Assembly: GCF_910592395.1 (NCBI RefSeq)
Contig: NC_088312.1
Span: 806,001-870,000 of the forward strand
From: Lineus longissimus
Taxonomy: Eukaryota > Nemertea > Pilidiophora > Heteronemertea > Lineidae
Direction of reading: 5' to 3'
Length of the DNA: 64,000 nt
In this document: positions 1 through 64,000 of the stretch, piece after piece
Position numbering within the stretch: position 1 is the stretch's first letter
How the letters are laid out: each line of letters starts with the position of its first letter
The notes under the pieces: model-generated
Database searches by the model: none
Seen by the model: only the letters and a program-made list of their open reading frames with translations
What the model was told of the DNA's origin: nothing
Translations under genes and position numbers: made by a program

Positions 1-366
1 TTAGACTATTTTATGTTTGCTGCACATCTGACTTATGAAACAACATGTTGAAACTGCCCATGAGCATGTAATTCCAAAAAAGTGAAAAACCTTATGAGAG
101 CAGTAATAAGTCCTTTTCTCAACTTCCCACTTGTCAGGTAAAGCTACTTATAACTATTTGAGTCCAACCCAACTCTTACTAGATGATATGTGGACATTTC
201 AGATCACAATAATAAGTAGGACTAATACCTATGAAGTGTTTATGTATTGGGAAGAATTGATTCTGTTAATAGTTTTCAACTGGCATTCTTGTTCAAAGGG
301 ACGCTAATGATTGACTGAAACCACTGAGATAGTCTCATCTGTTTTTGTTGTTGTTTATTGTAAATA
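1..366. other. AT-rich non-coding stretch, nothing recognised
   Basis: I see no open frame, RNA gene or repeat unit that I can support here. The segment ends at the TA dinucleotide that flanks the first pogo-like MITE. Confidence 0.5.
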
Positions 367-543
367 CAGTAGAACCTCTCTATTAAGGACACCCTCGAGA
401 CTGGCAAGTGCTGTCCTTAATACAGAGGTGTCCGCTAAGGGAGGTTAAATTGAATGGAAACAACCAATTTGGGACCAGACCTAGTGTCCTTAATTGAGAG
501 GTTGTTCTTAATAGAGAGGTGACCGCTAAGGGAGGTTCCACTG
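367..543. mobile_element. pogo/Tigger-like MITE, copy 1 (177 bp)
   Basis: Starts CAGTAGAACCTCTC and ends GGAGGTTCCACTG, so the termini are inverted repeats, and it is flanked on both sides by TA, the usual Tc1/mariner-pogo target duplication. The interior repeats the same terminus-like words (CTATTAAGGACACC, TTAATAGAGAGGTG) in opposite orientation. A second copy lies at 21725-21902 and a longer relative at 3363-3836. No transposase is encoded. Superfamily assignment rests on the CAG...CTG ends and TA duplication only. Confidence 0.75.
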
Positions 544-687
544 TATATTCTTGTAAGATTTGGTTCATACACTTACCATATGTATCTGCTAGATGAATTT
601 ATCGGAAACATTCCCTCCATGTATTTATTCGTAATAAAAATTTTTTATTCAAAACGCATCTTGTTATTTGATCCTGAGCCTTTTTTA

Positions 688-2125
688 TCTTTGACTGATC
701 AAACAACTGGAGATGGATGCATGATCACAAAGACATCACAACCAGTTTGTCTTTGACTGATCTAACAACTGGAGATGGATCATGATCACAAAGACGTCAC
801 AACCAGTTTGTCTTTGACTGATCTAACAACTGGAGATGGATCATGATCACAAAGACGTCACAACCAGTTTGTCTTTGACTGATCAAACAACTGGAGATGG
901 ATGCATGATCACAAAGACATCACAACCAGTTTGTCTTTGACTGATCAAACAACTGGAGATGGATCATGATCACAAAGACGTCACAACCAGTTTGTCTTTG
1001 ACTGATCAAACAACTGGAGATGGATCATGATCACAAAGACGTCACAACCAGTTTGTCTTTGACTGATCTAACAACTGGAGATGGATGCATGATCACAAAG
1101 ACGTCACAACCAGTTTGTCTTTGACTGATCAAACAACTGGAGATGGATGCATGATCACAAAGACGTCACAACCAGTTTGTCTTTGACTGATCAAACAACT
1201 GGAGATGGATCATGATCACAAAGACGTCACAACCAGTTTGTCTTTGACTGATCAAACAACTGGAGATGGATGCGCATGCATGATCACAAAGACGTCACAA
1301 CCAGTTTGTCTTTGACTGATCAAACAACTGGAGATGGATGCATGATCACAAAGACATCACAACCAGTTTGTCTTTGACTGATCAAACAACTGGAGATGGA
1401 TCATGATCACAAAGACGTCACAACCAGTTTGTCTTTGACTGAACTAACAACTGGAGATGGATGCGCATGCATGATCACAAAGACGTCACAACCAGTTTGT
1501 CTTTGACTGATCAAACAACTGGAGATGGATCATGATCACAAAGACGTCACAACCAGTTTGTCTTTGACTGATCAAACAACTGGAGATGGATCATGATCAC
1601 AAAGACATCACAACCAGTTTATCTTTGACTGATCAAACAACTGGAGATGAATCATGATCACAAAGACATCACAACCAGTTTGTCTTTGACTGATCAAACA
1701 ACTGGAGATGGATGCATGATCACAAAGACATCACAACCAGTTTGTCTTTGACTGATCAAACAACTGGAGATGGATCATGATCACAAAGACATCACAACCA
1801 GTTTGTCTTTGACTGATCAAACAACTGGAGATGGATCATGATCACAAAGACGTCACAACCAGTTTGTCTTTGACTGATCAAACAACTGGAGATGGATCAT
1901 GATCACAAAGACATCACAACCAGTTTGTCTTTGACTGATCAAACAACTGGAGATGGATCATGATCACAAAGACATCACAACCAGTTTGTCTTTGACTGAT
2001 CAAACAACTGGAGATGGATCATGATCACAAAGACGTCACAACCAGTTATCTTCAACTGACGTAACTGGAGACGGATGCATAATCACATTAAGATGTCACA
2101 ACCGGTTTGTCTTCGACTGATCTAT
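688..2125. repeat. 61-bp minisatellite, about 23 units
   Basis: Tandem repeat with a unit of about 61 bp, containing TGATCAAACAACTGGAGATG, ATCATGATCACAAAGACGTC and CACAACCAGTTTGTCTTTGA. Units differ mainly at one place: GGATCATG, GGATGCATG (+1) or GGATGCGCATGCATG (+7). They also differ by GACGTC versus GACATC and GATCAA versus GATCTA. The last one or two units (about 2040-2125) are degenerate. No open reading frame runs through the array, and the period is not a multiple of three. Confidence 0.9.
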
Positions 2126-3362
2126 GATGAGAACCTTTTTGTCAGTGAAGACAATACACTTGAAGACATCACTCTGTGCAAACACCATGTTGTTACTGTT
2201 AAGAGACATTACTCGGAGGACATCTTTAAATGTGAGACAACCAGATAACAATTTTTGCAAAAATGTGTAAAATATACTTTTTACTGCTGAATATGGTTTG
2301 AGAGGAATGCAGATAATGATTACGATCAAACGAAGGATTACAAGGGATGGTTTTTTACACGACATTGAGGTCTCGCAATGCGGCTGAGACTTCCACATTC
2401 CTGTATAGGGCCTACTCCTCAGCTCGACCCTCAAGCCTTGGATCCACTCTGCCGACCCTGACTCCGTTATACCAACGAGGGGAGGTAACGGATCAAGTGA
2501 CTACGACTCCAGCGCAGTCGCGTGACCACGTCGTTCTGCGCAACTGCCAACACAGTACTCCATATAATTGGATCCGTATACTCCTCGAATCACAGGTGCG
2601 AGAGGATACCAGAGTCATAGCGCTCGATCAGCCCAGAAATGATTGATTCACCCAACCTGAAAAAGTTTCACAACGACACGTTTACGTCCAAGTTGTACGT
2701 GTGTTTTCTGTAGGTTTTGTGGTGTCTGAGCGATCGCTAGTTGATTTGTTCGTTCTGATATCGTCAGGGGCCTGTGACACATCCGGGACATCATGGTGTA
2801 ATGACAATCTATGTTGGCAGAGAGAGTATCCTTTGATCTGCTTGGAGAATGCCACACATCATCACCGACAACACAAACACAAGGCAAGCGTATGAAAATA
2901 GTTTGTAATTTTTCTTACATTAAATTACTTTTCTATCTTGCAGTGTTATATGAACAACCCCACCCTGCAAAGCCCGGACACATGCTGTCCACCCAATCTC
3001 TGCCATGGGGACCATCACTTACTAGTGTCCTTTATAGTTATCCAAGGCCGCTCTGGGATGAAGCCCTCCAACAGTTACTCTAACTAAAAGAACCCCTGGT
3101 AAAGAGTATCCTGCGCAATGCGACAAAGCATTCACCACCGACTTATTCGACTGGAGCTGGGGGCATTTCACCCCAACGCAGAAAGATGTCGGAGACAGAT
3201 ACATTGTCTGAGTGCAGGATGTCCACCAGTTGCCCTATGATGTCCTAAGATCTCCTCGGTTCGACTTTAATCGAAACCTCTACCTGCAAATCTTATTTAC
3301 TGATATAGTCGCCAATGTCACGTGGAGATATAAAACTCGAACGGCCACAAAAAATTGGCCAA
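2126..3362. other. intergenic, no supported gene
   Basis: Short open frames occur on both strands between about 2350 and 3200, where GC content rises. None has a recognisable domain, a codon pattern or splice context that would make a convincing exon. A GC-richer patch at about 2380-2640 could be a decayed element, but I cannot name it. Confidence 0.4.
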
Positions 3363-3836
3363 CAGTAGAATCTCTCTTTTTTAGTGGATACCACTGACAA
3401 GCGATTTAGACACAACCTCTTGATATCAGGAACCATTGCAATGATAAAGACTAGTCCATATACTATAAGTGCATAATGGACCGATTTCATGATTAATATA
3501 TGTACTTCGTCATATTGCCCCAGCTGCGAATGCGCTCAAAATGTGAAAACGTTCAAAATGTGGAAATGACTTGCGTTTGGGTCCATTTCTTTGTAAATTG
3601 CAATGGTTCCTTACATTACAAGCCTTCTATTAGAATGATTTGAAGAACATTTTGTGTTGGATTAAGATGTGTTGAAAAGAGTAAGACATTATTGAGTTTA
3701 TTAATTGTCCTTATCTATGTGTCTAATAATAAACGCGGACCACTATACACCATGGCCTGTCAACGTTTTCTTTGCATGAAACATGTCACATAACTTATTT
3801 TGGAAGAGTCTGTTTTGAAAAAGAGAGGTTCTACTG
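3363..3836. mobile_element. non-autonomous element with pogo-MITE-like ends (474 bp)
   Basis: Left end CAGTAGAATCTCTCTTTTT and right end AAAAAGAGAGGTTCTACTG are inverted repeats of 19 bp with one mismatch. The outer CAGTAGAA-CTCTCT is the same as in the MITEs at 367 and 21725. The right side is followed by TA; the left flank reads AA, so the target duplication is decayed or the boundary is a base off. The interior has no coding capacity that I recognise. Confidence 0.55.
3697..3702 (-). promoter_or_regulatory. candidate poly(A) signal AATAAA, distal knottin exon
   Basis: AATAAA on the minus strand, about 355 nt past the stop codon of the distal terminal exon (4057-4249). It is the first good hexamer I see downstream. 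It lies inside the 474-bp repeat element, so use is inferred. Confidence 0.4.
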
Positions 3837-4056
3837 TATATCTCTAGTTAATACAGGGCTCAAAATATCTTCCGTGGTGAATTTGGCATTCTTCGGTAAA
3901 AGGAGCCTCAGAGAAGTGCAAAGTAAAGAAAGAAACTCAAACTCTCCTTTAAACAGTCCAATTCCAGCCCCATCTTCTTCATCAAATTACCTCTCTGAGA
4001 TCTTTTCAGCCCTGATACAATCATTAATTAAGAAAATCTTAAAAGACCCCCTCTTC

Positions 4057-4249
4057 TCATCGCCCCCATAACTTTCGCGTACATCTACAGTTTGATCCAA
4101 AAAAGTTGCATTTGCAGGCTAAGCGTTCGTTTGGGCAGCAGCTCCTCGTGGGGTTGGATGACCACGGATCACACCAGTCGTTCCAGCGTTTGCAGTTTCG
4201 TTTGTAGTAGTAAGCGTAATCGTTGTAGTAGTTTCTCGTCAAGGCCTGC
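4057..4249 (-). CDS. terminal exon B: Tyr-rich spacer plus amidated 8-Cys knottin
   Basis: The acceptor is ttctgcag at 4250 and upward, and the stop TGA is at 4057-4059. After the split codon the exon encodes a 15-residue spacer rich in Tyr (NYYNDYAYYY), a Lys-Arg site, then the mature peptide. The cysteine pattern is C-x6-C-x10-CC-x6-C-x-C-x6-C-x-C, typical of agatoxin-like inhibitor cystine knots with two C-x-C pairs. It ends Leu-Trp-Gly-Arg-stop, an amidation signal that would leave a Trp-amide. It shares the C-x-RW and CDP positions and the CRCT end with exon A, so the two exons are duplicates that diverged. It uses the same intron phase as exon A. Confidence 0.82.
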
Positions 4250-7200
4250 CTGCAGAACGGAAAACAACGACTGAGATTAACATTATGAAACCGCGTGTGG
4301 TACACTCGTTTAAACCAATTAGAGGTCTCTGGCTGCGATGAACCAGATAGCGCAATCCCTTGGGGTATCAAGTGACGTGCACTTCACGTGTGGGTTCTAC
4401 TCATTAGAAACTCCGATATTGACGGATTTAGCCTTTTCGATGCCTCATTATTTCGATCTACTCTTAAAGATAGGGTGATGAATGTTGGTTATCTAATTTA
4501 ACTAGCATGTTTAGAATAAAAAAGAAAAATGAAAATTCTTACATAACCAGTTTAGGGCTATATCAGCCACCCTGAAAGGTGTTTTGTGAGGAGTCCGTCA
4601 TTATGGCTCGTTATGAAAACAACCAACTTTCATTGTACGCTGTCTCATTATCCCAAGGAGACTCTACTAAGGCAGGGCGAGCGACTTTGGTGGGTGGAAA
4701 TGCTACATTAGGCCTTTTGGAGTCACTAGTCACCCTGGAGAATCAGCATCACATTTCCCGAGGGCAATTATCCTCGGTTCGAGGTAGGATTTCCCGGGAA
4801 TGTCGTCTCTACCAAGGAAATGTCCTAGGAAAATGTGGTGCTTATTCCCAAGAGGGTGCTGGTGCGTGTGCGGATTTGTGGTACACTGTGCATGTTTGGG
4901 GGCAAGGTCGGTGGGAAGGAACGAAGACACGCCTTTGTGACGTCACAGCATGGTTTATTTACCCTGGTTATTATGCGTATATGGTATCAAAGGAATGATA
5001 GAGAATACAATGAGAGAAGGCACGGTGTAATGAACACAATAGTGCTGGATTGAACGAAGCAGAACGGTCCTTTGTTTTGCCTTGAATCAGAACCCGAGTC
5101 TGAGAAAACCAAAGTACACGGTTGAGTCCTTTGTTTTTGCCTTGAGTGAAATGTTGACAAAACCAAAAATACCAGTCCTTTGTTATGCCTTGAATCAAAC
5201 TGTTATCAAACGTACTCGGGTAAAACTGAAGTTAATCCTTCGTTTGCTTTGAGGTACTGGTAGCTGAGTCAGATGTGAAACCAAAATAACGGCCAATTTC
5301 AAAGTTCTCACTTCGGGAAGTCACTTGTCGAGTGAATGCCATTGTTCAAAACTTTTACTGATTTACGACACGACAACAACGCACGTCCAGAACCACAGTG
5401 GCTCCACAAAAACCACAAATGAATACTTTTAAATTCTACTTTCCTTCGTGACCAAAGTTCGAATATTTCCGAATGGTTCCGAAAGTCAGTGTGCCGAGGT
5501 TAGCCGAACATGGTTCCCGTGCAGCGGCAGCTACCCCAGATGGAGCACTTGCAGTAGTACTTCTCGCAGCAGATGAAGTAGCCGTTTTTGCGACGGGGGT
5601 CACAGCTTTCACCCCAACGGCGGCACCGATTTTGTCTTGCAAGAAAAATGGGAGAAAATATCGGATTTTGTTGCAATTTTAGTTTTAAGGAGATTTCAGA
5701 CAACATCAGGGTAAAGAAGCGGATCATGACTGACGACTAAGACGGTACTATGAAGGGACACCAACAATCTCTCATCTTATGCCGACCAATTCGGGCAACA
5801 TGGACATCATTTCTGCCCATTGAAATGATGTCGATGCCTTGGTGAGCATAAAACGAACAACACTGAGCAAACACACGTTGTCATGTCTGAAGCAGTCGCT
5901 TGACTAATGAAAGAATCCGGACACATAACAATACGAAACCTTTGTACTGCACCTAAACGCTGACCACATGCATCCGAAAGAAGTACAAAGGATTGCGCTA
6001 TACAGTGTACCACCACCATAACTTCACATAAAGCAAATCAGAACATACTATAAAATGGTGAGACTCTTCTAAATAAGACAAACCAATGATTCACTTTGAA
6101 TAACGAAGTTCGCAATAACAAAACCTCAAGTAGACGTTTGGTCCGTGAGAACAAATGCTACTTTTCAGCGAAAAAGATTTTATTACAACGAAAAAAGATT
6201 TCAGTATCAATTTATTTAGTACTGCACTGAGCACTATGTGCGATGTGATATCGGCCTTAAACAAACATATCTTTGGTGCGTCTTATTTACAAGAACTCCG
6301 AAGTGAATATACAGTGACAGTATAATATTTCTATGATATAGGTCCATGTATATTTAAGTTGTGCGTTCTGTTCTCTCGCTGAAGATTTAGAGAAAAAAGA
6401 AAGATGCCATTTCTATCTTAGTGATCGCATAAGAAAGCTAAAGACGGAAGCAACCATAACTTTGACAGGCAACCACACTAAGAAGGAGGAGAAGTGTTGA
6501 AAGGGAACATGCCGTATCGCCACACAGCTTTATTATACCATAATCACGACGCAGAGCTGCTCTTCGTGGTGACAAATTGGAAACTCCTTTCCCACGTCAT
6601 GTCGTCCTTTGAAAACGCGGCGTAGTAATGGAGTGAATATGGGTTCGAATCCCCTACAAGCCGTGTTTGATGGATAGCATTTAGCACCATGTCATAACGG
6701 CAAGCGAATAAAACGACGACCACTAATTTCTCTCAAACTAAGGCGGCATTTCTGTGTTCTACCATTCCAGACATCCTGCCTTACCTTTTGGTTGCAGTTT
6801 TATAACTATCGAGCACACCTAGGAAGCTGCCATCGTCATCTTCACCTGCAAAATAAAATTGATGAAAAACATATCAATGCTCGACTGCCGACAATCATGC
6901 ACACGTACTGTCTTGTCCAAGAAGTAAATATATGTCAGGTACCGATACCTATTTCAATCAGACAACGTTGTCAATTCCCAGATTACATAAAGATAAATAA
7001 ATATGAGGTTTCTTATCCTTTCGTTTGTGTCTGTTCCGATATTGTCGTGGGCGTGCTGGATCCAACCACATGGCTTGCCAAAGGCTATTCCTTGAATCCA
7101 CCGAGACCAGTGTTCGTCACGTTACAATGGCACAACATGATACCTGCCACCCACTGGGTAATTCCAAGCCCCGAGACAAAAGTATTACACTCACCAGGAA

Positions 7201-10200
7201 GTTTGAAAAGTGTTAGAAACTAGAAATATGCGACAATAGTTGGTTGCTAACTTTATACGATATTTGGAGAGACAATAATATTTTGGGTGAAACACTATAA
7301 AGCTGGTCAATTCAAGAAACCTGCGACCGCTTCTCTATTGGTATGCAACAAAAGTCAACGATATGTCTCATAAAGATTCTCATCAAGAACCAGAGTTTCC
7401 TTTACAGAAAACGACTTTCCCCCTCTGAGAAAGCTGTGATTTTGTGGTATTTTGCTTGGTAACGGAACATGACTGAGTCTATACGCAGCGCAAAGAAACT
7501 GTTTCTTTCTTCCTTTGTATTGAAATATCACCGCTGGCGGGCTCTACCGTGATAAATACTGACAAAGACAGCTATCCCTTCGACACTGGTGGTATAATAC
7601 CAATGGATCCTAATCCGACTTCAGAATCATGATTTCGTCAAGAAAACTTAACTTAGCTTCATGACTTTGACCGATTTCATCGACATTGTATAGTTCACCT
7701 CAACCGGCCATGCAAGCCAGTTAGGATGTGTGGTTTAAAAACGTATAAAACGCGAGATTAGTCTTTGACAATTTTCTTGTACCGGTATTTCTCTACGAGT
7801 CAACGCGCTTGTATAAGATGCACTCCAGCCAATGACACCTCGACTTGGTCACCATGTTGTATAATTATTTACTTAGATTAATAAAATCCCATCGTATCAT
7901 GTCAGGACTTGTGCGTTGATCTTGTTGACCAAGCGACACTCCTGTCAACAGTAATGTAAAGGTCCAATGCTCGCTAATGCAGTCGGGAGGCAACTAATCA
8001 AAAACTTGACAGCAGAATCTTTGACCATTGGGCATCATGATACAGCAACAATTGACCGCATTATAAGAGACTTTTGGTAACAACTATGATTCAATCTTCT
8101 TGTAAACATGTATCTGCCGTTCTGGCCGTGTGGTCTGTGGGCGACGGCATTGGACCCAGTTTGTGATATCATGCTAAAAACTTCACAACGATCAAAATAT
8201 CAAATATCTCTGTAAAGTGTTACGGGCGGTCAATATGATTGATGGTAACTGTATATGCGGGCTTTTGTATTGTACAAGTGCTGTCTCAAAGCACTTTACA
8301 TTCATTCCTTTGCCCAATCCAGAAACCAAGAAGAGGACATTCTGCGTTACTCTAGCCACTTTAGGCCAGCTGAAAGTACATGTATCGAGGAAACGAGAAA
8401 AAGGACTTGGCAAGGCAAACTTATTTATGCCAAAACTATATCAGTTTATACAGAAAAGGTATACCCGGTATATAGAGAACTACATACTTTTCAAAACACA
8501 GTAAAGAAACAAACGTGTCTTCTTTGATAGTATTAAGCAGGGCTTCCTGAACAAAGACTTGTGGTTGCTGTGGTGGCAAAGCTACCGTAAAAGACCGACT
8601 GCTTGCTGGTCGTGGGCAGATGATGCCAGGGGCAACCACGCGTGGGAAGACTACCGCTGGCTAGCCTTTAAGAACCAAGATCAAATAGCGTTGATCAAGT
8701 TAGCATTTCCCAGCCTTAGATCATCGTGCCGAAGTTTTTTTCTTAAGACAACTGTGGATCCGATATTTTAACGTCCTAGAATGGGTAGAATATCTAGAAG
8801 GTCATTCATTTAGTGTTGAGATGCGTCATGCAGTGTTTAGGCAAGCCATCGAAAATGCATCTCGGTAGCATGTGCAAATAAGGCAATTCAACTCTTCCAT
8901 CAAAACTGAATAGGCAGCTGTTAAATTGGCGTCAGAATTGATCGGAGTAGCGACAGGCAAGAATGGAAGGTAATCTTCCAATATCTAACTTAATATTTTG
9001 ACGCCCACAAGCCAATAACAGTCCTGTTATCATCTGTAATCTGGAATATATAGCCTTCCTGTGCTCCACAATTCGTACACGTATACTTCGGGATTGTTAG
9101 GATGCACTAGGCAAGACCACATAACAATTTGGTGGAAAATTACATGCCTGGTTTGAAAATAGTAGAAATTGACACAAGTCCTCATGATTGCTCACAGGCA
9201 TTTATGTACGATTGTAAGAACACGCTTACATATACACGTTTATACTAAGTCCCATAATGCCAATGATGAGACGGACTACATTATTAGAACTTTCAAATTC
9301 AAACGAGCGAGTATATTTAAGTTTCAGGGGGCACTGCATGCTCAGCTGCCATCCATACACTTCGACCATTACGTTGCCATTTCCATGTTATGTAATGGAA
9401 CATAATTGCATTAGCCCAACATACAAACTTGTCGATTTCATAATTGCGTAAATCCATTTCTACTCCCATTTCGTCAAGAAATTATGTACATGTATTCCCA
9501 TTCAAAATTGCCAAAAGTGACAATTTGTGTAATGTGAACTTCTGCGCAGTTTTGAAAAGTTGTTTTCGACTAGCCAATATCGTGTAATGTCGTTCTCAAT
9601 CATTCTGGGATATTAGTTTGAGACGATGTTAAAACGCATTTTTTTGACACTCATGTCCTGTTTACCAATGTATAATTTAGTTTTGTATCTCTTGTTTGTT
9701 TCAAGCGAAAGTAGTGCGCCCACCGGAAATAATCACCTCCCTGGAGACTCACCATATTCTGCCTGCCCGCTTATTTTTGGATGGCCGAACAAAATTGCAT
9801 TTTGTACAAAATAAACTTTGGAATATACATTAATAAAACTTTGGAATATCCATTAATATTGCCAGTAATTGCCAGTTATTATGATGGACGCCGGTGAAAT
9901 GTTTGCGGCAACTATCAATAGAGTTGACTCTCAGGGTGACCAAACACCCGTCCCGGTGTGCAAGGGATAGTAGTCCTAGGGTTGATAGTCCGTGTAACAA
10001 TAGCCCGCATTGCTAAATGTTTTGGTTAGGGTTAGCGGTACAATAGATCATGCTGCTTAATTGGTCAAATACAATGCTACCGGACTATGACTCCAGGGGG
10101 ACTATATCCGCTGTCACACCGGTCGTGCTTGCTTGCTGCAGCGCTAGTTGTAATAGGAAGACAAGGCTGCATATCGCCACTCCCCTATGAGGCCTACAAG

Positions 10201-13200
10201 TAGACTGAGAGTGTGGCAGAGAGACAGCCCGTGCCTATCTTCTGATAAGACTTGACCATTTTCTTGGGCCACAAAATCGATGACCCGCTCCCAAATTACG
10301 CATTTCATACTTCAATGCCTGTATCTGCGGAACCATTTAACGTTCAACATAGTGATATCCAATGGCGATTTCACCGAAATCGGATAAGCGTTGTTATCGA
10401 TGGCACGGATATGGTCACGTCTGGCAATCCCGTGCAAAGCGCCACAAGTCCACCTACAATCCATTAACGAGTGGTTAATTAATGATAGATAAAAGATACA
10501 GCTGACAAGTGCTAAGGCGACACGATACGTGGCCTCACGACTGAATAATTTAGCACACCCTTTAGCTGAACTTCTGAGGACCAGTATCCTGCATGGCAAC
10601 CCATGCCATGATGGTCACAAATCGTATCGCGTAAGTATTACGTATGCCGGCAGTGAATTAGTCAGAGGTAAAAGAGTTCAGGTGCAGACATTGATCCAGT
10701 CTCTATAAAATTGACGGTCGTGCTGTGGACCAGGCATAGCTGGTACCAGCTCAGTGATAGGGATGAGCAAGACTCACAACTCGCTGGTCTTAATCTGCTT
10801 GAACACGATATGTCCATCTATATTTGGCTAACTCACTGAACAAAGGCTGTCCATGAAAGATACCAGTAAAAATAATGACCTTCTAAACCACGTATTCTTT
10901 CTCATCAGAGGATACTGCGTTGAAAGTATTCTCAGCTTTCATCCCTGCTGGATGAGTCGTTTCACAGGTAGTGTCTAAGCCTATGTCTCTATCATAAATG
11001 AAGCGGCCATTAAGCCCCACCTTGGATCTTTTTCAGGCTCAGCCGAGATCACTCCTTACCCGTCCTGAAATTGGTTGCCAAATGTGGTGCTTTTATTTTT
11101 TTCTCATATCGCCTTAACTAGTTCACGCCGAGAGCTAATGACCTTCACCTGATGAAAACGTATTTTATGACGTAGCTACTGCACAAAGGTCCTGTGATGA
11201 CCGCCATACTACGGCACGTCTCTCTGTGATTGAGCCTGAGCAATACTCTACATGCGCATTTTTCTTCATTCTCCCGAGACTTCAAATCCATCAAGATCGT
11301 GAGAAGCGAAGTACAATTTGTCATAACCAATTTACTCTCGTCTGGCATTCATTGTGTGCCAAACCCTTGTCCGAGCAAATTAATGAATGTTGCATGGAGA
11401 TATCCTTTACATGTTTACCCTTGACCAACCCTTAAGATATGTCCACACGGGACATGATTATCCGGCCAGGAGGACTCCGCGGGATGCAATAGAGAAAGTT
11501 CGGAATTAGGACCAGCGAATTTTGTTCAGGAGCGATATTTGTCGCCGCGACCTGCCTGCGATCATGATCGAACTCTGCCCTGTAATCTGATTGTTGGTTG
11601 GTTTCCATTGGACTTTTTTTGCACGGAACCGTCATCATAACGTCTCGTTACGGCATTGTGGTCATTAACAAAACAACGTTGATATAATGAAATTATTCGT
11701 TAATGCAACTAAAAGGGTTTTACAAACAGAACAAGCCATCAAACGATGTATAATTGAGACTTTATTATCTCAGAAATGCTAGTCGGTGTGTACGTGCACC
11801 GCATAACTCGACGCGAATGCTTTTTGGTGTTAAAGCAGATTGATGAATTTCGGACAGAAGTGAGAGATAATCATGAGAATGAGTTTTAGCTTCCATTAGT
11901 CTAAATGCCTGCATGACATTAAGATCCCTCGAGTACACTTTGTGCAGTTTGAAGTCAGATGTACTGACACTACATGACAGTAGGAAAAAGATAGCTAAGC
12001 TCGCACAGATATGTTATCTGGTTATGCCATAATAGTCCCCCGCCGGTTTTTTTTGGGCGAACACGGCAAGAGACAGACAAGAGAAACACCACGATTGATC
12101 TGGAACAGTTGCGTGTTGATTGGGTGTCGAGTCCCACATCCTCGATAAGCTCGTGAGTTATCGACACGGTTATCTAAACTTCAATGAACGGCCGAAAGCT
12201 CAGTCAGACGATGGTATAACTCACTGAAAACACTTCAAACCTCATGCCTATATATCACACTGAAGCTCTAATATATCGGTCCATATCCCCTACGAGGATA
12301 TTATTTCTGAACCTTTTCCAAATCATCAGCAACAACAAATGGAAAAAGGACGCAACCGCCAATTACCGCCAATTACCGAGAATCCATTAGCTTTTTGAAG
12401 GTAACATATCCCTTGTAAGTGATGCGAAACCGGATGTAAGTGTGAACCATGATGCGGCCAATGGACATGGTGGTTGTCACAAAGGTATAAAAATACTACG
12501 GATAAAGACTTGGCCCTTTGGTGTTTATTTAGTTCCAGCGAATCTCAGCTTCTTAAACGCCTTTCTATGCTAAGTTTATTGCCAATGATATCAATGATCA
12601 AATATGCTATAAAAAGTTCACTTGTTACCGCAAGAGCATTAAGCCAGTTTTCTTGCCGCTGTGTCAAACGCAGGTGATAGATTATCATTATCGTCATGAC
12701 TTGATTGTAAGTCCTATCTGGTCATGTCATCTTGATGTCCTCCCTATTAAATGCCACGCCAATCGTGGGGTGCCGGGGGTGTGCAGTACTCGGCGACTTA
12801 AATGTTAGGGCGGAATGACTTTCAATATCAAAATAGTATTTGCCTCTGAGAGTATTCATCCGTCTAATTCAATGACTGGCCGTCCGTATGAAGGTATGAA
12901 GTCGTCTTTAGGCAGTCCTTCTTCATCCTCGACCTTGTCTTGGTGGTCTCCCGAGTCATTGGCTGTCGCTGCAAGACAAACCGGTTTGCTGTGTTCAAGA
13001 GTTCTGAGGCATTTCTTGCCATCCTCTACAACATCACTTTAGGCAGTTCGCCAAGTATTGGACATGTGCAGCGACGGATAACAACTAAGGGTTGCACGGT
13101 TTTGTATTAAGTCGGCGATAATCTATGAGTGCGCTGGCGTTTTTATAAACCCTTGAAAGTATGGATATGGGATATCTTATGCGGGTGACAGGTGACCTTT

Positions 13201-16200
13201 TTCGTCCAACGCTTCCTGAGATGGGATCTAATGAAATTTCGCTCAATATGTCGCCGGGATATACAATGCTGCCACGAGCTGACCTACTGTCAAAATAATT
13301 TTGAAATGTATCTTACAAATCAAATTATGATCAAATTGTGATTATATCTAGTGACTGTATACATAACTGCTTCAATATGATAATCATTTCAATTTACAGA
13401 TGCACACTTCTTTCTGAGAAACACATGCTATATCTTGAGTTGATGAGAAATTCGTAGTGGGCGATTCACGCAAATGGAGTCTTTATCACACGGCTGGTAC
13501 TCGTGATTCTGTTGGTTGGATATGTATTTATCACTGAGCACCTCAATCTATCACATTTTACCGTCTGACCAGTGCGCCACATGCTGTAGATTTTGAGGAG
13601 CGATCTTTGCACTGGTACCCGATCATTATTGTTGAATAAAGTTGACATCTAGAATCATGAGTCCTCACTTTTTGGACACTCGCATATGCAGTGACTGATA
13701 CTGCCAAATAGAATCATGGCAGAGTGACATTATATTCAACCGATCAATTCCGAATTCGACGAATATAAGCCCCATGTCCGACCATCGATGGATCCGAGGT
13801 GCAGTTTATACTGTTCACGAAAACCTGACTGCCCCTTTTCATAAGAGGCATCCTCTCCTCAGCGAGTCTACGACTCTAACTCAAGTCCTCGCATAGAGGG
13901 GAAGTAGTTCACTGTGACGTTTCTACAATCTTCAAAGTAAAAGGCGACCGATAATGTTACACATATCACAAGCATATCAACTACTAGCCCGTACTAGTGT
14001 CGATAACAGCGCACGTAACAGGTCCTATCCGCCGATCGCGGACATGCCACTCCCACGCGAACGATGACCCTGAAACATTCGCCCGCAAAGGCTTCGTTAG
14101 GGCAACATTTCTCATTGGATAACGTACTGTAATGTCATTGCTTAATTAGGGGCTGCAACTTTGCTAACTGCTCAGTAAAAGGAGTAGTATAATCCTACTC
14201 ACTGGTCTGTACTGCAGGGCAAACACTTGCGATCATTTTGAGTAAGATGCCAAAGTAGAAGAGGTTTCGCGGTTTCGATATGCTTCCCACACGTTCAAGG
14301 CTTCTGTGTATTCCCAGCTCATATCGCAGTAATAACCAGCATGGGTAGTCTGTGACTGAGTTGCTGCAGTTTGCTGAATGCATGCATGAGGCGACCTTTT
14401 GTGCGCATCTCAGATTACCCGAAGAATGATTCCACCCGGGGGTGAAACTGTTGCAGTATTTTCAACCAGCTTTGAAATTTTATACCGTGGGCGAGGGTTC
14501 ATCTACATCTTAACGGATCGCTTTCAACTCTCATAGTTGAGTTACTTCAGATTTTCGATGAAGCAAGATATGATTCACTTTATTCCGTCAACAAATTATC
14601 TCATGAAAAGAATACGTCCTCATAAACTGCTTCTTTCATAATTGTGTTTCTTGTCCTTGACTTACGTGAACTAGCGGGCCATCGTTCAAGGCAGTATTAT
14701 TGCAGCGGAGACTCGTGAATTTAGATGGTAGCAGATTCACATATTTAAAGTCACCGACCTCAGTGGTATGCCATTTGATTAAGAAATATTGTTATAGCGG
14801 ACTAGCCATGCCATGCAATTTTCAATGTCTTCTTTTACAACCATAGATCAAGTTGATGGCTTCCGCCTGCATAAATCTGGTTTTAAACGGAGAGTGCAAA
14901 TTACAGCGACAACGTTCCTCCACAGTAGTTCTTGTACTCGCTTGTCAATTGAACGACTTACACACCGTGAACTATTGTAGGTTTAAATGCGTAAGCGCAG
15001 CAAAAACAAACTCCAATTAGTGAAATGCAATTCTCTCTGCTTGAAAGACTATTCTGTGACTGATCATGATGAGCAACGTCAACGATGTTGTGTCAGCTGT
15101 CGAGGTTTTTAAGGGCAATTACAAGGAATGAAGGATCTGTCCTCGGGTTTGCACTGCTTCTAGTTCCAGACTGAACTGCACGAGTTGAATACTGCACCTA
15201 GCCTTCAATTCCAATTCCAGACTGAACGGCGCTGAAGACCCGACATCACAGACCCAATAGCGCACCGCCGACACGACAAGTCTCTGGACGAAGTGGGTCA
15301 CGGAGAGAAATCTATGGAGAACGAAATCGGGACTTTGCTCACCAGCCGTCGCATATTGTGATCGTTGTGATTTTCTTGTGACACAAAGTAGAGGAATCGC
15401 TTCGATCTATAATCAATCATCTTATTTAAAATATGAGACACTCTTCCTACTGGAGGCATTGCTTGGCAAAGATGATCAATTACTGGATGTTCTACGTTTT
15501 GCATTTTGGTTCGATCTTCAGATCTGACTGGAAGAGCTGATTACACTGCATCATAGGCAACATAGACCAAGCTGATCTCCACGGGATCGGGAGGTTCCTT
15601 GGAGAGAAAGGTGGTCCTACACACATTGCTGGCCAAATCCAGGTTGTCAGTATTATCATGATCGAAACGAAGTCGAGACATGAATTGTTGTCTGCTTCTG
15701 ATTGAAAGGAAGAATGATGGAACATCCGATAAATGCCAGCTTCTGATATGAATCGATTGGCATGGATAGCTACCATCGGATCATTACTTCTATTTCAGCT
15801 TTGCCATCTCTTTCTGGTTTTACTAGTGATATTACAATCATTATTGCAATGTTACCACAAGCTATAGCTTTAATCAGTTGAAGGCTAGTAGTCTTGTAGC
15901 TGTGTCGTCGTGGGATGAAGCGGCCTGCGCAATGACGACTGAATTTCAGTTGCTGATTGCGTTACAAGGGTGATGATAGTTCGCAGAACAATGGCCTGTG
16001 ATGCCTGTGAAACCATGTCGTCAAGATGGGGGAAGTGGCTGTGTCATGAAACATCGTAATATAAACATGTGTATACTACCAACTCAGTAGTTAGGTAATG
16101 AGCTATTGTGTTTCCCAGATTGTCGAAGAAGGGGGTTAAACTATCAAAATGCTCTTCAGCTTTTCCAACATTTCACCCAACAAAAGTAACCGCCACGCTT

Positions 16201-19200
16201 TCTCTTCCGCTGTGGAACAATCAACGATAAGCGTTTCCGGTAGCCATGTAGCACCGTAGGCGTTCTATCCGGACGCTACGGCTTCTAACATGACTTTATC
16301 TCATGTTTTTGGTGTTGAGATCCGGGGGCACCTGCTGTCACCCTCATTATCACACCGTTAGTCAATTGATTTTGAATGGCCTTCAAATGAGTCGACAGCA
16401 CCACCCAGCGAATCTAATATAGGCGCCAGCTTCTTATCCAAGTCCAATCCCATCTTTATTAACAGACAGTCGTAGGCACTTTGCGCTCATGGATCCTTGT
16501 GTGTCGAGATGGGTGAACCACCTTGTCAACATTGCTGCGAGCTTTTAGTTTCGGATGCAATCGAATTCTCTTCTTATGATACCAGGCACGTTGTCATGAA
16601 ACTTGGGATTTGCTATTCCACGTGAAGCAAAACTAAAGCAACTGAAAATGTCTTCAATAAGCATTCGATATACGGTGCTTGATCGAAACCACCACACCAA
16701 GAATGAGAATATGCGCCATTTCCTTCTTGCCTGTAAACGTGGATGGGCTATGTTTATCGAAATATCTTGGATGTAATCGTAAGATTATTTCCAAGGAGGT
16801 CATGGCCAAGATGCCATTGCTGGACAATAAATCTGCTATCTGAGACCATGACTCAGGAGTAAGTGGATTAGTGCAGTAAATAAAACTGGACGACATTAGA
16901 AGTGACAGAATGTACACTACGACGTTTGTCCATGGGTTTAACTGTGTAGTAGTACGTGTACCCGTGGACTCTTTGCTCACGGTATCGCCTCCATGTCTTT
17001 TGACCAGATAGATGCATTCCGCGATGGTGTGCTTTAGCAAGTCGCCTATGGTCCTGCACCCTCTTTCCACGTGGAGCAAATCACAAAGCTTTGAGAAGAA
17101 CTCTTCTATACACGCTGTTTCAGCAGCCGTACAAGACCTCTTAGCAAAATAAGCTAAATCAGGTGGGATGACCCATCCTTATGGCAACTGTGTTAGCCTT
17201 GAGCTATTGACGTGATCTCCAACGCTAACCAGACAAGACGATACAACAACCAAAGGCGAATATAAGAGGACTCGTACCAAATATTTCAGAGGGAAAGTCA
17301 AAGGCAAACGAAAGAAAAATCTCAAGATCGAATCGAAAAAAGGCACCAATTATTTTCTCTTTCATGATTAGTGTAACAATCAGACTTCATCCTTTTTCTC
17401 ACGACATAGATATCTTCTCGTTGGAAACGAAAGAACTCTCACTACTTACTTTCTTTTGAAAAGCACCTTCCAGTGCCTGAATGCCTTTTTAGAGGATGTT
17501 ACTGTAGGCTAAGCGATAATAAGGTTAAGCTGAGGACCATGTAAAAACAATTGAGATAAACGCCTGTTCCCAAAATAGGCATTTTTTCATGCTGGCAGAA
17601 TCTGCATCATTCGTGTAAACTTTCTGTTTTCACCTCCTCATCAAATTTGAAGTGGGAAAGCTTCTGAATATAGAAACATAGACGATACTTTTTTCAACAA
17701 AATCTGTGTAATGTGTCGTACAAAAAGCCCCAGATCAAAGTCGACAGCTTGATATAGCATCGTGCATCTAGGACGCGAAAGGCAATTGCGTACTCTTCAT
17801 TATTTCTTTTAATATTGACATCCAGGAACTCATACCACCGAGACCACAAAGGGTCTGCCAGTTATTAAGGTAGCAATTGGAGTTATTTGGGAGAGGTGAT
17901 GTTTCAGAGAGATTATGAGTTATGGAAAGTGACCCAGTAAAATATAATTTCTTCACTGAGGGGAACGTCATGCACCTGAAACGTGCTGTTGATCAAAACT
18001 TTAATACTGATGATCAAAGCAGTTTGAAAATGCGTGATCGTTGAGTTTAATCATTTGTATACACAAAGCTTATTAAGTGTTGTTTCGGCATTTGATTTGC
18101 TTTCAGAAAAACGATGCCTTTTTGATGAGATTGATCATTAGAGCAAGTGTCGGTAATTGTTATGAAAGAAAGGGGTGTGTTGGGGAATACTTTGATTTCA
18201 ACATTTCATTCGCGAATAGTTTTCAATGATTTGATGTTATGGAATGATCATGCCCACAAACTCATGCAGATCAACGTGTCATTCTTCTCCTTTTTACCAA
18301 TAACACCCGTGTAAGGGATACCAAAGTGCGATATCGATCACCTCAAGCTATAGGCGAGTTGCTAACGAACGGTAAAGAAAGCGCGACCAAAAACTGACGA
18401 AGGTATCCAACATGGGCCAATCCACCATGGCCTGTCTCGTTGTTAAAGACAGGTTAAGTTTCTAACTTGGTGTTCAATTCGGCTTTTCTCATTCTCTGTG
18501 TTAAGCCCAGTAAATTTACCACCAAGCTAACTGTGATGTTAAAGCGAAGCCATACCAGCGGTTGTCAATACATGTATTGTAGAAGCTTTCCCCGCCTCTA
18601 CGTATTTCAAACCAACAAATGACGTTGGAGTGAAAAAAATTGAATCTCAGGAAGGTCGCAGAGCTACCTTGTAACGGACTGCAACACTTGGCGCAAGATT
18701 GACAAGTAAGGAACCGACACACATCTTGGGATGATCTTTTATTGATCATTTGTTGATTCATGGTATAAGACATGTTTTGGACGAGAATCCTTAAATCGTG
18801 GCAACGAAGCCATATGAATGATTAATCAAACTACTTTTAATGCTCTTGGATTAAATTTCGAAACCGTGTAATGAATCTTTAGTGCTGACTGATTGCAACG
18901 ATTTCCCCTTATAACGCCACCCAGAATGCTAATATGTATACTGTACAACATGTGAAACTGAGAACATCAGTAGTATGTTTTAAATGATAACACCCCCCTT
19001 GCCACTCCCTACGTCTAAAGGGAGGGCAAGAAGCACTCCTATATACCTCGCTAAATATACCCTAAGCAAGTATAATCGAGGTACATGTAGTTCCGGCAGT
19101 CTCATTTACACTTTCGAAAATATTCCCTCCGGGACCAGGAGTCTGAGCGCGGGCAGCAGTTGATGAGAATGAATTATGTTTCCTCTCTCCGTGCCCGAAC

Positions 19201-20441
19201 GGTAAGCTAATTGATGAACACGATGTGACAAGCCATTACCAACACTGTTTAGCAGGGCAAAAAGAGAAAATGGCGCAAATAGTGTTTTCTCAGTTCTGAA
19301 TAAAGTTATGTCGGATACGGCCATAGTCTTCTGTGTGGTCGTATAGCTGACACGCATCCCTGCCTTCATCTGATCTCAAAAAGAGTAGACCTATATGCCC
19401 AGTCTTCCGGGATATCGCATGGGTTTCACGGTCCCAATCGTCTGATCGTACTAGCCTATAGCTTCATGGTAGAACAGATTTCCGGACGAAATAGACTAGC
19501 TCGCTCTTTCTCAAGAGAATTTTAGAGGGCTACAATGCACTCCTTACACCCCTTGATTACACCAGTCGCAAAAGATCCGGCGGGCCTATTATTATCGGAA
19601 ATCTACACCCAACTCTAGTGCGGCCAATCGCTGGGGCGTAGCGATTTTGTCCGAAAGTTCGAATGTCTTCTCGAAACATCTCCAATATCAGCTAGCGATT
19701 TGTATTCAGAAGGCAAACCGGTTGAACCGAATGTGTCGTTCACGGCTACAAATGTCCTTCGCTTTGTACAACACTAAGGAAAACAGGCAGTAAGAGATTC
19801 ACCTGAGCAATGTTTTTTTTTATTGTCCAGGAATGGACGTGACAGAGCAAAGAGAACAGGTGTTATCTAGCTCAGTGGGCTGCATAAGATATGAATTGTG
19901 TCTTGGTGGCATCTCTTGCGGCACATCAAAAATGAATGTAATGTAATGGTCACGATAAATCCTGCCTTAAACAGTGGCTAAGGGTTGTCATCTTCGAGCA
20001 AGGCGTTAGTAGTTCACTGACAGAGTCAAGACTCTTTCGCGAGACCTTTTGCAACGATAACACCCGTTTGTCATAAGACGCCACAACGTCTGCCTGGCCA
20101 TTAGCACCTAAAGAGGCCGGTTGTTTCCTCAGGTAAGGTTTCCGAAATGTCTCCAGTTTCCTCCAAGAAGTTATGATAAATTTGAAAAATATCGTCTTGG
20201 CGAACAACGATGTCGATCTTGGCGTTGGCGTTGTCTTGTGGGCAACTGTGACGGTCTCAGTCTAAGAATCTATTGCGAGGACTTGTAATCCAGGGAAACT
20301 AATAATATATTTCTTTTGCACCGGATTCGGACTATCATATTGAGAAATGAATAGAGGTGACTTACCATACTGTGGAATACTGGAGCTTAGCACCAGGGAA
20401 ATGGAAGCGATCACGACAAATATCGTCAGCACTGTGTTCAT
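4057..20441 (-). CDS. agatoxin-like (knottin) peptide precursor with two alternative last exons
   Basis: Gene model from short exons: signal-peptide exon 20366-20441, propeptide exon 6785-6845, then terminal exon A 5500-5635 or terminal exon B 4057-4249. Phases agree throughout: 25 codons plus 1 nt, then 2 nt plus 19 codons plus 2 nt, then 1 nt plus 44 (A) or 63 (B) codons and a stop. The predicted precursors are 90 and 109 residues. Layout is signal peptide, short acidic propeptide, Lys-Arg, eight-cysteine knottin, and C-terminal Gly for amidation. This matches the agatoxin-like peptides known as neuroendocrine secretions in arthropods, so a secreted signalling peptide is likelier than a venom component. 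Receptor and function are unknown. Exon order, phases and motifs are read from the sequence; that both isoforms are made is inference. Confidence 0.8.
4250..5499 (-). other. interval between the two terminal exons
   Basis: About 1.25 kb: intron when exon B is used, 3' UTR and downstream sequence when exon A is used. Between 5060 and 5260 a word like TCCTTTGTTTTGCCTTGAATCA recurs several times on the plus strand, at about 5068, 5130, 5176 and 5238. This is a short degenerate tandem pattern with no coding sense. The frame at 4579-4998 has no splice context or recognisable domain. Confidence 0.4.
4954..4959 (-). promoter_or_regulatory. candidate poly(A) signal AATAAA, proximal knottin exon
   Basis: Minus-strand AATAAA about 540 nt beyond the stop of terminal exon A and before terminal exon B. 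A poly(A) site here would let exon A act as a true alternative last exon. Use is inferred. Confidence 0.4.
5500..5635 (-). CDS. terminal exon A: amidated 8-Cys knottin
   Basis: The acceptor is tttttcttgcaag, ending at 5636, and the stop TAA is at 5500-5502. The exon supplies one base that completes Arg of the Lys-Arg site, and the mature peptide starts at once with Gln, a possible pyroglutamate. The pattern is C-x6-C-x10-CC-x4-C-x-C-x5-C-x-C. The last residues are Thr-Met-Phe-Gly followed by stop, so the Gly would be converted to a C-terminal amide. There is no spacer peptide, unlike exon B. The core is rich in Arg, Lys and aromatic residues. The family call rests on the cysteine spacing, the two C-x-C pairs and the tail. 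Confidence 0.82.
6642..6652 (+). other. isolated tRNA B-box-like motif
   Basis: GGTTCGAATCC is a perfect RNA polymerase III B box, but the flanks do not form a T-stem of five pairs. I find no A box at the right distance, so this is not a tRNA gene. It may be a remnant of a tRNA-derived SINE. Confidence 0.25.
6785..6845 (-). CDS. propeptide exon of the knottin precursor
   Basis: A 61-nt exon bounded by a strong acceptor (ttttattttgcag) and donor (gtaagg at 6779-6784). Read in the phase left by the signal-peptide exon, it gives a short acidic linker (GEDDDGSF) and ends with AAA AG. The dibasic codon pair is finished by A (exon A) or G (exon B), giving Lys-Arg in both cases. The exon is below normal ORF cut-offs and is identified only by phase and context. 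Confidence 0.78.
6846..20365 (-). other. 13.5-kb intron of the knottin gene
   Basis: No nested gene that I can support. Many short open frames occur on both strands, the longest 141 codons (16654-17079, minus). They lack domains or splice context. A hydrophobic-start frame at 9626-9814 is listed separately. Confidence 0.5.
9626..9814 (+). CDS. doubtful small secreted-peptide-like ORF (62 codons)
   Basis: Plus-strand frame inside the large intron. The first 30 residues are hydrophobic and signal-like (MLKRIFLTLMSCLP, then NLVLYLLFVSS). The C-terminal part contains a two-cysteine loop, CPLIFGWPNKIAFC, and the frame then stops after Thr-Lys. There is no dibasic site before the loop and no amidation signal. 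A TATA-like TATAATTT lies inside the ORF rather than upstream. I recognise no family, and chance is a fair explanation. Confidence 0.15.
   Translation: MLKRIFLTLMSCLPMYNLVLYLLFVSSESSAPTGNNHLPGDSPYSACPLIFGWPNKIAFCTK
20366..20441 (-). CDS. signal-peptide exon of the knottin precursor
   Basis: ATG at 20439-20441 begins 25 codons with a classic signal sequence: Met-Asn, then a hydrophobic core (VLTIFVVIASISLVL), then a small-residue run (SSS) for cleavage. The donor gtaagt (20360-20365) leaves one base (phase 1), which matches the propeptide exon. The exon continues 20 nt upstream to an acceptor (ttatttctttaag) at 20462. That suggests an 82-nt 5'-UTR intron (20462-20543, donor gtgagc) that would also remove two upstream ATGs. 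The alternative is an unspliced leader. Confidence 0.8.
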
Positions 20442-20569
20442 TTTGTGAGCTTTGTTTCCACCTTAAAGAAATAAGAGAAAAAATATTGTAAAAACATATT
20501 GCATGATGATGAACTGGCCCTTCGACTGGCCGGGTCCGCTCACACGGGGGAGTATGGTGAATAAGCTGA

Positions 20570-20607
20570 CCGAAATGGATCATCAAACGCTTTCAGTATT
20601 TATATAG
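20570..20607 (-). promoter_or_regulatory. TATA box and initiator of the knottin gene
   Basis: On the minus strand CTATATAAATA covers 20607-20597. Thirty bases downstream of its first T is CCATTTC, an initiator-like YYANWYY with the A at 20576. That start lies 135 nt before the signal-peptide ATG. The spacing is ideal for a TATA-dependent promoter, as is common for regulated peptide-hormone genes. Activity is inferred. Confidence 0.65.
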
Positions 20608-23600
20608 CGAGGGGGAGGTGCAAGAGGTTCCCCCCAGCCGTCTCCGGAAAACATGCTTCCCCTCCCCCAGAGAGCGCAACCCCAGCGGTTAAAGATACAA
20701 ATACGGTCCTGCGTATTCTGAAAGGAAAAGATGCAGGGTTGGAGTCGCCACGGTATAGTATATGTGAGCTAAAAATGGTTCAGCTACCAAAACGAGCAGG
20801 ATGGAGACGGGCAGGAATAAGGGATTAAGGAACCCAACTACAGAAAACAGCCCTGGCTGCATTATGATTGATAAAACAACCTTCACCCCTTCCCAACCAA
20901 CCCCTTCAACCATGCCAGTCTCTTAAAGTCACCCACTGACGGCAACGTGAGAGTGTGCACGTTTATACCTTTGATTTGCCGTATAGCGTGCCGGTCCTCA
21001 CTGAAGAGGATAAACAGAAAGCCATACAAGGAGAGTGTGGACTAATCGCAAGGTTAATTCTATTTGTAAGAGGCTTTTCGCTTTGATCGTGGCGGTCTCG
21101 TCTCAATACTGTTTTCTGCCAGTGCCAAGATGACAGGGATGCTGATCTTGTATTATAGGATGCTTTGTGTTCCGTACACTTTGGTCAATCGATTTGAGCT
21201 GAACACTTTTATCGAACGACTTACACTCTGAAACATGTACTTTTATCAAATGACTTGGACATTTGTATTTCTTCCGAGGTAGGCTGACAATGTACTCGCG
21301 AGTATATAACGTTATACGAACTCAAGCACTCCCGAACGCGTGGGAGATTGAAACGTGCATCATTGCAATTAAAAATGTAAATATTCCGACATCAATCATG
21401 ACTCCAGTCGTATATCACGCTCCACCATGTGATTTTCGGACACTAATTATAGCATGGAGTAAATTGGTACTCAACCTTCCTGTCTTATCCGAAGAAGACG
21501 GGAAATGTTCTCGTCTGAAACCAATTCCTAATTGACGATATTTCATTCATGTTTAATTCAATAAATCCTCAAATGGAGATTTGCCAAAAAATAACTAGTG
21601 TGTATGAAGGTAACATGGTAGCAATGTGCCGTATGAATAGCGTTGATGCGTACGGTGAACAAGGGCCCGCCGAGTTCGCTATCAGAGAGTGCAATCGTGT
21701 CCATAAGATTGAAGTTTGCATGTACAGTAGAACCTCTCTATTAAGGACACCCTCGGGACTGACAAGTGCTGTCCTCAATAGAGAGGTGTCCTGATTAGAG
21801 AGATTAAATTGAATGGAAACAACCAATTTGGGACCAAACCTAGTGTCCTTAATTGAGAGGTTGTCCTTAATAGAGAGGTGTCTGCTAAGGGAGGTTCCAC
21901 TGTACATATATATTACTGTTGTGTTTTAGGGAGGCTCAACCAATATCTTACCAGTAGGAAACATAACCTTGATTATAAGGTTTCCCTTCCAAACACCGAG
22001 TGCAAAATGATCTTCAACCAGTTATATCTCTCTCTTAAAGTCAACTATATCTTTTACTATCCAATCCTGTGTAATTCAAACCCTGTCATAAAACCTGCAC
22101 CGAGTAAAAGTGGTAAACGTAAGCTTGCCAGTACAGTCGCGTTCTATTTTGAACCATGGGAGGTAACTCATAAGCTAATCAAAACTTAATTCACAATCTT
22201 AATGTCCGGAAGCTGAAACTGTCGTATGCGCGTACTGATGGTCACCCGATACCTCATCCCAATGAATTAAAATTTGTTGATGGGTAATTTTGCTCAGAGC
22301 AGTACGTATACATGTAAGACGAGATGCAGCAGTAGTATTAAATGTGGTAAAACCTGATGTAATAAAGCTGCGATTTCGCTTTAACACAGTATCAGGTTGG
22401 TGATTCAGATTTATAATTCAGTTATGGTGAATGACAATCTCGCTGGAATCTTTTGTAAAAGCATTTTCAAATGAGGTGTGATAGGCCCTCCCTGTTGTTC
22501 AGTTCGCAACAAACGAACGAAAGAACGAATGCTCGACATTTCGATAAGGAGGTACATTTACGTATTCAAAATAGATTCGGAGATATGCTACTTTGCATGA
22601 TAAAGTTTTATGTGCGGGCTGTTCGAAGTTGGCTGTCGAAGACGGAAATTGGACTTCTTGCAACCGCGACGCGCACGGTTCTTATTGACGGGAAGCTGAA
22701 TAAGTTGGAAGACTGCCTTAAACAGTTAAAGCAAGCAAGTTCATATCCGTTGAAAAGAACTGTTCACTTCAGCGAACTGGATAAAACCGGTTGGCAGTAT
22801 TTGCCGTCGCGAAAAAAGATGCAAGCTGGAGTTGATATCAATATTCACCTTGCGTATTATAGAATTTGAAGTGTCTCTGCGTACCATGATTAAATCTGAC
22901 GGGGAGGTCGCGTGCAGAGGAAGCCTCACAGTTTAAAAGAAAGTCATTCAGGATGAGTAAGAGTGCCTTAGGCTGCAAACAGTTTGTGTGGGAAGATAGG
23001 ACTTTGCTGCAAAATACCTTAATTACACGAGTATAATGTCTAATTCAGCGTTTGGACAAAACGCAAGTTTTGTGAGATTGTCATTAATTGTCAGAACGTT
23101 CAGGGTTTTTGTAACTTTAAGGACCAGAGAACAGCTCATTCCGACCAGGTGTCATTTATCGTGAGCGTCCTTTTCAGACTCTAACAAATAATCTGGACAT
23201 TCCTCGGTATATTTTTCGATCACGGCAGCAACATCCGTCCGCTCAGTCAGTGACAGCACCAATAATCTATTGTCGCTCACTAATATTCAGGCCCAGCCCA
23301 AGACACGGTCTATTGTCTTTAAACAAAGCCTGCTCGCACCAAGGCCTAAATTCCCATTGTTCTACTGCCTTATCCAAGGGTTATAAGCACTTTTCGTGAT
23401 AACATCGACCCCCGCGAAACAGCTTTCGTGGAGGTCGATAGGCCAAAACTAGCAAGGGCAAATGAACGGAAAGTAAGAAAACCTTTAGTCTGCCAAAACT
23501 GTAGTTGCCATGACCAAACCGCTTCTTAGAATAGATATCATTGAAATTTATTGCAGTAATATCACGGTGATTATATCGAGTAGTAATATTCGCTGTCACG

Positions 23601-26600
23601 TTTCAGGAGCGTATGATGTTTGGAGATTTATGCCTGCCAATTAAATCGGAAATGAATAAATATCGATAGCCAGTTTCAACAGATCAACAATCTCTCGTCC
23701 CGGCGCGTATATCAAGTGTATACTGCGCGAATGGGTCCAGCCATTGCTTAAAACTCCATTGGAAGAGGTAGGACGTGAAATGATATTTGATGTATATTAT
23801 CGCCGTGATATCCACTTGTCCTCTCCGTAGGCGGCTGATCCATTCACCTAATCGATCGAATTTGCAGCATTCGAGGTGTTTCTCGGTGTGTACGATTATC
23901 ACGATAAACGTGGCGTAATCACGTCCAAACAACGAAGTAGAACTGAATAGCGGGCGTTGATGGGATATTAGTTATGGGTAGCATGAATGAAGCATCTCAA
24001 TCACACCATTCATGGCATATAATATTAGTCATACGAAATAGCAGAATATGTCACGGGAATTCTGAGAACGTTGGCGCTATCTGTCACTGGGAGTGGACGA
24101 GAGGGCCGTCGTGTCAGGTGTGCACACGCCATGTCGATAGCACTCTCCGGGCTTTTATCATCAACCATCTGCCAGACCTCCCAACCTGTGTGAACAATGA
24201 CGTTCACCTAATAAATGAACTTTAATGAACTCGCCTAAAAGAAGTAAGAATACCATGAAATACAGTTTCTAGGGCTGAGACACAAAAGTGCATGATTTTA
24301 GCCCTGGAACACGTCCTCTTGCTGGCGATACTTCCGCAGAAGCAACCTTAACGCCACTGGATATCCCTGCTAGACATCTTTTTGATAAATACGAGAAGTG
24401 GGGGGTTGTCACGAAGCCACACGCTAGTTTCTTTTTAAACGAATCAGATTAGAAACGCACAGGGCTGCCTTATATGTTGTCTACCGCGAATTCGCCTTTT
24501 TTTCTCCACACTTCGAATGGATGGCGAACTGATTTTGTGTCATTTCGACATTCTGTTCCATCACCTCATTCAAACATGTTCCATGACGTCACGCAATTTT
24601 GATTTCAACACGATATGAGGTATTTCTTATGTGCAGCGCGGGGGTGGTGTTTAATAATAGCAATTACCGCAAGAGCGAAATAATATGTTATCATTATATT
24701 CATAACTATTCATGACATGATAAATGCATCGACGCGCTATTTAGAATTTCATGGAATTATGACTATTGGCTCGCTGTAAGATATATTAACCAACGCCCGA
24801 CCTGGTCTAAAAGGCCGATCAGTCAGCGGCCGATCAGTCAGCGGGATCGGCCGCCGGTTAATCCAAGTGACTCCATATTAATTTCAGGTCTCGCCATACG
24901 TGATGCCAATATAAGCATGCTTCCGTAGTGACGCTTCCCTCGCAACATTGACGCTGAATGTGTTTAATGGTAATGTACATCCTTGGAATAAACAGTGGCC
25001 GGACGCTGTATCTCGAAATTCATTTCCGAGCGTTCACTTTAATTAATGAAAGAAGAAAAGAACTGGTATTACTCTGTCCGGAATAAGTGAAAAAATAGCG
25101 TATTTCGTCCGGTTTTGTCTCAAGACAGCGTGAGGTGTCGTCAAGAGATGAAGAGGTTGACACATATGAGTATGTCATTACCCGGCTCCAAACCAATGGC
25201 TCACTCTGATCATATTCATACCCCGCCAAGTCAAATTACCAACGGAAACGGGAAGGAATCGTCAACTCCTATTGAGATAAGAACGCCTTGGGGAATGTCC
25301 ACTTTGGTTTAACTGGAGACAGGTCACTCATCGCAATGGACATGCTAGGCTAGGAAATCGGGAAAGGTTGCAAAATATCATTTGTGCAACCCCATGTAAT
25401 GACGTTGACCTTTATAGCACTTCTTCTGATCAGACATTGGCTAATAAACCATGGTTTTATCAAGAAGAATCCTTAAGTTAGCACCTTTTGTACCTAATCA
25501 CACCTCAGCGGATGTGCTATTATCACTGAATTGTTCGGTAACGGTAAAGCCAGAGATAAGTGTAAAACTGTTGTGTAATACAAGTTTCCCAGTAAAGATG
25601 TTTTGTTGACTGCCGGTTCTTCAAATCACCTTTAACGCTGCTCAACCAGTCCAGTCCAGCATTCGACAAGAGACACCAAGGTCGGATCTCTAGAAACCTG
25701 TGAAAAAATACCAGGGCTTCCCAAAATAGGGCATTAAAGATCAAAGAACTATGTTGAATGAGGTTGAGGTGTGAACCAAACACTCAGAGTGACCTTATTG
25801 AGTGAGCTATCGCGATAAAATTCACGTTTTCAATCGGCGCATTATTTGTTTGATATCATCCCACTGTAACCAATTTAAGTGCTATCGACCATGGTAAACA
25901 CTGCCTTGTTTACGAAGCTGTTATGAACAAGATGGGTTCAAAATGGATCGTATTCGTTTATCTTTTTCACATGGAAAATGGTGATGATTTAACACCGAGT
26001 TCAAGGCAATTTAGCTGTATCGTTGAAATACGACAATAGTCTTATCACTTGACTCTCGTACCACCATTTCGCCTTCTTTTTACGAGCAATCGGGGAGATG
26101 GTTCGTATCTCTTCGTGAAGTCGACGAAACTGCCTCATAGGATAATTCATGGCCTTCTCTAACTGTCCCTTTCTGTGCAGTCATAAAACTGATATGTCGT
26201 TTTATTGACGATAGGGCGTGGAAACGCCTGTGGTGATGACAGCGTTAATTCTTCAAACATGCATATCTAAATGGATTTCAAACCAAAAGTAGTCAATCAT
26301 ATGGTAACCCAGACACCTAGATATCAATTACATTAAATTATTGTCCTGTGTGTGAAGTAAGAGTTAGGCCTACCAAGGTCATGAGGTGGCATGACAACCA
26401 TGACAATTGGATTCCGACATTGCAGTCTTATCTGATCCATTAACCGACATGCACCACGTTTGGCCCCATTCATTGCATATATATATAGGTATTCAGAAGT
26501 GGGTTTGCCATTGTTGCACCCGCTAACTTTCCGTTGCAAGTATCAAGCAGTCGTAACAGGCTGACAATTATGTTCCGCTGTCTGTCAGCTTTGGAATGAG

Positions 26601-29600
26601 GACGGTATAAGGAAATGTCAGGTTTTGACGGCCCCATTGGGTGTACTTATTATTCAGACTGAGCGGCGTATTGGTACTATCGGGGTCTCACAGTACACTA
26701 GGGTGCTACCAGCAGCGTCTTGAAGAAGAAAGATGTCCCTGTTCTCATCAGGATGACTTCGATCTAACCAGTGTTGAATTGCTAGATTGTTGGTGAATAT
26801 GTCTTATCTAATGATCAAAACATCATAGAGGCATTCTTTGCTTTGAAGTGAGCAAGGTCCCGTGGAGGTGGCTAGAGGTGGGGTCCAGGCTGACATATGG
26901 GTGACTTCGTAATAAGCTGAAATCTGTAAAATCTCGTAATAAGCTGAAATAAGTAAAATCTTCCACAAAGTTATCTAAAGACACTAATTTGGCTACTCAC
27001 GTGCACCAGAATCTAGAATCAATCCTACCCGACGAAGTCCAACAGCTTTGGAAGTTTTAGTAGCAGAACGAAACTATGTCGTAATATCCAAGAGAAGAAA
27101 CCGATGGCAAATCACGAAGTTTCTTTGTTGTGACACAAATTAACGAAGGATCTGGACGTGTTTTGTTAAGAGAAGCTTTCTGTGAGACAAAAACTAAAAG
27201 GATCGGCGTCTTTGGGAAGTATCAACTTGAGAATGATGCAGACCGTCCGGGGGATGCTGAAGTGACGTCTTATTATTACCTTGCGTGCTGCTTGATGCCC
27301 ATATGACTGTCAGTTGTGAAGTGGAAGATAGAAGGACACTTTCGTGCTATAAATGCACCGCACTCCCGCCACGGAATCACGTGGTCCCGACGGGCGGGGG
27401 CGACTTCTACGTATTTGGACGCAGGCGCTGTCCGTGAGTCACGGTGTTCTACGCAAAGCTTAGCATTAAATGAGAAGAGGAATTCTACGCTACATTGGAT
27501 TGTCATTAATGTTGTATTGAGATAGGATAGTAGGGTCCCATGATGCGTTGATCCTCTTCATAATTGATTAAGAAAGTATAGTAAAAGCTATTAGATGTAC
27601 GGAGATCATCATCGACTGACAGGACACGAGCTACATGTATTTATATATATCCCCTAGCTGAAATTAACTGATACAAAAGGGCTGCTTTCATCAATGAAAA
27701 TTGTTAATCAATCGCACTGTTATCAAAAACCGATCCCACTTCTAATCTGTGGCTCGCTACAATTTTGGTTTATGAACGTAATTTAGTATCATTATGAAAG
27801 CATGGTAAGTGCCACTTTGACCGTGATTGGCTGTGTCAATCATATCATCGATTGACCATGTTGACTGTCGACGTTCGTTTCCTCATCCGCGAGTAAAAAG
27901 TCCATATTTGGACAGTTAGCGCGTTGTATACGTGTTGATTGTGTGTTGCCACTAACATTAGGTGGATGGTGCCCGGTCATGCATGATGACCTAATACTAT
28001 ACATATATACAATGCCTCCTGAACGCCTTAAAGGTGCCAATTTCGCTCTTTATGTCCCACCTCATAAATCAAAAGGACATAGTTTCAAGTTCCGAAATAT
28101 TTGTCTACCTCGCATTTGGTGAGGAACTTTTATGATTGTTTCCCAGATATGAGTGACATATTTGGTTCTAAGTATTACAATGCAACTTTCCGGCAGTGAT
28201 TCCGATGGCATGAAATGTTTAAGCGGGGAATTGCAACACACAGGTCGGCCGGAAGTCATTTGCTTTTGATCAAAAAGGTTCCTGTATTTCAAAATTCCAA
28301 TTTGTGCTGTTGTTAAATGTACCGGAAACTAAGAGGAAAACATGATACTGTAAAGTAGGCTTTCTAATTTGTTTTCGTTCTTTAATGTAAGTGATGATTT
28401 GTTGTTAAACTTGTGTCATCATTGTCACGACGAATTCTTTTCAATCCAAGTGCCTTTTATGCGCAGCACTTTGTAGAATTGGAAATGACTTTGTGATAAG
28501 TCATATGTTGGACAAAATCATGCTAAAACTTGACACTCGAAATCTTTAACGAAGGTCGTTTAATATGTTGCTGGCGGATGAGTATCAAGATTGTTTCAGT
28601 TTCACATAGATATACTCGATATCGACCAAGTATCCGAAATGTTGCCATGGTTTGTTTTATATTGTTGGGCGGCAAGTGACACAGAACAGTAACATGACAT
28701 TGTAATCACACGCGGAACATGGCAATGGACCCTTCTCAATAGAGCTCACTGAGCTCATCCGAAGCTGTTCAAATACTCATCAGTGGTACAATGATTGCAG
28801 CTTTTAGGAGTCGGTATCGGAGAAAAGATGGCTCAGGATGGTAACCTTCACGGAAGAGGTTTCAGAAAGTGCTTATCTCGAGCTACGTACGACCATCAAG
28901 AGCAGTTGCACGAACTTGCAGTGAAAGATTGCTGCTGCCACAGTCAGACATAACTGAGTACATGCAACGCCTTTTAATGACTGCCTATTACCACACTTAC
29001 CAGGGAGACATTTCTACCTCTACACCGGCACTTCTGAGATGAAGTTAGCCTGACTCTAGAACACTTTTGATTGGCTCCTCTCGCAAGTAGCTCGGGCTGA
29101 CAATGACAGTTCTAATAAAAGATACGGAACTCATTCATTTCTTTCTAAAAGTTCCACTCATTACCGAAGGCACTTACGTGCATCGCATATTGCATTTCAT
29201 GACATTTCGAATCCTATGTTGCTTTCAATCGAAATCAAACCCCACATAAAAAAACAGGAGGTAAATTGAAATTTATGAAATGTTCTGCTGGGGGTGATTT
29301 GGCTAGGTGTCACTGGAGCCTCTCCTGTATGGGTGGGAGACGGGAGAACATGATATAGACTGGTGGATGATGGTTCTTGTCGGTATTCCTTTGAGGTTGA
29401 GCTGTCTGTGAGTAATAATGGCAGGGTTTCCTCTTCTCCTGGCCGGCCGGAGAGCGGCTATCACATCACCAAGTTTGTCCTGGTGCTCATGAGAAAGAAG
29501 CAGAAAGACCTGCCAAATGATATGAAGCGATTGCGGTGCCCGCCATGCGAATGGCCGGAGAAGAGAAGCTGCTGCACCACGCTCGGACAGAGGAGGACGC

Positions 29601-32600
29601 ATTTCTGGAAGCAGGTGGGCCTTGTCTTGGAAGGAATTCCTGATTAGAAATGAACAGACCACACAGACGCACTGTATCAGAACAATCAGATATAACGGAG
29701 TATAAACTCTTTATGGTATCACGTAACCCAAAGTAACAATATGGGTGACATTACTTCATTGATTGGTTGCGACACTTCATCGGTCACCGGGGTCGGCGTC
29801 GCTCACCACTGTGTAACACGATTGTTGGTGCAGTGGCGGATTGTGAACATGTCCTATTGCCAAGTTTGACTGGTTGTGTCGACGTGGGAGATGTCCACCC
29901 TAAATTAGGTTATATATCGGCCGCTTATCATGTGTACTTACTATACCTTGTATGATAAGAAACATTGTCAATGGGCTCTTACCACAAGCAAAACAACGCT
30001 GTATCATTGGCCCCAGCGGTAGATAAGACAACTACTGGATATGCTTCAGTTCGAGCTGCTAAGTGCACGGCCTTGGGGTTGGTTGTGACAAATATTTTAA
30101 CCCTCGTCTCAAGAATGCTGGTTGGGACACTGTCATGACCGTATCTAATGTCTCAACGCAGTAGACATAATGGTTGATATACACCTTTCCAGAAATGGGG
30201 CGCTGAGTGTCCGAAATAGTGAGGTTAAAAGGGGAAACTAGGCCTTATGGTGGAGGGACAAAGGAGATAGTCATGGTTGACCAACACACTTGAATGCCTT
30301 TAATGACGGACAAGGGGAAAAATTAGTTCCAATGCAAGCCACCAATTTCGGGAAGCATGTATAGGGTTGGCGGTGTCATGACATCCCAATCACCATAGCA
30401 GTGTGCATATGGTGCCAACACACTCGAGACTTCTCTACGTCGGCTGCCCACCAGCACAACGGACTATCAGAAGACAATAAAGCAAATAAGTGAAATTCAA
30501 ATGAGTTCAAATTATTTTATTGACCAATAAACATAGCCTAGAGAATCACAGGTTGAGAAGAAATATGATCATTGACACACAATGTGATGTTATATTGAAA
30601 CTTGGTGTCCTAGGCCGTCTCATTGCTGCGAACTGAACTACAGTCCGTCTGCTCCTGCTGTCCGATGGCCGACGTGGCAGACCAAGCCGAACCAATCTAC
30701 ATCAATTCTGATCAGACTAATATCATCTTGGTTTCTTTTGTCAGAAGGCAGACAACCATGGCCGAAATCATGCCGCAGCGTTTCTCTCCACCACTTGATT
30801 CACGAACTGTGTGACTGAAAGACAAGTGGTGAGTATTATTTCATCTGCTACTCGTAAAATCTAATCTTCATCTTAAGACAAAGAAAATACATTGATTCTA
30901 TCACACACATACAAATACTTTGCGCGTGTTTCTGACAACTCTCTTCGTCACAACGTCACATCCAATAGACCGGTATGGAAGTACAATCTGTAGATTCTAT
31001 TGTGAGCTTGTAATCTGCGATATTACCATACACCTCGTCAGTTACCGTGAAATGAGGTAAGACACTGTTTCAAGTGTGGCAATGGTTACTGTTACATCGG
31101 GATTATCATCAATGGGTATTAAATGTGTCCATGTCGGCAGTCCTCACCAGAGACAGGGTGTGACTTTCACTGAAAATACAAAATGCGACAGTTTTACCCA
31201 CACAGTATAAACCGTTTCGATGCATAGCAACATATATGATATATCGGTTGTTTTCATGTCGCTTCTTTAATCGGAATCAGTTATGGCAAATTTGTCACCA
31301 TCTAAATAAAGAAGGGGAAGGGCACCCACTGCCACACATATGGGACGTCTTGGAATATACACACGACATGGATTTTGTGAGCTGATACAAAGATCAGAAC
31401 AACACACATTACATACATCTTATTGTACGAATGTACAAATGAACATCAATTAATTGCCACGTTTGTGGCTTGTAATCAGAGGAGGTACGTCCTGCTTTCA
31501 TTGATAGCAGTATGATCATTGAAATACCACTGTTGTCAAAGTCTTAAGATCAGAGGAGGCAAAATGGTACTGTTTAGACAAGAAGTCTCTCCAACTGCCC
31601 CAAGAATATTGGATAGAACGGCACTGTACTGGGTCCCAATAATAAATATTGCCATAAAGACATATGATATTGTTTTGGGACTTATGTAAGATTAGTTTTC
31701 TCCGCCAAACCTGAGACTGAAGGATTGAAATCTTGCGTTTATAGGCTAACAAATGCAAACACTTCCAATGAACCCCCTACAAGAGACGAGTGGCCCTTCG
31801 TCTCCCCGACTTTGACACCCTGCTACGAACATATCAATAGATCAGCCAGCGGTCCTTGGTGTCGCCGCGTGGGTTACGTCCATTGAATGTGTTTGCCTTT
31901 GCAAAGGAACCAACTATCTGACATCCATAACAGCATATTCCCTTTTCTGCTTGTTATAGTCGGGTGCTACACCACAGTCGGGATAGCGGTGCCATCGAAA
32001 ACAAGTCACTAATTAGCAAGATATTGCACTTTTTAGCTTTTTTAGTTTTGACCCCCATTTACTATAATATACCTTCGAACGTGCACCCACGAGCCATTGG
32101 TAATGGCCACTAGCAAATTTGAACTTTTTACCACTAAGTTTAGAACGACGGTGTAGATCCCATGGTATGCGACCAGCACATCATGCAAACAATGGCAGAC
32201 ATTCTATTTGCAACATTCAAAACGGTAGATCACTCATTACCTTTTTAAAATAAGAAAATGTCGAGAAAATTTGGAAAGGTTCCCGAAAACATCCGTGCCG
32301 TGTTGTGGCTGATGGCCGTTGCTTCAAACTGACCGCTCAATTGTGAATGTCTCGGCCAGTCAACGCTTATGGTTGTGGTCAGGTGACCTAAATATATGCT
32401 TGAATCACGCCATATGATCTTATGTCATAACCAACACTAATTGAAGACAATGGTGCGTGCTACGGACAAACACTGACACATACTATAGTACTACAATTAC
32501 AAGTGATACATGTGCACTATGTATCAGCACATCCAGGCCGAATGAGTCTTTCGACCGTCTCACTGATAAGATGAAATAAGGGACGTAAATCAGATGGAAG

Positions 32601-33016
32601 CTAGCATGGGAACAGCAGGACAAATTCAAATGTCCTATGTACAGGCAACAAACGCATAGCTAACCAAACAACGGTGATAGCTCTTCGTCAATACTATCGC
32701 CTCAATTGCTGCGACGGCTCCTGACTGAGTTTACAGCACATTATTTTTCCCCATTCAAAAAGTTGTGTGAGTTCACTTGAGCTTGCACTTCACATATTAC
32801 CTTTTCAGTTACGATTTTGATAGGCCTATACTCTTTGGTAACAACATTTGCACCGGCCTTCTGAACCAATAAGGGGGTGAATGATGGGATAAGGGGAGAG
32901 GGGCTGAGTTATCAGGTTTGGGGAAGGGAGAGGGCCACATTCATGCGTTAGGCCAGTAGCTACACCTGTTACTCGGACTCTGAGATGGCTGTCTAGTATC
33001 TGGTCTTTCCGGAGAC
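20608..33016. other. gene-poor interval of 12.4 kb
   Basis: Apart from the MITE at 21725-21902 I find no supported gene or RNA. The longest frame (22471-22869, plus, 132 codons) has no recognisable domain. Open-frame clusters near 27.3 kb and 29.3-29.7 kb coincide with GC-rich patches and are open on both strands, which argues for composition rather than coding. The stretch may hold distal regulatory DNA for the knottin or Nol6 genes. Confidence 0.45.
21725..21902. mobile_element. pogo/Tigger-like MITE, copy 2 (178 bp)
   Basis: Nearly the same sequence as the element at 367-543, including both termini and the internal GGAAACAACCAATTTGGGAC block. It is again flanked by TA on both sides. The close match between copies 21 kb apart indicates fairly recent spread of this family. 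Confidence 0.78.
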
Positions 33017-36000
33017 ATGAGTTCGGCGGAAGCGGCTACGGCTCATACGGAATCGGTCCTTGAGGTTTATCGAAAATATTTAGAAAACCCTACCCACGTG
33101 GTCCAATGTTTACATCACTGTTTTCATGGTTTTCTTCGATTTCTGCCTAAATCTCGACAGTGCATATCGTTCTTTCGTTAGAGCACGTATTCCTCATATT
33201 AGAAATGAAAAGGTCACGTCAATCGGCTATTCAGAATGTGAGTCATTTGGGTAGGATCGAGTACTGTAGGCCTATATCATATCCATCTCTCTCACTCGAT
33301 CCTCTGTACATGTCTACGACATACAATACATGTCATACATGATGTAGGCTACTGCACATTACTTGGCCTGCTACATGCATCATGCACAAGTAGGGGGGCC
33401 TGCATGCATATCTTCTGACCATGGTACATGCTGTGAATGGATTTATGGAATGGTACAGGTGTGTTCTACAATATTGAGTCGGCAAGTGCTGCAGCGTCAG
33501 GCAATGCCGGGAACCTACCCAAATTAAATGCATCATCGCTACGTCATGTAACATCAAATCATTTTTGCACGAACTTGCAGGAAAATGATGATGAAGGCTC
33601 AGATTCAGTATCAGATAATGAGGAGTCCAGCTCAGGCAGCGAGTCGGATTCTCCAGATGAACAAAGCCTCGAGCCTCAGCCCTCGACTTCTAAGTGTAAG
33701 AGAGAGGATGTCCAAAGTCCACCCCTGAAGATGGCAAAGTTGACGAAAGGAGAGCTTTATAAACCACCGACAAATGAGGAGCTGAATGAACTAAAGGAGG
33801 CGGAGGATCTGTTCCAGTCTAGCTTGTTTCGGATGCAGGTATGCTGTTGTCTTGTCTGATTGATTGTCAAGGTTTAAACTGAGTGAAAGGTGATTGAAAA
33901 ATCAAAATATATTCTGACTGCAAAAATCTTCAAGGCATTAGGTCAGGCTTTTGTACAATGTGCTTGGTGATTTTGCCCCTTGGCTCTTTGTTGGTGCAGG
34001 TCAGCTTTAAGACATTGTTCGTTTGGATTCAGTTGGTGGAAACACTTTCTTTTTTCAGATCTCAGAGTTGTTGAATGAGGTGAAGGTTAAGGAGAGCAAG
34101 GCAGTGACTGAGTTCCTCCATAAGTTGACAGATGTGTTGACTGGCATGGAGGCAGGCAAGATGTATGATGTAAGTATGGGGTCCCTGTCCTCCAAATCAG
34201 TGGCGCCAGCTTGATTCAGTGTTATAACAGGGCTTTACTCGGGCCTTTTTGTTGGATATGCACGCAACAAACCCTCACACTGAGTGAATGCTGAAGAAGA
34301 ATGAGTATTTTACCTACAAATTGTATTTTCCCCCAAAAGATGCAAGATACTTTTTTAGGATCGACATCACTTAAACTCTTTTTTTTCAGCTAACAGACCA
34401 GAGATGGTGTCGGAAGATGAAGATAAAGGTGCCACTTCATCAAGAACCTTTTCGCGTGAAAGGGAAGTTCAGCTTTCATCCTCCCAGCAAGGTGACTGTA
34501 TTGGGCAGCTTTGTGATGGGAACCTGTGTAGAACCTGATCCTCATATTGATGTGGCTGTGGAGATGCCTGTTGTGAGTATAGAGTGGTGCCTTCTCTCAT
34601 GAACAGGCTCTGAATGAACTATGTTTTGGAACCATGTTTTTCATACAATATTTGTAGTGAATTTGAAAGCTCCCTGCATGATCTCTCATCTTAAATTCCT
34701 CACAATTGTGTTATACTTAGAGATTTTTTTACCTCAGAAATCGTGTTGTTGAAATTTGTCAATTTCTTATTTATTCTGTCTTCTCTTTTGGAAGGAATGT
34801 CTTCAAGCCAAGGACCACATGAATGAAAGGTACCTAAGAAAGCGAGCTCTCTACCTTTGTCACATCGCTGGGATACTCAAGGGTCATGACCTCGTGAAGG
34901 ATGTCAAGTTTACCTATCACCATGGAAACCATATGAAGCCAATACTAGTCATAAAACCTGCAGGTAAGAATTTGAAAAGGCTAGAGGGGTAGAAATAGAA
35001 AATATTTTTGTCTAGATTTACCTAGCGCAGAATCTGTAAAACTGGTAGGCCTATTGGTTTAAACAGAAATATTAATGTTGTCGTGATGTCATTTCAGGGA
35101 AAGCAGGTAAACTAGTTACCATCAGGCTTCATACCAGCCCAGCTAAAGGTTTCTTCAAGATGAGCAAGTTCCTTATTAACAAGAATAATATCCGTCAAAG
35201 TTGGTATACAGGGGTCGAAACTGAGGAGAAGGAGGATGGTAAGAAGATGATTGATGTATTTTATAGTCATAGTCAGTGCCAATACTGTCTAAGCAAATTA
35301 CATGTCAGATTCTGTTTCAAATCGTGCTTGATGAAGTTGTGCATGTGGTGGCATCGTGGTCCTTGCCAAAAGTTGTCCGTGGAGGAAATAAAGCCAAGCA
35401 ACCTCTATGTTTTAACAAGTGATTTTGTTGTGGAGATTTCGTAGTGCAAATGATTTCTCAAGTGAACAGATTTAACCTTCAAATGTTTATTTGCATTTCA
35501 GCAGTGTCAGCAGTCCCCACCCCGCACTACAACACCACTATCCTGGCAGATATGACGATGGAAGATCATCAGAAAGCTATCATGGGCCAGCTACACGAGC
35601 GGGACGAGTTGAAGAAAGGTGCAGCTTTGCTGAAAGTATGGTTACATCAAAGAGAACTTGACATGGTATGTTCAAATCTCCAAACCTGCTCTATTCGATC
35701 TCAAATGAGATTGCCATTATACCGGTAGGCATATCGAAGGGATTGCAGCCTGCCTGGCTCTCTATTTCAGATGATAATCATTTCATGTTTCTCTTTCAGG
35801 GTCACGGCAGCTTCAGTGGGTTCATCATGACCATGCTGGTGGTATATCTCTTGTCCAAGCAACGACTCAATCGCATGATGAGCAGCTATCAGGTGTTGAG
35901 GAATACGCTTCTTGAACTTGGTAAGTATAATACCTCATCCATCGAAGCCAGTTGTTTCAGTGAGAAATAACTAGCTCTGCCAGCCCTGAACATTCAAAAC

Positions 36001-39000
36001 CAGTTTCTCTTGTCATTATTTATAATTCTTGCTTTATTTGTATTTTCAGCTAAACTAAATTTAGACGTCGAAGGAATCAGTTTGTGCCACCCAACAAATG
36101 GTGCCACCCCTCCCTCTGTTGAAGAGTTCCATAAACATTTTGGAGTTGTCTTCGTTGACTCGACTGGATTCGTGAACCTATGTGCTAATGTTACCAAGAA
36201 CACGTTTCAAAGGGTGAGTGAGCTACCTGCTCAGGACAGATGCCTTTCATGGCCTTCATTTGCTGCACTGCTCTGTGAGGCCTTCAACTTTGATGTGGCT
36301 CTTGTCTGGTATGCTGGGCACGTCACCGACACGAGAGCTAATAGCCAAGTTATATTTGAGTATGACAGGAATTACCATGATTGTTTACAGATTTCTTTCA
36401 TTCACTTACTTGTCTGCAATTGCAAACGTGGGGTTGTGTTACAGGACACCTGTGGCACTCTAGGACAGAGTCACAGTGATATCTAGTAGTTCACACAACC
36501 TATCATTGCTATGCCATCAGTTTCAAGCAGGTTCATTATGGTATGGGGGCAAAACAGGTGAGAAATATATTTTCAGTCTTAAAAGACGCTTGATACTTCA
36601 TTGCAGGTGAAGCAAGAGGCTAACATCTCTGTTGAGACTCTCGACAACCCGACCATAGATGGAATAGAGTGTCTCTTGCTGTCCAAGGTGCCTTTCTCAA
36701 TGAAGTTTGACCACATCTTTCAGTAAGTGGAAATTCAGTTAAACTTGCCAAATCTAGATGATAGCCAAATTGATTTAAAAATTATACAGAATTGAAGGTT
36801 TTGGTGTGATCAGTAGGGCTGAATTGCTGCATGCCTCTGAGGCAAGAGCAAAGGACTTATGGGTACTGATACCTCCATCTCATTGTGCTTTTGGAGACAA
36901 TTATTGAACTTGTGAATACCCAGAACCTGTTGTCACTTTTCACCTTTTCAGTTTAACACACATGGAGCACCTGCAGTCCGCAGTTGGCAAGCTAAAGCTT
37001 CAGAGAGAGCTGATGGACCATTCGGGTGACTACATCCACACGGTCTTGCCACATATACTCAGTCTTGTGATGCAAGCTCTTGGTAGCAGGGTCACTCTGT
37101 TAGCCCCCAAGTTAGAAGCACCAAAGGAATGGGCCGTGAATTCAGACCCACCACTCTGTAATCTCGTTGATAAAGTTACGTTTGGACTCCTGTTGGACAC
37201 CGCTCATTCAACGAGTGTTTTGGAGAAAGGGCCCCCAGCTGATACGCATGAGGTAAGTGAGAGAGTTCTCCTCAATTTATAATCAGTATTGGCTTGGATG
37301 TCTGGTTTGACTATACAATGTGAGTTTTCATCGGTACTTTTTCAATGTGCACCATGGAGAGTTATCTCATGCTTATACTTTAATGTTGCTAATTCATGTT
37401 TTTCTCCTTCTCAAGGCGAAGGTTTTCCACCAGTTCTGGGGTGAGAAGTCTGAGTTGCGGCGCTTTCAAGATGGTAGTATCTGTGAGGCGGTCGTGTGGT
37501 CTTGTAAAACACTAGCTGAACAAAGACTTGTCTGTGCGAGAATCATCAAATACATCTTGGAAAAGTAAGGATTGAACATTCATCTACAATGTAGCTTCTT
37601 ATTCTTGAAACTGGACTACTTTGCCGTTGCCTCATGTCTCGTGTGCCTGCCAGATTCCTTGGGACTTTCTGACTCTTTTTGAGTGCATCATCAACTTGTG
37701 GGGAAAAGAGGGCTACTCTGATATGGGATTCGGGCAACAGTGCTTTTGGAAACAATGGGGTTGGAGCTAGATTGGGAAAATGGACATTATAGATTCAGAA
37801 AATGATTAAAGGAAGTAATTCCTTCTTTTTATTCTAGGTCTGCTGACATCAGTACCAAGTCCATTCGTTACATTGGTGGCCAATTGGATTCGATTCTTCA
37901 ACCTGCCCAACCCAAGAAGAAGTTTATCCACTACGGCACAGGAGAGGAGCAGAACATCGGCATCATGAAGATGTACAACAACCTGAGTAAACAGATCAGA
38001 CAGTTGAAAGATTGGCCTCTGAGCGTTACCTCCATCTCAGGGATAGACCCAGTGTTCAGATTTGCCGAGGTGAGTTCACTTCTGTCATCTGAAGAAAGCA
38101 CACTCAGCCAGACTTGATCTCAAGAATCTGCAGTGCACACATAACTTCTAATCTGGAACTATGTTGGTGTGATTTTCTTGCACAAAAGTCTTCTGTCGTC
38201 TGGAGGTGTGAAAGATATGTTCGCTGTGGGAAGGTTATGTGAACAAGAAAGAAAATCTAGTGTGTTGATATCATCAGCCTTGGCTTCTGGTGAAGTTCAT
38301 TGTTTGGTCTTGTCATTCCAGGTTTTCCCTACTGTACCGCTAAAACAGTTAAAAAAGGAGGCAGATCTCACATTGGTCTGGCCTGATGGTACCATGAGGC
38401 CATGGTCTCAGTCGATGAGAGGTGAGTAGTGAGACAGTGGGCTGGTCTATTTGTCGAACTGGCCTTACTGCGCTCAGGTGAGTAAGTATTGACCGGCGCA
38501 GGTTGGAGTGCTCATCTGGCTGCAATATCGTAGGGCTTCTAAAAGGTTTGGTTAAAGGGTGAAGTGGGGATGATAAGCTCTACATTAGTTGATGTCACAG
38601 CACAGAATTAAGTGTTTCCCAGCACTATGATTTTGAAGTTTGCATGGTTTTATTTCAGTTGTTGTAATGCTGGAGGGTAGTGGGAAGTGGCCCGAGGACC
38701 GTGAAGCCATCAAGAGGGTCAAGGCCGCATTCCATATCAAACTGGCCGAGATGCTGGAGGAAAGTTATAAATTCAGATGCCGAGTTGCTGTGGACCATGT
38801 GCTTGTTCTCAAGGTGGGTCTAACGCCTGGGTTCTGTTGTAGGATCAGAGGCATTGTGGTTATACCCTGGGCTTATATTTACTATAGCATAGAGGTTTGA
38901 AGTTCCAACTGTCGGGAGTACCACCACCGTCTATTTCCTAGTTCTTATTGTCAACCAGAACATCTTGTCCCCAGACCCCTATGTACCATAAGCCCACAAG

Positions 39001-41315
39001 CCCTGTTCTCTCTTATTGCAGAGTGGGTTTGTGTTTGAGGTGCACCTGGCTTATTACCGAGAAGTTACCATTGCCAAGATGGTAAAGACACCGGAGGGGA
39101 TGGTGAAGATGGTCGATACCAAGGAATCACTGGAGTTGGAGGAGGTCAACTTGACTTTACCACAACTGACAAGTGCTTTACACAGGTAAGACTGGGGTCA
39201 AAGCTAGTTGGTCTTTGATTTTGTGTGAAAGACTTTTGTGAGTTGGTTTGCCAATTTCTCCAGAGTGATCCACCCTGAAGGTCTGAAAGCTATCTTGGTA
39301 CCTATAATCTTAAAGTAGTTGCCAAACGACTTGAGCCATTGTGATTGCACTAGCCACAATAACAAACCATCACCGAGTCCTGGCCAGAGGGTGCATCCTA
39401 TAAAGACAAGTTGTGCCAAATATAACCAGACATTGTTAATCTTTATTTTCAGTGTCCAGCAAAAGCACAACACATTTAGTGGAGCGGTGCGTCTGGCAAA
39501 ACGATGGATCGCTGCTCAGATGTTGTCAGGATTTCTCCGGGATGAGGCAGTCGAGTTGGTTGTTGCAAGTCTTTACATCAAGCCAGCTCCATTCACTGTG
39601 CCAAGGTATGTTTACCCATGGTTCTGCTGTCTGGATGAAATTGTTTGTGTAAATCATGTACTGTTAGTCGGGTTTGGGACCTTTTTATTTTTGCTACATG
39701 TTATTCTTGGTGCACATATGGTTCTCAGTTGTCAAGAGAACACATCATCAAAATTGCATCGATTCTCTTTCTTTCAGCTGCCCTCAGACTGGATTCTTAC
39801 GCTTTCTGAATCTGCTGACTCGTCAAGATTGGAGACTGTCACCGGTCATTGTCAACTTGAACGAAGACCTAAAGTGTAAGTTTGTGGAAACATTTCTGTA
39901 TCGTTCGTTCAGCCATCAATCCATAAGTGTAAGAGGGCAAAGTTAAGGTTTGGTTGCTTTACCTGCGTTGCAGAATAAGAATCGGTCAGTCGACATTTAA
40001 TGCAAGGTGGCCAAAACGATGTCATGTCAACACAATGGGTGATATGAATAAAGACAAGCAAATGCTTTTACTACAATTTTGTACAGAAAGGCCTAGTGTA
40101 AATGTACATGGAGTTTTAGATAAAAGCATTTGCTAGTCTTTATTCATATCACCCAATGTCTATCACGTCATGTCACGTATCTGTGTGTTTGGGGACAAGG
40201 GCTGTGTGTAACAAATTGTCTCATCATTTATATTTCAGCTGAAGACTACAGAGAAATTCAAACGAACTTCACAAAGCATCGGTCGTCACTGCCGTTGATG
40301 TTCATCGCCACACCCTATGACAAGTTGAAGTCAATTTGGACACTGCACAAACCCACTGCCCCTATTCTGCAGCGCTTGGTCCTGCTGGCACAAGAATCAC
40401 TGAACGTACTCCAGTCGCAGTTCATGCTGAACACAGACGATATGGATCGTAAGGTATGGACTTTGTGTCTCTGAACAGCCATGTCCAGTGAATTGAAGGA
40501 GTTACATAACTCTTTAAAGAATGATAGTTTTTATAAACTCGTCTCCATTGCTAAGCATTACTTAAAGTTTTTAGTTTCTCTTAACTTAATGCAAGTCTGT
40601 TTGGCTTCCAGCTGATCTTCCGCCCTCCGTTAGACATTTACAACGTGTTGATCCATCTTAAACCTGCTGTCCTGACACGACGCAGCCAGTGTGTCGACCC
40701 AGATCCAGACATTCAGTATCCACAGTTCGTCACTGAAGTGGACGAATCACTCCCAATGCCTGCGGTGAACTTTGATCCTGTGGCTTGCTATCTCCGAGAA
40801 CTACGTGCAGCGTTCGATGCAATCGCGTTGTTTTTCCATGACGAGTTTGGAGGGGATGTGGTCGGTGTGTTATGGAAGCCAGGTGCCTTGGATGTCAAAC
40901 CATTTAAGGTGGGTTGAATTTAGTGCTGAGCCTCAAATTGGATGCCACCTATGTAAACATCGCCCACAGTGTAAAGTCACCTGACATAGAGGACAAATCA
41001 GCCAGCCGAGGGACTTGTTATTCCAGCGGCAGACGCGCTGCATTACCGAATAGTGTAATATGGCCATGTTTGCATCCTCTTTATGTTAAACATCTTAATC
41101 ATCATCATCTTCTGTATTTTTTTCAGATCAAGAATCTGAACTATCACACACCAGTCGCAGGCAAAGATGGAAAGGAAGATCAAATCGTGGCAAATATAGA
41201 AGCAATATTAGAAGACTTCAAAATAATTGGTGAAGGACTTGTCAAAAGTGTTCAGAGAAGAACTGGCAATGGAGAGTGGGAGAACGTTGGTGAGAATAAC
41301 ATTGAGGACTCGTGA
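33017..41315 (+). CDS. NOL6: nucleolar protein 6 (Nrap/Utp22), 21 exons, complete
   Basis: Small-subunit processome protein acting in nucleolar pre-rRNA processing. Exons: 33017-33064, 33581-33838, 34059-34169, 34390-34572, 34795-34963, 35098-35238, 35502-35665, 35800-35920, 36050-36213, 36607-36722, 36952-37252, 37416-37564, 37838-38069, 38322-38421, 38659-38813, 39022-39185, 39453-39605, 39778-39875, 40239-40453, 40612-40908, 41127-41315. They sum to 1175 codons plus stop, close to vertebrate NOL6 length. Hallmarks seen: an acidic Ser-rich N-terminus; KLTKGELYKPPTNEELNELK; a nucleotidyltransferase-like GSFVMGTC...DPHIDVAVEMP block lacking the second Asp of a catalytic DxD; LLKVWLHQRELD; SELRRFQDGSICEAVVW; FHDEFGGDVVGVLWKP; and a C-terminal NIEAILEDF. 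Family knowledge says these polymerase-like folds are scaffolds, not enzymes. The first exon is the least certain part: its donor is weak (gtttat), but its phase fits. Confidence 0.95.
40036..40155. mobile_element. 120-bp MITE in a Nol6 intron, copy 1
   Basis: Ends TGGGTGATATGAATAAAG and CTTTATTCATATCACCCA are inverted repeats that extend about 34 bp into the element. The middle includes TTTTGTACAGAAAGGCC and GTAAATGTACATGGAG. A second, nearly identical copy is at 48719-48836 in a CPT1 intron. No coding capacity. Confidence 0.8.
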
Positions 41316-41640
41316 GATAGTTTTGAATGACCACATGAAATCATGTCAGTTAAGCTGCACTGGATGCAGTCAGTTTCTAGGTACTGAATGACATAGTCAT
41401 AATGCCTACCAGCATACATGTCGTTATGTCTGAATGTAAACATCCAGTGAAGGAATTCTTGTGATGTTTTTGAGCAGACGATGTAACTATTCCTTTCAAC
41501 TGTGTAATTGTCTGAAATATTTACCTCAGTATGTATTCATAACCTTGAGATTCTTTAAATGCAGTGCTGATGATAAGAATAAAGTTACTGTACAAATATT
41601 TTTTCGGTGTCTTTTTTTGTGGGTTTTGATTAGCGAAATA
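41316..41640 (+). other. Nol6 3' UTR and downstream edge
   Basis: Unremarkable AT-rich sequence between the Nol6 stop and the satellite block. It holds the poly(A) signal at 41578-41583. Confidence 0.6.
41578..41583 (+). promoter_or_regulatory. Nol6 poly(A) signal AATAAA
   Basis: AATAAA 263 nt beyond the Nol6 stop codon, followed within 40 nt by a T/G-rich stretch. This gives a short 3' UTR that ends just before the satellite block. Confidence 0.75.
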
Positions 41641-41649
41641 ATCCACCAT

Positions 41650-41963
41650 GGAAAACAGCCAGGTCAGATGCAGTCTGGTTGTGACTGTATCATCTCTCTC
41701 ACCATGGAGCATCTATGTCCGATGCAGTCTGGTTGTGACTGTATCATCTCTCTCACCATGGAGCATCTATGTCCGATGCAGTCTGGTTGTGACTGTATCA
41801 TCTCTCTCACCATGGAGCATCTATGTCCGATGCAGTCTGGTTGTGACTGTATCATCTCTCTCACCATGGAGCATCTATGTCCGATGCAGTCTGGTTGTGA
41901 CTGTCTCATCTCTCTCACCACGGAGCATCTATGTCCGATGCAGTCTGGTTGTGACTGTCTCAT
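41650..41963. repeat. 54-bp minisatellite, six units
   Basis: Near-perfect 54-bp units containing CAGTCTGGTTGTGACTGTAT and CACCATGGAGCATCTATG. Because 54 is a multiple of three and the unit lacks stops, several frames stay open. One of them reads QSGCDCIISLTMEHLCPM repeated. The later units change TGTATC to TGTCTC. I regard it as a non-coding array with shadow ORFs. Confidence 0.9.
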
Positions 41964-43115
41964 CTCTCACACTGTGTTCATTGCAAGACGGTGTAGTTGT
42001 CTGGTCCAATTCAGCCCAGTTGTGACTATCATCTCTCTCAACAACACTGTCGAGCAGCCAAGGTCCAAATCAGTCTGCATGTGATTGTCTAATCTCTCAC
42101 TGTCGAGCAGCCAGGTCCGATTCAGTCCAGTTGGGTTGCCTGGAGATCCCAAGTCAGCATCGGTCTGGTTGTGTCTGTCTCATCACTCTCACCACGGAAC
42201 AGCTAGGTCAGATGCAGTCTGACTGCTTCACCTCTCGCACTGTGTTCATGGAAAGACAGTGGAGCTGTCAGGTCCAATTTGGTCTGGTTGTGACTGTCTC
42301 ATCTCTCTCAGCAACACTGTGGAACAGCCAAGGTCCCTGCCTGCGACTGTTTAATCTCTCACCTTGTTGACGAGGTGGAGCAGCCAGGTCCGATTCGGTC
42401 TCATTGTGATCGTCTCATTCTTCACCGTGATGATAATATGCTCAAGCTCCCAAGTCAACATCAGTCTGGTTGTGACCGTCTGATCTCTCGCACTGTGCCT
42501 CATGGCAAGACGGATGAGCTGTCAGGCCCATTTTGGTCTGGTTGTGACAGTATCCGTACAGCCACAACAGATTTGGCCAGGTTGTGCTGTGACTGTCTCA
42601 TCTCTCTCATCATGTTGTCAACACGGTGGAGCAGCCAGGACTGATTCGGCCTGGCTGTCACTGTCTCATCTCTCTCACCATGTTGACAACTTGGCAGAGC
42701 AGCCAAGACTGATTTGGCCTGGCTGTGACCATCTCATCTCTCTCACCATGTTGGCAACACGTTGGAGCAGCCAGGACTGATTCGGCCTGGCTGTGACTGC
42801 CTCATCTCTTTCAGCATGTTGACAACTTGGCAGAGCAGCCAGGACTGATTCGGCCTGGCTGTCACTGTCTCATCTCTCTCACCATGTTGACAACTTGGCA
42901 GAGCAGCCAAGACTGATTCGGCCTGGCTGTGACCGTTTCATCTCTCTCACCTTGTCAACACGGTGAAGCAGCCAGGATTGATTCGGCCTGGCTGTGACTA
43001 CCTCATCTCTCTCATCATGTTGTCAGCACGTAGATTTAGGAGCGATTGGAAATGTGGGACTGGGAGAGGAAGCAGAGACCAAGCATGAAGCATCCTGTCG
43101 TTATCAGCATCCTGT
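41964..43115. repeat. degenerate satellite, 60-75-bp period
   Basis: Continues the same core (CAGYCTGGTTGTGACTGTCT, CATCTCTCTCACCATG) with varied linkers. These include AGCAGCCAGGACTGATTCGG and TTGACAACTTGGCAGAGCAG. The units are less regular than on either side. Confidence 0.8.
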
Positions 43116-43318
43116 CGTTATGGCGATGGCGTAGTTCTTTCATGAAGTCATTTAAAGTTCTGAACTACGCCATCGCCATCTTCAGGGCAAGGTAGGAACT
43201 GAAAATACCGTAAAAAGACCGTTTGGTCTTTTCAGTTCCTACCTTGCCCTAAAGATGGCGATGGCGTGGTTCAGAACTTCAAATGACTTCATGAAAGAAC
43301 TACGCCATCGCCATAACG
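43116..43318. mobile_element. 203-bp nested palindrome inserted in the satellite
   Basis: The left arm starts CGTTATGGCGATGGCGTAGT and the right arm ends with its reverse complement. The arms match over about 90 bp around a short centre (ACCGTAAAAAGACCGTTTGG). Inside each arm GATGGCGATGGCGTAGTTC and GAACTACGCCATCGCCATC form a second inverted pair, so the element is a palindrome of palindromes. The satellite resumes directly at about 43323, which marks it as an insertion. No coding capacity. Confidence 0.8.
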
Positions 43319-43322
43319 ATGG

Positions 43323-43905
43323 CGCAGCCAGGACTGATTCGGGCTGGCTGTGACTGCCTCATCTCTCTCGCCATGTAGACAACTTGGCAGAGCGGCCAAA
43401 ACTAATGTGGTCTGACTGTGACTGTCTCATCTCTCTCACCATGTTGGCAACACGGTGGAGCAGCCAGGACTGATTCGGCCTGGCTGTGACTGCCTAATCT
43501 CTCTCGCCATATTGACAACTTGACAGAGCAGCCAAAACTGATGTGGTCTGACTGTGACTGTCTCATCTCTCTCACCATGTTGGCAACACGGTGGAGCAGC
43601 CAGGACTGATTCGGCCTGGCTGTGACTGCCTAATCTCTCTCGCCATATTGACAACTTGACAGAGCAGCCAAAACTGATGTAGTCTGACTGTGACTGTCTC
43701 ATCTCTCTCACCATGTTGGCAACACGGTGGAGCAGCCCGGACTGATTCGGCCTGGCTGTGACTGTCTCATCTCTCTCACCATGTTGGCAACACGGTAGAG
43801 CAGCCAGGACTGATTCGGCCTGGCTGTGACTGCCTCATCTCTCTCGCCATATTGGCAACTTGGCAGAGCAGCCAAGACTGATTTGGCCTGGTTGTGACTG
43901 TCTCC
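43323..43905. repeat. 68-bp satellite with 136-bp higher-order unit
   Basis: Two alternating 68-bp variants: one with AACACGGTGGAGCAGCCAGG, one with TTGACAACTTGACAGAGCAG. They repeat as a dimer: ATGTTGGCAACACGG recurs at 43441, 43577 and 43713, exactly 136 bp apart. This is a small higher-order repeat formed by block duplication. Confidence 0.85.
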
Positions 43906-44400
43906 TCTCAACGTGTTGGCAAGATGGTGGAGCTACCAGGGCCGATGAGCTTCCCTGAATCAGTCTGGTTCTGATTGTCTCATCTCTCAACGTGTTGGCA
44001 AGATGGTGGAGCTACCAGGCCGATGAGCTTCCCTGAATCAGTCTGGTTGTGACTGTCTCCTCTCAACGTGTTGGCAAGATGGTGGAGCTATCAGGGCCGA
44101 TGAGCTTCCCTGAATCAGTCTGGTTGTGATTGTCTCATCTCTCAACGTGTCGGCAAGATGGTGGAGCTACCAGGGCCGATGAGCTTCCCTGAATCAGTCT
44201 GGTTGTGATTGTCTCATCTCTCAACGTGTCGGCAAGATGGTGGAGCTACCAGGGCCGATGAGCTTCCCTGAATCAGTCTGGTTGTGATTGTCTCATCTCT
44301 CATCGTGTCGGCAAGATGGTGGAGCTACCAGGCCGATGAGCTTCCCTGAATCAGTCTGGTTGTGACTGTCTCATCTCTCAACGTGTTGGCAATATGCTGC
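43906..44400. repeat. 79-bp satellite, about six units
   Basis: Units contain AACGTGTTGGCAAGATGGTG, GCTACCAGGGCCGATGAGCT and TCCCTGAATCAGTCTGGTTG. The period is 79 bp, seen at 43911 and 43990. The second half of each unit is the core shared with the 54- and 68-bp arrays. Confidence 0.85.
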
Positions 44401-45746
44401 AGCTCCCTAGTCTGTGTTTTGGTGACACTGAGGAACTGCCTGGGCCTGATCGGTCTTTCACTGATGAAGGGAATAACAACCACACCAATATCTAAAACCT
44501 GTGTTTTATTCCCAAAAAGATCTTAAAACATCGCAATGATATGCTTCTCTAATAAAAGTATTATATACACCAAACCTATTAGTACACATCCTCCTGTAAA
44601 AACTTCAAACACACATGTAACTGACGTGCTGTGCACAATCTGACAGACAAGCTTTGACTTCTACCACGCTACACAACCTAAAGCCATGAAGATGGTAGAT
44701 GTCAGTGAGAAAAACAAGATGATGCAATGACAATGCACGCCAAATGCACGTCGTATTCTAGGACAGTTGTAGAAGTATATGAGACAACACACAACCAGAG
44801 AGGTCACTTGCAAACAGCACTACTAATGCTATTAAAACGGAATGAGAAATGCAACAAGAAGTTGTATTGAGATTTTTTGACTAACTCGGACTGTTGAAAA
44901 TGAAACCTCTGTCATATTGGTAGCACATGCACACAGATACATTTCCACCTCATCTTTTGTTTGCCAACGGACATTTTGGTATTTTATGTTGATGCACTCA
45001 CTAACTTCAACATCTGGCATGTTGAGCATTAGCAGCCAGAGGGTTGAGAAGTTGATATGATCTACCCAGCAGACCTACATAGGCTGCTCATCTAAAGGCA
45101 GACTCTACTGTGTTATGCACACAATAAAATGACCACCGATAAGACACTCCCTTTTCACCAATTTCCCTATATTTCATAACAATACTTATATGCCCACTCT
45201 TTGTAACATTTAACTTTTTGGTGTAAATAACTAACAATTTAAACATATTTTAACGATGCCAGTAAGAGATCATGAAAACATATATCGGAGGTTAATCGTA
45301 ACGGGGTGATCTAGCAGACATATCAGGACTTGTTGGCCACATTGACAGGAATGTGGCGAGGAGATTGTAAATCTGACACCTGCAAGAAATCAGCAAGAGT
45401 ATCGTTTTAACTGCTATGATAGATCTAAAATGTAACAATAAAATATTTTCATGACTCTTACAGCTGATTTATCCAAATACAATGACTCTAGAATGATCTA
45501 AACTTATCTCCATCCATTGACATATTGGTATATATCTGTACATGCATCATTCAGTAAACTTTGAATAATTGTTAAAAAATCCTTTGGTTCTCAACAACTG
45601 AACGCCGCCAACAGACTTGCATGAGTTGTCCATTATCCATTATCATCCGATTTGCATAATATCCGATCTGGAATGTCTAGTCTTTTAGTACTGGATTTGA
45701 CATTGGCAATTCATATTTACACAATAATCCCTAGGAATCTTGGTCA
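44401..45746 (-). other. CPT1 3' UTR region
   Basis: No open frame or repeat that I can support. If the AATAAA at 44505-44510 is used, the CPT1 3' UTR is about 1.24 kb and ends about 100 bp from the satellite block. Confidence 0.55.
44505..44510 (-). promoter_or_regulatory. candidate CPT1 poly(A) signal AATAAA
   Basis: Minus-strand AATAAA 1237 nt past the CPT1 stop codon. I saw no good minus-strand hexamer closer to the stop. Because Nol6 runs the other way, the two 3' ends face each other across the satellite. Confidence 0.5.
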
Positions 45747-48700
45747 TCAATTCTCTTCGAATAAGGCTTTGATGTCGGCGAGAGATTTCTTGATTACTTT
45801 TCCAAACCTCAGAGAATTCTGAAGAAAAACACAAAGAAAACTTTAAACAGGCATTCAGATATCCCAGGGCTTGGTTTTTGAAATAAGTTAGTCACTAACT
45901 TGGTATTAAGTCTAATGGGCTTAACTGTTGGAGATAACATGAAGTAAAGCTAAGGCTAAGTTTGTGACACAACTTGTTTGGAACAACCACTAAGCTAAAC
46001 CCAACTAGGAAAATCATTACCAGTTCCAAGGGACACACTTCTCATAATGCACAAGCCCTGACCAGAGGTATTTTAAACGATATAGCTTAAGACTATCGGC
46101 TTCCAAGACTGACAACCAAATCTCCCACCCACCAACACCCTTGCTTGACTGTATCATCAAAAGTCTGGAGGATGAACAGGGCACTTACCGTCGTTGAACA
46201 ACTGTTTTTGCATGAGATATGGAAGAATATACAGTCTTCCCCAGCGATGATATAGGACACGCCATAACCATCGTCAGCAACCTGCAAATGGAGAGTTAGA
46301 AAAGTGGAACTTTTCCTCGACAGTTCTAGAACCTTGTCAAAAGATGGCGTGTACCCCGGGTCAGTGGTGCTGTAGGGTGGTCAAGGTCAGAAAAGGGTTG
46401 ATAAGTTGGACTAGGCTTTATTATGTTGTGTCCTCCTTGACCAACAAAAACCAATGGTACATAATCACAAACCGAAACTGAAGTTGGCAAACCATTGGGT
46501 CCTGGGTAAGAAAACAGCTGAATCTGTGTGAGTATTGCTGAATGACTAGGAGGTGCAAGACTTCAAGACTTACTGGACCAAATCCTCCGCCGGCCGAGAT
46601 GTAGTTAGGATGTTTCACCAAGTCGAGTTTGTCCGTCTGCTGATGTGGGGTCTGAAAACGGTAAACATCACTTTTAATATGAAGTCAATTTGCTCTCAAG
46701 TCTCATAACGAATAAATACTGTGGGTTCAAGTTCATTTTGTTTTATAACAATATTTTCATAAGAGCAATCTTTGCCAGCTTCCAGCATAAATCTTGCATC
46801 AACAATTTGGAACTTGGTAGTTTTGAAGAAATCTGTCAGCAGTACAATTGACATCAGGACTTCAAAAGGAAGTTGGGGTCAAAATACTTCCAACCTCCAC
46901 ATAGTTTAATGCTGATGAGTTCAATAACTGCACAAATTCTTTCACGTACCTGGCTGGTTGAAAGCCTCCATGGCTCGCTGAGTACCTCCTTCAGGAATGG
47001 CGTCTCGATGCCAAGATACTTTGAGACGACATACAGACAGAACAAATGGCGGTCGATGCCCTTGCCAGACATGGCGTCACGGTAGCCATCCTGGTGAGAA
47101 TTGGCTGCTTCCTTCATAAGGGCGATACGCTCTTTGTTCTGGAAAACAGAAATGCCAAATTAGATTTTTATCTACAAACTTTACAATTGACTACATAAAA
47201 CCATAAAAACTTCACGTCCCGCTATCATGCGTTGGACTGACGAACTGGCAATAGCCTAGCTGTACAAAACACTAAGCTATGATTACCAGTTTGCAGTATG
47301 TTGCAGTTGAACATGATACACCAGATCCATAAGGTTGGTAATAATGAACTCGATGACCACGAGTAAAACCTGAGACACTTGAGCACTTACGGTTTTGGTG
47401 GTGTCCTCCATAGCTTTAGCGAAGGCTGAGGACTCATTGGTGCAGGACCTGACAGTCTCTGTCCGTCCTTCACGGAAGAACCTGGTCATTGATGCTTCAT
47501 ATGTCAGGCAAAACTTCCCAGCATCCTACAGCAAAAACAATAGTTAATCAATGAAAATACATATATGTGACCCGCTCTACCAAAACTAGGCGCTTGTCGC
47601 ATCTGAACTTGACAGGTTGATACGGACTTGTTGTTCATTTCCCTATTGTAGACCTTTTGTGAAATCTATTACAAACTGATTTGGTCACATTTCACAAAAG
47701 GTCTACAATAGGGAAATGAACAACAAGTCCGTATCAACCTGTCGAGTTCAGATGCGACAAGTGCCTAGTTTTGGTAGAGCGGGTCACATATACTACTATC
47801 CTCGGTTTGATCACATTCTGAGGTGACTTTCATGTCATTTTATTTCGTACCTCATGTGATTTCCAATGTTACATGTATCGTGGCAATGAAAGGAAGCTAC
47901 TCAACTGTAACAAAATTTAATCTTGGAAACGTGGACTTACCCTGAAGTACGCAAGTTGCAGAGCTAACTGTATAAATGCATCAGGACTTGTTCTGGACTT
48001 CTTCATGAAGCCTTTACCAAATTCATCATGGACTAACAAGTGCAGATCTACGTCATTGAGAAGCTTGGTCGCCTGGGCAAGGCTTGTCTCAATCACCTCG
48101 ACACACTCCTCGTTCATCTCCCACTGCAGTCGGATGGGATGAGGTGGCTTCGTGACAACTTTCCCAAGAGTATGGCCACTGTCATCATATCTGTCACCAA
48201 AACAAAGGAAATATCAACCATTTTTAGACAGAGTTTAAGTTCCAAATATCACAATAAAACATTGTTAAACTTTTTCTTAAACGCGGTATAACACTGTATG
48301 TTTCCAGTTCCATTTGCCAAGGTCAGAACATGTATTTATATGTTGTGATACATGCCTCATTCAATCAGAACATCAACATGCATTTTGCATGGAACACAAT
48401 ACTCTAGTCCATTTCACAATAAGATGGCACTCAGACCTTTGTTACCCCATAATGTCTTCAGGCAGGATCAGTAAGATGGAGCCAACAAAGAGGTTCATTA
48501 CCAATTTATACATTATGTGTAATCTCCATTCACTCATGACAATGGCACAACAATGACAAGAGGCTGATGTAAGAATGGATTGAGCCGGTTTACTCATAAC
48601 ACCTCAGGAAGGTCATCATAACAGCTTGCTAAGCCCTCAGCCCCTTTTCTCAGCCACTTCAGCTTTGTTGGAGGCATGCCATAATTACTTTAAGGCAGCA

Positions 48701-51700
48701 AGCATATCAAAGCATAAGGGGTGATATGAATAAAGTCTAGCAAATGCTTTTACTTCAATTTTGTACAGAAAGGCCAAGTGTAAATGTACATGGAGTTTTA
48801 GATAAAAGCATTTGCTAGTCTTTATTCATATCACCCATGATTAGGAGGAGGTGCCTAATAAGAGAGAGAATTTGATCAGTGACATCTTTTTGACAGCCAC
48901 CACGGTAGCACATGTGATCTACTCTCTATCAGGGAATCATCAGTGCTGTTATGAATACTGGAGCTACATGAATTAGACCAACTGTGAACTTAAAATGCTA
49001 TCAAACAATCTGACCACACTATATAACTTGGTGCAAAGATGAATCAAGCAATAAAAATGTACATCAAATTCATACTGAATGATCATTTGATTCTAGTTTT
49101 ATGCACTTCAGTGACAAATACTTCCACGATTTGATGCAAATGTAACAATCACAAAATTCATATTTTAAAGTATTGACAGAAAAGAGTGAAAAAGATTTTT
49201 CATATGAGAAGGTCGAGAGTATATCAATTTTGCGGTTTTAAGACATGGATTTTTTTCATATTGATGGCTAAACTTTAGAATTACCGATCGGATGTTCCTC
49301 CGCACTATAAGTTGTGAATCGGTTTAAAGGGTTAGGGTTAGGGTTAGGCTACTTGTTCATTATTCGGTATTCATTCGCCCCTTAGACCTATACTTCCGAT
49401 CGGGAATTCTAAAGTCGTTCCATATTGATTTCCAAAGAATGCATTATCAGACAGGATCAAAATGATCATTCAGCACATACTTGTAAATGCAAGAGAAAAG
49501 AATACACCGTGACTAATCAAGGGTTAACATTTGTCTCTCTTACTGAGGGAATGCTAATGCAGTTAAAGGTAAAGTGACCCTGACCCTTGATAGTTCAAGA
49601 TGAAATGCAGAAGTATAAAACATTTACCCTCCGTCTACGACGTCCGCGCCCATGCAGTACTCCCACAGGTGTCCTAGAATGGGGGCGTCTGCCCTGCAGT
49701 GTCATAAACACACACACACACACACAAATGACAGCCATTTAATTTGGAAACATAGTTTGGATGCCCAGGTTGAGTTACATGCACGGCATGCGAGTGGGAT
49801 GAAAGCAACATTGAGAGAGGTGGTGAGGGGATGGGGCAATTCCCATTGAGAGGATGAGAGGTCGGGGACATTTACGATATAGACAGAAGTACACATTCAC
49901 ACAGAAGAGTCATACAAGGAGAAAGAAGTGAAATAAAGAATTACGATTAGACGTGTTATTTGACTAACAAAAAAAAGGACAACCCTGAGAAGCTGTAATG
50001 AACCGTACCAAACTGATGCCATTGTTTTATACTGGGCTAGTCTATTTCAGCTTCTCGGGTATGACATAGAGTATGCGTGGTACATTCCATATTTTTGGGG
50101 GGAGAAATTTAGAAACCAAATTTTCTTTAAACCGTCGAATAAAACAACCACTTTCAAAAAGCAACGCACCACCACAAAACTGAGTGAAAAAGCAAAGGAA
50201 TTTACCACACATCAAGCAAACACACCAAGACTGACTGAAGCTTCATGACTCGCTGGAAAATGCAAAATGCTATGTAGATGTACATAGAACAACTCTAGCA
50301 TTGATATCATAGCAAGCAGTGGTTGCTTTTAGGAACGGGCCCAATGACCAAGCAGTTTACGTTATTTTCTTCAATCTTGGCAATCAGAAGCTTTAGACAG
50401 GTTAAATGTGAATTGCTTCACCAAGGCTTGTCTGCTGTCACACACAGTGCATCATTTCTCTTTCAAGGGACATTCTTTTTTTTCCATTTTGATTTCCATT
50501 GCAGGGTTACGACATGCAACATGAAACTTTCTCTGTTCTAACAACAGAACAATCATCACATGAGCCGTCTTTCAAAACATTCGCGAGACTTTCGTGTCAA
50601 AATGCTGAATAGAATCCAATCGAGAAATGATTACATGAACATGATGTCGATGAAATGTATAAGACTTTTGGAAGTATATCAATGGACAGAACACGAGGAC
50701 ACTGAAAATGATACATGTGTGAGACAACAGCAAGACAATCTCCTCCCTACAGCATGTTAGACTCTACCACTGTACAAGTGTCTGACATATTTTTGCTTCA
50801 TACCCTACCCGAAATCTAAAAAGTCAGACGAGAGAGTGTACTCCCAAGCATGAGCCATAATAGGTGCATCTGCCCTGAAAGTTCAACAAGATGAAATCAA
50901 CACCGGTTAACTTCAGTGTGAAGTTGCACCAGTTATGTTTTTTAACACGAAACACTTCCTTCTGGAGAAGCTGTGAAAATGCAATGGAAAATTTTTGAAC
51001 AGTTATTCCTCAAAACTTCATTTTCCGCACTTCAATATGACGACCAAAGAATTTGATTTTAAAATCGCTGTTGATTACAGAACAAGAAAAGACAGGTATG
51101 ACCAATACATTTATACATGTAGGTTATGCACCCTGAAGCCTGATGAAGTCCAGTAGAGGTCTGTACTTACCACGAATGTTCACCGTTGAAGCCAATCTGA
51201 AGAGACAAGATGACAAAATATCAGCACAGAACTGGGCATTATAATGCAGCTCTTGGATGGCCAACAATGACATAGCAACCAGGCCATTGAAAGAATCAAA
51301 GAATCAATTAGATTAAAAGACTCGGGCAGCTCTTCGATGCCCCATGACGGCACTAAAACCTGTGAGGAAAGTATTTTGCATGATGGTTGATTTGAGAACC
51401 AGTAGGTAGCCAACATTGTCATATGCTCTACCACTTCAACTGCAACCATTAGAAGACTTTGGCAAGTGTCACCCTTCTCTATCGTAACAAAGATCAAACT
51501 TACCCGCCCATTTTTACAGACAACGAGCGTGAAGGACTTGTCAAACCAGCGATCGTATCCCTTGCCATGCAACATCGCCCGGCAGTAGTTGTCAAGCTTT
51601 GTGTGGTCTTCCTGAAAAATAATGAACAGACAGTCAGGACACGAAAGTTGAAAATCTTCTCCGAGTGAACAGGTGTGGGGTTTTGAGAAAAATACTACTT

Positions 51701-54700
51701 CTAGGGCTGGCCGCTTAAAACTACCTTAGTCATCTATGATGACATGATGTGAGAGGATGTACGCCAAACTTGGTGCTGATCACTTTCGCAGCCCAGCCCT
51801 CCTCTTTAACTCACTGACCGTTCGACCCAGACCAAAAATGCCCTCAGTGAAGTAAGGGTCCAACTTCTAGAAGCCATCACCAAAGATTTTCGATGCAACT
51901 TACTGGATCATATGTTTGCTCATCTTCATCAAGAGCCAATACAAATGCACCCTGGAAAACGAATGGGAAAGTTAGAAACACATCTTCAACGAATTTTTAG
52001 AGGAACTTCTCACATTACTTATATTAGGTCCAAACACCACAATTCCTTCTCTTGCTGCTCTTATCTTCAACTATTGCCCACCAAGTCCAGATAGACTCAT
52101 CTTTTTCCCCACCACTCCCTGACAACCACCTAAACCACCAAATCAACTGTTTACCTTTTCAATAGCATCCAGTGAAGTCCTGTTGACTCCCTTGGAGAAG
52201 AACTGCTTCCTTGCCTTGGCCCAAGGTGTGCGGTCGCCGGCTGTCAAGGCAGCCAAGTGCTCCTCACCGGTGCTCGGTTCAGATTTGTTGTCCACGATCT
52301 GCTGCAGCATACTGTCAGGAGGAAGGAGAGGCATATGAGGGCAGAAATCTGTTGTTGAAATTCTCTCACAACATTTGGGATTTGTCATGTGTTGTCCTCC
52401 AAGACAGTGCTCTAGTGGAAGCACAGTTGAGAACAACCTGGCCTGACGATCGAGACATAAAGACTAAACATCATGTAGAGAATGGAGGAAAACCTGAAGA
52501 CAGTTGTGGTGGATTTGTGACATAAACCAACCGAAGAATTTGAAAGAGTCGTTGGCTGAAAAGTTTCTTGAGAACCTACTCCAACAATGTATCCTTACTA
52601 CTTACACTTCAATCTCACATGGTTTGAGCAGACGTCCCTTATGTTTGAAATAGACTTTGAAGTAACGTCCCTGGTGGTAGACGGTGAAGTGGTTACTCTC
52701 CTGAACGTGGACGAGCATGTCGGTTTCGATACCTGGGATCCTAGTTGTCTGGAACATCCTCTCATACTGGGCCGAGCAGAGGGGCACAGTCTTATTGACA
52801 TAGATGGGCTGGAGTTGTTCCCGGTCGATGAGGTTCATGAACGTGAGGAAAGCATGGCTGACATTGGCGGCACGTGCCACCTGGACAGAGGAGGGCTGCA
52901 CCAAGATGGCATCCTGAAGACATCAAGAACAGATTTAGGTTTTCATAAGTTTCAACATCAAAATGGTCAAAGTTATTGTCAGACTACAGTTAAACTGTGG
53001 TAGTCATATCCTCGACGCAATATGATTGTTTACTCACCAGACCATAGAAGTTACTGTTGACCATGATAGGGGATCTACCTCGCAGGTACACATACTCCTC
53101 CCACCAATCAGCAACCTGCAAATATCAACAACAAAGTTATTTCGGCTCCAAAAGCCGAGGGCAGAGAGATGAACAAATCCAGGAGCAATACAACTACTTT
53201 GCCACCACATAGGAGAAAACCATCTCTATTTTAAAAACACTTAATCAAGTATTTTGATTGAATTGAATCTGTGCAATCAGTACACTTCTCGATTAAGGAG
53301 AGCAAATGCTTCACCAAGTCGTTCACATGGCTGGCCAATACCAAATATCAGGGACAAAAAGACTACATGTAGTCCATTATTATTTCAAAGGTCACACTCT
53401 GCATACTCACATAATTGGGAGACCACCAATGTTTAAGGTAGAGGTAGAACTGGAGTTTCTTGCCAATGCCACTCTTGAAGGCTTCAACGAGTAGACTCAT
53501 GCGTTCATACTCAGAGTCATTGAGTAGTGGACGCACTGACTTTAGATATCTCGTCATGGTACCCTCGAGACTTGGCACCGGAAGCTTTGGTAACGATCCC
53601 TGCCAGCTGTACAGTTGAGCCTTGCGATGTCCAACGAATTTCATCATACCCTATATGATGATGAAGACAGCATTGATCAAGTTTTGAAAGTAATAATTCA
53701 TTGCCCTCATTATGCCCTTCAAGATTCTCAGTTTGAACAAGAACAAAATGAGCTTGCTCACTGCTTGATTATGACAAAGTCGGAGACAAATTTTGAGGTC
53801 CAGCCAGAGTGACAATCATAAGGAATTGGACGTGTTGCTTACTGCAGTCATGCACATTTTCAGCAAATGAAAACACCACAGTTTTCTATTGCAGAAACCT
53901 ACCAGCCAGATCTTGGTCTTGATGGTCATCTTTCCCCTAGGGTCGTACATCCAGCCGTGGTACTGGAGGAGTTTCATGATGAACCACTTCATAAGGTATA
54001 TCATGGCCATCCAGAGGATCGTGGCCGAGATGATGCAGCTGAGATACAGGTCATATGGTGCAGAGATATCCATCACCCTGAAAGGACACAAGTTCAACTG
54101 TATACATCAGCCAGCTATCCTGACCACCAAGTAATTTACATGTTTTAGTCACAGACTTGAAGCCAACATAAGACCTGAGGATTTTGACAGTTGTGTCACT
54201 TCGAAGAGTCAGAGCCGTTGAAAAACTTTCAGAAGTTATACGTACATGGGCAAATTATGCTCTATTTTGCGGACAAGACCGAAGGAGACGTCATACTGGG
54301 CAAGTGTTAGGGCGAGGATGAAGGTGACTCCAAACAACCAGCTCATGGGCGAGGCTGGATAGGCACCATTATGCACCCGGTTCTGAATGAACAAACAGTA
54401 GAATGATGAGTAACAAAATATCAAACCTCAAATTTCGGGTAAACAATGATGCAGGCGTTTTGTCTAGTATTTCTTGTAAGACAACTTATTTCTTGTGTGT
54501 CAAAGGTTGACTGTATACAGCCACTGTCTACAAGAGTGTAGGGAAGGGCTATCACAGCCACTGTCCACCAGAGGTATCAGAAGAGTGTCGCATTATGTCA
54601 TGATATATGTTTTTATAAGCCACTTCTCAAAATCAAATATCATACATCTACTACTAGTACTAGGAGACATAGAATTGATGTAAGGAACACACTTGGAGTT

Positions 54701-55306
54701 GGAAATCTGCCATACTTTGACCAGAGGCCTTTCTGTCATATTGCCAGTGACATGGTTTAAATGGTTTATTGAGCTGTGGCCTAATGATTAGCCAGCTGAG
54801 TCATTGAACATAATGTAAGATGTAAATTCTGAATTGCCAATGAATAATGACAAGGCACAATATTCTCTCCTATTGTAATTATTCAAGCAGAACAGCTATA
54901 ACATGAATTTATTTTCTCATTGTGTTTAAAGATAAGCTGTTATAACAGAAAATACATGTACTGCCAATATATAGTGTTACTCTAGCCAGGGCTGATAGAC
55001 ATTTCAAACCAATTCCACAGATATTGAATTGGAAATTGTGTTTAGCATTTTGTTCTTGTTACAAATGTAATAGCCTTGCCTTACACCTTAACATGATCAT
55101 AATGATTTTTCCAGATGCCAACAAGTCCTAAATGCAGTAACAGTACCGTTTTTGTGACTCACCTTGAACCTTTCGAAGCGCCTTCTCCACGAGCGTATGC
55201 CACTCTCCCAGACAGCTCGAAGGACGTCACGGTTGAAGTTGACATCGAGCTCTCCATCGGGAGTCACAGAGAAGGAGAAGGCAACTGCTGCGTGAGCTTC
55301 TGCCAT
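45747..55306 (-). CDS. CPT1: carnitine O-palmitoyltransferase 1, complete
   Basis: Outer-mitochondrial-membrane enzyme that transfers long-chain acyl groups from CoA to carnitine, the entry step of fatty-acid oxidation. Exons 5' to 3': 55163-55306, 54246-54382, 53903-54077, 53411-53650, 53038-53115, 52606-52913, 52155-52311, 51904-51951, 51504-51611, 51171-51196, then 50809-50874 or 49628-49693, 47941-48190, 47391-47525, 46950-47138, 46574-46651, 46189-46281, 45747-45818. With one alternative exon the sum is 767 codons plus stop; human CPT1A has 773. Seen: MAEAH start, keeping Glu3 and His5, which are tied to malonyl-CoA sensitivity in mammals; two membrane segments (about residues 53-73 and 100-125); SDWW-like [20 protein letters not shown]; catalytic His in [22 protein letters not shown]; and [16 protein letters not shown]. 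An acceptor (tttttcag) 11 nt before the ATG implies a non-coding 5' exon that I could not place. Confidence 0.96.
47562..47792. mobile_element. 231-bp foldback element in a CPT1 intron
   Basis: Almost the whole element is an inverted repeat. TATATGTGACCCGCTCTACC at the left matches the reverse complement of the right end, and arms of about 100 bp flank a short centre (AATCTATTACAAACTGATTT). Arms differ at only a few bases, for example CGCTTGTCGC and GTGCCTAG near the outer third. It sits between CPT1 exons 47941-48190 and 47391-47525. Confidence 0.8.
48719..48836. mobile_element. 118-bp MITE in a CPT1 intron, copy 2
   Basis: Same sequence as 40036-40155 apart from a few substitutions, with GGGTGATATGAATAAAG at one end and its inverted copy at the other. 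It lies in the intron between the proximal alternative exon and the next constant exon. Confidence 0.8.
49273..49414. mobile_element. 142-bp TIR element containing a telomere-like run
   Basis: The ends CTTTAGAATTACCGATCGGA and TCCGATCGGGAATTCTAAAG are 20-bp inverted repeats with two differences. The interior holds GGGTTAGGGTTAGGGTTAGG at 49329-49348, about three copies of the metazoan telomere hexamer. It lies in the CPT1 intron directly after the distal alternative exon. Confidence 0.6.
49628..49693 (-). CDS. CPT1: CPT1 alternative exon, second copy (66 nt)
   Basis: The acceptor is ctgcag and the donor gtaaatg. It begins with the base that finishes the Trp codon of EHSW and ends two bases into Gly, exactly like the exon at 50809. 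It encodes ADAPI followed by [17 protein letters not shown]. The HLWEY form is the one seen in vertebrate CPT1 proteins. Confidence 0.9.
50809..50874 (-). CDS. CPT1: CPT1 alternative exon, first copy (66 nt)
   Basis: The acceptor is tttcag and the donor gtaggg, a little weaker than usual. Length and phases equal the exon at 49628. It encodes ADAPI followed by [17 protein letters not shown]. It lies first in transcription order, 1115 bp before the second copy. Including both would keep frame but insert 22 extra residues next to the active site, so mutual exclusion is expected. Confidence 0.9.
51171..51196 (-). CDS. CPT1: CPT1 26-nt micro-exon with the catalytic His
   Basis: The acceptor is tctcttcag and the donor gtaagt. 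It encodes only IGFNGEHS plus two bases of Trp, and the His is the catalytic base known in the carnitine acyltransferase family. Without it the frame shifts, so it must be constitutive. Confidence 0.9.
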
Positions 55307-57200
55307 CTTGCCCCAGTCTGAAAAATGAGAAAATTACAAAGTGATTATTCTTTCAATTGACATTTGGGATTGACCTGTAATAATTCTGGTAAAAAGAAGT
55401 GGCCTGATTACTGTACACTTGAATAATGGTGCACATGCACTGGCCGCAAGTTCGAAATGTTCATCATATCATCAGATCTATACTGAACCTGACCAAAAAT
55501 GACTTCCAGGTAGGACTACATGGCAAAATAGTAGGCCCTACCTCTGATAAAACATTTCAGCAATATTCATGCACTGAACAAGTGTTTTGGATCCAGACTT
55601 TTAACAATTTTTTTTGTATTGTAGCCCTAATAATTTAAACCCTTCTGACAGAGGACAGTACATTTTTAAAAGTAAGCGAGGTTTAATCAAGGTCCTCCAA
55701 CCCTCAAGTAGGTTATTATCAAGGTAAATACAAAAAGTCCAAAACATGAGTCCATGCCCCGAAAAGGTCAAGATAAGGCCAAGTAAATTTGTTTGATGGA
55801 TTCAACATTTCTCAATGCTTCTGGTCCGAAGATGGTTTGGTGTGGTAATTCAACTTGCAGCCAAACAGTCCAGCACAAAGAAGCAAGACTTTCATCTAGT
55901 CGGACTGTGTATGTCGACATAGAGTTTTAGTCAACCATGCTCTGTCTAAATTGTCTTTAGCTCTCAAACCGACTGGTTTTACTTGTTGCAATATGTGGCT
56001 GTGCTATGAGAAACAATGAATTTTCCCATACACTATACACGACCCAAGAAAAACCCCCTCATCGTATGTTTAATAGTAAATGTTTGACAATCAAGACACG
56101 AATTAAAATCTTGCTTGAGTTGTGACAACCTTGAGGTCAAGTTACCAGACACCATGTCAAAAAGTAAGGTGATGGCCGAGTCCAAAGTCACCTGACTCAA
56201 CTCGTTTGTGAAGGACTTTGGCCAAACAAAACTAATAAAACACTGTCAGCTACATATACAATTTTAATTTCAGTCAATAAAAAAGCCACCAGAACACGCA
56301 ACATTTTGAATTTGTATTGTTGGTCCATCAGTAATCATCATGGTATTACCATCCTATTACTGCACTTATGTTGTGCCATTTTGTATCACACTTCGTGCCT
56401 TACATCGCCGTTTCTGTAATGACGTTAATTGTTTGTTTTAAATGCGAGGCTAAAGGGCCCAAGGCTGCAGGTAGTCTAAGCTGTTATCAAGGCAAAATAC
56501 CATTTTACACCAGGCAGAAGAAGTCATTGAGGGCCCAAACAACCTAAATATATAGGCACAACGAATGAAAGATCATGTCGTGTGCGACCAATCCATGCCG
56601 TCTTTTGTTTCCTACATGCTTGTTTGTTGTGGTCTTCCCCGGTTTCAGCATTGTTCAGTGGCATCCTCCGCCTGGTGTGAAGCCGAGGACTATGCGGTGT
56701 GACTGTGTGCTGCGAAAGTTTAAGTTTTAGTCGCCTCGGCTAGGGCAGCCGCAGGGAAAGCAATGGTTGTTTAAGGTAATGCATGATTGCAAGGTAGGTA
56801 TGCATGACCAGCATTGCAGAGGGGCATTATAATTCATAGCGTGATTGATAGGCAGGGCACTGCATACTCATAGTCATACTGCATAAGCCTACTGCATAAT
56901 CCTACTCCGGCTACTGCATTAGGCCTATATAGTGCATACGGCAAAGGCCTACTCTAGGCCTAGCCCTCCTAGTCCTACTGCATAAATGCATAGGCATACG
57001 CCGGCAAATATTGAAATAAGCGCTGCTATTTGGATTCATAAACACAAGAAAGAGAGCATGTGATTCAGAAGCAAATACGGAAAGAATCTTCCGTTCAAAT
57101 CTATGAATCAAATAATGAAAAAATCGACAAAATTACGTTTTGTGTGAGGATATTTCGATGAGAACTCACAACATCAAAAATGAAGCTCGCACTTGCCAGC
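55307..57200 (-). other. CPT1 5' region, promoter not located
   Basis: No coding exon. The first untranslated exon and promoter should lie here or just beyond, but no TATA box or clear donor-bounded exon stands out. A GC-richer patch at about 56.6-56.77 kb and the donor-like GTGAGTTC at about 57163 are possible parts of a 5' exon. Confidence 0.35.
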
Positions 57201-57606
57201 GGTCATCCTAAACAGCGTCGACCACTGGCTACCAGCGTCCACCAGGTTTAAAGTCATAAAAAATAAAATTAAGAAGCCATAAACGAAATAAGTACACCAT
57301 GAAACACATTTCCTGAAAAATTTCATTACATTAAGGTGTAACTTAAGGGAGATGTATTAAAATCACAAGGCTCCTGTAGTATCGGGTAGCCCTATTATTT
57401 CCTCCAAGTCAAATCCAACATGGCCGCCGACTGGGTGGTGGATGCTGGTACATTTTAGACAACAACTCGCTAATCTAGCACACAAATGTCATGGAATGTT
57501 CAGGAAATGTGGAAAATGTCCTGCTTATTTCGTTTATGACCATTAGATATTATTTTGATGACTTTAAATATGCTTTTAAACCTGGTGGACACTGTTTAGG
57601 ATGACC
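57201..57606. mobile_element. 406-bp imperfect inverted repeat upstream of CPT1
   Basis: The left arm (57201-57317) starts GGTCATCCTAAACAG. The right arm (57499-57606) ends CTGTTTAGGATGACC. They match over more than 100 bp with small gaps, including CCACCAGGTTTAAA, ATAAACGAAATAAG and ACATTTCCTGAA. The central 180 bp is unique and contains CATGGCCGCCGACTGGGTGG. Likely a foldback-type element. Confidence 0.65.
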
Positions 57607-57803
57607 AGTTGTTAGTGTTTGAATTTTCACTAGTTCCATATCAGCCGCGAGTCCATCAATCGTTATTCGTCTTCGGCCCGGTTGTGACATTATTCTTAAC
57701 GTCATTAACGTCTGGCTTTGGTGACAAGTTAACTTTTATTTACAAGCGCACAAAGTAATATGTAAAGAGCAAGCTCTAGTGAACTCACACAACTGTTTGA
57801 CAT

Positions 57804-57875
57804 GGGAGCCCCCCCCCCAACCCCGTCAATCTGACATGTCTTAGCCTGTGCAGGGGGGGGGGGGGGGGCGCTCCC
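57804..57875. repeat. GGGAGC-C-run / G-run-GCTCCC hairpin
   Basis: GGGAGC followed by about nine C, then 40 bases later a run of about fifteen G followed by CGCTCCC. The two sides can pair as a long GC hairpin, and the G run could also form a quadruplex. The exact run length may be an assembly artefact. Confidence 0.55.
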
Positions 57876-59568
57876 AACAACAACCTCGTTCTGCATGTAG
57901 GTCACGATATATAGGCAGAGTTAGGAAATCAAAACAAAAATCGATTACAATTATGATAAAAAAATCAAAAAATTCCCTGTACAAGGATTTATATTGAAAT
58001 TCAGGATCCCTTTACCTCACAACTCTAGATACCTTGATTTACAATAATGAATATCTGGTAAGTTTGCTTAATTTCTGACATTGCAATCTCCACCAATTCG
58101 TATTAACTGCGCAGACACATGCGCAGAAGACATTAATCGGCTTGTTATGTTTTCTTTTGGATCCAGCTGATAACATATTCATGTGAAACGCCTAGAAATT
58201 CACTCAATAAGTCAGTCAGTTGGTGAGAGTAATTTTAGTTGTTTTGCATGCCCCGATTTCCCCTCGTTTGATTGGAAAAGCAAACCAAAACAATGACATT
58301 TTCTTCACCATTTTCACCGAAGTGACCTAGGGCTAGGCCTATAGTAGGCTACCCGCTATGCATGCCTAAATCTGCTCAACAACTGTCATGACTGTGCATC
58401 CATGCATCTCTTTCTGACCTGTCATGCCTGCCTGTAAAGTGTTTGACACCAATAGTCATGGATTTCAATGCATTAAGTGCATGAGTGTGATAGCTAACAT
58501 TTGTCGGTAGGCTAGTAGTAGTATAGTAGTGTCCTCGTAAAATCATGCAATCATGACTCATGAATCATGACCCCATCAATACGCGAAACGCGGTCAGGCA
58601 CAGTACCATTCAAGATTCAAGACTCGCAAGTAATACAATTTCAAAAGCATGGTAACTGGTATATCTTTTTGGACCTTCTTTATATGTAGCCGAACATCCC
58701 CACCACATGTGGTTCATATGTTCATTCAATCTAACAGTGTGCTCCAAAAGTACTGGTTTATTTGCACGCCCATCCCATGGGGTTGACTGTTGAGGTATAA
58801 ATGTAACTTCAGGCTGCGAGCAGTGGGTGATCAATTCAAATCAATAGACTCTCATCAAGGGTGTGGCTCAGGTTGACATTTCTTCATGATATATCGTACT
58901 CATGCATTGATAGAGTGTTGTGCAGCAGTGGTGGGGGGGGGGGACACAATCATGTTTCATTGATGTATCACTCCAATTACTGTACCTCAATATAAAAGTC
59001 TTTCTTTATACTTTCCTTTTTTCAAGTTACTGCAGTGATTTTAATAACCTGCGGATGAATGATTTCCCCGGTTCACCCAAGCGCGGGGTTCGGACGCACG
59101 GGGTTCGGACGCACTTTTAAAATCGATCAAGTTTCTGCGAACTAAAACATTAAAAAACCTATGAAAAACCTAAATCTGGATTCATCAAACCATCAGATCT
59201 CCAAGTCAACGATGTGAATTATTTGCTGCAGAATTTGAAAAGAAATCGGTCCAGTATTTTTCACAGTTTGCATGGATCAAGTGTCTGGCAGCTTTTTCGA
59301 GGATTGTATTTTCGCGGTTCGCCATTTTGTTCTTGGTCATGTTTGTATACACTAGAAACGGTGCGGTACGTGCATAGGATTGCATTGCACGATCTTTGAC
59401 ATGTAAAGTTCCAAACAGGATAGGATGCTTATGTTCAATACCACATTGGCAGATCAGTAAATAGAGAAGCCTTATAGGAATTGAGGTAAGGTAGTGACTA
59501 TATAATCTACTGTATGCATGCTGCTTACAATCGCTCCTGGCTTTTTTGCTGCTGCTTGACTGCTGTTT
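57876..59568. other. non-coding, includes 5' part of the retrotransposon
   Basis: No supported gene. A G run lies at about 58931-58941. GGGGTTCGGACGCAC occurs twice in tandem at about 59086-59115 and may belong to the 5' UTR of the retrotransposon, whose 5' end I cannot define. Confidence 0.4.
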
Positions 59569-60591
59569 GTGTTCATTGCAAAGCTAGAATATAAAATGCC
59601 ACCAAAGTGCCAAGACTGTAAAGCAACCAAAGGGGTATCATATGCCCAAGGGGACCAATTTCTATGCAAAGCATGTACTGCAATACGGTTCCCTACCATG
59701 GCCAGTGCCAGTGGTGGTATACAAGGTCAGCGTAGAGGATCAAGATCTTCCATTCACCTACAAGATAAGGAAAGCTCAAAATCTGGCAATGATGAATCTG
59801 TAATTGAAAGTGAACACGTAAACTGTGGCTCTTGTAAGAACAAAGTGGAAGAAGAGCAAGATGCACTTCAGTGTGAACTGTGTGAATTTTGGCACCATGC
59901 CATTTGTGAAAATGTATCTGTAGAGAATTATGCCTTTCTAAAGAAAAACTCAAATGAGGAAAGTAGTATTCACTGGTACTGTCATAAATGCAATAAATCA
60001 GCCGGTAAACTTCTCCAGGCTTACTCTAAACTAGAAAAGAGACAAAGTGTGTTAGAACACAGCCTCACTATCATTCGAGAACAAGTAAATGAAATACCTC
60101 ATAAAATTAAAGATGAAGTTAAACTACAGATAGCGGAAATGCCAAGTAGTTCAACCTTTGACAAAGATGCACAAGATGCACTGGTTTCCAAAAGTGCACG
60201 TGAGATTCAACTCCGAAGCCAGAGAGAGGACAGTATAGTGGTATTTAACGTCCCGGAGAGCGAGCAGGAGGAGACTGAACTCAGAATTGAAGAAGACCGA
60301 GAGAAGTTCAAACAAATCTGTGATGCCATTGATCAAAACGAGGTAACATTTGGTAAAATCAGGAGAACTGGCAGAAAAACCGAAGACTATCCAAAGAAAA
60401 TGATAGTAGAAATAAAGGACAGTAAGGCAAAAAACCGTATACTCAGGGCAAGTGGTGCCCTCAAGGATCACCAAAACCCAGTGATGAGGAAGATCTTCAT
60501 GAAGAAGAACCAGACCCCATTACAACAGAAGGAAGCCAAGGCATACTACGAAATGATGAGAGCCAAGGAGAAAGAAGAGGAGAGGAGGTAG
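59569..60591 (+). CDS. retrotransposon ORF1, PHD-finger nucleic-acid-binding protein
   Basis: 340 codons from the first ATG; a second ATG ten codons in (MPPKCQDC) may be the true start. An N-terminal C-x2-C ... C-x2-C zinc ribbon (CQDC, CKAC) is followed by a C4HC3 PHD-type finger (CGSC, CELC, FWHHAIC, WYCHKC; about residues 85-143). Next come a coiled coil (about 150-190) and an RRM-like C-terminal region (EDSIVVFNVPESE onward, about 222-330). In this LINE group ORF1 binds the element RNA. The A-rich AAAAAAC at 60429-60435 and the hairpin after it are discussed in the findings. Confidence 0.88.
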   Translation: MFIAKLEYKMPPKCQDCKATKGVSYAQGDQFLCKACTAIRFPTMASASGGIQGQRRGSRSSIHLQDKESSKSGNDESVIESEHVNCGSCKNKVEEEQDALQCELCEFWHHAICENVSVENYAFLKKNSNEESSIHWYCHKCNKSAGKLLQAYSKLEKRQSVLEHSLTIIREQVNEIPHKIKDEVKLQIAEMPSSSTFDKDAQDALVSKSAREIQLRSQREDSIVVFNVPESEQEETELRIEEDREKFKQICDAIDQNEVTFGKIRRTGRKTEDYPKKMIVEIKDSKAKNRILRASGALKDHQNPVMRKIFMKKNQTPLQQKEAKAYYEMMRAKEKEEERR

Positions 60592-63500
60592 AAAATGCAC
60601 AAATTTTCAGAGACAATGTACATACACGCAGCTATAATTTATTTTCAGCACCTACTTCAGAAGTTAATTTAGATGCACGTTCAAAATTTGGATTCAAATG
60701 CCTCTCATTAAATGCAGATAGTCTAGTCAATAAAAGGCCGGAACTTGAACTGTTAATAGAAAGTACTGATGCAGACATAATTAGTGTGACCGAATTAATA
60801 CCAAAAAATTCACGATGTGTTGTACAGGCGTCGGAGTTCAATATAAATGGTTTCACCTTTTACTCAAACTTAGGAAATGTTACAGGTCCCCACAGAGGAG
60901 TTGGTATTTATGTACGAAACTTCATCTCAACGGTGGAAGTTAATCTAGAGGAGAAATTTGATGAGAGTGTGTGGCTTGAGATAAAATTGCGTGATAATGA
61001 CACCTTACTAGTCGGATGTCTATACAGATCTCCAAATTCTACAGAATTAGCTAATGAAAAACAGAGAAATGCGCTTCGCTCAGCTAGCAATCGTAAATAT
61101 AGTCATTATCTAGTAATGGGAGATACAAACCATCCTGAGATCGACTGGACAAATATAATGTCAAATGCAAGCCCAAACCACCCAGCAAGCCGCTTCCTAG
61201 AAACCATTAGAGACTGTTTCTGGTTTCAGCATGTAACGAAACCTACTCATCATAGAGGTGAAAACCGACCAAATGTATTGGACTTAGTCTTCACAAACGA
61301 ACAGGACATGATAAATGAAATCCATATGCTTCCACCATTAGGAAAAAGCCACCATTCTTGCATTAACTTTTTATACAGATGTTATGTCCCAGGGGACCAC
61401 TCAGAGTGCATGAAATCTGCTTTCACCAAGGCAGACTTTGACAGTATGAGGAGAGAGCATGCGGACATAGAATGGGAAAAACATATCAGTAACCTGGATA
61501 CTAAAGATACTTGGACCTTCATAAAAGACAAAATACTGGAGACGACAAAAAAGTATGTGCCACTAAGACGACACAACCCAACAGCCAGACGAAAACCATT
61601 GTGGTTAAACCCTAAAGCCCTAGCTAAGGTTAAAAAGAAAAGGGAAGCCTATAAGAGGTATCTAGAAACTAAGGAGGGTAAAGACTATGATATGTATGCT
61701 AGGCTAAGGAACCAGGTGAAGTGGGAGGTCAGAAAGGCAAAAAAGAATCATGAAAGGGAAATTGCAGAAAATGCTAAAAGAAACCCAAAAGCTTTCTATC
61801 AATATGCCAGATCAAAAATGAAGACAAAGTGCGGAATACCAAATCTGACGAACAGAGATGGAAACCAAACTGAAAATGATCATGAAAAGGCAGAGGTTTT
61901 AAATGATTTCTTCACCAGTGTTTTCACCATTGAGGATAAAAGCAATATACCGCCCCCTGATCTAGAGCCCATGGACCATAATGATATAAATCTAGAACTT
62001 TTCATAACTCCAGCAGAGGTACGGAAAAAGCTTGAAGAACTCAAGGTATCTAAATCACCTGGACCAGATGGCATCCATCCGAGGGTTCTAAAGGAACTTA
62101 GTAATGAACTGGCAATACCGCTAAGTTTACTTTTCAATAAGTCATTGAATGAAGGAAAACTGCCGTCCGATTGGAAGAAGGCACAGATCACAGCCTTACA
62201 TAAAAAAGGAAGTAAGTCTGACTGCGGAAATTATAGGCCGATAAGCCTAACATCAATAATATGCAAAATCATGGAGGATTTTGTAAGGACCAGGTTAAAC
62301 GACCATCTAAGAGCTGCTGTATCCAAATCTCAACATGGCTTTCAAAAGGGAAGATCTTGCATTACACAGTTACTTGAATCAATGGATAGAATAACGGAAA
62401 TCCTTGACAAAGGACATCCTGTAGACGTAATCTACCTAGATTTTTCAAAGGCTTTCGATTCAGTACCCCATGAGCGATTGAAAGTCAAGCTGAGAAATTA
62501 TGGAATAAAAGGCAAGATTTATGATTGGGTCTGTGACTTCATTACTGACAGAAAGCAAAGAGTCATGGTAAATGGATCTGCATCGGCCTGGACATCAGTT
62601 AGGAGTGGAGTCCCCCAAGGCAGTGTTCTGGGCCCAACATTGTTTGTCTACTATGTAAATGACTTACCGGAGTGTGTTGAGAACTTTTGTGAAATGTTTG
62701 CAGATGATGCCAAGATTATTGCAAGGATTCGAAGCCCTGCAGATAGTATAGGATTGCAAAGGGATTTGATCAGCCTAGATTACTGGTCACTTAAATGGCA
62801 ATTAGGTTTCAACACTGATAAATGCAAACGAATGCATTATGGGCGAAATAACAATCATAAAGAATACTTCCTGACAAAAAATGGTATAAGAAATGAAATT
62901 AAAGAAACTGACATTGAAAAAGATTTAGGAGTCACCTTCGATAACAGACTTAGCTTCAGCAAGCATGTAGAAACTGTGGCAAATACAGCCACCAAAGTGG
63001 TAGGCATGATCAGGAGATCTTTCGAATACCTGGATTCGAAGATGTTTGCCATCCTATTTAAAAGCCTGGTGAGACCTCACCTAGAATATGCAAACGTGAT
63101 TTGGTCGCCCCATTTGAAGAAAGACGTAACAGTGCTGGAAAATGTACAAAGACGTGCTACTAAGATGATTCCAGGTATGAGGGACAAAAGCTACGAAGAG
63201 AGATTAAAGCTCGTAGGTTTACCTAGTCTTGCATATAGAAGGTTACGAGGAGATTTGATAGAGGCGTATAAAATCTCACATGGATTTTATAATATTGAAG
63301 GAGAAAAACTACTCAGACCAGCTGATGATAAACACCTGACCAGAGGGCATTCTTTTAAACTCAACAAACCTAGAGCCAGGATGGATACACGAAAGTATTT
63401 TTTCTCAAACCGAGTCATTGACCCATGGAACAGCCTCCCGAACCATATTGTTAACGCCGAGTCTCTAAATATATTTAAAAACCAGATAGATGCCCACTAC

Positions 63501-63614
63501 AAATCTGAGTCATTTAGTCTGGACCCAAAACCAATCCTAAACCCTCGCTTCCACCCCACCGCACTCCCGCAATCAGCAGAAAAAGTTAAGAAGAAAAAAC
63601 CTGCTACAGGCTAA
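60426..63614 (+). CDS. retrotransposon ORF2, endonuclease and reverse transcriptase
   Basis: Open in the -1 frame relative to ORF1 from 60426, directly after a TAA at 60423-60425, to the TAA at 63612-63614. The endonuclease domain starts FKCLSLNADSLVNKRPELE and includes TEL, LYRSPNS, MGDTNHPEIDW and LGKSHHS. The reverse transcriptase has KSPGPDGIHP, GNYRPISL, DFSKAFDSVPHE, SGVPQGSVLGP and MFADDAK (catalytic FADD at about 62697-62708). A C-terminal domain with RPHLEYANVIWSPH is typical of the group. There is no in-frame ATG before 61116, which lies inside the endonuclease. GTG at 60786 is not a credible start, since it too falls inside the domain. Translation probably depends on recoding from ORF1. 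Confidence 0.9.
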   Translation, partial: GKKPYTQGKWCPQGSPKPSDEEDLHEEEPDPITTEGSQGILRNDESQGERRGEEVENAQIFRDNVHTRSYNLFSAPTSEVNLDARSKFGFKCLSLNADSLVNKRPELELLIESTDADIISVTELIPKNSRCVVQASEFNINGFTFYSNLGNVTGPHRGVGIYVRNFISTVEVNLEEKFDESVWLEIKLRDNDTLLVGCLYRSPNSTELANEKQRNALRSASNRKYSHYLVMGDTNHPEIDWTNIMSNASPNHPASRFLETIRDCFWFQHVTKPTHHRGENRPNVLDLVFTNEQDMINEIHMLPPLGKSHHSCINFLYRCYVPGDHSECMKSAFTKADFDSMRREHADIEWEKHISNLDTKDTWTFIKDKILETTKKYVPLRRHNPTARRKPLWLNPKALAKVKKKREAYKRYLETKEGKDYDMYARLRNQVKWEVRKAKKNHEREIAENAKRNPKAFYQYARSKMKTKCGIPNLTNRDGNQTENDHEKAEVLNDFFTSVFTIEDKSNIPPPDLEPMDHNDINLELFITPAEVRKKLEELKVSKSPGPDGIHPRVLKELSNELAIPLSLLFNKSLNEGKLPSDWKKAQITALHKKGSKSDCGNYRPISLTSIICKIMEDFVRTRLNDHLRAAVSKSQHGFQKGRSCITQLLESMDRITEILDKGHPVDVIYLDFSKAFDSVPHERLKVKLRNYGIKGKIYDWVCDFITDRKQRVMVNGSASAWTSVRSGVPQGSVLGPTLFVYYVNDLPECVENFCEMFADDAKIIARIRSPADSIGLQRDLISLDYWSLKWQLGFNTDKCKRMHYGRNNNHKEYFLTKNGIRNEIKETDIEKDLGVTFDNRLSFSKHVETVANTATKVVGMIRRSFEYLDSKMFAILFKSLVRPHLEYANVIWSPHLKKDVTVLENVQRRATKMIPGMRDKSYEERLKLVGLPSLAYRRLRGDLIEAYKISHGFYNIEGEKLLRPADDKHLTRGHSFKLNKPRARMDTRKYFFSNRVIDPWNSLPNHIVNAESLNIFKNQIDAHYKSESFSLDPKPILNPRFHPTALPQSAEKVKKKKPATG
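60429..60461 (+). promoter_or_regulatory. candidate -1 ribosomal frameshift signal
   Basis: In the ORF1 frame the codons read GCA AAA AAC, so the heptamer A-AAA-AAC has the X-XXY-YYZ form. A 9-nt spacer follows (60436-60444). Then comes a hairpin AGGGCA (60445-60450), loop AGTGG, TGCCCT (60456-60461). Slippage by -1 enters the ORF2 frame, which has just become open. Confidence 0.6.
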
Positions 63615-63656
63615 AAAGCCTATTTGCAGTAATATATGTATGTATGTATGTATGTA

Positions 63657-64000
63657 AGCCAGTTGCCCTTGGTTACCAAATCAAGGAACTGTGTAATTAC
63701 CAGGCCCCCTACATGTACATGATTGACATAGTGCCTTTTAACTTTATGATGATATGTTTTCACAGAAGGGGGATATAAATAGTTCTTCTACCTGTACTTG
63801 TAAGCATAAGTGAGAAAAACGAGCCCCCCCCTTACAGTCTTCTCTTCCATCTTCTCCAACAAGTATAAATATGTTCTTCTTTTTATACAAATATTACATA
63901 TATACAAGCACTGTTTTCCAATGTCAGTGCTCTTTTCTCTGGCTAATCCCCCCCCCCCCCCCCATGCCATTTCCCCTCAGGTAGTTTATCTCTGTGAGGG
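63657..64000. other. flank 3' of the retrotransposon, low complexity
   Basis: No gene. A C run of about 15 is at about 63949-63963 and a shorter one at about 63823-63830. Confidence 0.5.

Follow-up and report, generated by a model that had tools for sequence, protein, structure and literature searches.

Two alternative last exons predicted to exchange strongly different knottin peptides in a CCWamide/agatoxin-like gene of a nemertean

Does a single gene of Lineus longissimus, the bootlace worm (a heteronemertean of the phylum Nemertea), encode two different amidated knottin peptides, and does the choice of its last exon decide which of them is made? The question arises from a stretch of 64 kb of genomic DNA (“the window”), in which four coding segments of the minus strand (20441-20366, 6845-6785 and then either 5635-5500 or 4249-4057) combine into two open reading frames, one of 90 codons and one of 109. 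Their translations equal NCBI proteins of the locus LOC135487422, whose isoforms carry the label “uncharacterized protein”. The precursor ending in the first of the two last exons (exon A) is P0004 (90 aa, isoform X2), the one ending in the second (exon B) is P0005 (109 aa, isoform X1), and the two belong to one locus and have a common 47-residue start. Judged by this identity at the protein level, an independent annotation appears to have arrived at the same gene model. The features of the locus are as follows.

20601..20606, minus strand: TATA-like box TATATA in CTCGCTATATAAATAC, candidate promoter (consensus match only, use not implied)
20366..20441, minus strand: coding exon 1 with the ATG, signal peptide and start of the propeptide (hydrophobic N-terminus, predicted helix; same as the N-terminus of P0004 and P0005)
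6846..20365, minus strand: intron 1, 13.5 kb, GT-AG (from the splice sites)
6785..6845, minus strand: coding exon 2, which encodes the acidic propeptide up to a Lys, followed by bases 1 and 2 of the Arg codon at the cleavage site (same as in P0004 and P0005)
5500..5635, minus strand: alternative last exon A, 8-Cys peptide QNRC...TMF plus Gly (isoform X2, P0004); mature peptide 5506-5634, Gly 5503-5505, stop 5500-5502
4954..4959, minus strand: AATAAA between exons A and B, possible poly(A) signal for isoform A (weak)
4057..4249, minus strand: alternative last exon B, linker, Lys-Arg, 8-Cys peptide NCKRW...KLW, Gly-Arg (isoform X1, P0005); Tyr-rich linker 4204-4248, Lys-Arg 4198-4203, mature peptide 4066-4197, Gly-Arg 4060-4065, stop 4057-4059
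3697..3702, minus strand: AATAAA, possible poly(A) signal for isoform B (weak)

Counting stop codons, the coding lengths are 76 nt for exon 1 (counted from its ATG at 20441), 61 nt for exon 2, 136 nt for exon A and 193 nt for exon B, and the spliced products of 273 nt (exons 1, 2 and A) and 330 nt (exons 1, 2 and B) are each in frame with a single terminal stop. The donors (TATG/GTAAGT and AAAAG/GTAAGG) follow the canonical GT-AG rule, and the acceptors (TTTTGCAG/, TTGCAAG/ and TTCTGCAG/) are rich in pyrimidines. At the end of exon 2, the bases AAA AG are completed by A from exon A or by G from exon B. Because the Arg codon is thereby cut after its second base in either case (AG/A or AG/G), the two last exons are phase-compatible and both fit exon 2. 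An initial annotation, made from the sequence alone, had proposed these exon coordinates, splice sites and phases and had read the locus as two alternative last exons behind one signal peptide and propeptide; all of this was reproduced, with both frames open and identical to the NCBI proteins, and isoforms X1 and X2 agree with the proposed arrangement.

The signals expected at the ends of the transcripts are weak. TATATA at 20606 lies 165 nt upstream of the ATG. The AATAAA hexamers lie 541 nt past the stop of exon A (at 4959, upstream of exon B) and 355 nt past the stop of exon B (at 3702), distances within which a hexamer is met from random points of the minus strand of the window in 26% and 17% of cases, respectively. 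Since this is near chance level, the hexamers count as weak signals, and we dropped them as good support for two last exons. The presumed 5′ leader holds an upstream reading frame of 13 codons plus stop (20463-20504, minus strand) ahead of the start codon.

The two last exons share a cysteine framework. When the 64-kb window is read in all six frames, the pattern C..C..CC..CxC..CxC is met exactly two times, in exons A and B, with no third 8-Cys pattern there, and it occurs in none of 300 first-order Markov windows; the 8-cysteine patterns pointed out in the initial annotation are thus present and, within the window, confined to these exons. The Gly and Gly-Arg tails are present as well (A, ...TMFG-stop; B, ...KLWGR-stop). 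An aromatic residue stands between Cys6 and Cys7 in both (SIWGS in A, NFFGSN in B), and both peptides are basic, with a computed pI of about 9. Otherwise they differ widely, sharing 20 of 44 aligned positions, with loops of unequal length and a different residue ahead of the Gly (Phe vs Trp). Upstream, residues 1-20 of exon 1 are strongly hydrophobic and are modelled as a helix at residues 2-20 (pLDDT 87 and 89 for the first two ten-residue blocks). The short DNA pattern for Cys-Lys-Cys was found nine times against 7.6 expected, which is chance level.

In domain searches, Pfam Toxin_9 (PF02819) matched weakly at E up to 10, with 16.1 bits for A and 18.6 bits for B and thus below the curated cut-off of 21.3, while at E up to 1 all 32 members of one alignment (A3), including both Lineus isoforms, matched it. 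Toxin_35 was listed for neither peptide at E up to 10, a search in which filters can drop weak matches, and was matched by 19 of the 32 alignment members at E up to 1. Searching NCBIfam gave nothing relevant, exon A alone gave nothing meaningful in the PDB (four matches up to E 10, the best at 0.29), and Foldseek with the model of the full precursor was uninformative. Among solved structures, spider toxins make up most of the closest ones, with agelenin at the top in one search.

A family assignment comes from the architecture of the precursors. CCWamide is the spiralian name for an ortholog group of the arthropod agatoxin-like peptides (Thiel et al, 2021; PMC8557429), with precursors reported from nemerteans, molluscs, annelids, phoronids and brachiopods. 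According to the same source, members usually have three coding exons, with the signal in the first and the whole mature 8-Cys amidated peptide in the last; an intron lies between bases 2 and 3 of a basic cleavage codon; the C-terminus carries an aromatic residue and an amidation Gly; and an aromatic residue between Cys6 and Cys7 is frequent (PMC8557429). In the Lineus gene, the signal peptide lies in the first coding exon of a short precursor (judged by hydrophobicity and helix; 90 and 109 aa), both isoforms have three coding exons with the knottin wholly in the last, the intron interrupts the cleavage site after base 2 of the codon, and the eight cysteines follow the order C..C..CC..CxC..CxC with an aromatic residue between Cys6 and Cys7 in A and B. 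The C-termini (A, ...MFG; B, ...LWGR) are those expected of peptides amidated behind an aromatic residue. A peculiarity of Lineus is the loop between Cys2 and Cys3, which has 10 residues as against six in all 118 non-Lineus cores among the matches listed.

We searched for relatives with an alignment of both Lineus isoforms and a Lysmata vittata peptide, which gave 125 matches among 131 candidates. The 120 matches listed comprise the two Lineus isoforms, 117 sequences with a core, and P0073, a metagenome protein that matches exon 1 only. P0073 (44 aa, from a JGI contig of 6029 bp) reproduces the 26 residues of exon 1 without a mismatch before continuing into intron sequence that differs; the suggested reading is DNA from a close relative, or a paralog. 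Among the matches listed, all non-Lineus entries assigned to a species are from arthropods (several entries bear no species name), and neither these matches nor the searches with single precursors contained spiralian relatives recognised by sequence: the exon A precursor found the two Lineus isoforms (two of three candidates) and the exon B region found itself (one of one). Likeness to the arthropod-type members was then scored with an HMM of the non-Lineus cores, which had come from matches to a profile that included Lineus. With the cysteines held fixed, one of 2000 shuffled sequences reached the real score for A and none of 2000 for B, so the likeness exceeds what the cysteine frame alone would give. 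Family features and shuffles together support the reading of the locus as a gene for a secreted knottin-type member of the CCWamide/agatoxin-like family, one that looks like a neuropeptide gene. The link to agatoxin-like peptides of arthropods drawn in the initial annotation therefore named the right family, to which the nemertean host and the spiralian name CCWamide (PMC8557429) have to be added.

How unusual is an exchange of the knottin itself within this family? Alternative splicing of agatoxin-like genes is documented in arthropods. Decapod genes are spliced in two to four ways (PMC4888303), splice forms are also reported from a tenebrionid beetle and a cockroach, and the Litopenaeus vannamei gene is described with three precursors whose N- and C-termini are identical and whose inserts in between differ (PMC11673531). 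Among the matches listed, 16 of 18 arthropod species with at least two entries have the same knottin in all entries of one locus, a count based on groups picked by hand from the 120 entries (including Harpegnathos and Homarus, each with one knottin), confined to species with more than one entry and drawn from a database whose clustering at 90% hides near-identical forms. A third Argiope entry (P0027) with another knottin sits on another contig and was counted as another gene. Within those 16 species, the differences between entries sit before the first cysteine, and the stretch from the first Cys to the end is constant. The exceptions are the prawns Macrobrachium nipponense and M. rosenbergii, in which NCBI predictions (P0013/P0021/P0037/P0061 and P0049/P0068) place two knottins behind a common N-terminus, which probably reflects alternative knottin exons. 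Isoforms P0013, P0037, P0049 and P0068 suggest duplicated peptide exons. The knottin exon swap is accordingly probably not unique to Lineus. However, the swap in Macrobrachium is deduced from proteins, and the two prawn knottins closely resemble each other (identical at 34 of 43 positions), whereas the Lineus pair is far more different. A further arrangement is seen in the hoverfly Episyrphus balteatus, where an agatoxin-like protein of 186 aa (P0006) carries two knottin domains in one chain.

Beyond its knottin, isoform B has a Tyr-rich linker (4204-4248, minus strand) that occupies the place of arthropod linkers; among the matches listed, linkers ending in Phe/Tyr-Arg-Arg occur in 31 of the 117 entries with a core and are optional in several species. 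We considered homology of the exon B linker with these linkers, but the likeness extends to composition and position only; it enters the speculative extension given further below.

The CCWamide precursors of other spiralians resemble the Lineus gene in exon layout, in the split cleavage codon and in the aromatic residue between Cys6 and Cys7 (PMC8557429). The same work describes CCWamide and two additional nemertean paralogs, whereas in Lineus a single locus encodes both peptides. The candidate list of that work is stated to cover isoforms as well as paralogs; splice variants and alternative splicing are not mentioned in its main text, and its supplements with L. longissimus sequences may list isoforms. 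Alternative exons for different hormones are also described for other genes. DH31 and DH37/DH47 of beetles combine common signal and propeptide exons with alternative hormone exons, and for DH37/DH47 an exon duplication was proposed (PMC6585902). CNMamide of a termite and decapods (PMC4888303) and calcitonin A/B (PMC11673531) likewise have alternative exons for different hormones. As described there, these are arthropod examples from peptide families other than that of the Lineus gene. To our knowledge, none of them is an 8-Cys knottin. The closest spiralian parallel by description, not by sequence, is the oyster gene Cragi-CCCGS, which gives two cysteine-rich secreted peptides by alternative splicing, is placed among mollusc families and is characterized in C. 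gigas only (PMC8398477). Agatoxin-like genes of arthropods share with Lineus the family and the use of alternative splicing, yet keep the knottin mostly constant per locus. The statement in the initial annotation that such a layout was undescribed has therefore to be narrowed: the isoforms were already in NCBI, and other hormone genes and Macrobrachium provide precedents. What stands, and what we regard as new here on the basis of the predicted precursors, is that the whole peptide exon of a CCWamide/agatoxin-like gene would be exchanged for a strongly different one.

We consider it likely that the locus is a CCWamide/agatoxin-like neuropeptide gene in which the choice between exons A and B decides which amidated knottin, probably neuroendocrine, is made. 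One promoter would give rise to a pre-mRNA with two alternative last exons, and selection of the splice site, which is probably linked with selection of the poly(A) site, would set the product. A transcript ending between A and B would become isoform A, and reading on with exon A skipped would result in isoform B. A convertase would cut at Lys-Arg and the Gly tail would be converted into an amide. Isoform A would then yield a Phe-amide knottin of 43 residues, perhaps with an N-terminal pyroglutamate, and isoform B a Trp-amide knottin of 44 residues together with a free Tyr-rich linker peptide of 15 residues. The computed monoisotopic masses are 5184.21 for A as an amide with four disulfides (5167.18 with pyroglutamate), 5275.24 for B and 1979.87/1962.84 for the B linker. 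The two last exons most likely derive from the duplication of one exon, although the A–B score lead is small and is no proof of duplication within nemerteans. The peptides would most likely be neuroendocrine signals acting on a receptor.

The main rival is that a neuropeptide-type gene was recruited to secretion and encodes toxins of the mucus or proboscis, as two weapons or as a hormone and a weapon. Lineus longissimus mucus does contain cystine-knot peptides, the alpha-nemertides (PMC5864730), and an agelenin-like knottin, U-nemertotoxin-3, has been reported from L. sanguineus mucus, with transcripts found only in Lineus and Riseriellus. Recruitment of the family as a toxin in spiders is proposed by Thiel et al (PMC8557429). 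The closest structures are mostly spider-derived, agelenin coming first in one search, and both peptides are basic. However, a common knottin fold is uninformative on function, the 8-Cys pattern has no extra copy in the 64-kb window, and the gene keeps the features of its family, including the terminal aromatic residue with Gly and the conserved intron phase. The U-nemertotoxin-3 family is described with Pfam Toxin_35, whereas at E up to 10 the sole domain listed for the A and B peptides was Toxin_9, as a weak match, in a search whose filters can drop weak matches. We therefore regard recruitment as a toxin as unlikely.

A different kind of objection concerns the gene model, in which exon B (or A) might belong to a neighbouring gene or be an unused, decaying duplicate, the two isoforms being an artefact of annotation. 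Prediction pipelines can join exons of neighbours, the poly(A) hexamers are near chance, and the open stretch of 34 codons ahead of exon A contains some in-frame ATGs. The 45 open codons ahead of exon B, on the other hand, contain none, NCBI assigns both isoforms to a single locus and gives them a common start of 47 residues, and both exons have preserved their phase, all eight cysteines, their glycine tails and an uninterrupted frame around a pattern absent from all 300 random windows, which makes an artefact very unlikely. Conversely, the model might be incomplete, with a third last exon or more optional exons in intron 1 or past the low end of the window, where only 4.1 kb downstream of exon B are included. 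The two to four splice forms of decapod genes (PMC4888303) would agree with this; with no third 8-Cys pattern in the window, and isoforms X1 and X2 as the only ones of the locus among the matches listed, we hold it to be highly improbable.

If the exon choice between two amidated neuropeptides is accepted as the preferred reading, a bolder extension can be put forward, albeit as a speculation that we doubt. The expansion of CCWamide in nemerteans might in part be exon duplication within one gene, some “paralogs” of transcriptomes then being splice forms, and the A/B choice might mirror a very old switch. In A, the knottin follows directly after Lys-Arg; in B, a Tyr-rich linker ending in Lys-Arg stands where arthropods splice a linker such as SSLIYVFRR in or out, and the switch would select Phe-amide or Trp-amide ligands for different receptors. 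The receptor of this widespread protostome family was unknown as of 2021 (PMC8557429), and a gene able to make two sharply different natural ligands would offer a ready pair for its identification. The locus further suggests that diversification of a knottin hormone family need not involve gene duplication, a point relevant to the route from hormone to venom peptide, and it advises caution, as CCWamide paralogs in transcriptome lists may include splice forms.

The surroundings in the window contain neither tRNAs nor Rfam matches. On the plus strand, 33437-40917 probably holds the gene for nucleolar protein 6 (Nrap), three of the four frames tested there carrying the Pfam domains Nrap_D2, D3 and D6. 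A carnitine acyltransferase gene, probably for a carnitine O-palmitoyltransferase, lies at 46854-53650 on the minus strand (Pfam Carn_acyltransf in all four frames tested). Tandem arrays at 684-2122 and 41663-44404 are built of a 61-bp unit (23 copies) and, in adjoining arrays, of 54-, 68- and 79-bp units with similar text. A non-LTR retrotransposon occupies 59560-63614 on the plus strand; the first of its frames has a PHD match just under the cut-off, and the second, with endonuclease and reverse transcriptase, is open over 1062 codons, so that it may be a recent copy.
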